A stretch of 64,000 bases of DNA from Amaricoccus macauensis (GTDB taxonomy: Bacteria > Pseudomonadota > Alphaproteobacteria > Rhodobacterales > Rhodobacteraceae), in contig NZ_JACHFM010000002.1 of assembly GCF_014201905.1 (NCBI RefSeq), positions 930,001 to 994,000 of the forward strand, written 5' to 3'. The translations under genes and the position numbers were made by a program. Position 1 is the stretch's first letter. The number at the start of each line of letters is the position of its first letter. Positions 1-64,000 of the stretch are shown here, one piece after another. Under the pieces are notes generated by a model. That model worked only from the letters and a program-made list of their open reading frames with translations. It had not been told where the DNA came from and did no database searches.

Positions 1-1
1 G

Positions 2-196
2 CTGCCGGCGCTCCATGAGCGGATCAGGCACGACCTGCCGGCGCCGAACCGCTCGATCGCCGCGGGCTTCGCCGAGATGTGGCCGGCGGTCGTGCGTCAG
101 CTCCGCTACGAGGATTACTTCCTGAAGCGCGAGCTGCCGCCGACGGCAAAGCCCTACCGCGCAGACTTCCACGCCGAGGCGCTGGGCGCCACCTGA
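2..196 (+). CDS. C-terminal fragment of an unidentified protein
   Basis: An open frame enters from the left edge and ends at the TGA at 194-196, giving the last 64 residues of a protein. The tail is rich in charged and aromatic residues (RQLRYEDYFLKRELPP) and has no membrane segment. Codon use matches the neighbours. I do not recognise the family; the start and the main domain lie outside the window. It converges with the minus-strand TPM gene 11 bases downstream. Confidence 0.5.
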   Translation: MPALHERIRHDLPAPNRSIAAGFAEMWPAVVRQLRYEDYFLKRELPPTAKPYRADFHAEALGAT

Positions 197-207
197 AGCC
201 TGCAAGG

Positions 208-819
208 TCAGATGAAGTAGATGCGGTCCGGCAACTCGTTCGGGCCGCTTTCCGCGCTCGGGTAGTGCTCGACGAGCACGGTCGAGCACATCCCGATCGC
301 CGCGATGAAGCCGTCAGCGACACGGCCCTCCCGCACATGCGCAATCAGTGCATCGACGGCACCCTGCCAGTGCGACTGGGGCACCCGCTCGGCAACGCCG
401 TCGTCAGCGATGATCCGGGCGTAGTGCTCGGCCAGCGACACGAAGATCAGGATGCCTGAGCGCTCCTCCTTGCGCGAGACGCCCCGGGTGAAGAACTGTT
501 CCGTCGCCACGCGAAACGCCATCGCCCGCCGTGCCCGGCGCGGGATCAGCGCCACCCGTACCGGCGGCAGGCAGAGCAGGATCGCCCCGACCAGAAAGAC
601 CAGAACCTGCACCGAAAGGATTGTCGTCACCGAGAGCGTGGTGAAGGCGACGAGAAGCCACGGCGCGACCAACGCCGCGATCGCCGCGAGCAGGATCGGC
701 AACGCGCCGCTGTCGGCCGACTGATCGGCGAGCACGCAGACGATTTCTCCGCTCGTCTTCGTCTCGACATCGCGGATTGCGGCGGTGATCCGGTCACGAT
801 CCTCGGGAGACATCTCCAT
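208..819 (-). CDS. TPM-domain membrane protein (short form)
   Basis: A 203-residue protein of the TPM (TLP18.3/Psb32/MOLO-1) family. The N-terminus (residues 1-35, with TKTSGEIVCVLAD) carries the TPM core, followed by two hydrophobic segments at about 40-60 and 65-85. The C-terminal part holds the typical FFTRGVSRKEERSGILIFVSLAEHYARIIAD stretch, given here as a landmark split over residues 109-139. The start ATG overlaps the stop of the upstream TPM gene (TAATG), so the two are co-translated, with lemA in front. This LemA-TPM-TPM trio is common in proteobacteria; its role, probably at the cell envelope, is poorly defined. Confidence 0.82.
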   Translation of the reverse strand: MEMSPEDRDRITAAIRDVETKTSGEIVCVLADQSADSGALPILLAAIAALVAPWLLVAFTTLSVTTILSVQVLVFLVGAILLCLPPVRVALIPRRARRAMAFRVATEQFFTRGVSRKEERSGILIFVSLAEHYARIIADDGVAERVPQSHWQGAVDALIAHVREGRVADGFIAAIGMCSTVLVEHYPSAESGPNELPDRIYFI

Positions 820-1613
820 TACCAGCTCCCCGATGCGCCGCCGCCACCGGACGACCCGCCGCCGCCGGAGAACCCGCCACCCCCGCCGCCGAACCCGCCG
901 CCGCCGCGCCCACCGCCGAAGCCGCCGGAGCGCCCGCTGCCGGAGGTCACGAGGAGGGCGAACATCACGTTCATCACCAGCCGGCGGAAGCCCGGCGAGA
1001 TGGTGAAGAGTGCGAAGAACCCGAAAAACCCGGCGATCAGCAGCCAGTCGGGCGGCCCCGCCTCAGGCTGACGGTCAAGACGCAGGTCGGGCCGCGCCGC
1101 CCATTCGGAGGCGTCGGTGGTGAGCACGGTGATGATGTCGTCGACACCGCGCACGACGCCGCCACTGAAATCCCCGGCCTTGAACCGTGGGGTGATGGCG
1201 TTGGCGATGATGACGCTCGAAAGCGCGTCGGTCAGCGTGCCTTCGAGGCCGTAGCCGACCTCGATCCGCACCCGCCGCTCGTTCGGAGCGACCAGCAGCA
1301 GCACGCCGTTGTTCTGCGTCGCCTCCCCGAGCCGCCATGCCCGGAAGAGCTCGTTGGCGTAGGGCTCGATGGCCTGACCGTCGAGCGACGAGACGGTCGC
1401 AACGACGAGCTGGATGCCGGATTTGGTTTCCAGCTCCACGAGCTTCGGCTCGATGTCGGCCTTCGCCTCCGGCGAGAGGATGCCCGCCTGATCGACGATG
1501 CGGCCGGTCAGCGGCGGAAAGGTCTGTGCCCAGGCAACCGCCGCGATGAAGACAAGGGCGACCGCAAGCAGCCACGCGCCGGGGCGCGAGGCACTGCGAC
1601 CGCCATGTCCCAT
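819..1613 (-). CDS. YgcG-like TPM-domain protein with Gly/Ser-rich tail
   Basis: About 264 residues if started at ATG 1613; a TTG at 1625 in the same frame is an alternative. A signal peptide/anchor (LLAVALVFIAAVAWAQ) is followed by a TPM domain (LTGRIVDQAGILS, then VVATVSSLDGQ and GVLLLVAPNERRVRIEVGYG). A second hydrophobic segment (WLLIAGFFGFFALFTIS) precedes a low-complexity Gly/Ser tail, as in YgcG/BA42-type proteins. It lies 16 bases after lemA and overlaps the next TPM gene. The family is extracytoplasmic, but a biochemical function is not established. Confidence 0.85.
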   Translation of the reverse strand: MGHGGRSASRPGAWLLAVALVFIAAVAWAQTFPPLTGRIVDQAGILSPEAKADIEPKLVELETKSGIQLVVATVSSLDGQAIEPYANELFRAWRLGEATQNNGVLLLVAPNERRVRIEVGYGLEGTLTDALSSVIIANAITPRFKAGDFSGGVVRGVDDIITVLTTDASEWAARPDLRLDRQPEAGPPDWLLIAGFFGFFALFTISPGFRRLVMNVMFALLVTSGSGRSGGFGGGRGGGGFGGGGGGFSGGGGSSGGGGASGSW

Positions 1614-1629
1614 CAGGCGACCCAAGGCA

Positions 1630-2229
1630 TCAGAACTTCACGGTAGGCGGGGTCTGGGCGGCGTCGTTCGCGGTGAAGTCCGCCATCGGCTTGGTGCTGC
1701 GGAAGACCGTGTTCGCCCAGATGATGCCCGGGAACGTGCGAAGAGACGTGTTGAAGGCCCGCACTGCCTCGATGTAGTCGCGCCGGGCGATGGTGATGCG
1801 GTTCTCCGTCCCCTCAAGCTGCGATTGCAGCGCGAGGAAGTTCTGGTTCGACTTCAGGTCGGGATAATTCTCGCTGACCGCAAGCAGCCGCCCGAGCGCA
1901 CCGCTGAGCTGGCCCTGCGCCTCCTGGAAGGCCTTGATCTTCGCCGGATCGGTCAGATCGTCCGCGGTGATGGTGACTTGCGTCGCCTTGGCGCGGGCCT
2001 CGACCACGGACGTCAACACGTCCTTCTCCTGCTGGGCATAGCCCTGCACCGTCGCGACGAGATTGGGGATCAGGTCCGCGCGGCGCTGGTAGTTGTTCTG
2101 GACGTCGGACCACCGCGCCTTCGCCTGCTCTTCCAGCGTCGGAATGGTGTTGTAGCCGCAGGCCGAGAGCGCCAGCGCGAGAAGCGTGAGCGCAAGGCCG
2201 GCGCGAATGCGCGCAAGTTGATAGGTCAT
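1630..2229 (-). CDS. lemA: LemA family lipoprotein
   Basis: A 199-residue LemA protein. I chose ATG 2229 because a GGAGGAG ribosome site lies about 7 bases upstream; a GTG two codons earlier is possible. The N-terminus is a lipoprotein signal ending in LALSAC, with the cysteine as lipid site. The family signature follows: YNTIPTLEEQAKARW, NQYQRRADLIPNLV-like NNYQRRADLIPNLVATVQGY, YPDLKSNQNFLALQSQLEGTE, and the tail FPGIIWAN. The fold is an antiparallel helical bundle at the membrane. It heads an operon with two TPM proteins, the standard partners of LemA. Confidence 0.93.
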   Translation of the reverse strand: MTYQLARIRAGLALTLLALALSACGYNTIPTLEEQAKARWSDVQNNYQRRADLIPNLVATVQGYAQQEKDVLTSVVEARAKATQVTITADDLTDPAKIKAFQEAQGQLSGALGRLLAVSENYPDLKSNQNFLALQSQLEGTENRITIARRDYIEAVRAFNTSLRTFPGIIWANTVFRSTKPMADFTANDAAQTPPTVKF

Positions 2230-2321
2230 GGTCACCCTCCTCCAACGAGCGAGAGGATAGGCGCGCTTTTCGCGAGTGGGAAGGGGCTTTGCGGGCGGGC
2301 CTTAACGCGGCCCGCGCCGGT

Positions 2322-5189
2322 CTAGCCGCAGGCGCCGACGTGGCCGCAGGCGGTGCAGAAGTCGCAGCCGTCGCGGCGGATGAGGGTCGGATGGCCGCAT
2401 TCGGGGCATGTCCGGCCCGCGATCTGCGCCGGGGCGGAGCCGGGTGCGGGCGCGTCGGTCCAGAGACGGGCCGAGCCCGCCCTCGGGAAGCCGGCCGCGT
2501 CCAGGACCCCGAGCATCTCGTAGCGGTGGATGAGCAGCCGTGCCACATAGGCAATCGTCGAGGGCTGCACCGCCTGCTTTTCCGAGCCGGGCACGCGCGC
2601 GAAGAAGTCGCCCTGCGCCTCGGGCAAGTCCTTCAGGCCGCGCAGCTTCTTCCCGATCCAGGCCGGGTCGATCACCCGCATGTCGAGGCTGAGCGACCGG
2701 GTGAGGCCGTTGAACTCCAGCGGATAGGCACCCGAAAGCCAGACCGAGAACGGCCGCTTGGTGCCATCGGGCAGGACGCACTCCTTCACGAACATCGCGA
2801 AGTCGTCGCCGGTCGTCGGGTTCAGGATATCGACGGTCCAGGACAGCGTGCCGTCGACGCCGGATTTCGGCTCCTTGCGGGAGAACATCGCATCGACGAG
2901 CGGCGTCGCGTCGTCGTCGCCATCGAAGACCCCGAGGGCGCGGCAGCGGTATTCGACGACCCGCGCGAAGGCGCTGACCGCGCCCTGCACCGGCACCGGC
3001 CGGCCATCGGGCGGCATCGGCATGGTGAAGGGCGCGCCGGGCGTCTTCGCGAGGCTCTCGAGCTTCAGCGCCAGCCACGCGGGATCCTGCGCGCGCATGT
3101 CCATGGAGAGGTTCTTCGCCAGCGCCGCCAGCCCGCGCGGCGTCTGCTCGCCGTTCACCCAGACCTCGAAGGGATGCCGCGAGCCATTCTCCACATGGCC
3201 AACGAAGACCGCGAACCGCCGCTCCGGCGCCTCGACCATGTAGGTCCAGGACGGCGAGCCGTCGGTCAGCTTCGGCCGGTGCGGCCAGCGCAGCGCCGCG
3301 AGCGCCACCTGTGGCGCGTCGGAGATGCGGATCCGCCGGTCAGGCTCGGACTGGTCGAGATCCTGCGGCGCCTCGGCCGCCTCGACCGAGAGCACCGAGC
3401 CGAGCACGCTGTTCGGCCGGTAGGTGGTGATCCCCTTCAGCCCGGCGTGCCACGCTTCGAGATAAAGCGTCTCGAAGTCCTCGAAGGGATAGTCCTCCGG
3501 CACGTTCACGGTCTTCGAAATCGCCGCGTCGATCATCGGCTGGATCGCCGCCTGCATCAGCATGTGATCACGCGCCGAGATCTCAAGGGCATTGACGAAG
3601 GCTGGCGGCAGCGCGGCCGGATCGCCGCCCTTCGCACGCCAGAGCCGCCACGCGTGATCCTCGACCCGGTACTCGCGCATGCTGCCATCGGCCTCGCGCT
3701 TCTTGCGGGTGTAGAACCAGGAATACGCGGGCTCGATGCCATTCGAGGCGTTGTCCGCGAAGGCGAGGCTGATGGTGCCAGTCGGCGCGATCGAGAGCAG
3801 GTGGCTGTTGCGCATGCCGTGCGCCCGGATCTCCGCCCGGATGTCGTCGGGCAGGCGCGAGGCCATGCCGGACGCGAGGTAGGGTTCCGCATCGAAGAGC
3901 GGGAACGCGCCCTTCTCGCGCGCGAGTGCGACGGACGCCCGATAGGCCGCGTCGCGCATGGTCCGCGCGATCTCCGCCGCCTCGGCCCGCGCAGCCGTGG
4001 TGTCGTAGCGCAGGCCCATGAGGATGAGCGCATCGCCGAGACCGGTGAAGCCAAGGCCGATCCGGCGCTTCGCCTCCGCCTCGCGCGCCTGCTCGGGCAG
4101 CGGCCAGACCGTCGTCGTCAGCACGTTGTCGAGCATCCTGACCGCGATCGCCACCGTCTCGGCGAAACGCGCGTGCTCGAACGCCGCGTCAGGCGTGAAG
4201 GGGTCCGTCACGAAGCGGGTGAGGTCCATCGACCCGAGGCAGCAGCAGCCGTGATCGGGGATCGGGATCTCGCCGCAGGGGTTCGTCGCCTCGATCGTCT
4301 CGCAGTAGTGGAGGTTGTTCTCGCCGTTGATCCGGTCGAGGAAGAGCACGCCGGGTTCCGCCGCCTCGTAGGTCGACCGCATGATCGCCGACCAGAGCTC
4401 GCGCGCCCGGATCGTGGCGTAGACCCAGACGCCGTCTTCCCGCTGGCGCGCGCCGGCGGCGATCTGCGCCGGGCCGGGCTCGGCCTTGTGGACAAGGTCG
4501 AATTCGCCATCCGCCTCGACCGCGCGCATCAGCGCGTCGGGCACGCCGACGGAGATGTTGAAGTTGTTGAGCCGGCCCGCCTGACGCTTGGCGCCGACGA
4601 ATTCGAGGATGTCCGGGTGGTCGGCACGCAGCACGCCCATCTGCGCGCCGCGACGGGCACCCGCACTCTCGACCGTGGCGCAGGACTGGTCGAAGACATG
4701 CATGTAGCTGATCGGACCGGAAGCAGCGCTGGCGGTGCCGTGAACCCGCGCGCCGCGCGGGCGGATCGCCGAGAAGTCGTAGCCGACGCCACCGCCCCGG
4801 CGCATGGTCTCCGCCGCCTCGCGGAGCGCGATGTAGATGCCGGGCTTGCCGTCCACGGTCTCGGAGACCGAATCGCCCACCGGCTGCACGAAGCAGTTGA
4901 TGAGCGTGACCTCGCGGATCCCGGTGCCCGCCGCCGCGTTGATCCGCCCGCCGGGAATGAAGCCTGCCTCCAGCGCCCGCAGGAAATCGGCCTCATGCGC
5001 GCCGGGATCATCCTCGACCGCGGCCAGCGCGCGCGCCACGCGCGAGCGCACCGCACGCACCGCGTCCGGGCCGTCGAGCCCGCGCTCCGCGCCCTTGGCG
5101 TACTTCTCGCGCAGCACGTCGAGGCTCACCTCCTGCCAGGGCAGGGTCACGCGGGCGGAGCCGGTCGTGGGATGCTGGGGACTGTTCAC
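2322..5189 (-). CDS. nrdJ: class II (adenosylcobalamin-dependent) ribonucleotide reductase
   Basis: Reduces ribonucleotides to deoxyribonucleotides with a B12-generated thiyl radical, independent of oxygen. About 955 residues from GTG 5189, which has AGGG upstream; the frame runs on to a TTG at 5252 but through promoter-like lower-GC sequence. Visible motifs: [11 protein letters not shown] with a redox cysteine, the radical site NPCGE followed by a cysteine-rich stretch and LGSMDLTRF, and PTGTISLAF. After the barrel come two tandem TSCPD-type repeats and a C-terminal zinc-ribbon-like tail (CPECG ... CDFCTACG) that probably shuttles reducing equivalents. The gene stands alone; no class I or III enzyme is in the window, and no cobalamin riboswitch was recognised upstream. 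Confidence 0.95.
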
Positions 5190-5323
5190 GGGAATACCCT
5201 GCGGGCTGTCGGCGGGGGCTTCAAAGATAAGTGCGAGGGGTGCCCCAGTCAATTGCGGAGCCGGCGGAGCACCGGTATATCTTGGGTAACTCGCGGAAGC
5301 TTTCCGCTACACGTAGTGAGTCC

Positions 5324-5758
5324 ATGGGCGTTCACCTGATCAAGCTCTGCGTCGGCGCCGAGGCGGTCGAGGACCTCTTGGCCTGGCAGGCCGACCGGAT
5401 CGCCGAGCGCCGCGCCGCCGGCCTCGATCCCCACCCGTATCACGTCACCCGGATGTGGCCGAAACGCGCCGACGAACTTACTGACGGCGGCTCGCTCTAC
5501 TGGGTGTTCCGTGGGCTCGTCCTCGCGCGGCAGCGCGTCCTCGGGCTCGAGGCGCGGCAGGGCGCGGACGGGATCGCGCGGTGCGCCATCCGGCTCGACC
5601 CGGAGGTCGTGCGCACGGTGCCACAGCCGCGCCGGCCGTTTCAGGGGTGGCGCTACCTGCGCCCGGAAGACGCGCCGGCCGACCTCGCCGCCGGCCAGGC
5701 CGAAGCGGACTTGCCCCCGACCCTCGCCGCCGGTCTCGCCGAGCTGGGAGTCCTCTAG
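5324..5758 (+). CDS. DUF1489 family protein
   Basis: A 144-residue soluble protein opening with GVHLIKLCVGAEAVEDL, the hallmark of DUF1489, an alphaproteobacterial family of unknown function. Later motifs are HVTRMWPKRADEL, GSLYWVFRGLVLARQ and GWRYLRPEDAP. ATG 5324 is used because the family starts exactly here; the longer open frame upstream is noise. It runs divergently from nrdJ and is followed two bases later by a small secreted protein, so the two are probably co-transcribed. Confidence 0.88.
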   Translation: MGVHLIKLCVGAEAVEDLLAWQADRIAERRAAGLDPHPYHVTRMWPKRADELTDGGSLYWVFRGLVLARQRVLGLEARQGADGIARCAIRLDPEVVRTVPQPRRPFQGWRYLRPEDAPADLAAGQAEADLPPTLAAGLAELGVL

Positions 5759-5760
5759 CC

Positions 5761-6210
5761 ATGCGCCCTGCCCCGATGCTGATCGCTGCCGCACTGGCCG
5801 GTGCCCTCGGGGCCGCCACGCCCGCCGCTGCCGCGTCGGCGTTCAACTACGACGAGCTGGGCTTCGAGTTCTGCCGGCTGACGCTTGCCGGCGATCTCGC
5901 CGGCCTCCGGCCGCTCCTGTCCCGCGGTCTCGTGAGGGCTCTCGATCAGGCCGCGGGGAACCCGTCGCTGCCGCCGCCGGACGTGCTGTTCCAGACCTAC
6001 ACCACGCCCGTGCCGGTCTGCGGCGCCCGCACGGTCAACGCGGCGCTGGTGCAGATCACCCGGAGCCAGCCGGACGGCACCGGCTGGAACGACTACATCG
6101 TCGTGGTGCCGGAACCGGACGGCCAGACCCGCATCGACGACGTGCTCTTCGCCATCCGAAAGAGCGACACGCTGATGTCGCGACTGCAGGGGCTCGCCGG
6201 GCAGGACTGA
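5761..6210 (+). CDS. small secreted protein, function unknown
   Basis: 149 residues beginning two bases after the DUF1489 stop. Residues 1-26 form a Sec signal peptide ending in TPAAAASA. The mature part has two cysteines (FEFCRLT and PVCGAR), which could form a disulfide, and a mixed alpha/beta appearance with TGWNDYIVVVPEPDG near the end. The pattern resembles periplasmic NTF2-like or DUF-type proteins, but I cannot assign a family. Tight coupling to DUF1489 is the only context clue. Confidence 0.72.
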   Translation: MRPAPMLIAAALAGALGAATPAAAASAFNYDELGFEFCRLTLAGDLAGLRPLLSRGLVRALDQAAGNPSLPPPDVLFQTYTTPVPVCGARTVNAALVQITRSQPDGTGWNDYIVVVPEPDGQTRIDDVLFAIRKSDTLMSRLQGLAGQD

Positions 6211-6237
6211 GACCCCACGCGGGAGCCGCCCGGGCGC

Positions 6238-6999
6238 TCAACGGTGGGCGAGAATCTCGCCGAGGAAGGCGCGGGTGCGGGCGTGGGTCGGGTTCGAGAA
6301 GAAGCGCTCCGGGTCGTTCTCCTCGATGATCTCGCCATCGGACATGAAGATCACCCGGTCGGCCACCTGTCGGGCGAAGCCCATCTCGTGGGTGACGCAG
6401 ATCATCGTCATGCCGTCCCGCGCGAGGGACACCATGGTGTCGAGCACCTCCTTCACCATCTCCGGGTCGAGGGCGGACGTCGGCTCGTCGAAGAGCATCG
6501 CCTTCGGCTCCATGCAGAGCGCACGGGCGATCGCCACGCGCTGCTGCTGACCGCCGGAAAGCTGGGCGGGATACTTCTCCGCCTGATTGCCGATCCGCAC
6601 CCGTTCGAGATAGCGCCGCGCGGTCGCCTCCGCGTCCGCCCGCGAGAGCTTGCGCACCCGCATCGGCGCGAGGATGCAGTTCTCGAGCACGGTCTTGTGC
6701 GGAAAGAGGTTGAACTGCTGGAAGACCATCCCGACCTCACGGCGCACTGCGTCGACCACCTTCTGGCTGTCGCTCAAGCGGTGTCCGGCGACGACGATCT
6801 CGCCCTTCTGGATCGTCTCGAGGTGATTGATGCAGCGGATGAGCGTCGACTTGCCCGACCCCGAGGGGCCGCAGAGCACGATCTTCTCGCCGGGCAAGAC
6901 GGTGAGGCTCACGTCCTTCAGCGCCTGGAACGAGCCATACCACTTGTCGACGTTGCGCATCTCGATCATGGAGGCCGTCCCCGGCCGTACTGTTGCCAT
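6238..6999 (-). CDS. polar amino acid-type ABC transporter ATP-binding protein
   Basis: 253 residues, the nucleotide-binding subunit of a HisP/GlnQ-type importer. Walker A is GPSGSGKST, the Q-loop region is [10 protein letters not shown], the signature is [15 protein letters not shown], Walker B is [14 protein letters not shown], and the switch histidine lies in VTHEMGFA. An AGGGAA ribosome site supports ATG 6999. It is the last gene of an operon that begins with the binding protein at 11653 and includes both permeases immediately upstream. The substrate is inferred from the catabolic enzymes, not from the ATPase. Confidence 0.95.
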
Positions 7000-7008
7000 A
7001 TCTGTTCC

Positions 7009-7653
7009 CTACTTCGAGATACCGGCCGCCATGCGCCGTTCCAGGTGGCGGCCATAGAGCGACAGCGGCCAGCACATCAGGAAGTACATCACGCCGACGA
7101 TGCCAAAGACCACGAGCGGTTGGTAAATCTGGTTCGCGACGATCACCCCGGCCCGCGTCAGTTCGATGAAGCCGACGATCGCGGCGAGCGACGTGCCCTT
7201 CAGAAGCTGCACGAGGAACCCGACCGTCGCCGGCAGGGACAGCTTGAAGGCCTGTGGCAGGAGGATGTCGACCATCCGGCTCCGCGACGGCAGGCCAAGC
7301 GCCTCGGCGGCCTCGGTCTGGCCCCTCGGCACCGCCTGGATCGCCCCACGCCAGATCTCGCCGAGATAGGCAGAGGCGTGCGCGGTCAGCGCGAACGCCA
7401 CCGCCGCCCAGGCCGGTACGTCGAAGCCGAAAAGCGGTAGTCCGAAGTAAACCACGAAGAGCTGCATGAGCAGCGGCGTGCCCTGAAAGAGGCCGATCCA
7501 GCCGATCGCCGGAATGCGCAGCCACGGGCTCTTCGAGACGCGCATCAGCGCGACAAGGAGGCCGAAGGCGATGCCGCCGGCGAAGCCCACTGCCGTCAGC
7601 ACCAGCGTCCAGCGGAGGCCCTCCAGGAGGTAGGTGAATTCGAGCGTACCCAT
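7009..7653 (-). CDS. ABC transporter permease, His/Glu/Gln/Arg/opine type
   Basis: 214 residues from ATG 7651-7653. An inner-membrane permease with about five hydrophobic segments and the family coupling (EAA) loop GQTEAAEALGLPSRSRMVDILLPQAF, quoted in part: GQTEAAEALG, then ILLPQAFK. It ends 9 bases before the ATPase and starts 11 bases after the other permease. The two permeases form the heterodimeric channel. An internal GLFQGTPLLMQLF segment is typical of the HisM/GlnP branch. Confidence 0.93.
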   Translation of the reverse strand: MGTLEFTYLLEGLRWTLVLTAVGFAGGIAFGLLVALMRVSKSPWLRIPAIGWIGLFQGTPLLMQLFVVYFGLPLFGFDVPAWAAVAFALTAHASAYLGEIWRGAIQAVPRGQTEAAEALGLPSRSRMVDILLPQAFKLSLPATVGFLVQLLKGTSLAAIVGFIELTRAGVIVANQIYQPLVVFGIVGVMYFLMCWPLSLYGRHLERRMAAGISK

Positions 7654-7664
7654 CGGCTCCTCCC

Positions 7665-8327
7665 TCAGCGGTCGGGATAGGCGAACGCCCGCCGGCCGAT
7701 CGCCGCGAGCGCCCACATGGTCAGCAGCGAGATCACCAGATAGATGCCCGTCAGGGTGAAATAGACCTCGAAGCTGCGAAACGTCTCTGCCTCGATGCGC
7801 TGGCCGACGGAGGTGAGCTCGTAGGCCGAGATCGAAGTACAGATCGCGGTGGTAAGCGTCAGAAGGATGAACTGGCTCGACAGGGAGGGATAGATCGCCT
7901 TCAGCGCCGGCTTCAGCACGATCATGCGGAAAACCTCGCCCCTGTGCAGCCCGAGCGCGAGGCCGGCCTCGGTCTGGCCCTTCGGGATCGACTCGACGCC
8001 GCCGCGGATGATCTCGATCGCGTAGGCGCCGCCATTGAGCCCGAGCGCGAGGATTGCGGTGATCGTCGGGTTGAGGCGGATCCCGGCGAACGGCAGGGCA
8101 AAGAAGATGAAGTAGATCTGCACCAGAAACGGCGTGTTGCGGATGACCTCCACGAAGGCGGTCACGAGCAACGTCGGGATACGCCGCTGTGCCCGCAGCA
8201 CCGCCACCCCGCCGACGCCGATCACCATGGCGAGCGCCATGCCGAAGACCGCGAGGAGCATCGTGCCAACCACGCCCCACGCGAGGGCCTGCCAGGCATT
8301 GGTGACGACGCTGAAGTCGAGGGTCAT
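7665..8327 (-). CDS. ABC transporter permease, His/Glu/Gln/Arg/opine type
   Basis: 220 residues from ATG 8325-8327, partner of the permease at 7009-7653. Family marks are FVEVIRNTPFLVQIYFIFFALP, quoted in part as EVIRNTPFLVQIYF, and the coupling loop GQTEAGLALGLHRGEVFRMI. The start overlaps the stop of the aldo/keto reductase by 4 bases (ATGA), so translation is coupled and transport and metabolism are produced together. Confidence 0.93.
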   Translation of the reverse strand: MTLDFSVVTNAWQALAWGVVGTMLLAVFGMALAMVIGVGGVAVLRAQRRIPTLLVTAFVEVIRNTPFLVQIYFIFFALPFAGIRLNPTITAILALGLNGGAYAIEIIRGGVESIPKGQTEAGLALGLHRGEVFRMIVLKPALKAIYPSLSSQFILLTLTTAICTSISAYELTSVGQRIEAETFRSFEVYFTLTGIYLVISLLTMWALAAIGRRAFAYPDR

Positions 8328-9169
8328 CCCGCGGCCCCCGCGCTGTCGTCCTCGTCCCAAACCGGAGCCCAGGGAAGGTTCGACAGCCGCTCGCCGCGCG
8401 CCAGTCCGAAAATCGCGGCCATCTCCGCCTCGCTGAGCTCGAAATCGAAGATATCGAGGTTCGCGCGCATGTTCTCGACGCGGGACGAGCGCGGAATGGC
8501 GCCCACATTGTCCTGCTGGATCAGCCAGCGCAGCGTCACCTGCGCGGCAGACTTGCCATGCCGGCGGCCGATCTCCTGCAGAAGCTCGCTCTGAAACACC
8601 TTGCCACGGGCGATCGGCTGGTAGGCGTTCAGCAGCATGTCGGCACGGCGCATCCGCGCGAGGAGCTTCGCCTGCGAGAGATACGGGTGGTACTCGACCT
8701 GATTGCAGAAGAGATCGGCCTTGTGGACGTCGAGCGCCTCGTCGAGCAGCGGCACGGTGAAGTTGCTGACCCCGATGAGCCGGGTCCGCCCCCGAGCCTT
8801 CTCATCGGCGAAGGCCGCCAGGGTCTCGCCGAGCGGCACATCGCGCCCCGGCCAGTGGACGAGGAGCAGGTCCACCTGGTCGAGCCCCAGACGTTCGAGA
8901 CTCTCGCTCACGCGCTGATGCACCCGCTCGGGCGCGAGATCGTCGTACCAGATCTTGGTCGTCACGAAGAGCTCGCCCCGGGGCACGCCCGCGGCGGCGA
9001 TGGCGCGGCCGACCTCGGCCTCGTTGCCATAGCGGATGGCGGTGTCGATCTGGCGATAGCCGATCTCGATCGCGGTCCGGATCGCTGCCTCACCGTCCGG
9101 GCCGGTGAGTTCGAACGTTCCGAAGCCGAGCGCCGGGATCGCCTCGCCGCGGATAGTCTTCTCGATCAT
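8324..9169 (-). CDS. aldo/keto reductase
   Basis: 281 residues from ATG 9169, which follows a GAGGGGG ribosome site; ATG 9202 would add 11 residues. An NAD(P)H-dependent TIM-barrel oxidoreductase with the complete tetrad Asp42 and Tyr47 (IDTAIRYGNE), Lys72 (TTKIWYD) and His105 (LLLVHWPG), plus GVSNF, NQVEYHP and the cofactor loop IPRSSRVENM. It sits between the dehydrogenase and the transporter genes, so it probably reduces or oxidises a carbonyl intermediate of the imported compound. The substrate cannot be read from sequence. Confidence 0.9.
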   Translation of the reverse strand: MIEKTIRGEAIPALGFGTFELTGPDGEAAIRTAIEIGYRQIDTAIRYGNEAEVGRAIAAAGVPRGELFVTTKIWYDDLAPERVHQRVSESLERLGLDQVDLLLVHWPGRDVPLGETLAAFADEKARGRTRLIGVSNFTVPLLDEALDVHKADLFCNQVEYHPYLSQAKLLARMRRADMLLNAYQPIARGKVFQSELLQEIGRRHGKSAAQVTLRWLIQQDNVGAIPRSSRVENMRANLDIFDFELSEAEMAAIFGLARGERLSNLPWAPVWDEDDSAGAAG

Positions 9170-9244
9170 GGTCCCATCCCCCTCAGGCATCATCTCGTCC
9201 ATTGCGCCGCCCCCACGGTACGGGGACAGCCCGTCGAAGCCGGC

Positions 9245-10302
9245 TCAGGTCCCCCGCGTGCCGCCCAGCATCTCGGCGAGCGTGACCGTGCGGTCCTCCC
9301 GCGCCGCCACCTCGACGGCGAGGGTCGCGGCCAGCGTCGCGAGCCCGTCGCGCGCGCTGACGAGCGGGGCCGCCTCGCGGCGGATCACCGCCACGAAATG
9401 CTCGAGCTGGGTCACATAGGTTTGCGAGCCGTCGCCCGGCCGATGCTCGCGGACGAGCGGGTGCTGCCAGTGCTGGCCGGGCGCGGCGTGGCGCCAGAGG
9501 TAGAGGTCGGAGACCGACAACGCCCCGGCGCGCCCGGCGATGAAGAGCGACGCCCCCGGCTGGCTCGGGTGATAGAGCGCCTGACCGGAGGTGTACTCCC
9601 ACGCCCACGGGCTGACCGCCGCGTCGGAGATGACGAAGCTGCCGAGCACGCCGTTCGCGAAACGGATGGCGACACTCGCCGTATCCTCGACCGGGAAACC
9701 GCGCGTCGCGGACGAGGTGAACGCGCGCACGCTCTCGATCTCGCCCACGAGGTGACGAAGCGAGTCGATGTCGTGGATCAGGTTGATGAGCAGCGGCCCG
9801 CCGCCGGGCTGGCGCCGCCACTCGGCGCCGAAATAGTCGTCGGGCTTGTCGAACAGCGTCATGCCGTTGACCGCCACCAGCGGCCCGAGCTCTCCCCCTC
9901 GATCACAGCCTTCGCCGCGCGGATGTCCGGGCTGTGCCGGCGGTGGTGGCCGACGAGCACCGGGACGCCGGTCCGCTCCGAGGCTTCGGCGATCCGGGCT
10001 CCCGCCGCGACCGTGTCGGCGACCGGCTTCTCCACAAGGCTCGCAATGCCGCGCTCGATGCAGGCCAGCGCTGCGGCCTCATGCAGCTGGTTCGGCAGCG
10101 CGACGATGGCGCCGTCCGGCCGGACCGCCTCGAGACCCGCGACGTAGTCGGCGAAATGCGGCACCGACAGGCGCGCGGCGAGCGCCTCGGCGGCGGGCGA
10201 CGGATCGCAGATCGCCGCGAGTTCGGTTGCCGGATGAGCAACGATCAGCCCGGCGTGCTCGCGCCCGATCAGACCCGCGCCAAGGACTGCGATCCGCGTC
10301 AT
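9245..10302 (-). pseudogene. Gfo/Idh/MocA oxidoreductase, frameshifted
   Basis: Two frames together make one Gfo/Idh/MocA dehydrogenase. The first (10302-9859) has the Rossmann motif AVLGAGLIGREHA, then VALPNQLHEAAALACIERG, the EKP motif (VEKPVADT) and VGHHRRHSPDIRAAKAVIEG. The second (read to 9245) continues as GELGPLVAVNGMTLFDKPDDYFG and LLINLIHDIDSLRHLVG, quoted as landmarks. The switch falls at five C (plus strand 9894-9898). Adding one base there restores a continuous 352-residue protein, so one base has been lost, or was missed in sequencing. The start overlaps the aroQ stop (ATGA). A role as quinate/shikimate-type dehydrogenase is suggested by context only. Confidence 0.8.
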
Positions 10303-10733
10303 GCAGTCCAGTCCTTCATCGCCCGGAGCGCGAGGCGATAACCGAGCGCCCCGAAGCCCGCCATCACCGCGGTGGCGGTTCGGGAGACGAGGGATTTATG
10401 ATATATTTCCTCGCGTTGGTGCACGTTCGAGATGTGAAGTTCGATCTTCGGGCCATTGAAGGTCTTGAGCGCATCAAGGATCGCGATCGAGGTGAACGTG
10501 AAGCCGGCGGGGTTGATGACGATCCCCGCGGCCTGCCGGCGTGCCTCGTGGATCCACTCGATGATCTCGCCCTCGAAGTTTGACTGGCGAAACACCACCT
10601 CAAGGCCAAGCTCCGCCGCGTCGGCCTCGCACCAGTCGCGGATCTGGTCGAGCGTGATGCTGCCGTAAATGTCCGGCTCACGCTCGCCGAGCAGATTGAG
10701 GTTGGGGCCGTTCAGGACATAGATCGTGGGCAC
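10299..10733 (-). CDS. aroQ: type II 3-dehydroquinate dehydratase
   Basis: 144 residues from GTG 10731-10733, with GAGGAG upstream. Converts 3-dehydroquinate to 3-dehydroshikimate. All class II marks are present: [13 protein letters not shown] at the N-terminus, catalytic Tyr23 in DIYG, the NPAGFTFTS segment and [13 protein letters not shown] with the active-site His100 and Arg. It lies in a transport/catabolic operon rather than among aromatic amino acid genes. This suggests a role in quinate or shikimate breakdown, though it could also serve biosynthesis if no other copy exists. Confidence 0.95.
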
Positions 10734-10813
10734 GCGACCCCTCTCCTCGGAAAATCAGTGGGACAACCCGGACCCGCGGCGGCCACACGCGGGCCGCCGC
10801 GAGTCCGGTCGGT

Positions 10814-11653
10814 TTACTGGACGGTGTAGGGCACGCCCTCGAGTGAGGCCGGGAACGCAGGCAGCGGCGCGCCGAGCCATTTCTGGCTGATCGCTTCCAG
10901 TTGGCCGTCAGCCTTGATCTTGTCGATGAAGCTGTTGAGCCACTCGTTCAGCTCCTTGTCGCCCGGACGCGTGGCGACGCCCATCCACTGCTCCTGGAAG
11001 GTGATCTTCGGCTCGAAATCATTCCCCGGCGCGGCGCGGTCGATGTTGATCTTGTAGGTCGTGTTGCCGCCGACGGCCTGGACCTGTCCCGAAACCAGCG
11101 CCTGAATGGTCGAGCTGTCGTCATCGAAACGGCGAATGTTGGGCACGTCGCCAAGCAGCTTGGTGATCGCCGTGTCCTGCGCCGCGCCGCGCGGCACGCC
11201 GATCGTCATGTCGCGCGCGTCCTCGATCGTCTCGATCTTGTCCTTGGCGCTGGCAATCAGCACGATCTTGAGCCCGGCGTAGGGCTGGGTGAACTGCACC
11301 ACCTTGGCGCGATCGGGATACATCCCCATGATCGCCATCTGCAGGTCGACCTTGTTGGTGAGCAGGTTCGGGATGCGCGCGGCAACCGCGCCGGTCACGA
11401 ACTCGATATCGACGCCAAGCTCCTTGGCAATGAGCCGCGCCACATCGACGTCGTAGCCGATGTTCTGGCCGCTGGCGTCGATCGAACCCCACGGCGCCTG
11501 CTCGGCCATGACGCCGACCCGCACCACACCGGCTTCCTTGATCGCCTCAAGCGTCTGCGCCTGAGCGGGCGTCAGGCCGGCGAGGCCCAATGCAGCGACG
11601 ACACCGAGCGCAATGGCCCGAGCCCGGGCCCGGAACGTGAATTTCATCGACAT
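10814..11653 (-). CDS. ABC transporter periplasmic substrate-binding protein (family 3)
   Basis: 279 residues from ATG 11651-11653, preceded by a strong GGAGGAG site. The signal peptide ends near LTPAQAQ, and the mature protein has the family-3 opening VVRVGVMAEQAPWG with SGQNIGYDVDVARLIAKELGVDIEFV, read as landmarks over residues 33-75. Further motifs are TIGVPRGAAQDTAI and NEWLNSFIDKIKADGQL. First gene of the operon aroQ, dehydrogenase, aldo/keto reductase, permeases and ATPase. The family binds polar amino acids and related small acids; a hydroxy-acid such as quinate is an inference from the enzymes. Confidence 0.92.
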   Translation of the reverse strand: MSMKFTFRARARAIALGVVAALGLAGLTPAQAQTLEAIKEAGVVRVGVMAEQAPWGSIDASGQNIGYDVDVARLIAKELGVDIEFVTGAVAARIPNLLTNKVDLQMAIMGMYPDRAKVVQFTQPYAGLKIVLIASAKDKIETIEDARDMTIGVPRGAAQDTAITKLLGDVPNIRRFDDDSSTIQALVSGQVQAVGGNTTYKINIDRAAPGNDFEPKITFQEQWMGVATRPGDKELNEWLNSFIDKIKADGQLEAISQKWLGAPLPAFPASLEGVPYTVQ

Positions 11654-11745
11654 GTCTCCTCCCGATTTCAGGTGGTTCTGTCGGACCAGCCCACCCGCTC
11701 GCGCCGCCCCGGTTGAGTTTCCGGGGCTGGCCACCGTCAAGTGTT

Positions 11746-11763
11746 AATCAAACGGTTGGTTGA
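11746..11763. promoter_or_regulatory. candidate TetR operator between divergent transcription units
   Basis: The 182-base gap between the binding-protein gene and the tetR gene contains an imperfect inverted repeat with arms ATCAA and TTGAT around ACGGTTGG. It stands in a lower-GC patch that also contains TTGACA-like sequence at about 11788. Position and symmetry fit autoregulation and control of both units by the adjacent TetR protein. The arms are short, so this is a suggestion. Confidence 0.35.
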
Positions 11764-11835
11764 TGTCAAAGCCGTTCGCGGTGTAGGTTGACACCGACCC
11801 CGGAAACCTTGCCGGGCGAACGGAGGTTCGAAACC

Positions 11836-12504
11836 ATGGACCCTATCGGCAGCGAGGCGACCGGCAGCGAGGCCGCGATCCTCCCGGGGCAGCGCGCACC
11901 GGAGAAACGCCGCCGCGCCCTGCTCGATTCCGCCATACAGGAATTTTCCTCGTTCGGCGTCGGGGGCGCGCGGATCGACCGCATCGCCGAACGGGCGCGG
12001 ACGAACAAGGCGATGGTTTACCACTACTTCGGCAGCAAGGATGATCTCTATCTCGCGGCTCTGCACGACATCTACGCCGGCATCCGCCACGCCGAGGCGG
12101 CACTCGACCTCGACCCGGATCAGCCCGAGGCGGCCATCCGGCGCCTCGCCGAGTTCACCCTGCGCTACTACGTCGACAACCCCGCCTTCGTGCGGATCAT
12201 CAACACCGAGAACCTGCACGGCGCGAGCTATCTCAGGGGCTCGCCCGACATGCCCGGGCTGAACCGGACCATCCTCGACCGCCTTGACGCGATCCTTGCG
12301 CGCGGCGTGGCGGACGGCGTCTTCCGGCCCGGGATCGACGTCCTCGATCTCTACATTTCCATCTCGGCGCTCAGCTTCACCTATGTGGCGAATCAGCACT
12401 CGCTCAAGGTCCTGTTCGGGCGTGATCTTCTGGCGCCCGAGGCCATCGATGCCCGCCTCGCCAGCATCACCGACATGATCCTGCGCTACCTGCGGGCCGA
12501 CTGA
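11836..12504 (+). CDS. TetR/AcrR family transcriptional regulator
   Basis: 222 residues from ATG 11836, with CGGAGG nine bases upstream. The N-terminal helix-turn-helix spans about residues 25-70: RRALLDSAIQEFSSFGVGGA, then IAERARTNKAMVYHYFGSKD. The remainder is an all-helical ligand and dimer domain resembling the RutR/YcdC group (VRIINTENLHGASYL). It is divergent from the uptake and catabolic operon and directly followed by an SDR gene, so it probably regulates both in response to the imported compound. Confidence 0.9.
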   Translation: MDPIGSEATGSEAAILPGQRAPEKRRRALLDSAIQEFSSFGVGGARIDRIAERARTNKAMVYHYFGSKDDLYLAALHDIYAGIRHAEAALDLDPDQPEAAIRRLAEFTLRYYVDNPAFVRIINTENLHGASYLRGSPDMPGLNRTILDRLDAILARGVADGVFRPGIDVLDLYISISALSFTYVANQHSLKVLFGRDLLAPEAIDARLASITDMILRYLRAD

Positions 12505-12569
12505 CGCCTGCATTTCCTGCGGGCGCCTCGACGCCGCTCCACCCAACCCCAGCCAACCCGGAGACCGCC

Positions 12570-13310
12570 ATGCCCACCGCCGAAACGTCACGCGTCGCCA
12601 TCGTCACGGGTGGCGCAGGGGGCCTCGGCCTGCCGATCGCCGCACGGCTCGCGGACCGTGGGCATCGTGTGGCGATCTGGGATCTCGACGGTGCCCGGGC
12701 CGAGACCGCGGCAGCCGGGATCGAGGGAGCCCGGGGCTATGCGGTCGACGTCACCGACCCGGTGGCAATCGACGCCGCCTGTGCCCGCGTCGTCGACGAG
12801 ATGGGCCCGCTCGGGATCCTCGTCACCAGCGCCGGCCACAACGGGCCAGTCGCTCCGTTCGCCGAATACCCCACCGACGGCTGGGACTTCGTGATGAAGC
12901 TGAACCTCGACGCGGTCTTTCACTGCTGCCAGGCGGCGGTGCGCGAAATGCTGAAGACCGGCTACGGCCGGATCGTCAACATCGCCTCGATCGCCGGCAA
13001 GGAGGGCAACCCGAACGCGGTCGCCTATTCCGCGTCGAAGGCCGGGGTGATCGGTCTGACGAAATCCGTCGGGCGCGAACTCGCCACCACCGGCGTCCTC
13101 GTGAACTGCGTGGCGCCCGCCGCCATCGAGACCGAGATGCTGACCCAGGTCACCCCCGAGTTCCGCGCCTACGTCACCTCGAAGATCCCGCTCGGCCGCC
13201 TTGGTCGCGCGGAGGAGGTGGCGTCGCTCGTCGCCTGGCTCGCGTCGGAGGAGTGCTCGTTCTCGACCGGCGCAGTCTTTGATGCCTCGGGGGGCCGCGC
13301 GACCTACTGA
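12570..13310 (+). CDS. short-chain dehydrogenase/reductase (FabG-like)
   Basis: 246-residue classical SDR. The cofactor motif TGGAGGLG is at residues 13-20, the NAG-like SAGHNG at about 87-92, the active-site Ser140, Tyr153 and Lys157 in VNIAS and YSASKAG, and the C-terminus ends SFSTGAVFDASGGRATY. Asp near residue 38 (IWDLDGA) after the second strand favours NAD over NADP. It follows tetR by 65 bases and faces away from the catabolic operon, so a polyol or hydroxy-acid oxidation in that pathway is likely but unproven. Confidence 0.9.
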   Translation: MPTAETSRVAIVTGGAGGLGLPIAARLADRGHRVAIWDLDGARAETAAAGIEGARGYAVDVTDPVAIDAACARVVDEMGPLGILVTSAGHNGPVAPFAEYPTDGWDFVMKLNLDAVFHCCQAAVREMLKTGYGRIVNIASIAGKEGNPNAVAYSASKAGVIGLTKSVGRELATTGVLVNCVAPAAIETEMLTQVTPEFRAYVTSKIPLGRLGRAEEVASLVAWLASEECSFSTGAVFDASGGRATY

Positions 13311-13370
13311 CGGGATCCCCACGGCCGGACGCCGGCTCAGCGACGGGCGTTTGTGCGGCGCGGCATAGCC

Positions 13371-13379
13371 TGCTAATAT
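13371..13379 (+). promoter_or_regulatory. extended -10 element, possibly a leaderless start
   Basis: TGCTAATAT lies just before ATG 13387, a good extended -10 box (TGnTATAAT-like). Initiation about 6-8 bases downstream would fall at or next to the start codon. No clear Shine-Dalgarno sequence is correctly spaced (CAGGGG abuts the ATG). A leaderless mRNA is possible. Confidence 0.4.
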
Positions 13380-13386
13380 ACAGGGG

Positions 13387-14082
13387 ATGTCAATCTGGAC
13401 CCGCATCTCCGAAGCCGTCGCCGCGATCATCGCGCGGGGCGAGAGCCTCATAGCCTACTTCGACCGGCGTGGGCCGGAACGGAGTGTGGCCTTCACCATC
13501 GCCATCGTCAGCCTCGGCGCAAAGATGGCGAAGGCTGACGGCCTCGTGCGCCCCGCCGAGGTCGCCGCCTTCCGCAGGGTCTTCCAGCTCGCACCCAAGG
13601 ACGAGATGGCGGCGGCGCGGGTGTTCAATCTCGCCCGTCAGGACGTCGCGGGCTTCGAGGCCTACGCCACACGCATCGCCGGGATGTTCGAGGACGAGCC
13701 GGAAGTGCTCGAGGATGTGCTCGAAGGCCTCTTCGAGATCGCGATGGCGGACGGGCGCTACCACGAGGGCGAGGAGGGTTTCCTGCGCCGGGTCAGGGAG
13801 ATCTTCGGCGTCCCCGAGGCCGCGTTCGACCTCATCGAGGCGCGCCATCTCGAGGGACGCATATCCGACCCGTGGCAGGTCCTCGGCGTGCCGCGTGACG
13901 CCGACCTCGCCACCACACGCGCCCGCTGGCGCGAACTGGTCCGCGCGACTCACCCCGACCGGATGATCGCCCGCGGCCTGCCGATCGATGCGGTGAAGCT
14001 CGCGACCGCTCGGCTGACCGCGATCAACCGCGCCTGGGAAGAGATCGTCGCGCGCAAGAAGACCGTGGCGCCGGCCGAATGA
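13387..14082 (+). CDS. TerB- and J-domain protein (DjlA/DjiA-like)
   Basis: 231 residues. Residues about 30-145 form a TerB-like helical domain in two similar halves (FTIAIVSLGAKMAKADGLV and LFEIAMADGRYHEGEEGFL). Residues about 163-228 form a J domain with the essential HPD triad in VRATHPDRMIARGLP, preceded by DPWQVLGVPRDAD. DjlA-type proteins stimulate the DnaK ATPase. A single N-terminal hydrophobic stretch is weak, so membrane anchoring is uncertain. It converges with the alcohol dehydrogenase 3 bases downstream. Confidence 0.9.
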   Translation: MSIWTRISEAVAAIIARGESLIAYFDRRGPERSVAFTIAIVSLGAKMAKADGLVRPAEVAAFRRVFQLAPKDEMAAARVFNLARQDVAGFEAYATRIAGMFEDEPEVLEDVLEGLFEIAMADGRYHEGEEGFLRRVREIFGVPEAAFDLIEARHLEGRISDPWQVLGVPRDADLATTRARWRELVRATHPDRMIARGLPIDAVKLATARLTAINRAWEEIVARKKTVAPAE

Positions 14083-14085
14083 GAT

Positions 14086-15177
14086 CTATCGCCGTTCGCG
14101 AAAGACGATGACGTTGCGCAGCGCCGCTCCCTCCCGGGTGGCGGCCATCGCGTCGTTTATCTCGTCAAGCCGGAACCTGCCCGTCACCAGTTCCTCGAGC
14201 TTGAGCCGCCCCGCACGCCAGGCGCCGATGAGCCATGGCACGTCGCGCGCAATCACCGACTGCCCCATTCGCGCGCCGAGAACCCGTTGATTCCGCGCGG
14301 CCATCAGAGTCGGGTCAAATCGGACCAACGATCCCGACGGCGCGAGGCCGACGATGACGAGCGTCCCGCGCACCGCGAGGAGCAACGCCGCTTCCTCGAT
14401 AGCGGACGGCGAGCCGACGGCGACGAATGCAAAGTCGACGCCACGGCCATGGGTCATCGCCCGGACCGCGGTCACCGCCCCGTCACCGTCGCCGGGATCG
14501 ACCGCGTCGGTTGCCCCGAACCGCCGCGCCGCCTCCCGCTTCGCCGGCAGCGGGTCGATCGCGATCACCCGGCCGGCTCCGGCGAGCGCGGCGCCCTGGA
14601 TCGCGTTCAGCCCGACACCACCTGCGCCGACGACCGCGACCGTGGCGCCTGGCGGCACCTTCGCCACGTTGACGACGGCGCCGACCCCGGTCAGCACGCC
14701 GCAAGCGAGCTGGCACGCGGCCTCCGGCGGCACGTCGAGCGGCAGCTGCACGAGCTGGCTCCGCTCCACCACCACCGCCTCGGCGAATGCGCCGGTCGCC
14801 ATCCCCTGCGCGATCGACGCGCCGGTCGCATCGCGGAGCGGGCTCGCCTGCAACTCGAACGCGTGGTCACAGGACGTCGGGGTCCCGCTCGAACAGGCCG
14901 GGCAGGCCCCGCAGGAGCGGATGAGCGTCACCAGCACCCGGGTTCCCGGCTCCAGATCGACGACCCCGGGACCGACGTCCGTCACCGTTCCCGCGGCCTC
15001 ATGCCCGAGAACCGTCGGCACCGGTCCGCCCCATGCCCCGGCCGCATAGGCCACGTCCGACTGACAGATCGCGACAGCGTCGATCCTGACGGCGACCTGT
15101 CCCGGTCCCGGCAGTGCCAGCTCCAACTCCTCGACGACCAGCGGCTCCCCGAACCTGCGGCAAACGGCGGCGCGCAT
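14086..15177 (-). CDS. zinc-dependent alcohol dehydrogenase (MDR family)
   Basis: 363 residues from ATG 15175-15177, with GAGGAG in front; a longer frame to 15261 lacks such a site. Catalytic zinc ligands are Cys38 (AICQSD) and His59/Glu60 (LGHEAAG). The structural zinc cysteines are 89, 92, 95 and 103 (CGACPACSSGTPTSC). The nucleotide fold shows VVGAGGVGLNAIQGA and VIAIDPLPAKREAA, with Asp favouring NAD. It resembles class III or aryl-alcohol dehydrogenases. Divergent from the EF-hand gene; no operon partner reveals the substrate. Confidence 0.9.
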   Translation of the reverse strand: MRAAVCRRFGEPLVVEELELALPGPGQVAVRIDAVAICQSDVAYAAGAWGGPVPTVLGHEAAGTVTDVGPGVVDLEPGTRVLVTLIRSCGACPACSSGTPTSCDHAFELQASPLRDATGASIAQGMATGAFAEAVVVERSQLVQLPLDVPPEAACQLACGVLTGVGAVVNVAKVPPGATVAVVGAGGVGLNAIQGAALAGAGRVIAIDPLPAKREAARRFGATDAVDPGDGDGAVTAVRAMTHGRGVDFAFVAVGSPSAIEEAALLLAVRGTLVIVGLAPSGSLVRFDPTLMAARNQRVLGARMGQSVIARDVPWLIGAWRAGRLKLEELVTGRFRLDEINDAMAATREGAALRNVIVFRERR

Positions 15178-15261
15178 GACGACTCCTCGTTTCTGACCGG
15201 CGACACTAGAAAACCGCGCGGCCGGCGACAATCTCTCGCAGCAAGCGAAAGGACCCATCAT

Positions 15262-15495
15262 ATGGCCAGCCGCACCACGCTCATCGTTCTCGCGGCAGCG
15301 GTCGCTGCCTCAGCCGCCGCCGCCACGTTCCTGACGCCGCGCGGGCCGGTTCCGCAGGAGCGCCTCGAACTCAGGTATCCGCGGATGACTGCGGCGCAGT
15401 TCGCCAGATGCGACCTTGACGGCGACGGCCTCTACGACCGGGGCGAACAGGCCTGCCTCAGCGGCCTCTACAACCAGTTCCACCGTCACGACTGA
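15262..15495 (+). CDS. small EF-hand protein, secreted or anchored
   Basis: 77 residues from ATG 15262. An N-terminal hydrophobic segment (LIVLAAAVAASAAAATFL) is followed by one canonical EF-hand loop, DLDGDGLYDRGE at about residues 51-62, with acidic residues at the calcium-coordinating positions 1, 3, 5 and 12. Two cysteines bracket the loop (ARCDLD and QACLSG). A single EF-hand of this size is typical of alphaproteobacterial periplasmic calcium-binding peptides of unknown function. AAGGACCC upstream serves as ribosome site. Confidence 0.72.
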   Translation: MASRTTLIVLAAAVAASAAAATFLTPRGPVPQERLELRYPRMTAAQFARCDLDGDGLYDRGEQACLSGLYNQFHRHD

Positions 15496-15582
15496 CCTCC
15501 CCGCGCGGCCCGCGCCGGCTGGACAGCAAGCGCGATCCCCTGCAATCGTTCCCGCCACCAGCCTGCGCCTCGGGGGGAAGAC

Positions 15583-16521
15583 GTGAAGAAGATCATTACC
15601 ATCGGAGAGATCCTCGTTGAGATCATGGCAACAGAGCCTGGGGACGGGTTTCTCGAGGCAATCAGCCTCGTCGGCCCCTTCCCGTCCGGGGCGCCGGCGA
15701 TCTTCATCGACCAGGTTGCGAAGCTCGGACAGCCTTGTGGCATGATTGCCTGCGTTGGTGATGACGACTTTGGTCGGGTGAACCTCGACCGTCTGGCGGG
15801 CGACGGTGTCGATACTTCGGCGATCGTCACCCACCCGGAGCTGCCGACCGGCAGCGCGTTTGTCCGCTACCGCCCGGACGGTTCGCGGCACTTTGTCTTC
15901 AACATCCGCCACAGCGCTGCCGGTGCCACCGGCGCCACGCCCGAGGCCGAGCGGCTGATCGAGGGCGCCGACCACCTCCACGTCATGGGCTCCTCGCTTT
16001 CCACGCCTGCGATCGTCGAGCTTGCGCTCTCGGCCGCGGACCGCATCCACGCCCGCGGCGGCAGCGTCTCCTTCGACCCGAACCTCCGCCCGTCGGTTCT
16101 CGCCACGCCCGGCACCCGCGAGACCATGGACCGCGTCCTCGCCCGCACTGACCTCTTCCTGCCGTCAGGGCCGGAGCTCTTCCTCTTCTCCGGCGCCGCC
16201 ACCGAAGGCGACGCCGTCGCCGAGCTTCTCGGCCGGGGGATCCGGGCAATCGTGGTGAAGGACGGCGCCGAGGGCGCCCGCTTCCACGCCGAGGGCGCGC
16301 TCGTCTCGGCACCGGCCTATCCGGTGGAGGAGATCGACCCGACCGGCGCCGGCGATACGTTCGCGGGCACCTTCGTCACCCTCTGGCTGCGCGGCGCCAC
16401 GCCGGCCGAGGCACTGCGCCTCGCCAACGCCTCGGGAGCGCTCGCCGTCACCCGCCGCGGCCCGATGGAGGGAACGTCCACCCGGTCCGAACTCGACGCC
16501 TTCCTCGGAGCACACGCATGA
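15583..16521 (+). CDS. PfkB-family sugar kinase, probably tagatose-type
   Basis: 312 residues, opening with IITIGEILVEIMA and ending with the ATP/catalytic signature DPTGAGDTFAGTFV, in which Asp258 is the base. The substrate-side stretch LVGPFPSGAPAIFIDQVAKLG is typical of ketohexose kinases; mid-protein VSFDPNLRP is the second family signature. It overlaps the GatZ-like gene by 4 bases and leads a ribose-type ABC importer. In Agrobacterium a homologous kinase and GatZ-like pair acts on tagatose and tagatose 6-phosphate, so a D-tagatose or fructose kinase is the best guess. Confidence 0.85.
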   Translation: MKKIITIGEILVEIMATEPGDGFLEAISLVGPFPSGAPAIFIDQVAKLGQPCGMIACVGDDDFGRVNLDRLAGDGVDTSAIVTHPELPTGSAFVRYRPDGSRHFVFNIRHSAAGATGATPEAERLIEGADHLHVMGSSLSTPAIVELALSAADRIHARGGSVSFDPNLRPSVLATPGTRETMDRVLARTDLFLPSGPELFLFSGAATEGDAVAELLGRGIRAIVVKDGAEGARFHAEGALVSAPAYPVEEIDPTGAGDTFAGTFVTLWLRGATPAEALRLANASGALAVTRRGPMEGTSTRSELDAFLGAHA

Positions 16522-17777
16522 GCGTCCTCACCGATCTCCCGCGCCTGCACGCCGAGGGCCGGACCGCCGGCATCACCTCGGTCTGCTCGGCGCATCCGAC
16601 GGTGATCGAGGCCGCGCTTCGCCTCGGCGTCGAAACCGCTTCGCCGGTGCTGATCGAGGCGACCTGCAACCAGGTGAACCAGGACGGCGGCTACACCGGC
16701 ATGACCCCGGCCGATTTCCGCACCTTCGTCGAGGCGATTGCCGACAGGACCGGCTTTTCGCGCGACGACCTGATCCTCGGCGGCGACCACCTCGGCCCGA
16801 ATCCGTGGAAGGATCTCGCGCCCGTCGATGCAATGGCGAAGGCGCGCGCCATGGTCGAGGCCTACGCCCGCGCCGGCTTCGGGAAGATCCACCTCGACAC
16901 CAGCATGGGTTGCGCCGGCGAGCCGGCGGCCCTGCCCGATGTCACCACCGCCGAACGCGCGGCCGAGCTTGCCGCCGTCGCCGAGGCCGCCGCGCCGACG
17001 CCACCGGTCTACGTGATCGGCACCGAGGTGCCGGTGCCGGGCGGCGCCACCCATGCGATCGACCACCTTGAAGTGACGAGCCCCGACGCCGCGCGCGAGA
17101 CCGTCGCGGTCCACCAGCGTGCCTTCGCCGCCCGGGGCCTCGACGCCGCCTTCGCCCGCGCCATCGCGGCGGTGGTCCAACCGGGGGTTGAGTTCGGCAA
17201 CGACGACGTCATCGTCTATCGTCCCGATGCCGCCCGCGCCCTCTCGGCCGCGCTCACCGACCTGCCCGGCTTTGTCTTCGAGGCCCACTCGACCGACTAC
17301 CAGCCGACCGAGGCGCTGGCCGCGCTCGTGCGCGACGGCTTCGCGATCCTGAAGGTCGGCCCCGGCCTCACCTTCGCGCTGCGCGAGGCGCTTTACGGCC
17401 TCGACCACATCGCCTCCGCCCTCGACGGCGCGCCGCCCGCGCTGGCCGCCGCCATGGAGGACGTGATGGTGGCCAATCCGTCCAACTGGCAGAAGTATCT
17501 CCACGGCACCCCGGACGATCTCCGCCGCGAGCGGCATTTCGGCTACGCCGATCGCATCCGCTACTACTGGCCCGATCCCGCGGCGCAGTCGGCACTCGCC
17601 CGCCTCGACGCCCGGCTCGATGGCCGCCGCATCCCCGAGACGCTGGTGAGCCAGTACCTCGGCGCGCTCTATCCGGACGTCGCCGCAGGCCACCTCGAGC
17701 CCACGCCGCACGCCCTGCAAATTGCCGCCGTAGAGCGCGTCCTCAGGCAGTATCGCGCCGCGACTCATCCCGGCTGA
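16518..17777 (+). CDS. GatZ/KbaZ-like protein, probable tagatose 6-phosphate 4-epimerase
   Basis: 419 residues of the GatZ/KbaZ family. Family marks include SVCSAHPTVIEAAL near the N-terminus, LIEATCNQVNQDGGYTGMTP, LGGDHLGPNPW and IHLDTSMGCAGEP with acidic and histidine metal-site candidates, and the late FEAHSTDYQP and LKVGPGLTFALREAL. GatZ was first described as an aldolase subunit, but without GatY such proteins in rhizobia act as D-tagatose 6-phosphate 4-epimerases. No GatY/KbaY is in this window, which favours the epimerase role. Start ATG overlaps the kinase stop. Confidence 0.88.
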   Translation: MSVLTDLPRLHAEGRTAGITSVCSAHPTVIEAALRLGVETASPVLIEATCNQVNQDGGYTGMTPADFRTFVEAIADRTGFSRDDLILGGDHLGPNPWKDLAPVDAMAKARAMVEAYARAGFGKIHLDTSMGCAGEPAALPDVTTAERAAELAAVAEAAAPTPPVYVIGTEVPVPGGATHAIDHLEVTSPDAARETVAVHQRAFAARGLDAAFARAIAAVVQPGVEFGNDDVIVYRPDAARALSAALTDLPGFVFEAHSTDYQPTEALAALVRDGFAILKVGPGLTFALREALYGLDHIASALDGAPPALAAAMEDVMVANPSNWQKYLHGTPDDLRRERHFGYADRIRYYWPDPAAQSALARLDARLDGRRIPETLVSQYLGALYPDVAAGHLEPTPHALQIAAVERVLRQYRAATHPG

Positions 17778-17879
17778 GGCCGGCACCGGCGGCGCCCGGA
17801 CTCGCGAAATGCGCGATGTTCACGCCGCCGGTATTTATTCAGAACGAACCCTCTTGCGTCGCCACCCGGTTCTGCTCAA

Positions 17880-17900
17880 CTGGTCGTCACGAACGACCAG
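17880..17900. repeat. inverted repeat before the sugar-binding protein gene
   Basis: Arms CTGGTCGT and ACGACCAG are separated by CACGA, in the 163-base gap between the GatZ-like gene and the binding-protein gene. A lower-GC stretch (GGTATTTATTCAG, about 17830) precedes it. It could be an operator of a sugar repressor, or an RNA hairpin that stabilises the downstream message, which would raise binding protein relative to the enzymes. There is no T-run, so it is not a simple terminator. Confidence 0.5.
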
Positions 17901-17940
17901 ACCTCGCCCAGACGAGGCTCCAACACAGGGAGACGACCCC

Positions 17941-18954
17941 ATGACGTTCCGCACCATCCTGCTTGCCGGCGTCGCACTCGCCGCCGCGACGGCCGTTCAG
18001 GCGGATACCGCCGAAAAGCGCATCGCGCTCTCCAACAACTACGCGGGCAACTCGTGGCGTCAGGCGATGCTCGAAAGCTGGGACCGCGTGACGAAGCCCG
18101 CCGTCGAGGCCGGCACCGTCGCGGCGGCCGACAGTTTCACCACCGCCGAGAACCAGGCCACCGAGCAGGCCGCGCAGATCCAGAACATGATCCTGCAGGG
18201 CTATGACGCCATCGTCGTCAACGCCGCCTCGCCGACCGCGATCAACGGTGCGATCAAGGAAGCCTGCGACGCGGGCATCACGGTCGTCTCCTTCGACGGC
18301 ATCGTGACCGAGCCTTGTGCATGGCGCATCGCCGTCGACTTCGAGAAGATGGGCAAGGACGAGATCGAGTACCTGAAGGGCCGCCTGCCCGATGGTGGCA
18401 ACCTCCTCGAAATCCGCGGCCTCGCGGGCGTCTTCGTCGATGACGCGATCCATGCCGGCATCACCGCGGGCGTCACCGAGAACCCCGGCTTCAAGGTCGT
18501 GGGCTCGGTCAACGGCGACTGGGCGCAGGACGTGGCGCAGAAGGCCGTGGCAGGCGTCCTGCCCTCGCTGCCGGAAGTTGCCGCCGTGGTCACCCAGGGG
18601 GGCGACGGCTACGGCGCCGCGCAGGCCTTCGCCGCCGCCGGCCGGCCGACGCCCATCATCATCATGGGCAACCGCCAGGACGAGCTTGCGTGGTGGAAGG
18701 AACAGAAGGACGCCAGCGGCTACGAGACCATGTCGACCTCGATCGCGCCCGGCGTCTCCACTCTCGCATTCTGGGTGGCGCAGGCGATCCTCGATGGCAA
18801 GGAAGTCCCGAAGGACCTGACCGTGCCGTTCCTGAAGATCGAGCAGGCCGACCTCGAGACGGCGCTGGAGACCACGCCCAAGGGCGGCGTCGCCAATGTC
18901 GAGTACACCCAGGAAGACGCCGCGAAGGTGATCGCCGCCGCCGGCGGAGCCTGA
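17941..18954 (+). CDS. sugar ABC transporter periplasmic binding protein (ribose type)
   Basis: 337 residues from ATG 17941, with AGGGAGACG upstream. The signal peptide ends at TAVQADT. The mature protein follows the RbsB/type I binding-protein pattern: [20 protein letters not shown], quoted as a landmark, [33 protein letters not shown] and [13 protein letters not shown]. It feeds the ATPase and two permeases that follow without gaps longer than 115 bases. Expected ligand is a hexose, ketose or hexitol, given the kinase and GatZ-like genes. Confidence 0.92.
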
Positions 18955-20402
18955 TGCCTCAGCCGGCCGTCATCGCCCCGGCCGTCATCGCCGTCGCCGG
19001 CGCCGCCAAGGCGTTCGGCGCGGTGCGCGCGCTTGACGGCGTCGACTTCGCGATCCGGTCCGGCGAGTGCGTCGGCCTCGTCGGCCACAACGGCGCGGGC
19101 AAGTCGACGCTCGTCAACGTGCTGAATGGCGGCCTCACCCCCGACCGCGGCGAGATCGTCGCGGCCGGCGAGGCGCGGGCCACCTATGACGTCGCGGTCG
19201 CCCGGGGCGTCGGCATCCGCTGCGTCTTTCAGGAGCTCTCGCTCTGCCCGAACCTCACGGTCGCGGAGAACGTCCGTGTGCTCCGCGAGGGATCGGGCGG
19301 CTTCGGCTGGCGCAACCGGGCCGCAGCGACGGTGCGCGAGTCCCTCGACCGCATCTTCCCCGGCCATGGTATCTCGGGCCACGCCGGGCTGGGCGGGCTC
19401 TCGATCGCGCAACGTCAGATGGTCGAGATCGCCATCGCCTTCCTCGACGTTGGCGCGCCGCCGCGCCTCGTCATCCTCGACGAGCCCACCTCCTCGCTCG
19501 ACGCCCGCCGCGGGCGCGAACTCATCGCCCACGTGCGCCGCTTCTGCGCCGGAGGTGGCGCGGTGGTCTTCATCAGCCACATCCTCTCGGAGGTGCTGGA
19601 GATCAGCGACCGCGTGGTGGTCATGAAGGACGGCCGCGTCGCCGCAGACCGGCCGACCGCCGGCCTCGATGCCCGCGGTCTCGTCTCGGCCATGGGCAGC
19701 GTCGCCCGCGAGCGCGCCGCCCGCCGGGCACAACCGGCCCGGTCCGGCACCCCGCTTCTGACCCACGGTTCGCTTGCCGCGTGGCCTGGCGAGATCGTCG
19801 GCCTTGCGGGTCTCGCCGGTCACGGCCAGAGCGAGGCGCTCGCGGCGCTCTATCTTGCCGCGTCGAGCGGCTGGCGCACCGGCCGCGACCCGCGCGCGGC
19901 ATTCGTCGCGGGCGACCGGCAGGTGGACGGCGTCTTCCCGCTCTGGTCGATCCTGTGGAACACCACCACCACCGTCCTGCCCGACATGACCCGGAGCGGC
20001 GGCTTCGTTGACCGCGCAGCCGAGGCCGCCTTCGGCGCCGAATGGCGCGAGCGGCTGGCGATCCGCGCGCCGGGCATGGACGTGCCGATCGTGTCGCTTT
20101 CCGGCGGCAACCAGCAAAAGGCGCTCTTCGCCCGTGCGCTCGGCAGCCGCGCCCCGGTGGTGCTGATGGACGATCCCATGCGCGGCGTCGACATCGGCAC
20201 CAAGCAGGACGTCTACGCCCGGATCCGCACCGAGGCGGACGGCGGCCGCACGTTCCTGTGGTACTCCACCGAAACCGACGAGGTCTGCCTCTGCGACCGG
20301 GTCTATGTCTTTCGCGAAGGCAAGGTCGCGGCGACCCTCGGCGGCGACGAGGTGACGGAGGAGAACATCATCGCCGCGTCCTTCGGCGGAGGGCACGCAT
20401 GA
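18954..20402 (+). CDS. sugar ABC transporter ATP-binding protein (RbsA type, double ATPase)
   Basis: 482 residues; ATG overlaps the binding-protein stop (TGATG). The first ATPase half is complete: Walker [10 protein letters not shown], signature [12 protein letters not shown], Walker [13 protein letters not shown] and switch His in FISHILSE. The second half has the usual degenerate P-loop ([15 protein letters not shown]), a clear signature [15 protein letters not shown] and [16 protein letters not shown]. It is slightly shorter than typical RbsA (about 500). It energises uptake with the two permeases downstream. Confidence 0.94.
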
Positions 20403-20516
20403 CGCGCGTTCCTGTGACCGCGAAGCGCCGCTCTGGCCGCCCGCCTCTTGCCACGCCGACGCCAGCTGGATTTGACCGTCGATACATCCAGCCGCCCCCA
20501 CCCCCCGGAGTCCCGC

Positions 20517-21443
20517 ATGAAGCCTGACTCCCTGCGCGTCCTCATCCCCGCGCTCTCCTTCGCCGTGCTCCTTGCAGCCGTCTTCTGGCTGCAACCGCGC
20601 GCCATGAGCTATCTGGGCCTGAACCTGCTCTTCAATCTCGCGGTGCCGATCGCGCTTGCGACGATCGCGCAGATGCTGGTGATCGCGGTCAACGACCTTG
20701 ATCTCTCGATCGGCACCTTCGTGAGCTTCGTCGCCTGCGTCACCGCCACCTTCCTGAACGATTCGCCCGTGCTCGGCCTCGCCATCTTCGCCGCGGCCAT
20801 CGCGACCTATGCGCTCGTCGGCGTCCTCATCCACCTGCGGGAGCTGCCCTCGATCGTCGTCTCCCTCGGCATGAGCTTCGTCTGGGGCGGGCTCGCCGTC
20901 CTGATCCTGCCCGCACCGGGCGGCAGCGCGCCGCCGTGGATCCGCGCCCTGATGACGGCAAAGCCGCCGCTCCTGCCCATGGCGATCGTCGCGAGCCTCG
21001 TCATCGCGGCCGTCGCGCACCTCATCGTCATGCGGTCGAGCTTTGGCACCGCGCTCCGGGGTGTCGGTGGCAACGCCCGCTCGGTCGAGCGCGCCGGCTG
21101 GTCGGTCCTGAAACTGCGCGCCGCCACCTACGCGCTCGCCGGCCTCTTCGGCGTCCTCGCCGGTGTCTCGCTCGTGGGCCTCACCACCGCGGCTGACGCC
21201 AACATCGCGCTGCGCTACACGCTTCTCTCCATCGCCGGCGTGATCCTCGGGGGTGGCGAGTTCACCGGCGGCCGTGTCTCCGCGATCGGCGCCGTCATCG
21301 GCGCGCTCACCCTGACGCTCGCGTCGTCGTTCCTCACCTTCCTGCGCCTCTCTCCCGATTGGCAGATCGGCGCGCAGGGCGCGATCCTCATCGTCGTCCT
21401 TGCAATCCGCCTCGTCCTCAACCGGCAGGAGCGCCGCGGATGA
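20517..21443 (+). CDS. sugar ABC transporter permease (RbsC type)
   Basis: 308 residues from ATG 20517. A polytopic membrane protein of the BPD_transp_2 family, with the family segment MLVIAVNDLDLSIGTFVSFV and the cytoplasmic-loop pattern FGTALRGVGGNARSVERAGW followed by GVILGGGEFTGG. It starts 114 bases after the ATPase, a gap with a C-rich stretch just before the start, and overlaps the next permease by 4 bases. Confidence 0.93.
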   Translation: MKPDSLRVLIPALSFAVLLAAVFWLQPRAMSYLGLNLLFNLAVPIALATIAQMLVIAVNDLDLSIGTFVSFVACVTATFLNDSPVLGLAIFAAAIATYALVGVLIHLRELPSIVVSLGMSFVWGGLAVLILPAPGGSAPPWIRALMTAKPPLLPMAIVASLVIAAVAHLIVMRSSFGTALRGVGGNARSVERAGWSVLKLRAATYALAGLFGVLAGVSLVGLTTAADANIALRYTLLSIAGVILGGGEFTGGRVSAIGAVIGALTLTLASSFLTFLRLSPDWQIGAQGAILIVVLAIRLVLNRQERRG

Positions 21444-22378
21444 CAGCTTTCGCCGCCCGCCCATGGATCTGGTCCTGGATCGCCATGGCCGCAGTCTGGG
21501 GCGCCACCGTGCTTTTCACGGGCGGGGCATCAGCCGCCGGCGTCACTCACGCAGCACTGACCTTCGCGGCGTTCTCGGTCATGGTTGGCATTGGCCAGAT
21601 GTTCGTCATCACGCTCGGGCCCGGCAACGTCGATCTGTCGATCCCCGCCACCATGACGCTGGCCGGGACCCTCTCGCTGAAGGCGATCGACGCCTGGGGC
21701 GGCGGCACACTCGTCGGCCTCGGGGTCTCGCTCCTCGTCGGGCTCGGGGTCGGCATCGCCAACTTCACCCTCATCCGCGCGCTCCGTATCCCGCCGATCA
21801 TCGCGACGCTCTCGACCAGCTTCATCTTCCAGTCGACCGCCATCTGGGCGAACCGGGGCATTCGCATCAAGCCGCCCGACGCGCTCGCCGGCTTTTCCAC
21901 CGACATGACCCTCGGGGTGCCGAACGTTGCCTGGATCGCCCTTGTTCTCACCGTCGCGGCCTGGGTTCTGCTCGAGCGCACGATCTTCGGCCGGCGTGTT
22001 CTCGCCATCGGCCAGAACATGCGGGCCGCACGCCTCGCCGGAGTTCCGGTCGATGGGGTGCGCTTCGCCACCTATATCCTCTGCGCGTTACTCGCGTCAC
22101 TCGCCGGCTTCCTGCTCGCGAGCTTCTCCGGCGGCGCTGCGCTCAACATGGGCGCAGAGTACCTGCTCACCTCGATCGCCGTCGTCGTCATCGGCGGCTC
22201 GTCCGTGGCGGGGGGCAACTCCAACGTCCCGGGGATCTGGGGCGCGAGCCTCTTCATGTTCCTGCTGGTGACCATGCTCAACACCTACGGCCTCGGCGCC
22301 GGCGTCCGGCTCATTCTGACCGGTCTCATCATCATCGCCGTGATCGTCGCAGCCGGCGGGCGGACCCGGACCCGCTAA
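21440..22378 (+). CDS. sugar ABC transporter permease (RbsC type)
   Basis: 312 residues; start ATG overlaps the first permease stop. Same family, with MFVITLGPGNVDLSIPATMTL, quoted as a landmark, GRRVLAIGQNMRAARLAGVP and AVVVIGGSSVAGGNSNVPG. Two different permeases imply a heterodimeric channel. Last gene of the operon that starts with the kinase at 15583; no obvious terminator follows. Confidence 0.93.
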   Translation: MTAFAARPWIWSWIAMAAVWGATVLFTGGASAAGVTHAALTFAAFSVMVGIGQMFVITLGPGNVDLSIPATMTLAGTLSLKAIDAWGGGTLVGLGVSLLVGLGVGIANFTLIRALRIPPIIATLSTSFIFQSTAIWANRGIRIKPPDALAGFSTDMTLGVPNVAWIALVLTVAAWVLLERTIFGRRVLAIGQNMRAARLAGVPVDGVRFATYILCALLASLAGFLLASFSGGAALNMGAEYLLTSIAVVVIGGSSVAGGNSNVPGIWGASLFMFLLVTMLNTYGLGAGVRLILTGLIIIAVIVAAGGRTRTR

Positions 22379-22536
22379 CCTGCTCCCATCGAAGTGAGCA
22401 ACGTGGTAAGCCGCTACTACCGGTGAAGGTCCCGCAACCGCTACCTTCTGGTCCTAGCAGTCTGGCCTCGGTTGGTGTAATTTGGCAGGAACGGCTGACC
22501 CCGGCGCAGACCCGGGCGGCCACAGGGGAGACAAGC

Positions 22537-23013
22537 GTGGTCGATATCATTTCTCGCCGGGACGGTCCGCGTCCGGAAGATGAGCGCCTGAGGCGTGTCA
22601 TCGACGCGAACCGCCCGACGCTGAATCGCATGGCCGATCACCTCACCAACGGGGCTTGGTCCGCGCGGAAGCAGCAGCCCGCCGCGACCGGGCCGGAACC
22701 GTCGGGCCTCATGATCCATACGGCGCGCGCCAGCACCACGACCGAGCCGCCGAAGCCTTTCGTCCGCATCGCGGTCAATGGCCGGGTGAGCGTGGTCGAC
22801 AGCAATACCGGCCGGCAGATGCACCATCTGGGCGACATCCGCCGTCGCGATGGCATCGAGAGCTTCCGCCTCGCCACGCGCGAGAACGGCTTCTTCTCGC
22901 CGGTCGATCCGGATCTCGCCACCGCCCTCTCAACGCTTGACGGCGAGCCGGTCCGCGGCCGCGACGGCGAGCGTGCCCTCATCGACGCCATCGGCGTCCG
23001 CCTGCAACTCTGA
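22537..23013 (+). CDS. hypothetical protein upstream of the sigma-54 activator
   Basis: 158 residues from GTG 22537, chosen because GGGGAG lies 7 bases upstream; an internal ATG at 22630 is an alternative. Soluble, no signal peptide or membrane segment. The first third is basic and probably disordered; residues about 65-158 look folded (FVRIAVNGRVSVVDSNTG, then LATRENGFFSPVDPDLATALS). I do not recognise a family. It lies 59 bases ahead of the activator gene on the same strand, so it may be co-transcribed with it and belong to the monooxygenase island. Confidence 0.6.
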   Translation: MVDIISRRDGPRPEDERLRRVIDANRPTLNRMADHLTNGAWSARKQQPAATGPEPSGLMIHTARASTTTEPPKPFVRIAVNGRVSVVDSNTGRQMHHLGDIRRRDGIESFRLATRENGFFSPVDPDLATALSTLDGEPVRGRDGERALIDAIGVRLQL

Positions 23014-23072
23014 CCAGCATTCCCGACGACTGGAGGCAACGCAGCACCCGAAAGCGATCCAACGCACGAGAG

Positions 23073-25080
23073 ATGACAAACAAGCCCAACCCAGTCCCTT
23101 CAGTGGCAGGCAGGCGCGCTTCTCCCCTCGCGGCGTCCGCGACATCCGTCCCGGACTACGACGAGCGTGCAACGATGGGCGCGTGGGAGCAACTCCTCGC
23201 CGGCTCGGCCGACCAGGCCCCGGCATGTCAGGTGCGCTCGCTCATTGGTGACAGCTGGCAGCGATGCGCCCACGGCGGCATCGACGCCACCCAGGGCGAA
23301 GCGCCCATGACCGAGGACCGCGACCATCGCGAGGCCCTCCGCCAGTCGAGCGCCGACCTGCTCGCCGCCGCCCAGCGCTCCTTCGCCAGCATCGGCACTT
23401 TGCTCGAAGGCACTGGCGCCATGCTCGTCCTCGCCGACAACGAGGGCGTCCTCGTCGAGACGATCGGCGACAAGCGCACCCTTTACGATGGCATGGACAT
23501 CCATCTCGCGGTCGGTGGCAAGTGGACCGAGGATGTCGTCGGCACCAACGGCATAGGCACAGCGCTCTTCGCCGGCGAGCCGGTCTTCGTGCACGCGGCC
23601 GAACATTTCTGCGCCGGTATCAAGGGCTGGACCTGTGCTGGCGCGCCAATCCGCGACCCCCTCGACGGCCGCATCGTCGGCGTGGTCGACCTGTCCGGCC
23701 ATCCGGGGATCTTTCGCCCGCACAACACCGCCCTCGTCGCGGCGGCCGCGCGCGAGATCGAGAAGGCCCTTGCCGAACAGCAGAGCGAGGAACGCTCGCG
23801 CCTGCTCGAGGCGTTCATTGCCTCCGCACCCCACTACCGCCGCTCCGACGGCCTGATGATCCTCGATCGCCGGAGCCGTCCGATCTACTGCACGAACATC
23901 CCCTGCGAGGTCGCCGGACGCTTCCCGCTCAAGACCTGCGCCGCGCACGTCCCGTCGCCCACCAACCCGAGCGGATTTCTCGACGACGTGACCCGCGCGC
24001 TGCCGCCTGACATGAGCGGATGTCACCTGACGCCGCTGAAGCTCGACGGCAGTCTGCGCGGCGCGGCCCTGGTCCTGCCGGCCGGACGCACCCGCGCAAG
24101 GAATGGGCGCGCCGACCCGGTGGCCGAGGCCGCAGCCATCATCATCGGCAGCAGCCCGGCAATCCGTGAGGCGGTCGAGATCGCCACGCGGATCGCGCGC
24201 AGCCCCGATGTGCCGTCGCTTCTCGTCGAAGGCGAGACCGGCGTCGGCAAGGAACTTTTTTTCCCGCCTCGCCGGAAGCGCGCGGCCCGCCGATCGCTAC
24301 ATCGCCGTCAACTGCGGCGGCATCACCCGCGAGCTGATCGGCAGCGAGCTCTTCGGTCACGTGGCCGGTGCCTTCACCGGTGCCACGCGCGAGGGCAAGC
24401 CGGGTGTCTTCGAGCTTGCCAACGGTGGCGTGCTCACCCTCGACGAAATCGGCGAACTGCCGCTCGACATCCAGCCGTTCCTCCTGCGGGTCCTTGAGGA
24501 TCGCGCGGTGCAGCGCATTGGCGAGGCCCGGGCGCGACCGGTGGATGTGCGTCTCGTCGTCTCGACGAACCGCGACCTGCGCGCGGAAGTCGACGCCGGC
24601 CGTTTCCGCCGGGATCTCTACTACCGGATCGGCGCCGTCGCGCTCCGGGTGCCGCCGCTGAGGGAGCGGGGCGATGACGCGCTGATGCTCCTGGAGTACT
24701 TCAACGCCGTCGCCTCGGAGCGCAGCGGCCGCGACCGGCTCGAGTTCACGCCGGAGGTGCTCGACGCGCTGCGAAGCTACCGCTGGCCCGGCAATGTCCG
24801 TGAGCTGAAGAACCTGGTCGAGCGGCTGCACGTCCTGGCGAGCGGCCCGGTCCGGCTGATCGATCTGCCGCCGGACATTCTCCAGCCGGTTGCCGTGCCC
24901 GAAGCGCCACCAGCACCTGCGGCCGTAACACGCCTCGAGGATGCCGAGCTCGTCACGCTGAAGAACGCGCTCGAGGCGGAGCAGGGCAATCTGACCAGAG
25001 TTGCCCAGCGTCTCGGCATTTCCCGGCCGACGCTCTACCGCAAGCTCGACCACTACGACATCCGCCGCACGTTCCGCTGA
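23073..25080 (+). pseudogene. sigma-54-dependent activator (AcoR/MimR type), frame broken at a T7 run
   Basis: One protein in two frames. The first frame has an N-terminal sensory region with a GAF-like core (ADNEGVLVETIGD and GTNGIGTALFAGEPVFVHAAEHF as landmarks, residues about 120-190) and Walker A GETGVGKE. It then runs out of frame after T7 at 24256-24262. The second frame continues exactly with RYIAVNCGGITRELIGSELFG, the sigma-54 contact motif [42 protein letters not shown] and a Fis-type helix-turn-helix (RVAQRLGISRPTLYRKL). Removing one T gives 668 continuous residues, the normal family length. Related activators (AcoR, BmoR, MimR) control acetoin, butane and propane genes. It faces groEL, the end of the monooxygenase cluster. 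Confidence 0.88.
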
Positions 25081-25116
25081 GCGAGGGCTCGGGGGCGGTC
25101 AGGAATGACGGAGTTC

Positions 25117-25143
25117 GTCCGCGGGGTTTGCGATCCCGCGGAC
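25117..25143 (+). terminator. possible terminator after the activator gene
   Basis: Arms GTCCGCGGG and CCCGCGGAC (9 pairs) enclose a 9-base loop, followed by GTTTCATT. The T-run is short and broken, so termination strength is uncertain; position 36 bases after the activator stop fits. Confidence 0.5.
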
Positions 25144-25164
25144 GTTTCATTCCCGTTGCGGAAG

Positions 25165-25200
25165 GTCTCGTCAGGAAGTCTCGTCAGGAAGTCTCGTCAG
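25165..25200. repeat. 13-bp tandem repeat, 2.8 copies
   Basis: GTCTCGTCAGGAA occurs twice in full, followed by GTCTCGTCAG, in the gap between the converging activator and groEL genes. It overlaps no gene and probably reflects replication slippage. Confidence 0.85.
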
Positions 25201-25213
25201 GCGGCCAGGCACG

Positions 25214-25244
25214 AAAAATGGCCGCGGGAGAGTGCCCGCGGCCA
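25214..25244 (-). terminator. rho-independent terminator of the groEL end of the cluster
   Basis: Read on the minus strand, TGGCCGCGGG, loop CACTCT, CCCGCGGCCA, then TTTTT. A 10-pair stem plus five T, 33 bases after the groEL stop, is a strong intrinsic terminator for the monooxygenase transcription unit. Confidence 0.88.
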
Positions 25245-25276
25245 AAAGGTTGCCCCTGAGAAGGAAGTGTGCCCGC

Positions 25277-26905
25277 TTACGGGCGTCCGAGCTTCTCGGC
25301 GCCGCCCCCCAGCGCCGGGCCGGCGGTCGGGTCCTCGTCCTCGGCGAGATCGCCGACGAGAGTCTCCGTTGTCAGGATGAGCTTCGCCACCGAGGCGGCG
25401 TTCTCGAGCGCGGCGCAGGTGACGCGAACGGGGTCGATGATGCCGGCCTCGTACATGTTCTGATAGGAGCCGGCCGCGGCGTTGTAGCCGTAGCCGCCGT
25501 TCACCGCGGAGACTTCCTTCACCACCTCGTCAGCATCGCCGCCGGAGTTCTGGACGATGCGCCAGAGCGGGCGGGTCAGGACCGAGCGGACGAGCTTCGC
25601 GCCCTCGGCGATGTCGCCCTTCGCGTCGGCAATCACCTTGTCGACCACCGGGCCGAGCTGGGCGAGGGCTGTGCCGCCGCCAGCGACGACGCCTTCCTCG
25701 ACCGCAGCGCGAACGGCGGAGAGCGAGTCCTCGATGAGCTGGATGGTGCGCTTCTGCTCGACCGGGGTGACGCCGCCGGCGTAGAGGACGGCGGTGCCGC
25801 CGGAGAGCTTCGCGAGGCGCTCGCGGAGCTTGTCCTGCTCGATGTTCGGCGGCGCCATGTCGTGCTGGCGCTGGACCTGGGCACGGCGGGCGGTGATGGC
25901 GGCAGGCTCGCCCACGCCGCGGATCACCGCGGTGTGGGTGGCGCTGGTGCGGACCTGACCGGCGCCGCCGAGATCGTCGCGGGTGGCGTCCTCGACGCGG
26001 CCGCCGAGGTCGCGGGCGATGACGCGGCCGCCGGTGAGGATGGCGAGGTCTTCCATCAGGGCCTTGCGCCAGTGGCCGTATTCGGGGGCGTGAACCACGA
26101 GGTAACGGCCCGGGCCTTCCTTGCCGAGCAGCGTGATGACGACTTCCGGCGCCACCTCCTCGGCGATGACCACCAGCGGGCGACCTTCGGCCTCGGCGAT
26201 CTTGCGGACACCGTCGAGGGCAGCGGGATCCTTGATCTTGAGGTCGGTCATCAGGATCAGCGGCTGATCGAGCACCGCTTCCATCTTCTCCTGATCGGTC
26301 ACCATGTGGTGGGAGAGATAGCCGCGGTCGAAGGACATGCCCTCGACGACGTCGAGCAGGGTCTCGGTGGTCACGCTGAAGTCGGTGGTGATGACGCCTT
26401 CGGCCCCTACCCGCTCGAAGGCCTCGGCGACGAGCGCGCCGAGCTTCGCCTCGGTGGCGGCGATGGCGGCGACCGAGGCGAGGGCGCCGTTCTTCGCGGG
26501 CTTCGCGCCGGCGCGGAGGGCGGCGACGACGGCGGTCACGGCGAGGTCGATGCCGCGGCAGAGATCGACGGTCTTCGCACCCTTCTCGGACGCCTCGACG
26601 CCCTTCTGGATGAGGGCGTTCGCCAGCACGATGGCGGTGGTGGTGCCGTCGCCGGCAACCTCGTTGGTCTGCATCGAGACTTCACGGACCACCTGGGCGC
26701 CCATGTTTTCGAACCGGTCGAAAAGCTCGATCTCGCTGGCGATCGACACGCCGTCCCGGGTCACCATCGGGGTGCCGAGGGGGCGGTCGATCATCGTGTT
26801 CATGCCCTTCGGCCCGAGCGTGGGCTCGACGGCGGCAGCGAGCTGCCAGACGCCGCGCGCGAGCGCCCTGCGAGCCTCGGAACTGTGGAGCATCACCTTG
26901 GGCAT
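25277..26905 (-). CDS. groEL: GroEL-like chaperonin dedicated to the monooxygenase
   Basis: 542 residues with the core chaperonin signatures: VEPTLGPKGMNTMID, DGVSIASEIEL, the ATPase motif GDGTTTAIVLAN and VEEGVVAGGGTALAQLGPVVD. It lacks the Gly-Gly-Met-rich C-terminal tail of housekeeping GroEL and has no groES neighbour. It is the last gene of a cluster encoding a soluble di-iron monooxygenase. In actinobacterial propane monooxygenase clusters a similar GroEL (MimG in Mycobacterium) is needed to fold the hydroxylase large subunit, and I infer the same here. Confidence 0.93.
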   Translation of the reverse strand: MPKVMLHSSEARRALARGVWQLAAAVEPTLGPKGMNTMIDRPLGTPMVTRDGVSIASEIELFDRFENMGAQVVREVSMQTNEVAGDGTTTAIVLANALIQKGVEASEKGAKTVDLCRGIDLAVTAVVAALRAGAKPAKNGALASVAAIAATEAKLGALVAEAFERVGAEGVITTDFSVTTETLLDVVEGMSFDRGYLSHHMVTDQEKMEAVLDQPLILMTDLKIKDPAALDGVRKIAEAEGRPLVVIAEEVAPEVVITLLGKEGPGRYLVVHAPEYGHWRKALMEDLAILTGGRVIARDLGGRVEDATRDDLGGAGQVRTSATHTAVIRGVGEPAAITARRAQVQRQHDMAPPNIEQDKLRERLAKLSGGTAVLYAGGVTPVEQKRTIQLIEDSLSAVRAAVEEGVVAGGGTALAQLGPVVDKVIADAKGDIAEGAKLVRSVLTRPLWRIVQNSGGDADEVVKEVSAVNGGYGYNAAAGSYQNMYEAGIIDPVRVTCAALENAASVAKLILTTETLVGDLAEDEDPTAGPALGGGAEKLGRP

Positions 26906-26996
26906 CTGTTCTTCCTCTTTCCCCAGCCGGGCGCGCAGTCGCGCATGTTGCGCACCCGGTCTAATCCTTTGAAATTACGGCGAAATCCGAGCTCTT

Positions 26997-27809
26997 TTAA
27001 CCTGATGTCAACGACGTCTCACGCGCCGGCACCCGGCCGAGCATGAAGTCGACGAGCGTCGGCTCGCCATCGACAGTCTGGACTTCCTTGTAGCGAGTGC
27101 CCTGGAGGCCACGGCAGAGCGCGCCGTTGAACTCCATGTTGATCCGCACCTGCCGGAGACGTGCGACATAGTCCTTCAGTCCGTCTCCCGGCAGCGCCTC
27201 GCCCTCCCAGTTGCGGAAGGCGAGATCGCCGGGCCAGCGGGCGAGGCCGCGCCGGACCAGAAGCTCACGGTAGCGGGGCCGCTGCGCCGCCGCCTCGCCG
27301 CCGTCGAAATCGACGGCGTCGAGCTGGCGTAGCGTCATCACCGCGATGGAGGCGTCCGACCAGCCGAGGGCGCGGAGGCGTACCAGCACGCTTTCCTGCC
27401 GGCGCTGGAACGCCTTTTCCTCGAAGGTGGCGCGCAGTTCCGAGAGATCGCCACCGTCGCAGAGCGAGGCAAAGACCGCCTGGAAGCCACGGCCGCCGTT
27501 GACCGCTTCCATCACCTCTTCGGCGTGCATGTGGTCTTCGAGCCGGACGACCACCCGGGTGACCCCGGGCAGTCCACCGACCTCGCGCGAGATGCCTTCA
27601 GCCATCAGGAACGCGAAGTTCGGCGAGCACCAGTAGGTGGGCAAGCGGAAGACCACGGTGACGACAGCGTCGTCAGGCGGTCCCGCGAACTCCACGTCCT
27701 CGACGAAGCCCATGTCGGTGATCGGCTCGTCAAGTTCGGGATCGGCCACCCGCGCCAGCGCCTGCCAGACGTCGCCCCTGAGGGTCCGGGCCTCGTGCAT
27801 CTCGCACAT
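26997..27809 (-). CDS. DUF59/MIP18-type iron-sulfur assembly factor of the propane cluster
   Basis: 270 residues from ATG 27809, with GGAGTAAC in front. The N-terminal 100 residues are a DUF59 domain: VADPELDEPITDMGFVEDVEF, quoted as a landmark, then the conserved cysteine in PTYWCSPNFAFLMAEG. The remaining 170 residues are a helical extension specific to this cluster type, with RYRELLVRRGLARWPGD. DUF59 proteins help mature Fe-S proteins, so it may load the reductase 2Fe-2S centre or assist the di-iron site. It lies between the amidohydrolase (7 bases away) and groEL. Confidence 0.85.
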   Translation of the reverse strand: MCEMHEARTLRGDVWQALARVADPELDEPITDMGFVEDVEFAGPPDDAVVTVVFRLPTYWCSPNFAFLMAEGISREVGGLPGVTRVVVRLEDHMHAEEVMEAVNGGRGFQAVFASLCDGGDLSELRATFEEKAFQRRQESVLVRLRALGWSDASIAVMTLRQLDAVDFDGGEAAAQRPRYRELLVRRGLARWPGDLAFRNWEGEALPGDGLKDYVARLRQVRINMEFNGALCRGLQGTRYKEVQTVDGEPTLVDFMLGRVPARETSLTSG

Positions 27810-27815
27810 GGCTTG

Positions 27816-28838
27816 TTACTCCGCTGCGATGGAGACGGGTTCGGCGCGCAGCTTGGCCTTCTTCGACTCGACGTCGATGCCGTAGATGCGGGCCGCATTG
27901 AGGCCGAGGATCTTCTCCTTGATCTCGTCGGTGAGCTGAACGCCACGCTCGGCGGCGATGTCTTCGGGGATCTGGTAGTTCCAGAACTTTTCGACCAGCC
28001 ACTTGGGCGTCCAGATGGCGTAGTCGGAGGAGAACAGGATCTTGTCCGGCCCGACCCAGAACAGGAGCTCGGCCATCATCTCGCCGAAGTAGCGCGGACG
28101 GGAGTGGATGAACGGCAGAACCACCGCGAGACCGCCGAAGACGTTGGTCTCCTGCACCGCGATCCAGCAGAAGTCGTCAAGGCGCGGCTGGCCGCAATGC
28201 TCGACGATGAAGTTCAGGTTCTGGAAGTCGGTCGCGGCGTAGTCCACGTCATGGACGTCGAAGGCATCCTTGTTGAGCGGGATGATCGTCGGGCCCTTGT
28301 GGACGTGGACGTTCTTGATGCCGAGCTTGTCGAGCAGTTCGAAGCAACGGTACGACCACGGATCGTTGAGCTTCCAACCCTTGCTGTCGCCCTTCCACTC
28401 GGCGGTGTAGAGCTTCACGCCCTGGATGTCGTAGGTTTCCTTCATGTAGTGGATGTATTCGAGCGCCTTTTCACCATCGCGCGGATCGTAGGCGCCGTTG
28501 ATGATGAAGCGGTCCTTGGCGCGCTTGGCCATGTCGTGCGCGCGGCCGAGGTCGCCGAAGCCGTTCTTGTAGAAGTCGCCGAGCACCGTGGTCTGGATGA
28601 TCGCCATGTCATCCGGGCCGTCGATGAACAGGTCGCGATAGAGGTCGTCGGCCGAGTACTTCTCGAAGCGCGACTTCTCCCACAGCTCGTCCTTGGGCGA
28701 GAGCGCGTTGTGGTAGGCGTAGAAGCACTCGATGAACTGCTTGCCGTGGATGTTGCGCTGGTTCTCCGGACTTCCATCCCAGAAGTGGATGTGCCCGTCG
28801 ACGACGAAGATTTCCTTGCCTTCCGGTGTCACGTACAT
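27816..28838 (-). CDS. amidohydrolase-family protein of the propane cluster
   Basis: 340 residues, metal-dependent TIM-barrel (amidohydrolase_2) type. N-terminal metal motif FVVDGHIHFWDGS, a mid-protein KNVHVHKGP, a later IVEHCGQPR and a final aspartate candidate in ILFSSDYAIWTPKWL fit the HxH...H...H...D arrangement. The same family is a constant member of propane/methylmimic monooxygenase clusters, yet its reaction is not known. It sits between the secondary alcohol dehydrogenase and the DUF59 gene in one operon. A hydrolytic, decarboxylating or maturation role are all possible. Confidence 0.85.
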   Translation of the reverse strand: MYVTPEGKEIFVVDGHIHFWDGSPENQRNIHGKQFIECFYAYHNALSPKDELWEKSRFEKYSADDLYRDLFIDGPDDMAIIQTTVLGDFYKNGFGDLGRAHDMAKRAKDRFIINGAYDPRDGEKALEYIHYMKETYDIQGVKLYTAEWKGDSKGWKLNDPWSYRCFELLDKLGIKNVHVHKGPTIIPLNKDAFDVHDVDYAATDFQNLNFIVEHCGQPRLDDFCWIAVQETNVFGGLAVVLPFIHSRPRYFGEMMAELLFWVGPDKILFSSDYAIWTPKWLVEKFWNYQIPEDIAAERGVQLTDEIKEKILGLNAARIYGIDVESKKAKLRAEPVSIAAE

Positions 28839-28862
28839 GGCTTGGCTCCCTGGTTTATTGGC

Positions 28863-29927
28863 TCAGACCGAGATGGCGACCTTGAGAACGCCGTCCCGCT
28901 GGTTCGCGAAGAGGTCATACGCCTCCTCGATCTGGTCGATGGAGTAGCGGTGGGTCACGAGGGGCTTCAGGTCGACCCGGCCGGAGGCGATGACCGACAT
29001 CATCCGCCGCATCCGCTCCTTGCCGCCGGGGCAGAGCGCGCTCTTGATCGTCTTGTCGCCGAGACCGGCGGCATAGGCGTCGAGCGGGATCGTCAGATCT
29101 CCCGAGTAGACGCCGAGGCTGGAGAGCGTGCCGCCCGGGCGGACAACGCGCAGGCCCGCCGCGAAGGTGGCCTGGGTGCCGAGCGCCTCGATCGCCACGT
29201 CAACGCCGCGGCCGTCGGTCAGGGCCATGATGGCTTCGACCGGATCGGTCTCGCGGAAGTTGATGACCTCGTCGGCGCCGAGCTGGCGGGACATGGACAT
29301 GCGCGCGGCGACCGCATCGACGGTGATGATGCGGGTGGCGCCGAGGAGCTTCGCCCCGGCCGTGGCGCAGAGGCCGATCGGGCCTTGGGCGAACACCGCG
29401 ACGGTATCGCCGATCTTGATGCCGCCGTTCTCGGCACCGGCGAAGCCCGTGGACATGATGTCCGGGCACATCAGGACTTCCTCGTCGGTGAGGCGGTCGT
29501 CGATGGGCGCGAGGTTCGCCATGGCGTCCGGCACCCGGACGAATTCGGCCTGGCAGCCGTCGATCGTGTTGCCGAACTTCCAGCCGCCGATCGCCTGCCA
29601 ACCGTGTTTGGTGCCGGCGCCGTCCTGGCTGCAGAAGCCGCAGAGACAGGCGTTGGACCAGCCGGAGGGCGTGATGGCGCCGGCGATCACCCGCTGGCCT
29701 TCGGTGAAGCCCTTCACCTCGGAGCCGAGCTTCTCGATGATCCCGACCGGCTCGTGGCCGATCGTCAGCCCCTTCGCCACCGGGTACTCACCCTTCAGGA
29801 TGTGGATGTCGGTGCCGCAGATAGTGGTGGTCGTGACCCGGATCAGCGCGTCCTGCGGGCCGATGTCGGGGACGGGCTTGTCGTCGAGGACGATGCGGCC
29901 CTTTTCAACGAAGATCGCGGCTTTCAT
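28863..29927 (-). CDS. adh1: secondary alcohol dehydrogenase (propan-2-ol to acetone)
   Basis: 354 residues from ATG 29925-29927, preceded by GAAGG at 8 bases; an in-frame ATG at 29978 lacks a good site. It closely follows the Thermoanaerobacter/Clostridium secondary alcohol dehydrogenase pattern. Zinc ligands are Cys37 (TICGTDIH), His58 (TIGHEPVG) and Asp156 (CPDIMSTGF), with no four-cysteine structural zinc site. Other marks are AIGGWKFGNTIDG, FAQGPIGLCATAGAKLLGAT (nucleotide fold) and ALCPGGKERMRRMM. Subterminal attack of the monooxygenase on propane gives propan-2-ol, so this enzyme supplies the next step. It follows prmD after a terminator-like hairpin. Confidence 0.92.
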   Translation of the reverse strand: MKAAIFVEKGRIVLDDKPVPDIGPQDALIRVTTTTICGTDIHILKGEYPVAKGLTIGHEPVGIIEKLGSEVKGFTEGQRVIAGAITPSGWSNACLCGFCSQDGAGTKHGWQAIGGWKFGNTIDGCQAEFVRVPDAMANLAPIDDRLTDEEVLMCPDIMSTGFAGAENGGIKIGDTVAVFAQGPIGLCATAGAKLLGATRIITVDAVAARMSMSRQLGADEVINFRETDPVEAIMALTDGRGVDVAIEALGTQATFAAGLRVVRPGGTLSSLGVYSGDLTIPLDAYAAGLGDKTIKSALCPGGKERMRRMMSVIASGRVDLKPLVTHRYSIDQIEEAYDLFANQRDGVLKVAISV

Positions 29928-30000
29928 CTTGCCGGCCTTCGCCTTCCTGGAGTTGCCGGCGAGCGTAGAGGAGTCCATCTATGCATTCCCGATGGGGGGT

Positions 30001-30027
30001 AAAAACGGGGCCGGCTGAACCGGCCCC
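30001..30027 (-). terminator. intra-cluster terminator between prmD and the alcohol dehydrogenase
   Basis: On the minus strand, GGGGCCGG, loop TTCAG, CCGGCCCC, then GTTTTT. An 8-pair GC stem with five T has the form of an intrinsic terminator. It lies 10 bases after prmD and may let prmABCD be made in excess over the accessory genes, as partial read-through control. Confidence 0.8.
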
Positions 30028-30036
30028 GGTCACGCG

Positions 30037-30414
30037 TCAGATGTATTCCATCACCTCGTCCATGTTGCCGAAGAGGATGACGGTGTTGTCATCGACCCGC
30101 ACCATGCGCCCGTAGTGAGTGGAGGTGTTCACCTCGAAGATCTCCGCCGTCATCTCGCGGCCGAGGAAATCGCCGATCTCGTCCATCTTGAAGATCAGCT
30201 TGTCGTGGCCGTCGATGCGGATGAGTGCCGGCTGGTAGGTGACTGTGACGTCGGGCTTCTGGCCCATGAACTCGGCGATGGCACGTGCCTCGACGGAGTC
30301 GTTCATCGTCACGCCGCACTGGTCGGAGATCGTCTGCTCGAAGGTGATGTCCTTCATGGACTTGAAGATGTTGTCGTGCTTGGCGCTGTCGCGCTTGGCG
30401 GACTCTACCGACAT
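30037..30414 (-). CDS. prmD: propane monooxygenase coupling/regulatory protein (MmoB/DmpM family)
   Basis: 125 residues, cofactor-less effector that docks on the hydroxylase and times oxygen activation. Family marks are CGVTMNDSVEARAIAEFMG, VTVTYQPALIRIDGHDKLIF, and the tail MVRVDDNTVILFGNMDEVMEYI, read as landmarks. N-terminal 25 residues are extra and charged, as in MimD. It follows prmC by 14 bases, and the order hydroxylase large, reductase, hydroxylase small, coupling protein is that of group 5/6 soluble di-iron monooxygenases. Confidence 0.93.
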   Translation of the reverse strand: MSVESAKRDSAKHDNIFKSMKDITFEQTISDQCGVTMNDSVEARAIAEFMGQKPDVTVTYQPALIRIDGHDKLIFKMDEIGDFLGREMTAEIFEVNTSTHYGRMVRVDDNTVILFGNMDEVMEYI

Positions 30415-30428
30415 CTGTCCCTACTCCC

Positions 30429-31484
30429 TTAGTTGAGGCCGAGTTCGCCGAGGATGTGCGCGATGCGCTCCTCGGACTGTGCCCGCACGTCCTCGAACGA
30501 GACGGGTTTCGAGTGCGGCTCCGACCAGATCGGCTGGAGGTCGCGCGCTGCCTTCTCCGCGAGCGGGCGGTGGACCTTGATCCATGCCTTGAAGAGCGAG
30601 CGGTTGTGCTCGGCGTGCTCTTCGTCGTGGGCCAGCAGGTACATGAGGTCGATGCAGTTCGCGAGGTTGCGCTCGTAGTCCGCTTCGGCTGCGGAGATGA
30701 CGGGCGGCGTCACGAAGTCGCTGTTGGCGGCGGCCACCCGCATCATGAAGCCGGAGCGGAAGAGTTCACCCACCAGCGGCTCGAAGACGAGGTTGATGGC
30801 GAAGTACTGCTCCAGATAGTCGGTGGTCCCCATGATCGTCTCGATCGCCTCGCGGCAACCCTGCCAGATGGGGTCGTTCAGCCAGTGGTCCTTGCCGGCG
30901 TTGTCATCCCAGCCGGGGATGTCCATGCCGATCTCGGCGAGGTAGAGGGTGATGTCCTGGGCGAGCCGCAGCTTGTAGGAGCTGTTGGTCAGCGTCGCGT
31001 TGTTGATCATCTGGGTGTAGCCGTAGCGCTGCGCCTGCATGAGCGAGGTGCCAAGGCCGAACTCCGCGTGCTTCCACGCGCCGAGATGATGCTGCAGGAC
31101 CTTGACCCAGGCCTTGTCATAGGCGGTGTGGGCGCCGGACTTGCGGGCGTTCGAGATGACGGACTGGACCATCGTCTCGATCTTGGACTGGCGCTGGTAG
31201 TGGGTGCGTTCCCACTCCTGGTCGGGAGCGCGGAAGGCGTGCCAGTTGGAGCTGAGCGCGCGGGTGTTGTCCTTCATGTAGGCGCCGCGGCCGTCGGAGA
31301 ACTCGATGATCCAGTTCTGGATCAGGTAGCGCTCCGGGTCCGGCTGGACGTCGACGGTGACGTCCTCGTAGTGGGTGGCGCGCTGGCCGCGCGGCTGGAA
31401 GTAGCGGTACTTGCGGCTGTCGCTATCGGCGAAGATGGCGGCACCCGCCGCGCCCGATCCGACCGAGCTGGAGATAGCTGGCAT
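30429..31484 (-). CDS. prmC: propane monooxygenase hydroxylase small (beta) subunit
   Basis: 351 residues of the ferritin-like non-catalytic beta subunit. Typical segments are RKYRYFQPRGQRATHYEDVTV, given as a landmark, the aromatic PERYLIQNWIIEFSDGRG, HHLGAWKHAEFGLGTSL and YLEQYFAINLVFEPLVGELF. It lacks the paired ExxH iron-binding set of the alpha subunit, as expected. An AGGAGC site precedes the start. Co-operonic with prmB (24 bases) and prmD (14 bases). Confidence 0.93.
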   Translation of the reverse strand: MPAISSSVGSGAAGAAIFADSDSRKYRYFQPRGQRATHYEDVTVDVQPDPERYLIQNWIIEFSDGRGAYMKDNTRALSSNWHAFRAPDQEWERTHYQRQSKIETMVQSVISNARKSGAHTAYDKAWVKVLQHHLGAWKHAEFGLGTSLMQAQRYGYTQMINNATLTNSSYKLRLAQDITLYLAEIGMDIPGWDDNAGKDHWLNDPIWQGCREAIETIMGTTDYLEQYFAINLVFEPLVGELFRSGFMMRVAAANSDFVTPPVISAAEADYERNLANCIDLMYLLAHDEEHAEHNRSLFKAWIKVHRPLAEKAARDLQPIWSEPHSKPVSFEDVRAQSEERIAHILGELGLN

Positions 31485-31508
31485 GACGTTTCGCTCCTGT
31501 TGGTATCG

Positions 31509-32585
31509 CTAGTGGGACCGGGCCGGCTCGAGCTGCCCCGGTGAAGCGCTGGAGGAAGTGGTGAAGCGGTCGAAGTGGATACGCTCGGTCTCGAAGCCGC
31601 CCATGAAGAGGATCGGCTCGAGCGCGTCGATCATCGGCGGTGGCCCGCAGGCGTAGACGTCGCCTTCGCCGTCGATGTCGAGCTCCTTGAGCTTGTCGGC
31701 GACACGCTCGTGGACAAAGCCCCGTGCCCCGGTCCATTCGTCATCGTCATCGGCATGGCTGAGGACGGGGATGAAGTGGACGGACGGATTGGCTTCCGTC
31801 AGGGCCGCGATCCTGTCCAGATAGAACAGGTCGCGTTGGGTACGCGCGCCGTAGAAGAAGTAGACTTCGCGGTCCTCGCCGCTGGCCACGTGATCATGCA
31901 GGATCGACCAGACGGGCGAGAGCCCCGAACCCGCGGCCACCATCACGATGGGTCCTTCCCGGTCTTCCCGCCGGAAGCAGGTTCCGTACGGTCCGACGAC
32001 GGTGACGGCTGCACCGGTGCGGATTCCGCCGGAGTCGAGCTCGCCGGAGAACTTTCCTTCGGGGTACTTCTTGATGATGAAACGCAGGGTTTCGGTTTGC
32101 TCCGGCGTATTTGCCATGGAAAACGAGCGCGTAATCGTCTCCCCTTCTTCGGTGGTGACGGTGATGTCGACATATTGTCCGGCCCAGAACTTGATCGGCG
32201 CATCGAGCGCGATGGCAATTCCCCGGATGTCATGGGTGAGAGTGTCGATCTCCGAGATGCGGCCCTCGTAGCTCTTGACCGCAATGGATTTCGACAGGAT
32301 TTCCTCGTCGTAGTTGAGGAGTTCCACTTCCATGTCGGAGTAGGCAATCGACCGGCAGAGCAGGATATGCCCGCTGTCGCGCTCCATGTCGTTGAGCGCG
32401 AAGGTCGAATACTTCAGCAGGTCGACTTCGCCCTCGTTCAGGATACACTTGCAGGCCGAGCACTGACCCTCCTTGCAGCCGTGCGGCAGGGCGATGCCCT
32501 GACGAAAGGCCGCATTGAGGACCGTTTCACCGTCCTCGACCTCGAATTCGACGCCGACCGGCTCCAGGCGGACCGTGTGAGTCAT
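31509..32585 (-). CDS. prmB: propane monooxygenase reductase
   Basis: 358 residues from ATG 32583-32585. It carries electrons from NADH through FAD to a 2Fe-2S centre and then to the hydroxylase. The N-terminal plant-type ferredoxin domain has Cys37, Cys42, Cys45 (HGCKEGQCSACKC) and Cys77 (HILLCRS). The FAD domain has TRSFSMANTP; the NAD domain has VAAGSGLSPVWSILHD and ends with DVYACGPPPMIDALEP. The length matches MmoC/PrmB. A longer frame upstream to 32795 is not used, as it overlaps prmA and lacks family sequence. Confidence 0.94.
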   Translation of the reverse strand: MTHTVRLEPVGVEFEVEDGETVLNAAFRQGIALPHGCKEGQCSACKCILNEGEVDLLKYSTFALNDMERDSGHILLCRSIAYSDMEVELLNYDEEILSKSIAVKSYEGRISEIDTLTHDIRGIAIALDAPIKFWAGQYVDITVTTEEGETITRSFSMANTPEQTETLRFIIKKYPEGKFSGELDSGGIRTGAAVTVVGPYGTCFRREDREGPIVMVAAGSGLSPVWSILHDHVASGEDREVYFFYGARTQRDLFYLDRIAALTEANPSVHFIPVLSHADDDDEWTGARGFVHERVADKLKELDIDGEGDVYACGPPPMIDALEPILFMGGFETERIHFDRFTTSSSASPGQLEPARSH

Positions 32586-32620
32586 TCCCTTTGCCTCGTT
32601 TCCACTTCTTCCCCGCCCCC

Positions 32621-32730
32621 TCCCCGCGGATGTGCGGGGAAGGTCTTTTCGGTTGCTGACTTCGGATGCTGGTGGGGCGGGTTGCTTGCCTGCCCCTTGG
32701 TATTGGCGGGGTGGGTGTGACACCCACCCC
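32621..32730 (-). other. two hairpins in the prmA-prmB intergenic region
   Basis: The 154-base gap holds TCCCCGC/GCGGGGA around GGATGT (32621-32640) and GGGGTGGGTGT/ACACCCACCCC (32708-32730, almost no loop). Neither is followed by a T-run on the minus strand, so these are probable mRNA processing or stability elements rather than terminators. Confidence 0.6.
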
Positions 32731-32739
32731 GGGGGGTCG

Positions 32740-34410
32740 TCAGTTGCAGGGCTTGATCGTGAAGCCCGCCTTGTACTCGGCGATGTGCGCCTCACGTGCC
32801 TCGGGGGTCATTTCCCGAAGGATCGTGAGCGGCGAGAGCAGCGTGTTGCCCTTCACGTCGTCGAGGGTCCACATCTCCTTGTCGTCGAAGCGGAGATGCG
32901 GCTGCGGGATCAGGGTCTTGCCGTCAGACCGGACGAAGTTCAGGTCCTTGATCGCATCGGCCAGATCCCAGCCGTGATAGAGCGTTTCCCACTCGCGCTT
33001 GCCGGAGAAGCGGCCCATCGCCGGCGTCGGCCGGCCCTGGTACTCACCGGAGAACGCTTCCACCGCCGTCCAGCGATCGAGCTCGTGGGCGAAGGTGTGG
33101 ATCTGGCCGTCGATCTCGTCGACCACCATGTCCTCGCGGATGAGGCAGGGAACGAGGCAGGACCAGCAGCGGTGCGGGTAGACGTAGCCCGTGTCCTCGC
33201 CGGCGAAGGTGATGACCTTCTGACCGCGGTGGCTGAGCTTGTCGTACCACTTCCAGAAGTCGCCGAACTGCGCGTACCAGCCCGGATACTTGTGCTCGAA
33301 CCACTCGAAGTCGGCGTCACGCTGCGCCTCGATCCGCCAGAAGTTCACCGGCCAGCCCACCGCGAAGAACTGGGCGACGGTGTGGACGTAGAACTTCTTG
33401 GTGATGCGGTTCCACGCCTCGTGGACGTCGTCGTGGTGCACCTTCACGCCGTACTTCTCGAGCGGCAGCATGTAGGTCCGGTAGTAGTCCTCGAAGATCC
33501 ACCGGTGCCACATTTCCGCGTAAGATTCCTTGTTCTTGTCGCGGTTGGTGGTGCCGTACTCGATGAACGTGCCGATGGCGGCGTCGACGATCGCGTGGTT
33601 CTGCCAGAAGGCATACCGCAGGTCGCGCTCGAGAAGCAGGTGGTTCTCCGGCTCCTTCAGGGCGGCCATGAGCAGCGAGTGGCCGTTGCCGATGTGCCGG
33701 CTCTCGTCGGACTGCACCGACAGGAACACGGTCGGCAGCGCGTAGTCGCCGTTACGGGCGGCTTCCGACGGCATGGCGACGAAGAGCGTGTTGGTGAACG
33801 CGGTCTCGGCGACCACGGTCAGGTACATGCACGCGGCGGTCATAGTGTCGCCGGTGATGAAGCCCTCGCCGAACTGCCGGCCGATCGTGGTGGCGTAGCA
33901 CTTGCCGAAGGCTTCCTCGGTGATGTCGAAGCCAGCCGGGTCGATGTAGTTCTCCATGTACCACTTCTTCAGGTTCATCTGAATCGTGGAGTGGCGGAAC
34001 TCGTCGACCATCTGCATGGTGAAGCCGGTGCGCAGATCCTCGCCCGGCGCCAGACGGGCGACCATGGCCATGGAGCGCGCCGCCGAGATTTCCGGGAACG
34101 GGATGATCGCGAGGAAGAGCTTCATCCACTCGACCCAGCGCGGTTCCACGTTGCGGAACATGTCGCCGCGAAGCGCCGCGTCGAGGGCGCCGTAGACCCG
34201 GTTGTCCTTTTCTTCCTGCATCGGGAAGTAGGAGCGCAGGACCTGCTTCATCGGGTCGCGCGGCGCCTTGGCGATCTTGTAGTCGGTCGGGAAGGTATTC
34301 GCTTCCTGGACGTAGGTGGGCTGCCACCCGAGGTCCGAGATCCGCTTGGTCGCCTCGCCAACCGGGATGCCCCGTTGCGAGGTGATCTTGTTGAGCGTCA
34401 ATGACGTCAT
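32740..34410 (-). CDS. prmA: propane monooxygenase hydroxylase large (alpha) subunit
   Basis: 556 residues from ATG 34408-34410, preceded by GGAGG at 10 bases. This is the catalytic subunit of a soluble di-iron monooxygenase, inserting oxygen into propane or related short hydrocarbons. All six iron ligands are visible: Glu107 (FPEISAARS), Glu137 and His140 (VDEFRH), Glu202 (VAETAFTN), Glu236 and His239 (SDESRH). Their 30 and 34 residue spacings equal those of methane monooxygenase MmoX. Sequence such as GYVYPHRCWSCLVPCLIRED is typical of the PrmA/MimA (group 5/6) branch. A near-perfect sigma-54 promoter lies 253 bases upstream. Natural substrate could also be acetone, phenol or other small molecules, as in MimA enzymes. 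Confidence 0.94.
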   Translation of the reverse strand: MTSLTLNKITSQRGIPVGEATKRISDLGWQPTYVQEANTFPTDYKIAKAPRDPMKQVLRSYFPMQEEKDNRVYGALDAALRGDMFRNVEPRWVEWMKLFLAIIPFPEISAARSMAMVARLAPGEDLRTGFTMQMVDEFRHSTIQMNLKKWYMENYIDPAGFDITEEAFGKCYATTIGRQFGEGFITGDTMTAACMYLTVVAETAFTNTLFVAMPSEAARNGDYALPTVFLSVQSDESRHIGNGHSLLMAALKEPENHLLLERDLRYAFWQNHAIVDAAIGTFIEYGTTNRDKNKESYAEMWHRWIFEDYYRTYMLPLEKYGVKVHHDDVHEAWNRITKKFYVHTVAQFFAVGWPVNFWRIEAQRDADFEWFEHKYPGWYAQFGDFWKWYDKLSHRGQKVITFAGEDTGYVYPHRCWSCLVPCLIREDMVVDEIDGQIHTFAHELDRWTAVEAFSGEYQGRPTPAMGRFSGKREWETLYHGWDLADAIKDLNFVRSDGKTLIPQPHLRFDDKEMWTLDDVKGNTLLSPLTILREMTPEAREAHIAEYKAGFTIKPCN

Positions 34411-34662
34411 CGTCAAAAAGCCTCCACCCGTTGCGCCGGCAGCCCATGGCTCCGGCTATCGCGGCGTCGTGCGCCGCCAGTTTCTCGCTCTCGAGCGGCA
34501 GCCCGGTCGGGGGCCGTCGTTCGGTGGATCCGGCAAAGGTGTCGCGCATCCCGGAGGTTTTCGTGGGCGGGCTTCTCAGCCAGCAGTCGTGACCCGGTCG
34601 CGTTTCCTTCGTTCTTGTGGCACCGGGCAGACTTCCCGATGGGCTTGTTCTGCCGGATACCA

Positions 34663-34678
34663 TGCAATTGCCGTGCCA
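34663..34678 (-). promoter_or_regulatory. sigma-54 promoter of prmABCD
   Basis: On the minus strand, TGGCAC GGCAA TTGCA, a perfect match to the -24/-12 consensus TGGCAC-N5-TTGCW, preceded by T and followed by TGG. Start of transcription is expected near 34651, leaving about 240 bases of 5' leader before prmA. A sigma-54 activator is encoded at the far end of the cluster. Confidence 0.92.
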
Positions 34679-34750
34679 AGTTGAGAACGTGCGAAAACGT
34701 GTCCCAGGAGCGTGGCTTCCGGGCAACCCCGTCCACATCCCGGGTCCGGA

Positions 34751-34780
34751 CGTAACGTTTCGTTACATGTGTAATTTACA
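34751..34780. promoter_or_regulatory. candidate enhancer (UAS) array for the sigma-54 activator
   Basis: Four half-sites of the TGTAAC type in 30 bases: GTAACG and CGTTAC forming a perfect inverted repeat around TTT (34752-34766), then TTACA TG TGTAA (34763-34774) and TGTAA T TTACA (34770-34780). The array lies about 75-100 bases upstream of the -24 box, the normal place for activator binding. Assignment to the AcoR/MimR-like protein is inference. Confidence 0.6.
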
Positions 34781-34794
34781 GTTGTTGCGTGGAC

Positions 34795-34820
34795 AGTAAT
34801 TTTGCGGACGCAAAATTACT
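34795..34820. repeat. perfect 26-bp palindrome between divergent units
   Basis: AGTAATTTTGCG, GA, CGCAAAATTACT: two perfect 12-base arms with a 2-base centre, in AT-rich sequence standing out from the GC-rich surroundings. A loop of two bases makes an RNA hairpin less likely than a dimeric protein-binding site. It lies between prmA and the 144-residue gene at 34899. Confidence 0.8.
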
Positions 34821-34835
34821 TGTGCGGGTGCAAAA
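34803..34835. repeat. phased direct repeats TGCGGnnGCAAAA
   Basis: TGCGGACGCAAAA (34803-34815) and TGCGGGTGCAAAA (34823-34835) are identical at 11 of 13 positions and spaced 20 bases apart, close to two helical turns, so bound proteins would lie on the same face. The first copy overlaps the centre of the 26-bp palindrome. Confidence 0.7.
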
Positions 34836-34898
34836 CAGCTATCTGGACAACCGCACATCCCGGCGTATCTACTCGCGACGCACTCGGGGAGCCCCGCC

Positions 34899-35333
34899 AT
34901 GCCAGAGACCCCCTCACCCCAGGACGTCACCGCCGATCTGGTCCGCCTCATGCCACGGGACGCAGTTTTCATGCTGCGCTTCCTCGGCGAAAGCCAATTG
35001 CGCCTGCAGCGGCATTTCCATGACTTCATCGAGGCCGAGCTCGCGCGCAACGGCGTCACGCCCGACAGCCATCCGATGATCCATGGCTTCATCGAGACTC
35101 ACGCGCGCACCTTGCGCGACTTCGTGTTCGCGGGTCTTTCCATGGCGCATCAGGTGCGCTTGCCGGAGATGGAGCGGCTGACCGGCGACGCGACGTCCCT
35201 TCTCAGCGTCGACGTGTGGGACGCGCTGCGCACCCACATCGAGATGGCCGAACGACAATTCCGCACCCAGGCGCCCGGGCTGCCCGATCAGCTCGATGGC
35301 TACCGGACACCGGAGCCGCGCGACGGGTCCTGA
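34899..35333 (+). CDS. hypothetical all-helical protein next to the propane monooxygenase
   Basis: 144 residues with GGGGAG ahead of ATG 34899. Predicted mostly helical, no signal peptide or membrane span, unusually rich in histidine (RHFHDF, HPMIHGFIETHARTL, MAHQ, RTHIEM). I do not recognise a family. It is divergent from prmA across a heavily patterned 488-base regulatory gap, so it is probably co-regulated with the monooxygenase. A metal- or haem-binding, sensory or scaffolding role would fit, but nothing in the sequence proves it. Confidence 0.75.
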   Translation: MPETPSPQDVTADLVRLMPRDAVFMLRFLGESQLRLQRHFHDFIEAELARNGVTPDSHPMIHGFIETHARTLRDFVFAGLSMAHQVRLPEMERLTGDATSLLSVDVWDALRTHIEMAERQFRTQAPGLPDQLDGYRTPEPRDGS

Positions 35334-35360
35334 GAGGCATTGTCGCCCGGCCGGCGCCGA

Positions 35361-35624
35361 CTACTGCTTCCGGCCGCCGCCGGGCCAGAGGGCGAGCCAC
35401 GCCGCCGGATCGGTGCGAAGCGTCCGGTGCGTGGCCTCCATGAGCGCCAGCCGATCGGCCTCCGGCAGCGCCCGGAGCGCGTCCTCCGCCGCCCGCACCG
35501 CGTCCGGCGCCGGGTCCAGTGCGGCGGCGGCCAGCGCACCGGTGCAGGGATGCTCCGCGCCGAGACGCGCCTCGGCCGCGGCATGGAGGGCGGTGAACAT
35601 CACCCGTCCCGCATTGTCGAACAT
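35361..35624 (-). CDS. small hypothetical protein
   Basis: 87 residues from ATG 35622-35624, preceded by a strong GGAGGAG site. Helical and Ala-rich (MFTALHAAAEARLGAEHPC, ALRALPEADRLALMEATH), with a C-terminal WLALWPGGGRKQ. No known domain recognised. It converges with the 144-residue gene and is divergent from the WD40 gene, whose sigma-54 promoter begins 16 bases beyond its start. Confidence 0.68.
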   Translation of the reverse strand: MFDNAGRVMFTALHAAAEARLGAEHPCTGALAAAALDPAPDAVRAAEDALRALPEADRLALMEATHRTLRTDPAAWLALWPGGGRKQ

Positions 35625-35639
35625 GGTCTCCTCCCGAGT

Positions 35640-35655
35640 TGGCCCGCGATTTGCG
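35640..35655 (+). promoter_or_regulatory. sigma-54 promoter of the WD40/65-aa gene pair
   Basis: TGGCCC GCGAT TTGCG, with T before it, keeps the invariant GG-N10-GC spacing and all but two consensus bases of TGGCAC-N5-TTGCW. The start site would be near 35667, 35 bases before ATG 35702, with a GGAGG ribosome site between. Confidence 0.7.
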
Positions 35656-35701
35656 TCTCCGCTGGTACGCGCCGTGCCGACGCGCTCCGAGGAGGACCGC
35701 C

Positions 35702-36781
35702 ATGAATGACCAGAGCAACCGGGCACTCACGCTCTTCGATCTCATCGCCCGTTGCTGGCAAACGGGTGATGCCGTGGCGGAGGCGCGTTTCGCCGCCGAC
35801 GGCACCGCGGCTTTCGCCACGTCCGGCGGGGCTGTGCTGATCGCGGGCGCTCCCGACGATGAGCCGCCCGACAGTCGGATCCGCGTGAGCGGCGACCTCG
35901 GGCAGACGACGATCCGGCCGCGCGAGCGCGATCCCGCGCCGCTGGCCGCCGTGACCGATCTCTGCGACGGGGTGCCGGCCTTCGCCGCGGCGGGCACCGG
36001 GTTTCTCGCCGGGACGGCGGGCGGCCGGGTGCTGCGCCTCGATGGCGCTGGCACGGCCACGCCGCTCTTCAGTCTCGACGGGCCGGTGGTGGCGCTCGAT
36101 CACGTGGCCGGGATCACCGCCGCGGCGGACGAGCGTGCGCTGGTCACGATGCAGAGCGGCACGGTGCGGCGTCGGGAGATCCCGGGCTTTCGCACCCTCG
36201 CACTCTCGCCGGACGGCCGGCGGCTCGCCGCAGCCAACGCCGCGCAGGTGGTGATCTTCGAGCGTGAGGGGGACGAGACGGTCCCGCTGCGCAACGTCTC
36301 GCGACTCGCCTGGCGCGATGACGGCCGCTGGCTGGCCGCCGCCCTCGGAGCGGACGGGCTCGCGCTCGTCGATGCCGAAGCGCCCGAGCCCGTCCATCAC
36401 CTGCGGAGCTTCCCCGCCGCCGTGCGGAGCCTCGCCTGGAGCCGCCCCGCGAACGCGGTGACCGCGGCGGGTGCGTTCCGCATCGCCGCCTGGGACGCAG
36501 GCGCGCTGCCCTCGACCGAGCAGGCGCTTCTGACCGGCCAGCCGGGGCTCGTCGTTGTCGAGGCCGTTGCGGCGCATCCGGGCCGGCCGCTCGTTGCCGC
36601 CGGCTACGCCAACGGTCAGGTCGTTCTGGCGCAGGTCGGCACGCGCGACGAGCTCCTGCTGCGGCAGGCCGGTGCCGCCATCACCTGCCTCGCCTTCTCG
36701 CCGGACGGACGTCACCTGGCGATCGGCGACGCGAGTGGCGCGGCGGCAATCGCAACCTTCCCGCGCAACATGTTCAAGTAG
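35702..36781 (+). CDS. WD40/beta-propeller repeat protein
   Basis: 359 residues from ATG 35702 (GGAGG upstream). Repeated blades of about 40 residues are seen, for example FRTLALSPDGRRLAAANAAQ, VSRLAWRDDGRWLAAALGAD, VRSLAWSRPANAVTAAGAFR and ITCLAFSPDGRHLAIGDASG, giving about seven blades. No signal peptide, so cytoplasmic; such propellers serve as protein-interaction scaffolds. It has its own sigma-54 promoter and is followed 12 bases later by a 65-residue protein. A partner of the oxidation system is plausible, although no link is described that I know of. Confidence 0.85.
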   Translation: MNDQSNRALTLFDLIARCWQTGDAVAEARFAADGTAAFATSGGAVLIAGAPDDEPPDSRIRVSGDLGQTTIRPRERDPAPLAAVTDLCDGVPAFAAAGTGFLAGTAGGRVLRLDGAGTATPLFSLDGPVVALDHVAGITAAADERALVTMQSGTVRRREIPGFRTLALSPDGRRLAAANAAQVVIFEREGDETVPLRNVSRLAWRDDGRWLAAALGADGLALVDAEAPEPVHHLRSFPAAVRSLAWSRPANAVTAAGAFRIAAWDAGALPSTEQALLTGQPGLVVVEAVAAHPGRPLVAAGYANGQVVLAQVGTRDELLLRQAGAAITCLAFSPDGRHLAIGDASGAAAIATFPRNMFK

Positions 36782-36793
36782 GAGGAGATTCTG

Positions 36794-36991
36794 GTGAGCA
36801 CCGACACCGCCAACGCGCCCGCCACCCTGACCGAGGAAGAGCTGAGCAAGGACGCGTTCTTCACGCGTCTCGGCGATCTCTCGCAGGAAATCGTCGCGGC
36901 ACACGGGCGCGACTTCGCCATGGGCGCACTGGTCCTCGCGGCCCGCTGGATCGCAGAGGGCCGGCTCGGAGGCGAGGAAAAGCCGCACTGA
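36794..36991 (+). CDS. 65-residue hypothetical protein in the WD40 operon
   Basis: Starts at GTG 36794 with a strong AGGAGGAG site 5-12 bases upstream and 12 bases after the WD40 stop, so translation is likely. Helical, with an amphipathic core DFAMGALVLAARWIAEGRLG that could line a binding surface or dock on the propeller. No family recognised. Too small for an enzyme. Confidence 0.7.
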   Translation: MSTDTANAPATLTEEELSKDAFFTRLGDLSQEIVAAHGRDFAMGALVLAARWIAEGRLGGEEKPH

Positions 36992-36993
36992 GA

Positions 36994-37260
36994 CTACCCC
37001 GGGCGCGAGCCCTCGTAGATCAGGCAGATGGTGCGGAGCGTCGAGGCAAAGTTCGTCGCTCCGCCCTCGAACTCGGCGGACTCCTCGTGGAGCGCCGCGA
37101 TGAGTTTCGGCGTGGTGACCCCCTGACGCTCGGCCATGGAGTCGAGCACCGCCCAGAACGCCGCCTCGAGCTGGATGCTCGTGGCGTGACCGCCGATCCT
37201 GAGGGACCGGCTCACGCGCTGGAAAGGTCTCGCACCGGCGCTTGCAATCAATCCGCACAT
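36994..37260 (-). CDS. ribbon-helix-helix (RHH_4-type) protein
   Basis: 88 residues from ATG 37258-37260; a TTG eight codons earlier is possible. The pattern SRSLRIGGHATSIQLEAAFW followed by VLDSMAERQGVTTPKLIAAL and FASTLRTICLIYEG matches the RHH_4 family common in alphaproteobacteria. The beta-strand/helix/helix order suggests a DNA-binding dimer, although direct regulation has rarely been shown for this family. It lies downstream of the alcohol dehydrogenase at 37328-38380 on the same strand (67-base gap), so it may be in that sigma-54 transcript. Confidence 0.82.
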   Translation of the reverse strand: MCGLIASAGARPFQRVSRSLRIGGHATSIQLEAAFWAVLDSMAERQGVTTPKLIAALHEESAEFEGGATNFASTLRTICLIYEGSRPG

Positions 37261-37327
37261 CCAGCCCACCCCTTTCCATGACAAGTGAGGCGACCGCCGC
37301 GGCGGCCGCCCTCTCCGTGACGAGGCG

Positions 37328-38380
37328 TCAGGGGATCAGCACCGCGCGGCCGTGGATGCGGCCGGCGTTCAGGTCCTGGAGCGCCTTGTTGGCGTCGGCA
37401 AGCGAGTAGTCCACGGTCGTCAGGTTCACCAGCCCGCGGTCGGCCAGCGCCATCAGCTCGACGAGCTCGGCCCATGTGCCGACGAGATTGCCGATGATGT
37501 TCTTCTCGGTGATCACCATGTCAACGGTCGGAACGACGATGTTCTCGCCGTAGCCCACCACGTAGTAGCTGCCCATGCTGCGGGTCATGGCGAGGCCCTT
37601 GGCGGTCATGCCCTTCTCGCCGACGAAGTCGATGACCGCCTCCGAGCCGAGCCCGCCGGTCAGCGCAAGCAGTGCCTCGACTTCGTTGCCGTCCGCCTTC
37701 ACCAGCTTGTCGGCGCCGATCTTCTCGGCGAGCTTCAGGGAGTCGTCGGACTTGTCGACGACGATCACGTCCGCCGCGCACATGGCCTTCAGGCACTGGA
37801 TCGCGATGTGGCCGAGGCCGCCCGCGCCGATCACCACGACGCTCTCGCCGGGCAGCAGGTGCCGCGTTGCCTTCTTCACCGCACGATAGGCGGTAAGGCC
37901 GGCGTCGGCGTAGGGGGCCACCTCCTTCGGCGCCAGCGTCTTGGGCAGGGCGACGATATTGCGCTCGGACGTGGACAGGTACTCGGCATATCCGCCATTG
38001 GAATCGAGCCCGGGGAACGTGCCCGGCCCGTGCATGTCGTGGCCGCGACGGCAGGCGAGGCAGGTGCCGCCGGAGATCTTCGGGTGGACGATCACCGGGT
38101 CGCCGACTTTCAGGCCTTCGACCTCCTTGCCGATCTCCTCCACCCAGCCGGCGTTCTCGTGCCCCATGATGAGCGGCAGGAGATGATGGCCGTCCGGGTC
38201 CATGTGCGGCTTCCACACGCCCTCGATGATGTGGAGGTCGGTCCGGCACACGCCGGCGCCGCCGATCCGCACGATGACGTCGGTCGACTTCTCGATCTTC
38301 GGATCCGGGACATCCTGCAGCGTCACCCACGAGTCGGCCGTGAGCTTCTCGTCATACTGGTTCAGGACCTGGGCCTTCAT
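37328..38380 (-). CDS. NAD-dependent zinc alcohol dehydrogenase
   Basis: 350 residues from ATG 38378-38380, with GGAGG 9 bases upstream. MDR-family enzyme with catalytic zinc ligands in GVCRTDLHI and IMGHENAGW. The structural-zinc loop is reduced to CLACRRGHDMHG. The nucleotide fold is VVIGAGGLGHIAIQCLK, with Asp in VVDKSDDS favouring NAD. It differs clearly from the secondary alcohol dehydrogenase at 28863. A sigma-54 promoter sits 40 bases upstream, so it is probably induced with the monooxygenase and could take propan-1-ol or another product alcohol. Confidence 0.92.
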   Translation of the reverse strand: MKAQVLNQYDEKLTADSWVTLQDVPDPKIEKSTDVIVRIGGAGVCRTDLHIIEGVWKPHMDPDGHHLLPLIMGHENAGWVEEIGKEVEGLKVGDPVIVHPKISGGTCLACRRGHDMHGPGTFPGLDSNGGYAEYLSTSERNIVALPKTLAPKEVAPYADAGLTAYRAVKKATRHLLPGESVVVIGAGGLGHIAIQCLKAMCAADVIVVDKSDDSLKLAEKIGADKLVKADGNEVEALLALTGGLGSEAVIDFVGEKGMTAKGLAMTRSMGSYYVVGYGENIVVPTVDMVITEKNIIGNLVGTWAELVELMALADRGLVNLTTVDYSLADANKALQDLNAGRIHGRAVLIP

Positions 38381-38419
38381 CACGCGATTCCTCCGTTGCG
38401 TGGTCATTGCCCGTATTCA

Positions 38420-38435
38420 AGCAAGCACCATGCCA
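38420..38435 (-). promoter_or_regulatory. sigma-54 promoter of the second alcohol dehydrogenase
   Basis: On the minus strand, TGGCAT GGTGC TTGCT, one base off the TGGCAC-N5-TTGCW consensus and preceded by C. Transcription would start near 38408, 28 bases before the ATG, leaving just room for the ribosome site. Confidence 0.85.
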
Positions 38436-38710
38436 GTCACCTCCGGCCAGTTCCGACAAGCGGAACCGGCGCTTTCGTGCCGAAGGAAATCAGGTGAATT
38501 GGGATGCGCGCGAGGCGCACGGCATCGGTCGACGATAAGCACCTGACACACTCACAGGTCGTTCCCGCGGGAATGCCGGCGGCGGATGATTTCAAGGTGC
38601 GTCGCGGAATGGATCCTCGCGAGGATCCCCGGGCGACAGCGTCGAGCCGTCTTTGCGGGCCGTATCTGCCCCGGCGCGCACTGGCGCCGAGGCTCCTCTC
38701 CGTCAAGGCG

Positions 38711-38806
38711 TCAGATTGACGCCCAGTCGCTGAACTTCACCCCGACAGGGGGCTTCGGCGCCGGCTTCTGCGGTGCCGCTGGCGGCTTCTTTTCGCCACG
38801 ATCCAT
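38711..38806 (-). CDS. 31-residue ORF, proline/lysine-rich
   Basis: An ATG-started frame with GGAG 11 bases upstream encodes 31 residues: a charged start (MDRGEKKPP), a Pro/Ala/Lys middle (AAPQKPAPKPP) and a distinct end (VGVKFSDWASI). The codons fit the genome's use. It lies in the 620-base gap (38381-39000) between the alcohol dehydrogenase and the DUF3072 gene, which otherwise holds only the sigma-54 promoter and scattered half-sites. Whether it is translated is unknown. Confidence 0.35.
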   Translation of the reverse strand: MDRGEKKPPAAPQKPAPKPPVGVKFSDWASI

Positions 38807-38828
38807 CACTCAGTACTCCGGTCTAGAG

Positions 38829-38975
38829 CGTTACCCCGCGGTCCGGCCACGGTCCGTGTAACATACTCGTCCTCGACCGCGGTTTCAGGACCGTGGCAGG
38901 CGTTGTAACGAACATCTCATCGGATGTGTCCTTGAGGCAACGCGGCGGAACCCTGAAGCATCGTGAAGCGTTACA
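38829..38975. promoter_or_regulatory. dispersed TGTAAC/GTTACA half-sites
   Basis: GTTAC at 38830, TGTAAC at 38857 and 38904, and GTTACA at 38970, spread over 147 bases upstream of DUF3072 and 400-540 bases from the second alcohol dehydrogenase promoter. They repeat the half-site seen in the prmA enhancer array. The spacing is irregular, so binding by the same activator is uncertain. Confidence 0.35.
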
Positions 38976-39000
38976 TGAGCAGCAAAGGACTTCACCCTCG

Positions 39001-39240
39001 ATGATCGACGATCCCGACGATGCCATCCCCAGCAAGACCGGCGACCCGGACCCTGCCGAGTATGCCAACACATCGAAGAATCCCCGGGACTGGGTAACCG
39101 GGGACGAACGCATGAGCCGCGAGGAGGCAGCCTATCTCAGGGTGCGTTGCGCCGAGGCCGGCGTTGATTTCGACCAGACCCTGACGAAGGCGGCGGCGGC
39201 CGAACTCATCGACCAGCTGAAACCGCAGATCGCGAGCTGA
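39001..39240 (+). CDS. DUF3072 family protein
   Basis: 79 residues from ATG 39001, with AAAGGA upstream. The core KNPRDWVTGDERMSREEAAY followed by LRVRCAEAGVDFDQTLTKAAAAELIDQL, read as a landmark, is DUF3072, a short family of unknown function often made of a disordered, acidic N-terminus and two helices. It stands alone between the monooxygenase island and flagellar genes. Confidence 0.82.
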   Translation: MIDDPDDAIPSKTGDPDPAEYANTSKNPRDWVTGDERMSREEAAYLRVRCAEAGVDFDQTLTKAAAAELIDQLKPQIAS

Positions 39241-39364
39241 CCGCCGGGCGCAGCCCAGCGCCGACCGGCGGGCGGAAAGCGGAAAGCCGATCCGGCAGAA
39301 CCGGCGCATCAGCGCCGGGGCGCTGAATTGCCGCGAGATCCAGACCATCTGACGCTTGCGACCG

Positions 39365-40063
39365 CTAGCGGACGGCGCTCACCTCGTCGAGCGCGAGTTG
39401 GGTACCGTCTCCGACAACGAGCATCGGCGAGCCGTCGACGATGCGCACCTCTTCCACGGGAGCAAAGACCCGGCCGGTGTCGCTGCCGAGGAGCGCATCG
39501 CCGTCGTAGCTGTCGAGCCTGAAGCCATAGCGACCATCCGCGACCGTGGTGCCGAGCGAGTCGGTGCCGTCCCACGTCACGCTTCCCGACGTTGCATCGA
39601 CCGGCGTGCGGGACACTTCCCGACCGAAGTCGTTCGTCACGACGAGGACAGTCCTGTCGGCTCCCGGCGTCGCGGTGACATCGACCTCGATCGGCTGGCC
39701 GGTGAAATCCGCGCTCTGCGGTGCCCGCACCTCCCGGCCGATCCATTCGGCGAGGTTGGCATTCCCGGTGGAGAGCGCGCCGAAGATGCTTCCGAGCTGA
39801 TCGTTGGTGCGGATCTGCTGCTCGACCGCGGAGAAGCTGGCGAGCTGCGCGACGAACTGCGTCGACTCCATCGGCTGCAACGGATCCTGATTCTGCATCT
39901 GGGTGGTGAGGAGCTTCAGGAACGTATCGAAATCGGCGTTGATCGCGGTCTTTGCCTTGTCGCTCGGATCAGTCGCCGAAGCCTTCGTCTTTGCCGTCAC
40001 CGGGGTGCCGGCCGTGAAGGTTGGCACGGGCGTTGGCACGGGGCCGGGGCTGCTCACGGACAT
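39365..40063 (-). CDS. flgD: flagellar hook assembly (capping) protein FlgD
   Basis: 232 residues. Caps the growing hook and guides FlgE polymerisation outside the cell. The N-terminal export/capping motif DFDTFLKLLTTQMQNQDPLQPMES, read as a landmark at residues 44-67, and TQFVAQLASFSAVEQQIRTN are diagnostic; the FLG_D barrel follows (WDGTDSLGTTVADGRYGF). AAAGGA is the ribosome site. Immediately downstream of fliK, as usual for hook genes. Confidence 0.95.
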   Translation of the reverse strand: MSVSSPGPVPTPVPTFTAGTPVTAKTKASATDPSDKAKTAINADFDTFLKLLTTQMQNQDPLQPMESTQFVAQLASFSAVEQQIRTNDQLGSIFGALSTGNANLAEWIGREVRAPQSADFTGQPIEVDVTATPGADRTVLVVTNDFGREVSRTPVDATSGSVTWDGTDSLGTTVADGRYGFRLDSYDGDALLGSDTGRVFAPVEEVRIVDGSPMLVVGDGTQLALDEVSAVR

Positions 40064-40071
40064 GGGTCGAT

Positions 40072-40097
40072 CCTTTCAGAGGCGCCTTTCAGAGGCG
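40072..40097. repeat. 13-bp tandem duplication over the flgD ribosome site
   Basis: CCTTTCAGAGGCG is present twice in direct tandem, spanning the fliK stop region and the flgD leader. On the minus strand each copy carries GAAAGG, so flgD has two candidate ribosome sites. Probably a slippage duplication. Confidence 0.85.
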
Positions 40098-41339
40098 AAT
40101 GTCGAGGGCGCCGTCGACGCGGGGCTGCGGGAGGGACACCGCCGGGCCGGAGGCGGGTGCATCCCCCGTGGCAAGAGCGAAGGCGGCGCGCTCAGGGATC
40201 GGCGCGGGGAGGCCGCGTCCGACGCCCGCATCGGTGCCGGCGCTGAAGCTGAGGTTGACGTCGGAATAGCCGGCGTTGCCGAGCTCGCGCGCGAGGACGT
40301 CGGCGTGCCGCCGCAGGAGGTCGTGGGTCTCCGGGCGCTCCGCCAGAACGATGGCCTGCATGCCGCCCTTCTCGGTCGGGCTGAGGTGGATCTCGACCCG
40401 GCCGAGCTCGGGCGGATCAAGGCGCAACTCGACCTTGCGGGCAGCGTGCCCGCCCTTGCCGACCGCGACCGCCACCTGACCGGCCAGCGCCTCCGGCCGC
40501 ACCTGCGGGTCCGGCGCAAGCGGAGCCGCCTCTGGCGCGGGCGCGGACGCGGACCCCGCAGCCGGCTGCGGAACGAACTGCCAGCCGACGACTCCCGGAA
40601 CTGGCGTCGTCGGCGTCAGCGTCGGGCCCGGCGTCGCCGCACTGGCGACAGCCATGCCCGCGACGGACGTGGCCGTGTCCGCGCCGGGCTGCACCGGACG
40701 GCCGACGGTCTGCGTGTCGCCGCGCGCCTCCGCCGCGGCGACGTCATCCCCGGGTTCGACCGGCCGGGCTGGCTGGGCGGCAGGCGCGGGCGGCAACGCC
40801 AGTGTCGCCGGAGCGGAACCCGGCGCCGGCGGCGCGACGGCGTCCGGCACCGAAACCGACGCGAGGACTGGTCCGCGCACCAGTTCGGGCGCCACGAGCG
40901 ATCGGCCCGGCATCCCCGGCTCCGGCGCGCGCGGATCGACGGCAGGCGCCGCAACCGGCGCTTGCGCCTCCGGGGCAATCGCTTGGGGGGCAATCGCTTG
41001 GGGGGCGATCGCTTGGGGGGCGATCGACGGGGAGGCGATGGGCCATGTGACACCCGCGACGATTGCCTCCGCGCCGCCGGAGGTCTCGGGGTCGGGCGGG
41101 GCCGGCGCCTCGACCGGGCGCCCGTCCGGCCTGCCGTGCGGCAGCGGAACTCCACGGGCCGCAGGCTGCGCGACAGGCTGTGCGACGTCCGCCAGGAGAT
41201 CGAAGACGGGAAGCACACTCAACGCCGCCTCCCCAGCGGTCGGACCGGCCGCCGCTGTCGCACTGCCGGCTGGCGCCGAAGGGGCAGTCGGTCGGGAGAT
41301 GGGCTTGGGGCCGGCGAGGGCCTGGTCCGGGGCGAGCAT
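40089..41339 (-). CDS. fliK: flagellar hook-length control protein FliK
   Basis: 416 residues. Secreted ruler that switches export from hook to filament subunits. The long Pro/Ala-rich N-terminal part is low complexity; the C-terminal Flg_hook domain is clear: KVELRLDPPELGRVEIHLSP, then LLRRHADVLARELGNAGYSDVNLSF, read as landmarks at residues 318-375. A five-residue repeat (QAIAP) occupies the middle. Upstream of flgD with 25 bases between, and divergent from the rod-binding gene. Confidence 0.92.
   Translation of the reverse strand: MLAPDQALAGPKPISRPTAPSAPAGSATAAAGPTAGEAALSVLPVFDLLADVAQPVAQPAARGVPLPHGRPDGRPVEAPAPPDPETSGGAEAIVAGVTWPIASPSIAPQAIAPQAIAPQAIAPEAQAPVAAPAVDPRAPEPGMPGRSLVAPELVRGPVLASVSVPDAVAPPAPGSAPATLALPPAPAAQPARPVEPGDDVAAAEARGDTQTVGRPVQPGADTATSVAGMAVASAATPGPTLTPTTPVPGVVGWQFVPQPAAGSASAPAPEAAPLAPDPQVRPEALAGQVAVAVGKGGHAARKVELRLDPPELGRVEIHLSPTEKGGMQAIVLAERPETHDLLRRHADVLARELGNAGYSDVNLSFSAGTDAGVGRGLPAPIPERAAFALATGDAPASGPAVSLPQPRVDGALDIRL
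40976..41035. repeat. 15-bp tandem repeat inside fliK, four copies
   Basis: Units of CAATCGCTTGGGGGG and close variants repeat four times in frame and encode the QAIAP series of FliK. As the unit is 15 bases, copy-number change would lengthen or shorten the ruler by five residues without breaking the frame. Confidence 0.9.
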
Positions 41340-41452
41340 CGCATCTCCGAGAAGCGCGTGGGGACTGGTCCGGTGTTGCGCGGCAAGCGTTACGATATCT
41401 TTACCGGCGGAGCGTCATGGTCCCGGCATCGCCCCCACGGCCGGAGCCGCAG

Positions 41453-41785
41453 ATGCAGATTTCCCCCCTCCCTGCCCTCGGCATGCGCCAGCCGCCGGGC
41501 GGCACCGCAAGAGCGGCGCCTGATACCGCGAGAGCGGCGCCCGATGCCGCCCGCGATGCCGCCGCCCACAAGGTGGCGGAAGGCTTTGAGGCGAGCTTTC
41601 TCGCCGAGATGCTGAAATACACCGGCCTCAATGCCCGGTCCGAGAGCTTCGGCGGCGGTGTCGGCGAGGAGGCGTTCGGCAGCCTCCTCACTGAAGAATA
41701 CGCGAAACTCCTCGCGGCTCGCGGCGGCATCGGCCTCGCCGAACGCATCTTCGACGTCATCAAGCACAGGGAGAGCGGCACATGA
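41453..41785 (+). CDS. flagellar rod-binding protein (FlgJ N-domain/CheL type)
   Basis: 110 residues from ATG 41453, or 122 from ATG 41417. It contains only the rod-binding domain: AHKVAEGFEASFLAEMLKYTG, then FGSLLTEEYAKLLAARGGIGLAERIFDVI, as landmarks. The muramidase domain of enterobacterial FlgJ is missing, as in alphaproteobacterial CheL/FlgJ proteins. It probably caps or scaffolds the rod in the periplasm. Overlaps the FlgN-like gene by 4 bases. Confidence 0.86.
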   Translation: MQISPLPALGMRQPPGGTARAAPDTARAAPDAARDAAAHKVAEGFEASFLAEMLKYTGLNARSESFGGGVGEEAFGSLLTEEYAKLLAARGGIGLAERIFDVIKHRESGT

Positions 41786-42144
41786 TCGCCCGGATCCTCA
41801 CCTCCGCCCGCTACGCGCGCGTCCTCAGGCTGCTCGACCTCGAGCGCCGGCTGATCCTGAACGGGCCGCTGACCGGCCTGAAGGCCATCGTCGAGCAACG
41901 CGAGGCCGCGGTCGCCGAGATCCTCGAAAGCGAGACCGACCTGCCGGAAGCCTTCCTCACCGCGTTGAAGGCCCGCGCCGAGCGCAACAGCCGGCTGATC
42001 CTCGCCTCGCTCGCCGGCGTCCGCTCGGGGATCGCCCGGATCGACGAGATCGCCAGGGAATGTGGCGAGCTCCGCACCTACACCGCAGCCGGCGCCCCGG
42101 TCGCGGTGCGCTCCCCTGAGACGACACGCGACCACCGCGCCTGA
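41782..42144 (+). CDS. FlgN-like flagellar export chaperone (probable)
   Basis: 120 residues, almost entirely helical with a long amphipathic coiled-coil character (VLRLLDLERRLILNGPLTGL, AERNSRLILASLAGVRSGIARI). Sequence similarity to FlgN cannot be proven by eye, but size, helicity and coupling (ATGA overlap) to the rod-binding gene match the FlgN-like chaperones beside cheL/flgJ in Rhodobacter-type flagellar clusters. It would hold hook-associated proteins FlgK and FlgL for export. Confidence 0.65.
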   Translation: MIARILTSARYARVLRLLDLERRLILNGPLTGLKAIVEQREAAVAEILESETDLPEAFLTALKARAERNSRLILASLAGVRSGIARIDEIARECGELRTYTAAGAPVAVRSPETTRDHRA

Positions 42145-42305
42145 CGGCGGTATGGTTAACGCCGGAGCGCCCCCGGACATGAGCGTAGCCAGAATGGGTC
42201 CGGCGGTGAATGCCTGCTGACCGCTTAACGTTAACGCACGCGTCCTGACCCTCGCAACGCCGGTGACCCGTTGCACCGGCCCCGTTCCGTTGCCGGCCAC
42301 GAAAA

Positions 42306-42329
42306 AGGCCCGCTCTCGAGAGCGGGCCT
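42306..42329 (-). terminator. rho-independent terminator of hsp20
   Basis: AGGCCCGCTCTCGAGAGCGGGCCT is a perfect 24-base palindrome in two 12-base arms; on the minus strand it runs into TTTTTC. It lies 49 bases beyond the hsp20 stop and may also slow convergent transcription from the flagellar genes. Confidence 0.9.
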
Positions 42330-42377
42330 CCACTTCAGCCGTCATCAACGGCAGTTGAGCTGTCAAGCAGTCAGGCG

Positions 42378-42845
42378 TCAAGCTGCCGCCTGAGCCTCCA
42401 CCGGCTGGGCCTCAAGGGCTTTGGTGCCGCTGATCTCGATCTTGCGGGGCTTCAGCGCCTCGGGGATCTCGCGCACGAGGCTGACGTGCAGCAGGCCGTT
42501 CTCGGTTACCGCCTCGACGACGCGCACATGATCCGCGAGCTGGAAGCGGCGCTCGAAGGCGCGCGTGGCAATGCCGCGGTGCAGGACGTTGGTCTTCTCC
42601 TCGGCCTCGGCCTTGCGTCCGGTCACGATCAGCTGGCCGTCGCGCACCTCGACGCTCAGTTCGGCGTCAGCGAAACCGGCAACCGCGAGCGTGATGCGAT
42701 AGGCGTCATCGCCAGTCTTCTCGATGTTGTAGGGCGGATAGGAATTCTGCGTCACGTCGGACGACAGTGCCTGGTCGAGAACATTGGCAAGACGATCGAA
42801 GCCGACAGTCGAGCGATAGAGCGGGGAAAAGTCAAAGTGGCGCAT
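42378..42845 (-). CDS. small heat-shock protein Hsp20 (IbpA type)
   Basis: 155 residues from ATG 42843-42845, with AAGGA upstream; an in-frame ATG at 42872 would add nine residues. Opens MRHFDFSPLYRSTVGFDRL as in IbpA, with the alpha-crystallin domain at residues about 38-130 (YRITLAVAGFADAELSVEV, the FERRFQLADHVRV segment and NGLLHVSLVREIPE) and an IEI anchoring motif near KPRKIEISG. An ATP-independent holdase. The ACD ends with an Ala-rich tail. Confidence 0.94.
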   Translation of the reverse strand: MRHFDFSPLYRSTVGFDRLANVLDQALSSDVTQNSYPPYNIEKTGDDAYRITLAVAGFADAELSVEVRDGQLIVTGRKAEAEEKTNVLHRGIATRAFERRFQLADHVRVVEAVTENGLLHVSLVREIPEALKPRKIEISGTKALEAQPVEAQAAA

Positions 42846-42947
42846 GCTTGCATCCTTCACGAAGCGATACATGGATCGGACCTTCCAATGGACAGGTCCT
42901 CGTCTTCTCCATCCGGGCCGATGATCGGCCCCGGACGCTCCGTACTT

Positions 42948-42972
42948 GGGATAGCCCTCAGCGGGTTTCAAG
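42948..42972 (-). promoter_or_regulatory. possible heat-shock (RpoH) promoter of hsp20
   Basis: On the minus strand CTTGAAA (overlapping the protease stop) is followed after 12 bases by TATCCC, resembling the RpoH -35 CTTGAA and CCCATnT-type -10. The leader downstream has a GGGCCGAT/ATCGGCCC stem and CTTC/GAAG complementarity over the AAGGA ribosome site, so thermometer-like control is imaginable but weakly supported. Confidence 0.4.
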
Positions 42973-43690
42973 GGTCTGCGAGATCGCGCAATCGGTCGAG
43001 CGCCGGCTCCACACGGGCCGCGAGCGCCACGTCGCGCCCGCCGCCGCCGACCGTGCGCCCCATGGCCGAGACCACCGCAACGACCCGCCGCGCAGCCCCC
43101 TCGCCCTGAAAGACCGGTGCGCCCGAGACGCCCTCCGTCACGGCGCAATCCACCGCCAGCCCCCCGCCATAGGGCGAAATCACACCGCAGGGCGCCTCGA
43201 TCGACGGCGCTTGCGGGCGGTCCCTGCCATAGGAGACGATGGCGAGCGGCCCGCGCCCGAGCGGTCCCGTCCCGAACGGCACCGCCGCCTTGGCCGGGAT
43301 CGGTACCGCGAGGTAGAGCACCGCCAGATCCGACTGCACCCCACTCGGCCCCGCGCGCCCGAAGCTGAAATCCGGGTCGGGCACAGCGCGCACCACGCGC
43401 CGCTGTGCCGCCTTCCTGTCGATCCGAAGCCCCGCCACGAAGCGGATTTCCTTGGGCGGCACCAGCGCCCCGGTGCGCGGGTGATAGAGACAGTGCGCCG
43501 CCGTCAGCACCTGATCCGGCGCGATCAGTGTTCCGGTGCAGAACCGCGCACCGGCGATGTTCACCCGCCCGACAGCCCGGAACGGCACCGCCTCGTCAGC
43601 CGAGAGCATCCGTCGCCCCGGCGCGGCCTCTGCCAGCATCCCGGCCGAAAGCAGCAGCGCGAGGACGAGCCCGGCGACGGCGCGGATCAC
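42968..43690 (-). CDS. secreted trypsin-like serine protease
   Basis: 240 residues. Signal peptide of about 22 residues (LVLALLLSAGMLAEA), then a chymotrypsin-fold protease with the full triad: His66 (LTAAHC), Asp121 (SDLAVLYL) and Ser189 (GVSGAPVF). Cysteines pair plausibly within CTGTLIAPDQVLTAAHC and CGV...DCAV. Periplasmic or secreted; substrate unknown. Its start overlaps the glcF stop by 4 bases, so it is translated with the glycolate oxidase operon. Confidence 0.9.
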   Translation of the reverse strand: MIRAVAGLVLALLLSAGMLAEAAPGRRMLSADEAVPFRAVGRVNIAGARFCTGTLIAPDQVLTAAHCLYHPRTGALVPPKEIRFVAGLRIDRKAAQRRVVRAVPDPDFSFGRAGPSGVQSDLAVLYLAVPIPAKAAVPFGTGPLGRGPLAIVSYGRDRPQAPSIEAPCGVISPYGGGLAVDCAVTEGVSGAPVFQGEGAARRVVAVVSAMGRTVGGGGRDVALAARVEPALDRLRDLADP

Positions 43691-44976
43691 GGGACGGCGA
43701 GCGCCGCGGGCCGCGGGCCGCCCGTCGCCCAGTCGAGCAACTGCGCGGTGTGGACGACGGGCAGCGCCGTCCCCGAGCCGATCTGCACCATGCAGCCGAT
43801 ATTTCCCGCCGCCACCACCTGCGGCGCGGTTTCCTCGATCGTCGCGACCTTGCGCTCCCGCAGCTTGCCGGCGATCTCGGGCTGCAGAAGGTTGTAGGTG
43901 CCGGCCGAGCCACAGCAGAGATGGCTGTCGCGCGGCTCCACCACCTCGAATCCCGCTGCCTTCAGGAGCGTCTTCGGCGCCGTCCGCACCTGCTGGCCGT
44001 GCTGCAGCGAACAGGCGGCGTGATAGGCGACCCGCAGCCCGCCCACGTCCTCGGTCGGCGTCACCCCGAGTTCGGCCATCACCTCGCTCACGTCGCGCGC
44101 GAGCCCCGCCACCGTCGCCGCGTCCTCGGCAAGCGTCCCGTCGGCGAAGAGATGGCCATAGTCCTTCACCATCGTGCCGCAGCCGGAGGTGTTCACCACG
44201 ATGGCATCGAGCCCGCCCGCGCGCACCTCACGCATCCAGGCCCGGACGTTGCGCGCCGCCGCCCCGCGCGCATCGTCCTCACGCCCCATGTGATGCACCA
44301 GCGCGCCGCAGCAGCTCATCCCCTCCGCCACCACCACTTCACAGCCGTGCCGCGTGAGGAGCCGGATCGTCGCCGTATTGATCTCGGTGTCGAGCACCCG
44401 CTGGGCACAGCCGGTCAGCAGCGCCACGCGCTTCCTCCGACCACCATCAGCGGGAAAGACCTGCGGCCGGTCGAGCGGGCTCGATGCCGGCAGACGCGAC
44501 GGCGCGAAGGCGAGCATCGCCCTGAGCTGCGCCGGCATCAGCCCGGCGAACGGCTTGCCGAGCCGCGCGGCCCGCAGCGCCATGCGGAACCGCCGCGGAT
44601 AGGGCAGGATCGCCGCCAGCACGCTGCGCAGCGCCCGCTCCATCGGCGGCCGGCGATAGGTCTTCTCGATGTGTGCCCGCGCGTGATCGACGAGATGCAT
44701 GTAGTGCACCCCCGACGGACAGGTGGTCATGCAGGAGAGACAGGAGAGACACCTGTCGATGTGCTTGACGGTCCGCGCGTCCGCCGGCCGTCCCGCCTCG
44801 AGCATGTCCTTGATGAGGTAGATGCGCCCCCGCGGGCTGTCGAGCTCATCGCCCAGCACCTGATACGTCGGACAGGTGGCGGTACAGAAGCCGCAATGCA
44901 CGCAGGTCCGCAGGATCTGGTTCGACCGCGCAACCGCCGGATCCTTGAGCTGCTCGGGGGTGAAATTCGTCTGCAT
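43687..44976 (-). CDS. glcF: glycolate oxidase iron-sulfur subunit GlcF
   Basis: 429 residues. Passes electrons from glycolate to the quinone pool. Two 4Fe-4S ferredoxin motifs lie in the N-terminal part, CVHCGFCTATCPTYQ and CLSCLSCMTTCPSGV, followed by two cysteine-rich CCG domains (GMSCCGALVHHMG with GCGTM and SHLCCGSAGTYN). ATG overlaps the glcE stop. Standard length. Confidence 0.95.
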   Translation of the reverse strand: MQTNFTPEQLKDPAVARSNQILRTCVHCGFCTATCPTYQVLGDELDSPRGRIYLIKDMLEAGRPADARTVKHIDRCLSCLSCMTTCPSGVHYMHLVDHARAHIEKTYRRPPMERALRSVLAAILPYPRRFRMALRAARLGKPFAGLMPAQLRAMLAFAPSRLPASSPLDRPQVFPADGGRRKRVALLTGCAQRVLDTEINTATIRLLTRHGCEVVVAEGMSCCGALVHHMGREDDARGAAARNVRAWMREVRAGGLDAIVVNTSGCGTMVKDYGHLFADGTLAEDAATVAGLARDVSEVMAELGVTPTEDVGGLRVAYHAACSLQHGQQVRTAPKTLLKAAGFEVVEPRDSHLCCGSAGTYNLLQPEIAGKLRERKVATIEETAPQVVAAGNIGCMVQIGSGTALPVVHTAQLLDWATGGPRPAALAVP

Positions 44977-46112
44977 CAGGCCGCCACCTTCGCCGGTGCC
45001 GCCATGAGCCCCGGATTGAGAATTCCCTGCGGATCAAACCGGGCGCGAAGCCCGGCCGAGAGCGCCGCCACCGGGCCGGGCTCGGGGTGAAACACCCCCC
45101 ATGCCGTCTTCGCCGCCTCACTCGCCCGCATGAGCGTTGCGTGCCCCGGCACGCCGAGCGCCGCCCGCACGTCCATCGTCTCCGGCGCCAGCGCCCAGAC
45201 GAGGCCACCGGCCCAGTCGAGCATGACCTCTGCCGGCGCGAGACGCGCCGCCACCCCCGGCCCATCGCTCGGCCTGACCGAGATGCGCCAGAGCGCCCCC
45301 TGCCGCCCGGCGAACGCCGTCACGTCGCGGATCGCCGCCCAGTCGCCCGGCCCCGGCTCGACACGGCCCGACCCGAACCGCGCGAGCGCGCTGCCAAGCG
45401 CCTTCGTGCGGTGCGCGACCGAGGCGGGAAACCCTTCGATCCTCAGCCACGTGCGCCCGCCCCCATGCGCCGCCCCCGACACCCCGTAGGGCGTGGCGAG
45501 TGCTGCCCGCATCGCGTGGCCAGCGGTCTCCAGGTCATGCCCGTCAAAGACCAGCGACGCGGTCTCCATCGAAGCGGGCAACACCTTGAACGCCACCTCG
45601 GTCAGGATGCCAAGGGTGCCATGGCTGCCGGCAAGCAGCTTGACGAGATCGAGCCCGGTGACGTTCTTCATCACCCGGCCCCCGTTGCGCACCACCGCGC
45701 CGGTGCCGTCGACAAAACGCACACCGATCATGCTGTCACGCGCGGCACCGACCTCGATGCGCCGCGGCCCCGAGGCGTTGGTGGCGGCAAGCCCGCCCAC
45801 CGTCGGCACGCCGTTCGCCCCCGCCATCGCCCGGCCATCCCATGGCTCGAACGGCAGCCGCTGACCCTCGGCGGCCAGCACCGCCTCGATCTCCTCGACC
45901 GGCGTGCCCGCACGGGCGACGAGCGTCAGCGCGCCGGGCTCGTAGAGCGTGATGCCAGCCAGCCCGCCGAGCGACAGCGGCGTCCCCTCGATCGCCCGAC
46001 CAATACCCCGTGTGCCACCGCCCCGGATCGCGAGCCCCTTGCCCGCGGCCCCGGCCGCGCGCACCATCTCGGCCAGCTCCGCCTCACTCTCCGGCAGCAA
46101 CCCCGCGCTCAC
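44976..46112 (-). CDS. glcE: glycolate oxidase FAD-binding subunit GlcE
   Basis: 378 residues from GTG 46112, with GGAGG upstream. PCMH-type FAD domain: GGGTRGIG, GANGVPTVGGLAATNASGPRR and DLVKLLAGSHGTLGILTEVAFK, read as landmarks. Shorter than GlcD because the C-terminal catalytic cap is missing. Co-translated with glcF, and separated from glcD by 256 structured bases. Confidence 0.94.
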   Translation of the reverse strand: MSAGLLPESEAELAEMVRAAGAAGKGLAIRGGGTRGIGRAIEGTPLSLGGLAGITLYEPGALTLVARAGTPVEEIEAVLAAEGQRLPFEPWDGRAMAGANGVPTVGGLAATNASGPRRIEVGAARDSMIGVRFVDGTGAVVRNGGRVMKNVTGLDLVKLLAGSHGTLGILTEVAFKVLPASMETASLVFDGHDLETAGHAMRAALATPYGVSGAAHGGGRTWLRIEGFPASVAHRTKALGSALARFGSGRVEPGPGDWAAIRDVTAFAGRQGALWRISVRPSDGPGVAARLAPAEVMLDWAGGLVWALAPETMDVRAALGVPGHATLMRASEAAKTAWGVFHPEPGPVAALSAGLRARFDPQGILNPGLMAAPAKVAA

Positions 46113-46179
46113 TGACCTCCCTCCGTCCGCCAGTCTCGCCCCCGGGCTTCATACGGCCTTGAAACCTGGAGAGCAGTCG

Positions 46180-46351
46180 CTTTTCCCGCAACAGCGGGAA
46201 AAGAAGCAAAGAAATCCTCGCGCGCATCGCGCGCTCCCTGTCGCGGCAAAGGCCGCGTCCCGTCCCCGCAACCATACGGGTCGTCGAAGCAGCGCGCCGG
46301 CGGCGTCAGCCGACGACGGCGGAGGGGGGCTCGATGCCCCCCGACGCCGTC
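46180..46351. repeat. structured intergenic element between glcD and glcE
   Basis: The 256-base gap holds two strong hairpins. The first is CTTTTCCCGC, loop AACA, GCGGGAAAAG (46180-46203). The second is GACGGCG-GA-GGGGGGC, loop TCGAT, GCCCCCC-GA-CGCCGTC (46315-46351), two stems joined by a symmetric GA/GA step. Neither has a T-run downstream. Between them is a purine stretch AAGAAGCAAAGAAATCC and a CG-alternating block. No gene was seen. It resembles a dispersed palindromic (REP/RIME-like) insertion or an RNA-processing site. Confidence 0.6.
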
Positions 46352-46368
46352 CTCCCGGCCCGTGGCGC

Positions 46369-47802
46369 TCACGCCGCCCGCCGGGGTGCGGAGACCGCGA
46401 GCGGAAACACCTTGGCGGGGTTCAGGAGCCACCCGGGGTCAAAGACGTCCTTCACCCGAAGCTGCGCCTCGAGATCCGCCGGCCCGTACTGCACTTCCAT
46501 CAGGTCGCGCTTCTCCACCCCCACGCCGTGCTCGCCGGTGAGACAGCCGCCCACCTCGACGCAGAGCTTCAGGATGTCGGCGCCGAGCGCCTCGGCCTTG
46601 TCGAGATCGCCGGGGGCGTTCGCGTTGTAGAGGATGAGCGGATGCATGTTGCCGTCGCCGGCGTGGAAGACATTCGCCACCCGCAGCCCGTAGCTCGCGG
46701 TCAGCTCGCCGATCCGGCGCAACACCAGCGGCAGCTCGCTCACCGGGATCGTCCCGTCGAGGCAGATGTAATCGGCGATCTGCCCCATCGCCCCGAACGC
46801 CGACTTGCGGCCCTTCCAGATCAGCGCGCTCTCCTCCGCCGACCGGCTCTCACGGATCACGTCCGGTGAATGCCGCTCGGCGATCGCGACGATGCGCGCC
46901 AGACCATCCTCGATCTCGGCCTCCGAGCCTTCCACCTCGATGATGAGCAGCGCCTCGACGTCAGGATAGCCGGCCTTCGCGAAGGCCTCGCACGCTTCGA
47001 TGCACGGGCGGTCCATGAACTCGATCGCCACCGGCAGGACGCCGGCGCGGATGATGTCGGAGACGCAGGCGCCCGCGACCTCGTTCGACGAGAAGCCGAG
47101 CAGGACGGGCCGCGCGCCCTCGGGCTTCGCGATGATCCTGAGCGTCGCCTCGGTCACCACGCCGAGCTGGCCCTCGGAGCCGCAGACGACCCCGAGCAGA
47201 TCGAGGCCGCCCGAGTCGAGATGGCCGCCGCCGAGTTCGATCACGGTGCCGTCCATCAGCACCATGGTGACGCCGAGCAGGTTGTTGGTGGTCACCCCGT
47301 ACTTCAGGCAGTGCGCGCCGCCGGAATTCATCGCGATGTTGCCGGCGATGGCGCAGGCGAGCTGGCTCGACGGATCGGGGGCGTAGAAGAATCCGTCCTC
47401 CTCCACCGCCGCCGTGACGCTGAGGTTGGTGCGGCCGGTCTCGACCCGGATCAGCCGGTTCTCGTAATCGGTCTCGAGCACGCGGTTCATCCGTGCCACC
47501 CCGAGCAGCACCGCGTCCGCCGTCGGCAGCGAGCCGCCCGCGAGGCTCGTGCCCGCGCCGCGCGGCACCACCTTGACGCCTTCGCCATGACAGTAGGCGA
47601 GGATCGCCGAGACTTGCGCCGTCGAGGTCGGGAGCACCACGGCGAGCGGCGGGCAGCGATAGGCCGTCAGAGCATCGCACTCATAGGCCCGCACTTCCTC
47701 CGGCGCATGGATCACCGCGTCTGTTGGCAAAAGCCGCTGCAACCCCCGCACGATCTCGGCCTTGCGGGCGAGGATGGCGGCATTCGGTTCGGGCATCTGC
47801 AT
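46369..47802 (-). CDS. glcD: glycolate oxidase subunit GlcD
   Basis: 477 residues of the FAD-linked oxidase family (GlcD/D-lactate dehydrogenase). FAD-binding marks are VKVVPRGAGTSLAGGSLPTA, AIAGNIAMNSGGAHCLKYG and CGSEGQLGVVTEATLRI; the C-terminal cap has NVFHAGDGNMHPLILYNAN and the active-site-side GGCLTGEHGVGVEKR. Together with GlcE and GlcF it oxidises glycolate to glyoxylate at the inner membrane. First gene of the unit. Confidence 0.95.
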   Translation of the reverse strand: MQMPEPNAAILARKAEIVRGLQRLLPTDAVIHAPEEVRAYECDALTAYRCPPLAVVLPTSTAQVSAILAYCHGEGVKVVPRGAGTSLAGGSLPTADAVLLGVARMNRVLETDYENRLIRVETGRTNLSVTAAVEEDGFFYAPDPSSQLACAIAGNIAMNSGGAHCLKYGVTTNNLLGVTMVLMDGTVIELGGGHLDSGGLDLLGVVCGSEGQLGVVTEATLRIIAKPEGARPVLLGFSSNEVAGACVSDIIRAGVLPVAIEFMDRPCIEACEAFAKAGYPDVEALLIIEVEGSEAEIEDGLARIVAIAERHSPDVIRESRSAEESALIWKGRKSAFGAMGQIADYICLDGTIPVSELPLVLRRIGELTASYGLRVANVFHAGDGNMHPLILYNANAPGDLDKAEALGADILKLCVEVGGCLTGEHGVGVEKRDLMEVQYGPADLEAQLRVKDVFDPGWLLNPAKVFPLAVSAPRRAA

Positions 47803-47926
47803 GGGGCCACTCGCATTCAGGGGAGTTGGTTCCCCTTCAGCCTAGGCTCGCGTGGTGTGATTGCCAAGCGTGTCGCACCGTCGCGGTCCGAGGGCACCGC
47901 AACGGTCGAAGCGTACCGGCGGGCCG

Positions 47927-48487
47927 TCAGGCCCCGCGCGCGATGGCCGCGACGCCGGTGCGGGCCACATCGACGAGGCCGAGCGGGCGCATGAGCGCAA
48001 TGAAGGCATCCACCTTCTCCGGCGCGCCGGTGATCTCGAAGACGAAGCTCTCGAGCGTCGTGTCGACCGCGCGGGCACGGAAGATTTCCGCGGTGCGCAT
48101 CGCCTCCAGCCGGCGCTCGCCGGTGCCCGCGACCTTGATGAGCGCGAGCTCGCGCTGCACCGCCGGGCCCTCGACCGTCAGGTCGTGTACGTCATGGACC
48201 GGCACGAGGCGGCCGAGCTGTGCCTTGATCTGCTCGATCACCGCCTTGGTACCTGTGGTCACGATGGTGATCCGGCTGAGGTGTCCCTCGTGGTCGGTCT
48301 CGGCCACCGTAAGGCTGTCGATGTTGTAACCCCGGCCGGAAAAGAGCCCGATCACCCGGGCGAGCACGCCCGCCTCGTTGTCCACGAGGATCGCGAGCGT
48401 GTGGGTCTCCTCGCGCTCGTCGAACGGGTTGACGAGATCGTAGGCGCTGTGGCGGCTCGCGCCCTTCTGGATCGCAAGTGCGTTCAT
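47927..48487 (-). CDS. ilvH: acetolactate synthase small (regulatory) subunit
   Basis: 186 residues with GAGGGGAACG ahead of ATG. An N-terminal ACT domain (HTLAILVDNEAGVLARVIGLFSGRGYNIDSL, read as a landmark, residues 31-61) binds valine for feedback inhibition. The second half has the ALS_ss_C domain (LALIKVAGTGERRLEAMRTA and VFEITGAPEKVDAFI). It lies 13 bases after ilvB and activates the catalytic subunit. Confidence 0.95.
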   Translation of the reverse strand: MNALAIQKGASRHSAYDLVNPFDEREETHTLAILVDNEAGVLARVIGLFSGRGYNIDSLTVAETDHEGHLSRITIVTTGTKAVIEQIKAQLGRLVPVHDVHDLTVEGPAVQRELALIKVAGTGERRLEAMRTAEIFRARAVDTTLESFVFEITGAPEKVDAFIALMRPLGLVDVARTGVAAIARGA

Positions 48488-48500
48488 CTTACCGTTCCCC

Positions 48501-50255
48501 TCAGACCAGAACCGCGCCGCCAGCCTCGATGGCGCCCGCGGTGGCGTCCTCTCCGAGGATCATCTCGTTGTGCGCCTTGCCCGACGGTATCATCGGGTAG
48601 CAATTTTCGTGCTTCTCGACCAGGCAATCGACGACCACCGGCCCGGGATGCTCGATCATCTCGCGGATCGCATCATCGAGCTTCGCGGGATCGGTGACGA
48701 GGATGCCCTTCGCACCGAAGGCCTCGGCCAGCTTCACGAAGTCGGGCAGCGCCTCGGACCACGACGAGGAATAGCGCTCGCCGTGCAGCAGTTCCTGCCA
48801 CTGGCGAACCATGCCGAGGCGCTCGTTGTTCAGGATGAACTGCTTGACCGGCAGGCGGTACTGCACCGCGGTGCCGAGTTCCTGCATGTTCATGAGCCAG
48901 CTCGCCTCGCCCGCCACGTTGATGACGAGGGCATCGGGATGCGCGAGCTGGGCGCCGATCGAGGCCGGGTGGCCGTAGCCCATGGTGCCGAGGCCGCCGG
49001 AGGTCATCCAGCGGTTCGGATCCTCGAACTTCAGGTACTGCGCCGCCCACATCTGGTGCTGGCCGACCTCGGTGGTGATGTAGCGGTCGAGGTCGCGGGT
49101 CAGCGCCTCGAGCCGTTCCAGCGCGTACTGCGGCTTGATGACCTTGTCGGAGTTCCGGTAGGCGAGGCAGTCCCGCCCGCGCCAGAGCTCGATCTGCCGC
49201 CACCACTTCGCCACCGCCTCGGAGCGGGTCTTCGAGCCACGCTCGCGCCAGATGCGCAGCATCTCGGTCAGCACGGTGCCGACGTCGCCGACGATCGGGA
49301 TCTGCACGTGGATGTTCTTGTTGATCGACGACGGGTCGATGTCGATCTGGATCTTGAGCGAACCGGGGCTGAAGGCATCCGTCCGCCCGGTGATCCGATC
49401 GTCGAAGCGCGCGCCGATCGCCAGCATGACGTCGCAGTCATGCATGGTCCAGTTCGCCTCGTAGGTGCCGTGCATGCCCAGCATGCCGATCCACGCCTCG
49501 CCCGACGCCGGATAGGCGCCGAGGCCCATCAGGGTCGAGGTCACCGGAAAGCCGGTCTCCGCCGCGAGCTCGCGCAGGAGCCGTGACGCCTCCGGTCCGG
49601 AATTGATGACGCCGCCGCCAGAATAGATGACCGGCCGCTCCGCCTTCTCCAGAGCCTCGACGGCAGCGAGGATCGCGCCGGAATCGCCCCTGGTCTGCGG
49701 CTGGTAATGCATGACCCGCGCCTCGTCAGGCGCCGTGTAGTCGGCCGTGGCGAACTGCACGTCCTTCGGGATGTCGACGAGGACAGGCCCCGGCCGGCCG
49801 GTCATGGCGACGTGAAACGCCTGATGGATCGTCTCGGCGAGCCGGTCGGTCTCCTTCACCAGCCAGTTGTGCTTGGTGCAGGGCCGGGTGATGCCGACGG
49901 TGTCAGCCTCCTGGAAGGCGTCGTTGCCGATCAGGAAGGTCGGAACCTGCCCGGTCAGCACGATGATCGGGATCGAGTCCATCAGCGCGTCGGTCAGGCC
50001 GGTGACGGCATTCGTGGCACCGGGCCCGGAGGTGACGAGGCAGACCCCGGGCTTGCCGGTCGAGCGCGCGTAGCCCTCCGCCGCATGGGTCGCGGCCTGC
50101 TCATGGCGCACGAGAATGTGGCGGATGTCGTTCTGCTGGAAAAGTACGTCGTAGATCGGGAGCACTGCCCCGCCCGGATAGCCGAAGACCGTATCAACCC
50201 CCTGGTCCTTCAGCGCCTGGACGACCATCTCGGCGCCCGTCATCGCTCGCTTCAT
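48501..50255 (-). CDS. ilvB: acetolactate synthase large (catalytic) subunit
   Basis: 584 residues from ATG 50253-50255. Condenses pyruvate with pyruvate or 2-oxobutyrate in valine, leucine and isoleucine synthesis. ThDP site Glu in VRHEQAATHAAEGYARSTG; GYPGGAVLPIYD at the start; FAD-region RFDDRITGR; and the pyrophosphate/Mg motif region GYGHPASIGAQLAHPDALVI then GEASWLMN. The usual GD(A/G)S is GEAS here, a variant also found in other alphaproteobacteria. Expression is under an attenuator directly upstream. Confidence 0.95.
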   Translation of the reverse strand: MKRAMTGAEMVVQALKDQGVDTVFGYPGGAVLPIYDVLFQQNDIRHILVRHEQAATHAAEGYARSTGKPGVCLVTSGPGATNAVTGLTDALMDSIPIIVLTGQVPTFLIGNDAFQEADTVGITRPCTKHNWLVKETDRLAETIHQAFHVAMTGRPGPVLVDIPKDVQFATADYTAPDEARVMHYQPQTRGDSGAILAAVEALEKAERPVIYSGGGVINSGPEASRLLRELAAETGFPVTSTLMGLGAYPASGEAWIGMLGMHGTYEANWTMHDCDVMLAIGARFDDRITGRTDAFSPGSLKIQIDIDPSSINKNIHVQIPIVGDVGTVLTEMLRIWRERGSKTRSEAVAKWWRQIELWRGRDCLAYRNSDKVIKPQYALERLEALTRDLDRYITTEVGQHQMWAAQYLKFEDPNRWMTSGGLGTMGYGHPASIGAQLAHPDALVINVAGEASWLMNMQELGTAVQYRLPVKQFILNNERLGMVRQWQELLHGERYSSSWSEALPDFVKLAEAFGAKGILVTDPAKLDDAIREMIEHPGPVVVDCLVEKHENCYPMIPSGKAHNEMILGEDATAGAIEAGGAVLV

Positions 50256-50311
50256 CTCCACCACTCCGATTCCCCGCCCGCCGATCCTCGTCCCGCCCGG
50301 GCAACAGCCAT

Positions 50312-50335
50312 AAAAAAACCCCCTCTCGGGGGGCC
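50312..50335 (-). terminator. attenuator terminator of ilvBH
   Basis: On the minus strand, GGCCCCCC, loop GAGA, GGGGG, then seven T. It stands 57 bases before ilvB and 25 bases after the leader peptide stop. The 5' arm can instead pair with GGGGGCC at the end of the leader-peptide gene. Confidence 0.93.
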
Positions 50336-50359
50336 ATGGCGCGGTCACGTTCGTGAGCC

Positions 50360-50413
50360 TCAGGCCCCCGTCCGTTCTCCGCGCCGTCCAACGATAAGTA
50401 CAGCCTCGAACAT
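50360..50413 (-). CDS. ilv attenuator leader peptide
   Basis: 17 residues, MFEAVLIVGRRGERTGA, with GGAGGG 11-16 bases upstream of ATG. Residues 4-8 are Ala-Val-Leu-Ile-Val, a run of control codons for the branched-chain pathway. The TGA stop directly adjoins GGGGGCC (50363-50369), the antiterminator arm. A ribosome stalled at AVLIV leaves that arm free to pair with GGCCCCC of the terminator and allows read-through; a ribosome at the stop covers it and termination follows. Confidence 0.9.
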   Translation of the reverse strand: MFEAVLIVGRRGERTGA

Positions 50414-50440
50414 TGTCGAATTAACCCTCCGCAGAGGGTT

Positions 50441-50469
50441 CCCATACGCTTTGGCCGACCTGGCGTCAA
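50441..50469 (-). promoter_or_regulatory. promoter of the ilvBH leader
   Basis: On the minus strand, TTGACG, 17 bases, TATGGG: a good housekeeping promoter. Start expected near 50434, about 20 bases before the leader ATG. The remaining stretch 50470-50658, up to the TRAP genes, shows no other gene; it contains only the divergent promoter region and ribosome site of dctQ. Confidence 0.75.
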
Positions 50470-50658
50470 CCAGCTTCTGCCCAAGAAATTGCCCGCGCGC
50501 CGGGGATTCCGATCTTTTGTTGCGCGCTCGCAGAAGGACGTAGCGTCAAGCGGCCCAGTCCGCTTGCCACAACAAACGACAGTCGTTACCAGAATCGCCA
50601 GCATGCAGGACAGAATGACGCACGATAGCGTCGCACGGGCCGGCAGGGGAGGATATGC

Positions 50659-51198
50659 ATGAAGGGCCTGCTCCGCCTCGCCGGTGGAATCGACAGGATC
50701 AGCACCTTTTTCGGGTGGATCTCGGCTTGGCTGGTGTTGCTCGCCTGCCTTGTCAGCGCGGGCAACGCGGTCTCGCGGTACCTCTTCAGCCTCAGTTCCA
50801 ATGCATGGCTGGAGATCCAGTGGCAGATGTTCTCCGGCATCTTCCTGCTCGGCGCCGCCAACGTGTTCCGTCTGAACGAGCACGTGCGGGTCGATCTCTT
50901 CTATGGAAACGCTCCGCAACGGCGGAAGCTCTGGATCGACCTGCTCGGCATTCCGCTCTTTCTCATCCCTTCCGTGCTCGTCATCGGTTTCTTCGCGCTC
51001 GAATTCTTCATGACGAGCTTCACGAGCGGCGAACACTCGTCGAACGCCGGCGGCCTGATGCTCTGGCCGGTAAAGTTCCTGCTGCCGTTCGGGCTGATGC
51101 TCCTCTTCCTTCAGGGTATCGCCGAGTGGATCAAGCGGCTCGCGGCCCTGCGCGGCCTGACCGACGAGGTGGTCGAATACGAGAGACCTCTTCAGTGA
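50659..51198 (+). CDS. TRAP transporter small permease (DctQ type)
   Basis: 179 residues with GGGGAGG ahead of ATG 50659. Four membrane segments (WLVLLACLVSAGNAVSRYLF, then WQMFSGIFLLGAANVFRLNEHVRVD, IPLFLIPSVLVIGFFALEFF and LLPFGLMLLFLQGIAEW). The first loop keeps the DctQ pattern with HVRVDLFY. Pairs with the large permease 27 bases downstream; longer-chain family 2 members of this type go with TakP-like receptors. Confidence 0.92.
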   Translation: MKGLLRLAGGIDRISTFFGWISAWLVLLACLVSAGNAVSRYLFSLSSNAWLEIQWQMFSGIFLLGAANVFRLNEHVRVDLFYGNAPQRRKLWIDLLGIPLFLIPSVLVIGFFALEFFMTSFTSGEHSSNAGGLMLWPVKFLLPFGLMLLFLQGIAEWIKRLAALRGLTDEVVEYERPLQ

Positions 51199-51225
51199 TC
51201 GTGCGTATCCGACAGAGGGGTCGCG

Positions 51226-53813
<2,588 letters not shown>

Positions 53814-53930
53814 CGACCCGGTACCGGCCGAGGCGACAGCTTCGGCCGGACACGACCCCCGCTGGACCCGGCCCCGGCGTTTGGCTGCGGGAACTACCGG
53901 CGGGATTTGTCTGAGGGACGCGCCTGCCGC

Positions 53931-54752
53931 CTACTTCGTCGAGGGCAACTCGATGGCCGCGACCTGCTCGCTGATCGCCGGCCGGTCTCCACGACGCCGC
54001 GCCAGCGTGGCGGTGTCGGTCTCGGTCGCAAGCGCCCAACGGCTTTCGGCGAAGATCTCGAGCGGCTGGAAGCGCGCCTTGTAGTCCATCTTCGCGCTCC
54101 CGGGCACCCAGTAGCCGAGATAGACGTAAGGCAGGCCCGATTCCGCCGCGAGGCGGATGTGGTCGAGGATGATGTAGGTCCCGAGGCTGCGCGCATCGAG
54201 CGAGGGATCGAAGAACGAATAGACCATCGACACCCCGTCCGAGAGGATGTCGGTCAGGCAGACCGCCGTCAGCTCGCGCCGCGGCTGGCCATCGCGCGGC
54301 CGGTAATACTCGATCACCCGGCTTCTGACCGGGCTCTCCTCGATCATCGCCGCGAATTCGTTCATGTCCATGTCTGCCATGCCGCCGGTGGCATGGCGCG
54401 CATCAAGGTAGCGCCGGAAGAGGCTGTACTGCGCCTCGGTCGCCCAGGGGCTCCGCGCGATGCGCTCCAGATCGGCGTTGCGCCGAAGAACCCGCCGCTG
54501 GCCGCGCGTTGGCTGGAAGTCGCGGACGACGATCCGAGCCGAAAGGCAGGCCGAACACCCGGCGCAGGACGGCCGGTAGAGCACGTTCTGCGAACGGCGG
54601 AAGCCTTGATGCGACAGAACGTCGTTCAGATGGCACGCACCCTCGCCCTGCAGGGCGGTGAACAGCTTCCGCTCAACCTTGCCCGGCAGATACGGGCAAG
54701 GCTGCGGTGCCGTTACATAGAACTGGTGCGACTGCGGCAGACTGTGGCGCAT
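53931..54752 (-). CDS. bpt: aminoacyl-tRNA:protein transferase Bpt/Ate
   Basis: 273 residues from ATG 54750-54752. N-end rule transferase that attaches leucine (Bpt) or arginine (Ate) to proteins with acidic N-termini, marking them for ClpSAP. Family marks: [20 protein letters not shown] with the N-terminal cysteine, [36 protein letters not shown] and QPLEIF. Alphaproteobacterial members are mostly leucyltransferases. It converges with the TRAP operon. Confidence 0.93.
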
Positions 54753-54873
54753 GTCCCGGTCGGTTCCCCCTTTGCGCCGAAGCGTATCAACACCGCCGAG
54801 CGCCGGGCAACAGGATTCTCCGGGAACCATGAACGCACGGCGCCGTCCCTGCGGTTCGGCTCAGCCCACGGGG

Positions 54874-55347
54874 TCAGTCCACGGGCCTGTGCAGCGCCGT
54901 CGTCCCGAGGATGAGGTCGGGCAGACTCTGGCCGTAGCGCGTCGCGAGGATCGTCGCGCAACTGATCATCTGAAGCACGAAGAAGGTGAAGGCAACGGTC
55001 TGGATCAGGGTGTGCAACCCCGCAGTCGGCAAGTCAAAGCGCGATCCGTCGCCCCGCCGGAACTCGATTCCGCAGAACTTCATGCCCCAGGTGGCGGAGC
55101 CGTTGGCCAGCGTCAGGGTCCGGTAGGCGAACGCGATCGCGGTCACGATCGCGGGAAAGAGTGCGAAGCCGAAGCCGAGGGTGAAGACGCCGAACACCAG
55201 CGCCAGGGGCACGCCGATCGCGATCACGATCACGAGGTCGATCAGCCAGGCGACGAAACGCCGCATCGGCACGCCACGATAGAACTCGGGCTCTCGCACC
55301 GGATCGGGGAGCCCTGACATCGGGCCGGTCACGTCGCTGGCATACAT
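54874..55347 (-). CDS. RDD family membrane protein
   Basis: 157 residues from ATG 55345-55347, with GAGAGG upstream. RDD domain with three membrane segments: MRRFVAWLIDLVIVIAIGVP carrying the Arg/Asp/Asp pattern, FGFALFPAIVTAIAFAYRTL, and the last at LIQTVAFTFFVLQMIS. NGSATWGMKFCGIEFRR is the typical middle loop. Function not established; some RDD proteins affect ion homeostasis. Upstream lies a 14-bp tandem repeat. Confidence 0.9.
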   Translation of the reverse strand: MYASDVTGPMSGLPDPVREPEFYRGVPMRRFVAWLIDLVIVIAIGVPLALVFGVFTLGFGFALFPAIVTAIAFAYRTLTLANGSATWGMKFCGIEFRRGDGSRFDLPTAGLHTLIQTVAFTFFVLQMISCATILATRYGQSLPDLILGTTALHRPVD

Positions 55348-55370
55348 CGCAGTCCTCTCGGGCCGTGGTC

Positions 55371-55423
55371 TCGGGGCCGTCATCTCGGGGCCGTCATCTC
55401 GGGGCCGTCATCTCGGGGCCGTC
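55371..55423. repeat. 14-bp tandem repeat, 3.8 copies
   Basis: TCGGGGCCGTCATC occurs three times in full plus TCGGGGCCGTC, just upstream of the RDD gene and after ppk2. Identical copies suggest recent slippage. It may affect the RDD promoter region, since the gap to the start is only 23 bases. Confidence 0.92.
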
Positions 55424-55484
55424 CCGCAAGGGCCGGTCCCGGGAAAGATGGGAAGCGCCGTGGCCCCGCGCAAGACCGCGGCGC

Positions 55485-56375
55485 TCAGCCTGCGGGCTTG
55501 CGCTCGGCAAGAAGCTCCGGCCCGCCGCAGATCGCCGGATCGGGCGGCGTCACCGCCTTGCCGGGATAGTCGAGCCGGGAGAGGATCGACTGCATTGCCG
55601 CAAGCCGCGCCCGCCGCTTGTCCTCGCTCAGGATTACCGTCCAGGGTGCGATCGGCGTGTTGCTGCGCACGAAGGTCTCGGCGATGGCGGTGGTGAAATC
55701 GTCGTACTTCGCCAGCCCCTCGATGTCGGTCGGGCTGAGCTTCCACTGCTTCAGCGGATCCCTCTCGCGCTGCAGGAACTGCCGGAGTTCCTCGGCACGG
55801 CTGATGGCGAGCCAGAGCTTCATGAAGATGATGCCGTCCCGGACCAGCATGTCCTCGAAACTCGGAAGCTCGCGGAAGAACCGCTCGCGTTCCTCGTCGG
55901 TACACCAGCCAAACACATGCTCGACAATCGCCCGGTTGTACCAGGAACGGTCGAAGAGCACGAGCTCGCCCCGCGTGGGAAGATGCGCCACGTAGCGCTG
56001 GAAGTACCACTGCCCGCGCTCCACGTCCGATGGCGCGGCGAGGGCCACGTCGCGTGTCCAGCGCGGGTTCAGGTTCTCGCGGACCGCCTTGATCGCCCCG
56101 CCCTTGCCGGCGGCGTCGCGGCCCTCGAAGACGATGACGATGCGCTTGCCCTCGGCCCGGAACCAAGTCTGCATCTTCACCAGTTCGAGCTGGCAGGCGT
56201 GAAAGGCGTCCTCGTATTCCTTGTCGTCGAGCTCCTTGCGGTACGGGTAGCCCGGATCGAGGATATCGTGCTTGCCCGCCTTCTCCAGCGCCTCCCGGAT
56301 TTCCTTCGGCGCCTTCTTCTTTATGTAGCGGCTGACCGCCCCGTCGAACGGCTTGTCACTGTCCGCCTCTGCCAC
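55485..56375 (-). CDS. ppk2: polyphosphate kinase 2
   Basis: 296 residues from GTG 56375, with GAGGAG upstream. Transfers phosphate between polyphosphate and nucleoside diphosphates. Walker A GRDAAGKGG at residues 85-93, Walker B FDRSWYNRAIVEHVFG from 141, lid region TRDVALAAPSDVERGQWYFQRY, and the arginine-rich WYFQRYVAHLPTRGE. Single-domain class I PPK2 length. Stands alone. Confidence 0.95.
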   Translation of the reverse strand: MAEADSDKPFDGAVSRYIKKKAPKEIREALEKAGKHDILDPGYPYRKELDDKEYEDAFHACQLELVKMQTWFRAEGKRIVIVFEGRDAAGKGGAIKAVRENLNPRWTRDVALAAPSDVERGQWYFQRYVAHLPTRGELVLFDRSWYNRAIVEHVFGWCTDEERERFFRELPSFEDMLVRDGIIFMKLWLAISRAEELRQFLQRERDPLKQWKLSPTDIEGLAKYDDFTTAIAETFVRSNTPIAPWTVILSEDKRRARLAAMQSILSRLDYPGKAVTPPDPAICGGPELLAERKPAG

Positions 56376-56550
56376 GTCGCGCGCTCCTCAGCTTGTGCGA
56401 CAACTATGACGCTTCCCGACAGGTGGGGCAATCAGCTGAGTGGAGTCAGACAACCAACTGGAATCCGCGTATTTTCAGAGATCATCGGGGCGGGCGCCCG
56501 CCGGAGCCGGTAGCCGCCCCTGATTCCGCCGGCCGGGAGGGTGCCTCCGC

Positions 56551-57468
56551 TCAGCCGCCGATCGTGGTAATGTCGTAGGGGGTCGACTGGTAAATCTCGT
56601 TGATCCAGTTGCCATAGAGCAGATGACCGTGGCTGCGCCACCGGTTCTCCGGCTCCCGGGCCGGGTCATTCTCGGGGAAGTAGTCCCACGGCAGCGGCAC
56701 GGTGCCGCCGGCGGCCACGTCGCGGTCGTACTCCTCGCGCAGGGTCGTCGACTCGTACTCGAGGTGGTTCAGCATGTAGTAGGCGCGGTGTCCGCGATCC
56801 TCGACCAGCGCCGGGCCGACGTCGTCGGAATCCAGCAGCACCCGCAGATCAGGGTGCAGCGCCACGTCCTCGTTGCGCACCTCGGTCCAGCGGCTGACCG
56901 GGATCACGAAGCTGTCGGAGAAGCCCTGCAGCACCGTTGCCGAGGGTGCCACCGCGTGATGCGTGAAGCAGCCGAACGCCTTGGCCGGCAGCGCATGTTT
57001 CGGCACGCCGTGGAAGTGGTGCAGCATCGCCATGCCACCCCAGCACACCGCCATGGTGGACTGGACGTTGGTCTGGGTCCACTCGAAGACCTCGCGCAGC
57101 TCGTCCCAGTAGCTCACCGCCTCGAAATCGAGATGCTCGATCGGCGCGCCGGTGATGATGAGCCCGTCGAACCGCCGCTTCCGCGCCTCGGAAAACGGCT
57201 GGTAAAACGCCTCGAGATGCGCGGCGGAGGTGTTCTTCGACTGATGCTCGCTCATGCGGATGAGCGTGAGCTCGATCTGCAGCGGCGTCGTGCCGATGAC
57301 GCGGGCGAACTGCGTCTCGGTCTGCACCTTCTTCGGCATCAGGTTGAGAAGCCCGATCTGCAACGGCCGGATGTCCTGCCGGAGCGCCGCATCTTCCGAC
57401 ATGACCATGACGCCCTCGTGCCGGAGCACGTCGAAGGCGGGCAGGGTCTCGGGGATCTTGATGGGCAT
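56551..57468 (-). CDS. metAA: homoserine O-acetyltransferase (MetA family)
   Basis: 305 residues. First committed step of methionine synthesis. Catalytic Cys142 in MAVCWGGMA, with His235 and Glu237 in MLNHLEYE. Residue 111 is glutamate ([10 protein letters not shown]); in this family Glu111 goes with acetyl-CoA and Gly111 with succinyl-CoA. So the product is predicted to be O-acetylhomoserine despite the usual MetA label of succinyltransferase. No SAM-II riboswitch was recognised in the 30-base gap upstream. It follows the CDF gene on the same strand. Confidence 0.94.
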
Positions 57469-57498
57469 GGGACTGAACGCCTCGGGGGTCGGGAGCGC

Positions 57499-58539
57499 CT
57501 AGATAGGCTCTGAGCCGCCGCGCGGCAACTCCCCGTGCACAAACGTGGTTTCGTGTCGCACCTCTGCGACGATCCCGTCAGCCGCGATCACCTCGACGGT
57601 CGCGTGATTGAAACCGAAGCGTTCGGCGAGCCGCGCCTTCACCCGCTGGCGCGTCCGCTCCGGGTCGGCGCCGACGGCGAGCAGCGCCTCGAGCGTCACC
57701 ACCGGCCGCTCCTCGCTGATCGACCAGGCGTGGAGGTGGCGGACCTCGCGCACCTCGGGCACCGCGGTGGTGAGATCGCCGGCAACCGCACCTGCGTCGA
57801 AGTCGGGCGGCGTGCCTTCGAGCAGGATGTGGCCGCTGTCACGCACCACGCCCCACGCGTGTCGCAGGATCAGGACCGAGACGAGCACCGAGAGGATGGG
57901 GTCGATCGGCGTCCAGCCGGTGGCGAGGATGATCAGCGCCGCAAGGATCGCACCGACCGAGCCGAGCATGTCGCTCACCACGTGAAGAAACGCGGCCCGG
58001 ACGTTGAGATTGCTGCGATCTCCCCGCGACAGCACCCAGAACGCGGCGATGTTCACCAGAAGCCCGACCGCGGCCACCACCAGCATCAGGCCGCCCTCGA
58101 CCGGGTGCGGCGTCCCGAGCCGGCGCACCGCCTCGATGACGATCCAGCCCGCGACGACGAAAAGCGCGATGCCGTTGATGAAGGCCGCCATCACTGCCAG
58201 CCGGTCAAAGCCGTAGGTGCGCGTCCGGTCGGCGGGGCGCCGCGCCACCCGGAACGCGAGCCACGCCATGGCGAGTGCCGCGAAATCGGTCGCCATGTGG
58301 CCCGCGTCGGCGAGAAGCGTCAGCGAGCCTGCAACCAGCCCGCCCACGACCTCCACCAGCATGAAGCTGCCGGTGAGGAACGCCGCCAGGCCGATCGCCC
58401 GGGCATTGCCGGCGTTCGCCACATGATGGTGGCTGTGGCCGGCATGATCGTGCGCGTCACCATGGTCGTGCCCGTGGTCGCGGTGACTGCCGCCGTCCGA
58501 GTGGCGATCTGGGTCGTTGCTGTCGTGCTCCCGGCTCAT
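57499..58539 (-). CDS. cation diffusion facilitator metal exporter
   Basis: 346 residues from ATG 58537-58539. His/Asp-rich cytoplasmic N-terminus (HDHGHDHGDAHDHAGHSHHH), six membrane segments, and the metal sites HMATD and HVVSD in segments II and V (LLADAGHMATDFAALAMAW). C-terminal cytoplasmic domain with VRHLHAWSISEERPVVTLEA. Typical of ZitB/CzcD exporters of zinc, cobalt or cadmium. Its start overlaps the stop of the ATPase gene by 4 bases. Confidence 0.94.
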   Translation of the reverse strand: MSREHDSNDPDRHSDGGSHRDHGHDHGDAHDHAGHSHHHVANAGNARAIGLAAFLTGSFMLVEVVGGLVAGSLTLLADAGHMATDFAALAMAWLAFRVARRPADRTRTYGFDRLAVMAAFINGIALFVVAGWIVIEAVRRLGTPHPVEGGLMLVVAAVGLLVNIAAFWVLSRGDRSNLNVRAAFLHVVSDMLGSVGAILAALIILATGWTPIDPILSVLVSVLILRHAWGVVRDSGHILLEGTPPDFDAGAVAGDLTTAVPEVREVRHLHAWSISEERPVVTLEALLAVGADPERTRQRVKARLAERFGFNHATVEVIAADGIVAEVRHETTFVHGELPRGGSEPI

Positions 58540-59402
58540 GCCGTCCGGCGGGCGATCGCGGCAGCGATCAGCGCGTCGAAATCCGCCGGATCGCGCACGG
58601 ACGCGACTTCCGTGGCCTCTACCGTCACCCCCCAGCGGTCGGCCATCGCCTGATAGCGCGGCAGGCGGTGCGCCATCAGCGCCCGGAAGCCGTGGCGGAT
58701 GAAATCGTCGGGATCGACCGCGTCCGGGCGGACACCGCGCTCGGTGCAGTAGCTCGTCCAGAGCTTCGTCAGGAAACTCTCGGGATAATACATCGGCTTC
58801 GGCGCCCGGTCGAAGCGACGGCACAGCTCCTCAAGATCGGCCTCGGTCCCGCGAAACCAGACCGGCAGCGTTGCGCCGGCAACATCGACCATCACCGGAT
58901 CGGCCGGATCCTCCGGGTCCACCACCTCGCAGAGCGAGCCTGAGGTGTCGCAGACGAAGTGGTCGTAGCCGTAGATCTCCTGCGCCTTGCCGATGAACGG
59001 CACCGCGTCCCGGGTTGCGGCGATCTCGGCCTCGCGGTGCTGGCGCTGACGGCGGAGATATTCGTCGAAGGGAATGCCGCCCTTGTCCGGGTCGCCCGGC
59101 TTGCCGAGGTAGGTCGAGAGCGGCGCGAGATTGTGGAAGCTGATGTTCGAGGCGATGAAGATCGAATCCGACCGCAGAAGCTCGCGCAGGAAACGGTTGC
59201 GCATCGCCTCGCGCTTGAAGTTGTCGACGATGTGCTCGCCCATGTAACGGGTGCCAATGCGGAAATCGATGGAGTAGTGGAACCACTCCGCCTCCTCGCG
59301 CAGCATCGCCGCGATCCGGGTCTTGCCGAGACCCGACATGCCGAAAAGCGCCACGCGCTTGTGCCGGGCACCGAGCCATTCGTCCGGGGTCGCGTAGATC
59401 AT
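58536..59402 (-). CDS. P-loop ATPase of unknown role
   Basis: 288 residues from ATG 59400-59402, with GAGGG upstream. P-loop GMSGLGKT at residues 21-28 ([20 protein letters not shown]). Later sequence includes [40 protein letters not shown] (possible Walker B aspartate) and [11 protein letters not shown]. The whole length is conserved in my memory of alphaproteobacterial ATPases without a characterised function. Translationally coupled to the metal exporter, which hints at metal or stress physiology. Confidence 0.75.
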
Positions 59403-59658
59403 CAAGGCCCTCGCCGTCGCGCCAGTCGAGACTGACCTAGCCGCGCGGCCAGCGGCTTGCAAGCGAGCGTGGCGCCCGAGACCCCGCATCGACCGGCGCA
59501 CAAGCCGCGCACCACGAGAGCTGTCCCGACGGCTCCCGCCTCACTCCCGGGTGAACCGGCCCAGCAAGGCGTTGCAACTCTGCCATTTTACGAGTCAATG
59601 GAGGCTTCGCCGGGGGCTGCGCGCTCCTGGCCCCCCGGCCGGAGCGCGACGTCAGCCT

Positions 59659-60933
59659 GTGTTCATCTCGTTCTTTCCCAACCCGCCCAAGCTCTTCTTC
59701 TGGTCAGCCGTCCTCTGGGCCATCGTCTGCGTCGCCGGATGGTATCTCGGCGGCTACAGCCTCGGCGACGGCCTCGGCTTCGCCGGCCCCGCGGACGGCG
59801 CGCTGCCGATCGGGGTCAGCCGTTTCTGGTCAGGCCCGTTCCTGTGGTTCTATCTCTACTACATCGTCGCGGTCGGGCTCTTCGCCCTCGGCTGGCAGCT
59901 CTACGCGCCGCATCCGTGGTGGCGCTGGTCGGTGCTCGGCTCGGCGCTGATCCTCTTCACCACCTACTTCCAGGTGCAGGTCTCCGTCGCGATCAACGAC
60001 TGGTACGGCCCGTTCTACGACCTGATCCAGGCAGCACTCGGCAAGACGCGGCCGGTGACCCTGGGCGAGTTCTATGCAGGCATCGCGTCGTTTCTCTCGA
60101 TCGCGCTGGTTGCCGTCGTCGTCGGCGTGCTCTCGCTCTTCTTCGTCAGCCATTATGTCTTCCGCTGGCGCACGGCGATGAACAACTACTACATGAGCCA
60201 CTGGTCCGATCTCCGAACCATCGAGGGCGCGTCCCAGCGCGTGCAGGAAGACACCATGCGGTTCTCGAGCACGACCGAGAGCCTCGGCGTCAGCCTGCTC
60301 GACGCGATCATGACGCTGATCGCCTTCCTGCCGGTGCTCATCCATCTCTCGGCTGGGATCTCCGAAGTTCCCATCCTTGGCGCCATTCCACAGCCCCTCG
60401 TCACCGCGGCGCTGCTCTGGTCCGCCTTCGGTACCGGCTTTCTCGCGCTCATCGGCATCAAGCTGCCCGGGCTCGAGTTCCGCAACCAGCGGGTCGAAGC
60501 GGCGTACCGGAAGGAACTCGTCTACGGTGAGGATGACCCGTCCCGCGCCGATCCGCCGACCGCGCGCGATCTCTTCGCCAACGTCCGGCGAAACTATTTC
60601 CGCCTGTATTTCCACTACATGTATTTCAACGTTGCCCGGATCCTCTACCTTCAGGTCGACAACGTCTTCGCCTATTTCCTGCTCGCCCCCGCCATTGTCG
60701 CCGGTGCGATCACCCTCGGCCTGATGAACCAGATCCTGAATGCCTTCGGACAAGTCCGCAACTCGTTTCAGTATCTCGTCAACTCGTGGACGACCGTCGT
60801 CGAGCTGCTCTCGATCTACAAGCGTCTGCGCGCCTTCGAGGCGACGATCCACGGCGACGTGCTGCCCTCGATCGACCGCGACTTCCTGGCCGCGGCGCGC
60901 GACCGGGGGGATGCACCCTTCATCGACGGCTGA
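59659..60933 (+). CDS. SbmA/BacA-like peptide transporter
   Basis: 424 residues from GTG 59659, chosen since SbmA proteins start FxSFFPxP as here ([20 protein letters not shown]); the frame is open further upstream to 59551. Inner-membrane protein with about eight segments; family marks are [52 protein letters not shown] (read as a landmark) and [21 protein letters not shown]. SbmA/BacA imports antimicrobial peptides and matters for VLCFA lipids or symbiosis in rhizobia. No ATPase domain. Confidence 0.9.
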
Positions 60934-60950
60934 GGTCCGGCACGACGAAA

Positions 60951-61052
60951 GGTGGCATTCTCCGACAATGCCACCGGCCTGCCGAAAGTCATTTGCGAGC
61001 ATCTAGTCGCAAGATACTGATATGACGTGATACTCCCTGCAAGGCAGGGAGT
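60951..61052. other. two hairpins between sbmA-like and GGDEF-EAL genes
   Basis: GGTGGCATT, loop CTCCGAC, AATGCCACC (60951-60975) follows the transporter stop by 17 bases and may end its transcript, though a T-run is lacking. ACTCCCTGC, loop AAG, GCAGGGAGT (61032-61052) lies in the leader of the next gene. Confidence 0.6.
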
Positions 61053-61118
61053 CCGCCACCACGGCCTGCCGAGACGGTATCAGGGGGGCGTTTCACGCCG
61101 GATTCACCTTTTCGGGCG

Positions 61119-63110
61119 ATGGCTCGATCTACGCCGAGGCCGACGCAGGACACGGGAGTTCGTACTGTGGGTGAACCTTTTCGTCAGTTGCCCCAGATCG
61201 ATCTGGAGGTGGCACAAGCCGCGACCTTCTCGCGGCAAGTGCCGTTTCTCTATGGGCTTCTGGTGGTCAACACGACCTTCACCATGCTCGTCCAGGCGCC
61301 CCATGCGCCAATCTGGCTCGGGGTGATCTGGCCCAGCGTCTGCAACACCATCTGCATCGCGAGGCTGGTCCACTGGCACCGCCAGGGGGACGTCCCGATG
61401 GACCGCGCGGCCGCGCGCCGGCAGATGCGGCGGCTGAACCTCCTCGCCGTCGTGTTCACGATCGTCTTCATGGGATGGGGAACGCTGTTCTTCGCGTTCT
61501 ACGGCGACCCGCTCACCAAGGCGCAGGCCGCTTTCTACGTCTCCTTCACCGGAATCGGCTGCGGCGCCTGCCTGATGCAGGCCCCCCGCGTCAACATGAC
61601 CGTCTCGGGGCTTTCCGCGCTCGCCTTCTTCGTGATGCTGTCGACGAGCGGCGAGACCGTGCTCATCCTCATCGCGGTCAACTATGTTCTCGTTCTCATC
61701 GCTATGCTCTTCATCATGCGGCGCTATGGCGCGGACTTCGCGCGGCTGGTCGCCTCGACCGCCGACATCGTCGAGAAGACCCGCGAGCTTCAGAAACTCA
61801 GCGACGACAATCTCCGGCTGGCCAATCTCGACAGTATGACCGAGCTCCCCAACCGCCGCATGTTCTTCACCTCACTTGAAGCATCCGTCTCCCAGGACGA
61901 CGGCCCCGGGCACCGGGTCGCTGTCGGGATTCTCGATCTCGACGGCTTCAAGGGTGTGAACGACGCTTACGGCCATAGCGCGGGCGATCAGCTTCTCATC
62001 GCCGCCGCGAGGCGGCTCGAGACGGAAGCGAGCGGCGATTTCCTCGTCCACCGTCTCGGGGGTGACGAGTTCGCGCTGATCTCGCGCCACCCGATGGAGG
62101 CCGATGAGTTGCTCGCCCACGGCCAGAGGATCTGCGACGGCCTCGCGGTGCCGTATCGGATCGGAAACGTGGTCGCGAACGTCACCGCCACCATCGGCTT
62201 CGCCACCTGGCCCGAGAACGCCGGCAACATCCGCGAGCTCTTCGATCGGGCGGACTATGCGCTCTACCACGCCAAGCGATCGGGCCAGCGTGGCGCGCCG
62301 ATCCTGTTCGCCAGCGAGCACGGCACCCGCATCCGCAGCGAAAGCGTGCTCATGCAGGCGCTGCGCACCGCTGATCTCGAGCACGAGCTCTATCCGGTGT
62401 TCCAGCCGATCGTTGACGCGCGAACCCGCGAAGTCCGCGCCTTCGAGGCGCTCGCACGCTGGACCAACCCGAGTCTCGGGCCGGTCTCGCCCGCCGTCTT
62501 CGTGCCCCTCGCCGAGCGCATGGGCGTCGTCGGGCAGATCACCGGCGTCATGCTGCCGAAGGCCCTCGCGGAGCTTCGCTCCTGGCCCGGGCATGTGCGC
62601 CTGAGCTTCAATCTCTCCGTGGAGGATGTCGGGTCGTCCGACGCGATCGCCGCGGTCTGCCGCGCGGTGCGCGAGAGCGGCGTCGATCCCCGGCGCATCG
62701 ACTTCGAGATCACCGAGACCGCGCTGGTGCAGAACTGGGAGACGACGCTTGATTCGCTGCACATGCTGATCGAACTCGGCGCCCGGATCGCGCTCGACGA
62801 CTTCGGCACCGGCTATTCGAGCCTCGCCCAGCTCCACCGCCTGCCGCTGCACAAGATCAAGATCGACCGGGCCTTTGTCACCGGCATCGAGATGAACGAC
62901 ATGAGCCGGCGCGTGGTGCAGTCGGTGGTGAAGCTCGCGAGCGACATCGGCATCGTGAGCGTGGTCGAGGGCGTCGAGACCGAGGCCGAATGCAGCGTCA
63001 TCCGCGACATCGGCACCGACTGGGTTCAGGGCTTCCTGTTCCACCGGCCGCTCTCTGCCGCGGACGCCGCCGCCCTCGTCACCGCACCCGAGGCGCGCGC
63101 CGCTAGTTGA
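61119..63110 (+). CDS. membrane GGDEF-EAL c-di-GMP enzyme
   Basis: 663 residues. The N-terminal 200 residues carry about five or six membrane segments (for example FLYGLLVVNTTFTMLVQ and LNLLAVVFTIVFMGWGTLFF) of an uncharacterised sensor. A short linker coil (VEKTRELQKLSDDNLRLANL) leads to a diguanylate cyclase domain with an intact GGDEF at residues 314-318. Then an EAL domain with EAL at 443-445, ITETALVQN, DDFGTGYSSLAQLHRLPL and VEGVETE. Both catalytic signatures are present, so it may be bifunctional. The start is uncertain, with no clear ribosome site for ATG 61119. Confidence 0.93.
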   Translation: MARSTPRPTQDTGVRTVGEPFRQLPQIDLEVAQAATFSRQVPFLYGLLVVNTTFTMLVQAPHAPIWLGVIWPSVCNTICIARLVHWHRQGDVPMDRAAARRQMRRLNLLAVVFTIVFMGWGTLFFAFYGDPLTKAQAAFYVSFTGIGCGACLMQAPRVNMTVSGLSALAFFVMLSTSGETVLILIAVNYVLVLIAMLFIMRRYGADFARLVASTADIVEKTRELQKLSDDNLRLANLDSMTELPNRRMFFTSLEASVSQDDGPGHRVAVGILDLDGFKGVNDAYGHSAGDQLLIAAARRLETEASGDFLVHRLGGDEFALISRHPMEADELLAHGQRICDGLAVPYRIGNVVANVTATIGFATWPENAGNIRELFDRADYALYHAKRSGQRGAPILFASEHGTRIRSESVLMQALRTADLEHELYPVFQPIVDARTREVRAFEALARWTNPSLGPVSPAVFVPLAERMGVVGQITGVMLPKALAELRSWPGHVRLSFNLSVEDVGSSDAIAAVCRAVRESGVDPRRIDFEITETALVQNWETTLDSLHMLIELGARIALDDFGTGYSSLAQLHRLPLHKIKIDRAFVTGIEMNDMSRRVVQSVVKLASDIGIVSVVEGVETEAECSVIRDIGTDWVQGFLFHRPLSAADAAALVTAPEARAAS

Positions 63111-64000
63111 CCGCTTGCGGCGACTGTCGCCGCGGCCCGGCATAGCCGAGCGCGCGGCTCGCGGCGAGGCTCAGCACGATGAGCGGCAGACCGATGCCGA
63201 ACGACCAGCGGATCCCCCAGTGCTCGGCGATGAAGCCAAGGAGCGGCGGCCCGAGCAGGAAGATCACGAACGAGATCTGCGCGAGCGAGGCCACGTTGAT
63301 CGCCGCCGGCCGGTCGGTGCGTTGCGCCGCCGCCGACATCGCCAGCGGGAAGATCGCACTCGTCCCCACGCCCAGCATCGCGAAGCCCGCGAGCGAAAGC
63401 GCCGGGAACGGCGAGAAGAAGACCACGAGCACGCCCGCCGCCATGATCGCGATCAGCGTCCGCGCCACGTCGGACGGCGAATAGCGATCGACGAAACCGT
63501 CGGCGTAGAACCGCATCAGCGCCTGGCTCGCCGCGAAGATCGCGAGGGACAGCCCCGAGAGCAGCGGCGAGGCATCGAAGACGTTGCGCATGTAGATCGC
63601 CGACCAGTCGAGGCTCGCGCCCTCCATCAGCATCGCCGAGAGCGTCACCGCCACGAGGACGAGGATGGCCGCCGTCGGCCGCGCGAAGGTTGGCGCCGCC
63701 ACGTCAGCGGCCGCCGTGCGCTCGCTCGCCCGCATCGGCGCTGGCTGGTAGTCGGCGAAGACGAAGGTCGTCGCCGCCGCCACCAGCGGCACCATGAGCC
63801 CGAGATGCAGCTGCGGCGAGACGCCCACCTGCGCGATCACGCCGCTGGCGATCCCGGCGCCGAAGAAGCCGAAGCTCCAGAACGAATGCGAGCGATTCAT
63901 GATCCGACGCCCGATCAGCGCCTCGGTGCGATCGGCCTCGACGTTCACGATCACCTCGATGCACCCGATGGTGATGCCCGCCGGCAGCAACAGGATGAAG
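63103..64000 (-). CDS. MFS transporter, C-terminal part, runs off the right edge
   Basis: At least 298 residues, N-terminus outside the window. About nine hydrophobic segments are seen. The first complete inside motif is GCIEVIVNVEADRTEALIGRRIMNRSHSFWSFGFFGAG, read as a landmark, typical of a branch of sugar/drug MFS permeases with a conserved EAD-R loop. The tail is short and basic. Its stop overlaps the end of the GGDEF-EAL gene by 8 bases (convergent). Substrate unknown. Confidence 0.85.
   Translation of the reverse strand, partial: FILLLPAGITIGCIEVIVNVEADRTEALIGRRIMNRSHSFWSFGFFGAGIASGVIAQVGVSPQLHLGLMVPLVAAATTFVFADYQPAPMRASERTAAADVAAPTFARPTAAILVLVAVTLSAMLMEGASLDWSAIYMRNVFDASPLLSGLSLAIFAASQALMRFYADGFVDRYSPSDVARTLIAIMAAGVLVVFFSPFPALSLAGFAMLGVGTSAIFPLAMSAAAQRTDRPAAINVASLAQISFVIFLLGPPLLGFIAEHWGIRWSFGIGLPLIVLSLAASRALGYAGPRRQSPQAVN

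Follow-up and report, generated by a model that had tools for sequence, protein, structure and literature searches.

Sigma-54-type promoters of a propane monooxygenase island in Amaricoccus macauensis probably answer to at least two activators

Introduction

Sigma-54 control of alkane monooxygenases is already known. The mycobacterial regulator MimR is an AcoR-type protein that responds to acetone, and its system resembles the locus reported here in clustering mimABCD with a GroEL-like chaperonin and an AcoR-type activator; the Amaricoccus macauensis locus differs in the addition of a second alcohol dehydrogenase (adh2), a ribbon-helix-helix (RHH) protein, a WD40 protein, a 65-aa protein (p65) and a leader RNA, and in having an activator gene that is frame-broken in the assembly. 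The genes mimABCD, mimR and groEL are named in published work (PMC8394569). In Thauera butanivorans, BmoR and Pbmo are described as a case of sigma-54-dependent control of an alkane monooxygenase, and the same source calls the prm regulators of Rhodococcus and Mycobacterium Fis-type, from sequence analysis only (PMC8784404). The BmoR system is like the present one in placing a soluble diiron alkane monooxygenase under a sigma-54-dependent activator, although the diiron group differs. The one actinobacterial relative examined, a Rhodococcus locus (L164), is without WD40, p65 and a sigma-54 site scoring at least 7.

Propane monooxygenase (PrMO) clusters of group 5, as here, are reported from gas-seep metagenome-assembled genomes and Methylocella, and the genes drawn for them include an amidohydrolase, an iron-sulfur assembly protein, a chaperone and a transcriptional regulator (PMC9213486, PMC7660913). 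The Methylocella tundrae plasmid locus (L163; among plasmid records, 21 have a mimA relative and 6 of these were examined) lacks WD40, p65, adh2 and the leader element and keeps the sigma-54 site before prmA. In Clostridium beijerinckii, alcohol dehydrogenases are controlled by AdhR/SigL (PMC7017808); like adh2 here, these genes combine sigma-54 with a dedicated activator, but they serve solvent production in an unrelated phylum and the likeness is one of logic only.

As far as the literature sampled goes, the group 5 parts list consists of the enzyme, a chaperone, a few auxiliary proteins and a regulator. Here we analyse a 64 kb stretch of A. macauensis DNA (the window) and argue that three -24/-12 sites are probably sigma-54 promoters and that they probably place a single mim/prm island under at least two activators, the transcription, activators, inducers and functions discussed below being predictions from sequence. 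If this is true, a WD40/coiled-coil/p65 module, a separately activated adh2 and a covarying leader RNA would be three new testable parts, relevant to the assembly of the pathway and to the way it is turned on.

The mim/prm operon

All genes of the operon lie on the minus strand. The hydroxylase large subunit, mimA/prmA (32740..34410; PF02332; 97% to Amaricoccus solimangrovi), is followed by the reductase mimB (31509..32795, given as an ORF with the start codon not fixed; Fer2, FAD_binding_6 and NAD_binding_1), the hydroxylase small subunit mimC (30429..31484; PF02332) and the coupling protein mimD (30037..30414; PF02406), which scores 109.6 bits against the NCBIfam MimD cut-off of 150. One gene run holds both hydroxylase subunits, the reductase and the coupling protein, the composition by which group 5 is recognised, and the predicted placement among the group 5 diiron (propane) monooxygenases rests on the similarity of PrmA to Methylocella and Rhodococcus relatives. 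Further downstream are adh1 (28863..29978), whose closest solved relatives are NADP-dependent isopropanol dehydrogenases, an amidohydrolase (27816..28838; PF04909), an Fe-S assembly protein (26997..27809; PF01883) and a GroEL-like chaperonin (25277..26905; PF00118). The products would fit a route from propane through propan-2-ol to acetone.

Three -24/-12 sites and their conservation

Read directly from the sequence, all three sites are found exactly where the initial annotation had put them. P1 (TGGCACGGCAATTGCA; 34663..34678, minus strand), the putative promoter of the mimA/prmA operon, agrees at 8 of 8 scored positions, and its 16-mer lies 252 nt from the mimA ATG (34410). P2 (TGGCCCGCGATTTGCG; 35640..35655, plus strand) lies 46 nt from the ATG of WD40 (35702) and would serve WD40-p65. 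P3 (TGGCATGGTGCTTGCT; 38420..38435, minus strand) lies 39 nt from the ATG of adh2 (38380) and would serve this gene and possibly also the RHH gene. Each has GG and GC at 10-nt spacing inside a TGGCAC-N5-TTGC-like element, the hallmark of sigma-54 promoters, and the genome carries an RpoN (sigma-54) gene (PF04552 at C1:1500617, E 5e-57).

The strict GG-N10-GC spacing to which the annotation appealed is indeed kept at the three sites, but by itself it proves little because 1,516 such pairs occur on the two strands of the window. The window contains five copies of the longer pattern TGGC-N7-TTGC, where shuffling gives a mean of 1.78 and at least five in 5 of 100 shuffles. Genome-wide (4.83 Mb) the pattern occurs 231 times against 158 for its reversal; this density predicts 0.18 occurrences per 3.77 kb, for which three or more have a Poisson P of about 0.0009, calculated post hoc. 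In the genome-wide search that the annotation had proposed, the tighter TGGCMYG-N4-TTGC, a pattern derived from the three sites themselves, has 20 matches against 6 for the reversed pattern, and 3 of the 20 are P1, P2 and P3.

Unlike spacing alone, comparison across relatives supports the sites. Scored out of 8 positions (thresholds of at least 5, 6 or 7 were used), a P1-type site reaching at least 6 is present in 76 of 80 relatives in the interval 170-330 bp upstream of mimA, compared with 0.5% of shuffles, and a P3-type site of the same score lies 42-54 nt upstream of 20 of 23 adh2 orthologues (shuffles, 0.3%), the relatives being a non-independent set that includes many Mesorhizobium. Further adh2 sites occur at -60 in L161, at -54 in L160 and also before adh2 in L157. 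P1 and P3 are conserved at orthologous genes beyond chance, and we regard P1, P2 and P3 as three sigma-54-type promoters, P2 being the least backed.

The WD40/p65 pair

On the plus strand, a WD40 protein with a predicted beta-propeller (35702..36781; PF00400; model pLDDT 93.9) precedes p65 (36794..36991), a two-helix protein according to the alignment and the predicted model. The pair is present at 79 of 80 mimA loci, the lone miss being a contig end, and mimA and WD40 occur in the identical 12 of 390 genomes (Fisher P 5e-23), a count from which 9 of 21 genomes were left out because their hits were weak and generic (E 5e-6 to 7e-4) and which rests on scoring the best five candidates at most per genome. 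A Caballeronia run reads collinearly adh2, a 105-aa coiled-coil-like gene, WD40, p65 and mimA, and in the genome G733 the collinear order is adh2, a CDGSH-like gene, a coiled-coil-like gene, p65 and mimA, the coiled-coil and CDGSH labels having been assigned by eye. As judged from this linkage, the WD40/65-aa pair belongs to the mim island. WD40, p65 and the coiled-coil protein would be dedicated accessories, perhaps acting in oxygenase assembly together with the GroEL and Fe-S proteins.

No WD40 relative was found at L157, L158, L160, L162, L163 and L164. A class-wide WD40 profile count was discarded because the profile, with matches in 55 of 385 genomes, had drifted towards generic propellers; apart from the window's own, all matches start at profile position 59 or beyond. 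Fold searches gave generic propellers only for WD40 and nothing for p65 (best E 3.2), for which the sequence search was likewise empty, and a search of the open-licence literature found no paper joining a propane or other diiron monooxygenase with WD40. Two small genes share the interval between mimA and WD40: orf144 (34899..35333, plus strand), divergent from mimA, without a Pfam match and with a tblastn match at 70 of 80 mimA loci, and orf87 (35361..35624, minus strand), divergent from WD40, which at 16 of 79 loci has a homologue close to WD40 and in the opposite orientation. As a sigma-54 unit, orf144 was considered and rejected, a site at score 5 being present in 1 of 70.

A probable conserved leader RNA before mimA

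Transcription from P1 would begin roughly 12 nt downstream of the -12 element and give mimA an mRNA leader of about 240 nt (34411..34652, minus strand); the distance from the P1-type site to the start codon is 186-314 nt in 80 relatives. Within the leader region lies a conserved element (34519..34662, minus strand) with a 5' hairpin followed by AAGAACGAAGG, which pairs with CCUUUG and shows covariation. The main transcript, that of mimA, probably opens with this conserved folded RNA, which is absent from Rfam: across 34300-35000 (E up to 5) no Rfam 15 family exceeded its threshold, and the lone match, to a miRNA family, reached 17.6 bits where the gathering score is 99. Alignment A1 comprised 40 of 44 nonredundant leaders (L030, L031, L046 and L057 were excluded as atypical) and alignment A4 30 hand-picked from the 44 together with L160. 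A leader model applied to 60 sources, three of them (the window, L020 and L160) used in its training, found the element only before mimA, and in the window's own genome the mimA leader is the sole match among the best 150 of 9,555 candidates.

Conservation of the leader as DNA bound by proteins, or as a short reading frame, in place of RNA structure is an account we hold to be rather unlikely. It draws on the two strongest leader blocks, which are almost invariant and therefore show little covariation of their own, but it is at odds with the hairpin, in which, for every one of the 7 pairs, some sequences have both partners changed; the covariation score was reached by 0 of 500 shuffles, and a sliding control reduced pairing from 89% to 33-52%. 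The long-range helix adds one compensatory change, in L160, and the spacing between the conserved blocks differs widely across the alignments, which also tells against that account. A structured RNA at the start of the transcript would probably tune expression. Among the matches listed in the open-licence literature none links propane monooxygenase to a leader or riboswitch, which says little. A more ambitious reading is less likely than not: that a new cis-RNA class, confined to the mim operon and to alpha-proteobacteria, senses a pathway product or state or binds an accessory protein, p65 being one example, with WD40, coiled-coil protein and p65 as a dedicated assembly module of the monooxygenase and sigma-54 co-wiring with adh2, the secondary alcohol dehydrogenase.

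P2 and its possible counterparts

In the nearest relative, L020, the corresponding gap carries TTGGCCCG-N4-TTGC, with N4 altered relative to P2, and this is the only one of 79 relatives with a site scoring at least 5 within 100 bp of WD40. Within 200 bp such sites are present at 51 of 79 loci (shuffle, 4.7%) and absent from 28; none was found within this distance in L101-L111, all 11 of the other WD40 loci of the order. G369, a genome of the window's own genus, is one of these eleven. The rhizobial sites, at about -138, fall inside the coiled-coil gene upstream of WD40. Dismissing them as chance matches because they are intragenic was overturned by codon-level constraint at 41 loci: in the 41 of 79 loci that bear the protein motif, the embedded site uses the rare Leu codon TTG 41 times out of 41, as opposed to 22 of 486 other Leu codons in the same stretches, and its codon column is degenerate yet fully invariant, tied with one ATC column. 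The embedded site is a possible rhizobial counterpart of P2.

One could still suppose that only P1 and P3 are promoters and that P2 is a chance match, WD40-p65 being read from an ordinary upstream promoter as part of the run of orf144, coiled-coil gene, WD40 and p65 found in many relatives; we think this unlikely. The scarcity of close sites beyond L020, their absence from L101-L111, the short distance at which WD40 follows the coiled-coil gene in many relatives and the lack of a sigma-54 site belonging to orf144 are what it would lead one to expect, but in the window the reversed orf87 sits between orf144 and WD40, the -24 and -12 elements are common to the window and L020 despite the changed spacer, and synonymous constraint acts on the embedded site. 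With P2 taken as a promoter, WD40-p65 would be under sigma-54 too; transcription of the pair in other lineages may come from the promoter embedded in the coiled-coil gene, or the pair is collinear with adh2.

One activator or several

A candidate MimR upstream activating site (TGTAACGAAACGTTACG; 34751..34767, minus strand) matches TGTAA-N7-TTACA with one mismatch 72 bp upstream of P1. Counting the window, 65 of 81 loci have a copy with no or one mismatch in the 200 bp preceding the mimA site (about 1.3% in shuffles), and it is from this position that we infer the palindrome to be the MimR site. MimR bound there would loop to the sigma-54 RNA polymerase at P1, which would then drive mimABCD and the following genes. 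The gene for the MimR/AcoR-type sigma-54 activator (23073..25080, plus strand) is broken at a T7 run (24256-24262) in the Walker A region, with GAF in one frame and Sigma54_activat and HTH_8 in another, which leaves the cognate activator without an intact frame in this assembly; all 61 testable relatives have MimR in a single frame, the other 19 not being testable. With a real break P1 may be silent; alternatively, the break may be a sequencing or assembly error.

The second alcohol dehydrogenase, adh2 (37328..38380, minus strand; PF08240/PF00107), is a zinc enzyme with 1h2b as its closest solved structure; the Rhodococcus ruber secondary alcohol dehydrogenase is among the next-closest. Downstream on the same strand is the RHH_4 protein (36994..37260; PF13467). 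P3 would drive adh2, and perhaps RHH as well; in most relatives adh2 has a divergent AcoR-type activator gene of its own next to it.

The initial annotation had proposed that WD40, p65 and adh2 belong to the same regulon as mimA under one AcoR/MimR-type activator. Their membership of one functional island holds, through the linkage and the collinear order in two lineages; the single activator is not supported. That MimR alone activates P1, P2 and P3, through distant or degenerate sites at the latter two, strikes us as distinctly unlikely. The three sigma-54 sites do share one island, an adh2-linked activator was not found in L020, the closest full-length homologue at another place in the genome of the window shows 34% identity, and the window has TGTAAC/GTTACA half-sites some 420-540 bp upstream of P3. 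Yet L020 has none of these half-sites in the 640 bp that precede adh2, and upstream sites with no or one mismatch within 350 bp were found at 0 of 23 adh2 and 0 of 79 WD40 relatives, the window's 64 kb holding a single copy, at mimA. In this genome, moreover, a regulon run by MimR meets the broken frame. We prefer at least two activators. The adh2 activator gene is missing from its place here and another enhancer-binding protein would have to serve; in 21 of 23 relatives a divergent AcoR-type activator gene faces adh2, the inverted repeat proposed as its site being present at 9 of 23 loci only.

Organisation of the mim locus

In this 4.83 Mb genome prmA/mimA is 97% identical to the Amaricoccus solimangrovi copy. 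The minus strand carries, in this order, mimA, mimB, mimC, mimD, adh1 and the genes for an amidohydrolase, an Fe-S assembly protein and a GroEL-like chaperonin, beyond which lies the convergent gene of the AcoR-type activator MimR (23073-25080, plus). Adh1 is a zinc alcohol dehydrogenase whose nearest solved structures are NADP-dependent isopropanol dehydrogenases. On the other side of mimA, and divergent from it, are orf144, the reversed orf87, the WD40 gene and p65 (65 aa); past p65, adh2 and a ribbon-helix-helix gene occupy the minus strand. An RHH_4 protein recurs near mim genes: in this lineage its gene follows adh2 (36994-37260), and in Azospirillum (L162 17634) and Methylocella (L163 17637) it adjoins mimR. 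Between mimA and orf144 lies a perfect inverted repeat, GTAATTTTGC-GGAC-GCAAAATTAC (34796-34819), a possible operator of orf144, and upstream of adh2 there is a possible 31-aa open frame, MDRGEKKPPAAPQKPAPKPPVGVKFSDWASI (38714-38809, minus).

Sigma-54 sites at mimA and adh2

The initial annotation had assigned three -24/-12 elements to one propane-oxidation regulon. All three are present exactly where it placed them: P1 before mimA (34663-34678, minus), P2 before the WD40 gene (35640-35655, plus) and P3 before adh2 (38420-38435, minus); the sites thus stand, and their interpretation is supported only partly. With 1,516 instances across the window, the GG-N10-GC spacing is in itself no argument. 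Only five of these occurrences match at least six of the eight consensus positions, P1, P2 and P3 among them, and the remaining two lack TTGC. TGGC-N7-TTGC is found five times in the window versus 1.78 in shuffles (5 of 100 shuffles reach five) and 231 times genome-wide versus 158 for the reversed pattern; a tighter pattern, TGGCMYG-N4-TTGC, has 20 copies in the genome, three of them P1-P3, a descriptive count because that pattern was derived from P1-P3 themselves. Two more TGGCACG-N4-TTGC sites elsewhere in the window's genome (C1:383868 and C2:882966) each lie near a divergent sigma-54 activator gene.

Among relatives, a site scoring at least 6 lies 170-330 bp upstream of mimA in 76 of 80 loci (shuffles 0.5%; exceptions L030, L043, L044 and L046) and a perfect one in 57 (shuffles 0/40,000), and 20 of 23 adh2 orthologues (identity at least 75%; searched within 100 bp) have one at 42-54 nt (shuffles 0.3%), these being counts over kin, non-independent sequences, many from Mesorhizobium. 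Of the three adh2 exceptions L068 reaches 5, and the best score in L025 and L044 is at most 3. The adh2 site also occurs in the remoter loci L157 (at 7140), L161 (at -60) and L160 (at -54). L160, a Bradyrhizobium plasmid, has two perfect sites upstream of mimA (7585 and 8655, ~1.07 kb apart) with near-identical flanks, apparently a duplication. Sigma-54-like sites further precede a cytochrome c/VOC/GMC oxidoreductase run in Azospirillum (L162 8580, minus) and a porin gene in Methylocella tundrae (L163 6973, plus), both adjoining the mim operon.

The site before WD40

Within 100 bp of WD40, a site scoring at least 5 is shared by only one of 79 relatives, the nearest (L020), and in L101-L111, the order's eleven other WD40 loci (one from the window's genus), none lies within 200 bp. 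The window and L020 have TTGGCCCG and TTGC in common, within the same gap beside orf87, and differ in the intervening four bases. Within 200 bp, 51 of 79 loci score at least 5 (shuffles 4.7%) and 24 at least 6 (0.6%); the 28 loci without such a site at 5 or above are chiefly Rhodobacteraceae, with some Rhizobium.

In rhizobial loci a site lies ~138 bp upstream of WD40, within a coiled-coil gene. That it is a chance match was initially favoured, and was overturned by codon counts. Among the loci carrying the protein motif, the Leu codon supplying TTGC is TTG in 41 of 41 versus 22 of 486 other Leu codons in the same stretches, although these loci are kin and therefore do not amount to 41 independent events. 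The neighbouring Asp codon varies freely across the 41, and the TTG column is degenerate yet fully invariant, as is one ATC column. Judged from sequence, P2 is a probable rather than a proven sigma-54 promoter.

Linkage of WD40, p65 and adh2 to mimA

By tblastn, WD40 and p65 are present in 79 of 80 mimA loci, and in the single exception (L096) the sequence stops 2.8 kb short of mimA. Of the order's 390 genomes, 12 contain mimA (E up to 1e-100), and exactly these 12 also match WD40 strongly (E below 1e-39; Fisher P 5e-23). Beyond the clade of these 12 the link is weaker. Two more mimA genomes were found among 385 of the class: in G733 p65 was found and WD40 undetected, and in G415 both were undetected. 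Of six plasmid mimA loci, those of Aminobacter and Caballeronia carry WD40 and p65, and neither was found in those of Bradyrhizobium, Azospirillum, Methylocella and Rhodococcus.

The proposal that adh2 and the small protein go with mimA is best backed by two gene orders, in which the coiled-coil and CDGSH labels were assigned by eye. Caballeronia, a beta-proteobacterium, has adh2, a 105-aa coiled-coil-like gene, WD40, p65 and mimA on one strand; G733 has adh2, a CDGSH-like gene, a coiled-coil-like gene, p65 and mimA, the latter with a site of its own; there, adh2 is preceded by a sigma-54 site and the AcoR-type gene lies divergent. In the alpha-proteobacterial locus L157 a gene for a CDGSH-type iron-sulfur protein, so labelled by eye, lies between adh2 and a coiled-coil-like gene (8291-8533).

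The predicted WD40 structure is a confident beta-propeller resembling many propellers; p65 is predicted as two helices and found no match among solved structures. Because of the linkage to the hydroxylase, we would guess at an assembly or scaffold role alongside the chaperonin.

One activator or several

In 65 of 81 loci, against about 1.3% of shuffles, the 200 bp preceding the mimA site contain the palindrome TGTAA-N7-TTACA with at most one mismatch, mostly 50-80 bp before the -24 element; the window holds one copy (34751-34767). The position of this palindrome makes it a candidate MimR site. Within 350 bp it is absent from all 79 WD40 and all 23 adh2 relatives. In 21 of these 23, adh2 is divergent from another AcoR-type gene (two of the 21 are just 38-40% identical to the query), and nine of the 23 have a TGTTCA/TGAACA inverted repeat at adh2 (0.04% of shuffles). 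Neither L020 nor L028 showed such a gene beside adh2, and the 700 bp upstream of the window's adh2 lack the repeat; the closest full-length homologue in this genome is 34% identical and lies on a different contig. Three TGTAAC/GTTACA half-sites lie at 38858-38975, about 420-540 bp upstream of P3, with none in the 640 bp upstream of L020 adh2.

Since the palindrome turned up only at mimA and a separate AcoR-type gene accompanies adh2 in most relatives, the sites share sigma-54 but probably not the activator. A sigma-54-wired island with two or more activators is the description that fits the regulon best.

The window's MimR, as assembled, has its GAF and AAA+/Fis parts in different frames. The change coincides with the T7 run at 24256-24262, where the Walker A region is encoded; it may be a true break or an assembly error. 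Both parts could be compared in 61 of 80 relatives, and in all 61 they share one frame with no stop. The literature basis consists of passages from PMC8784404, PMC9213486, PMC8394569 and PMC7660913.

A probable RNA element in the mimA leader

If P1 marks the transcription start, the mimA leader would be about 240 nt long. It contains a conserved, covarying element (34519-34662, minus) without a credible Rfam match for 34300-35000. Of 81 leaders, 79 retain its block AGAACGAAGG and 78 its block CCTTTGCC. RNAalifold on 40 sequences proposes a 5' hairpin and a helix linking the two blocks. Across 31 sequences this structure is paired in 89.4% of cells versus 33-52% when slid, a comparison biased in its favour because the structure was derived from the same sequences. 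In the hairpin, seven of seven pairs changed on both sides, with a covariation score reached by 0 of 500 shuffles; a single compensatory change, in L160 (Bradyrhizobium), falls in the block helix.

In 54 of 60 sources a covariance model gave a single match, always upstream of mimA (a weak one in L157, E 0.31), with no match in L057, L158, L161, L162, L163 and L164; in the window's genome it gave one match among the 150 of 9,555 candidates scored. The pattern AAGAACGAAGG-N60-90-ACCTTTGCC is absent from two of the 12 mimA genomes (G094 and G369) and occurs in 10 of the order's 390 genomes, each time directly before mimA (reversed control 0). The likeliest reading of these patterns is a cis-acting RNA.
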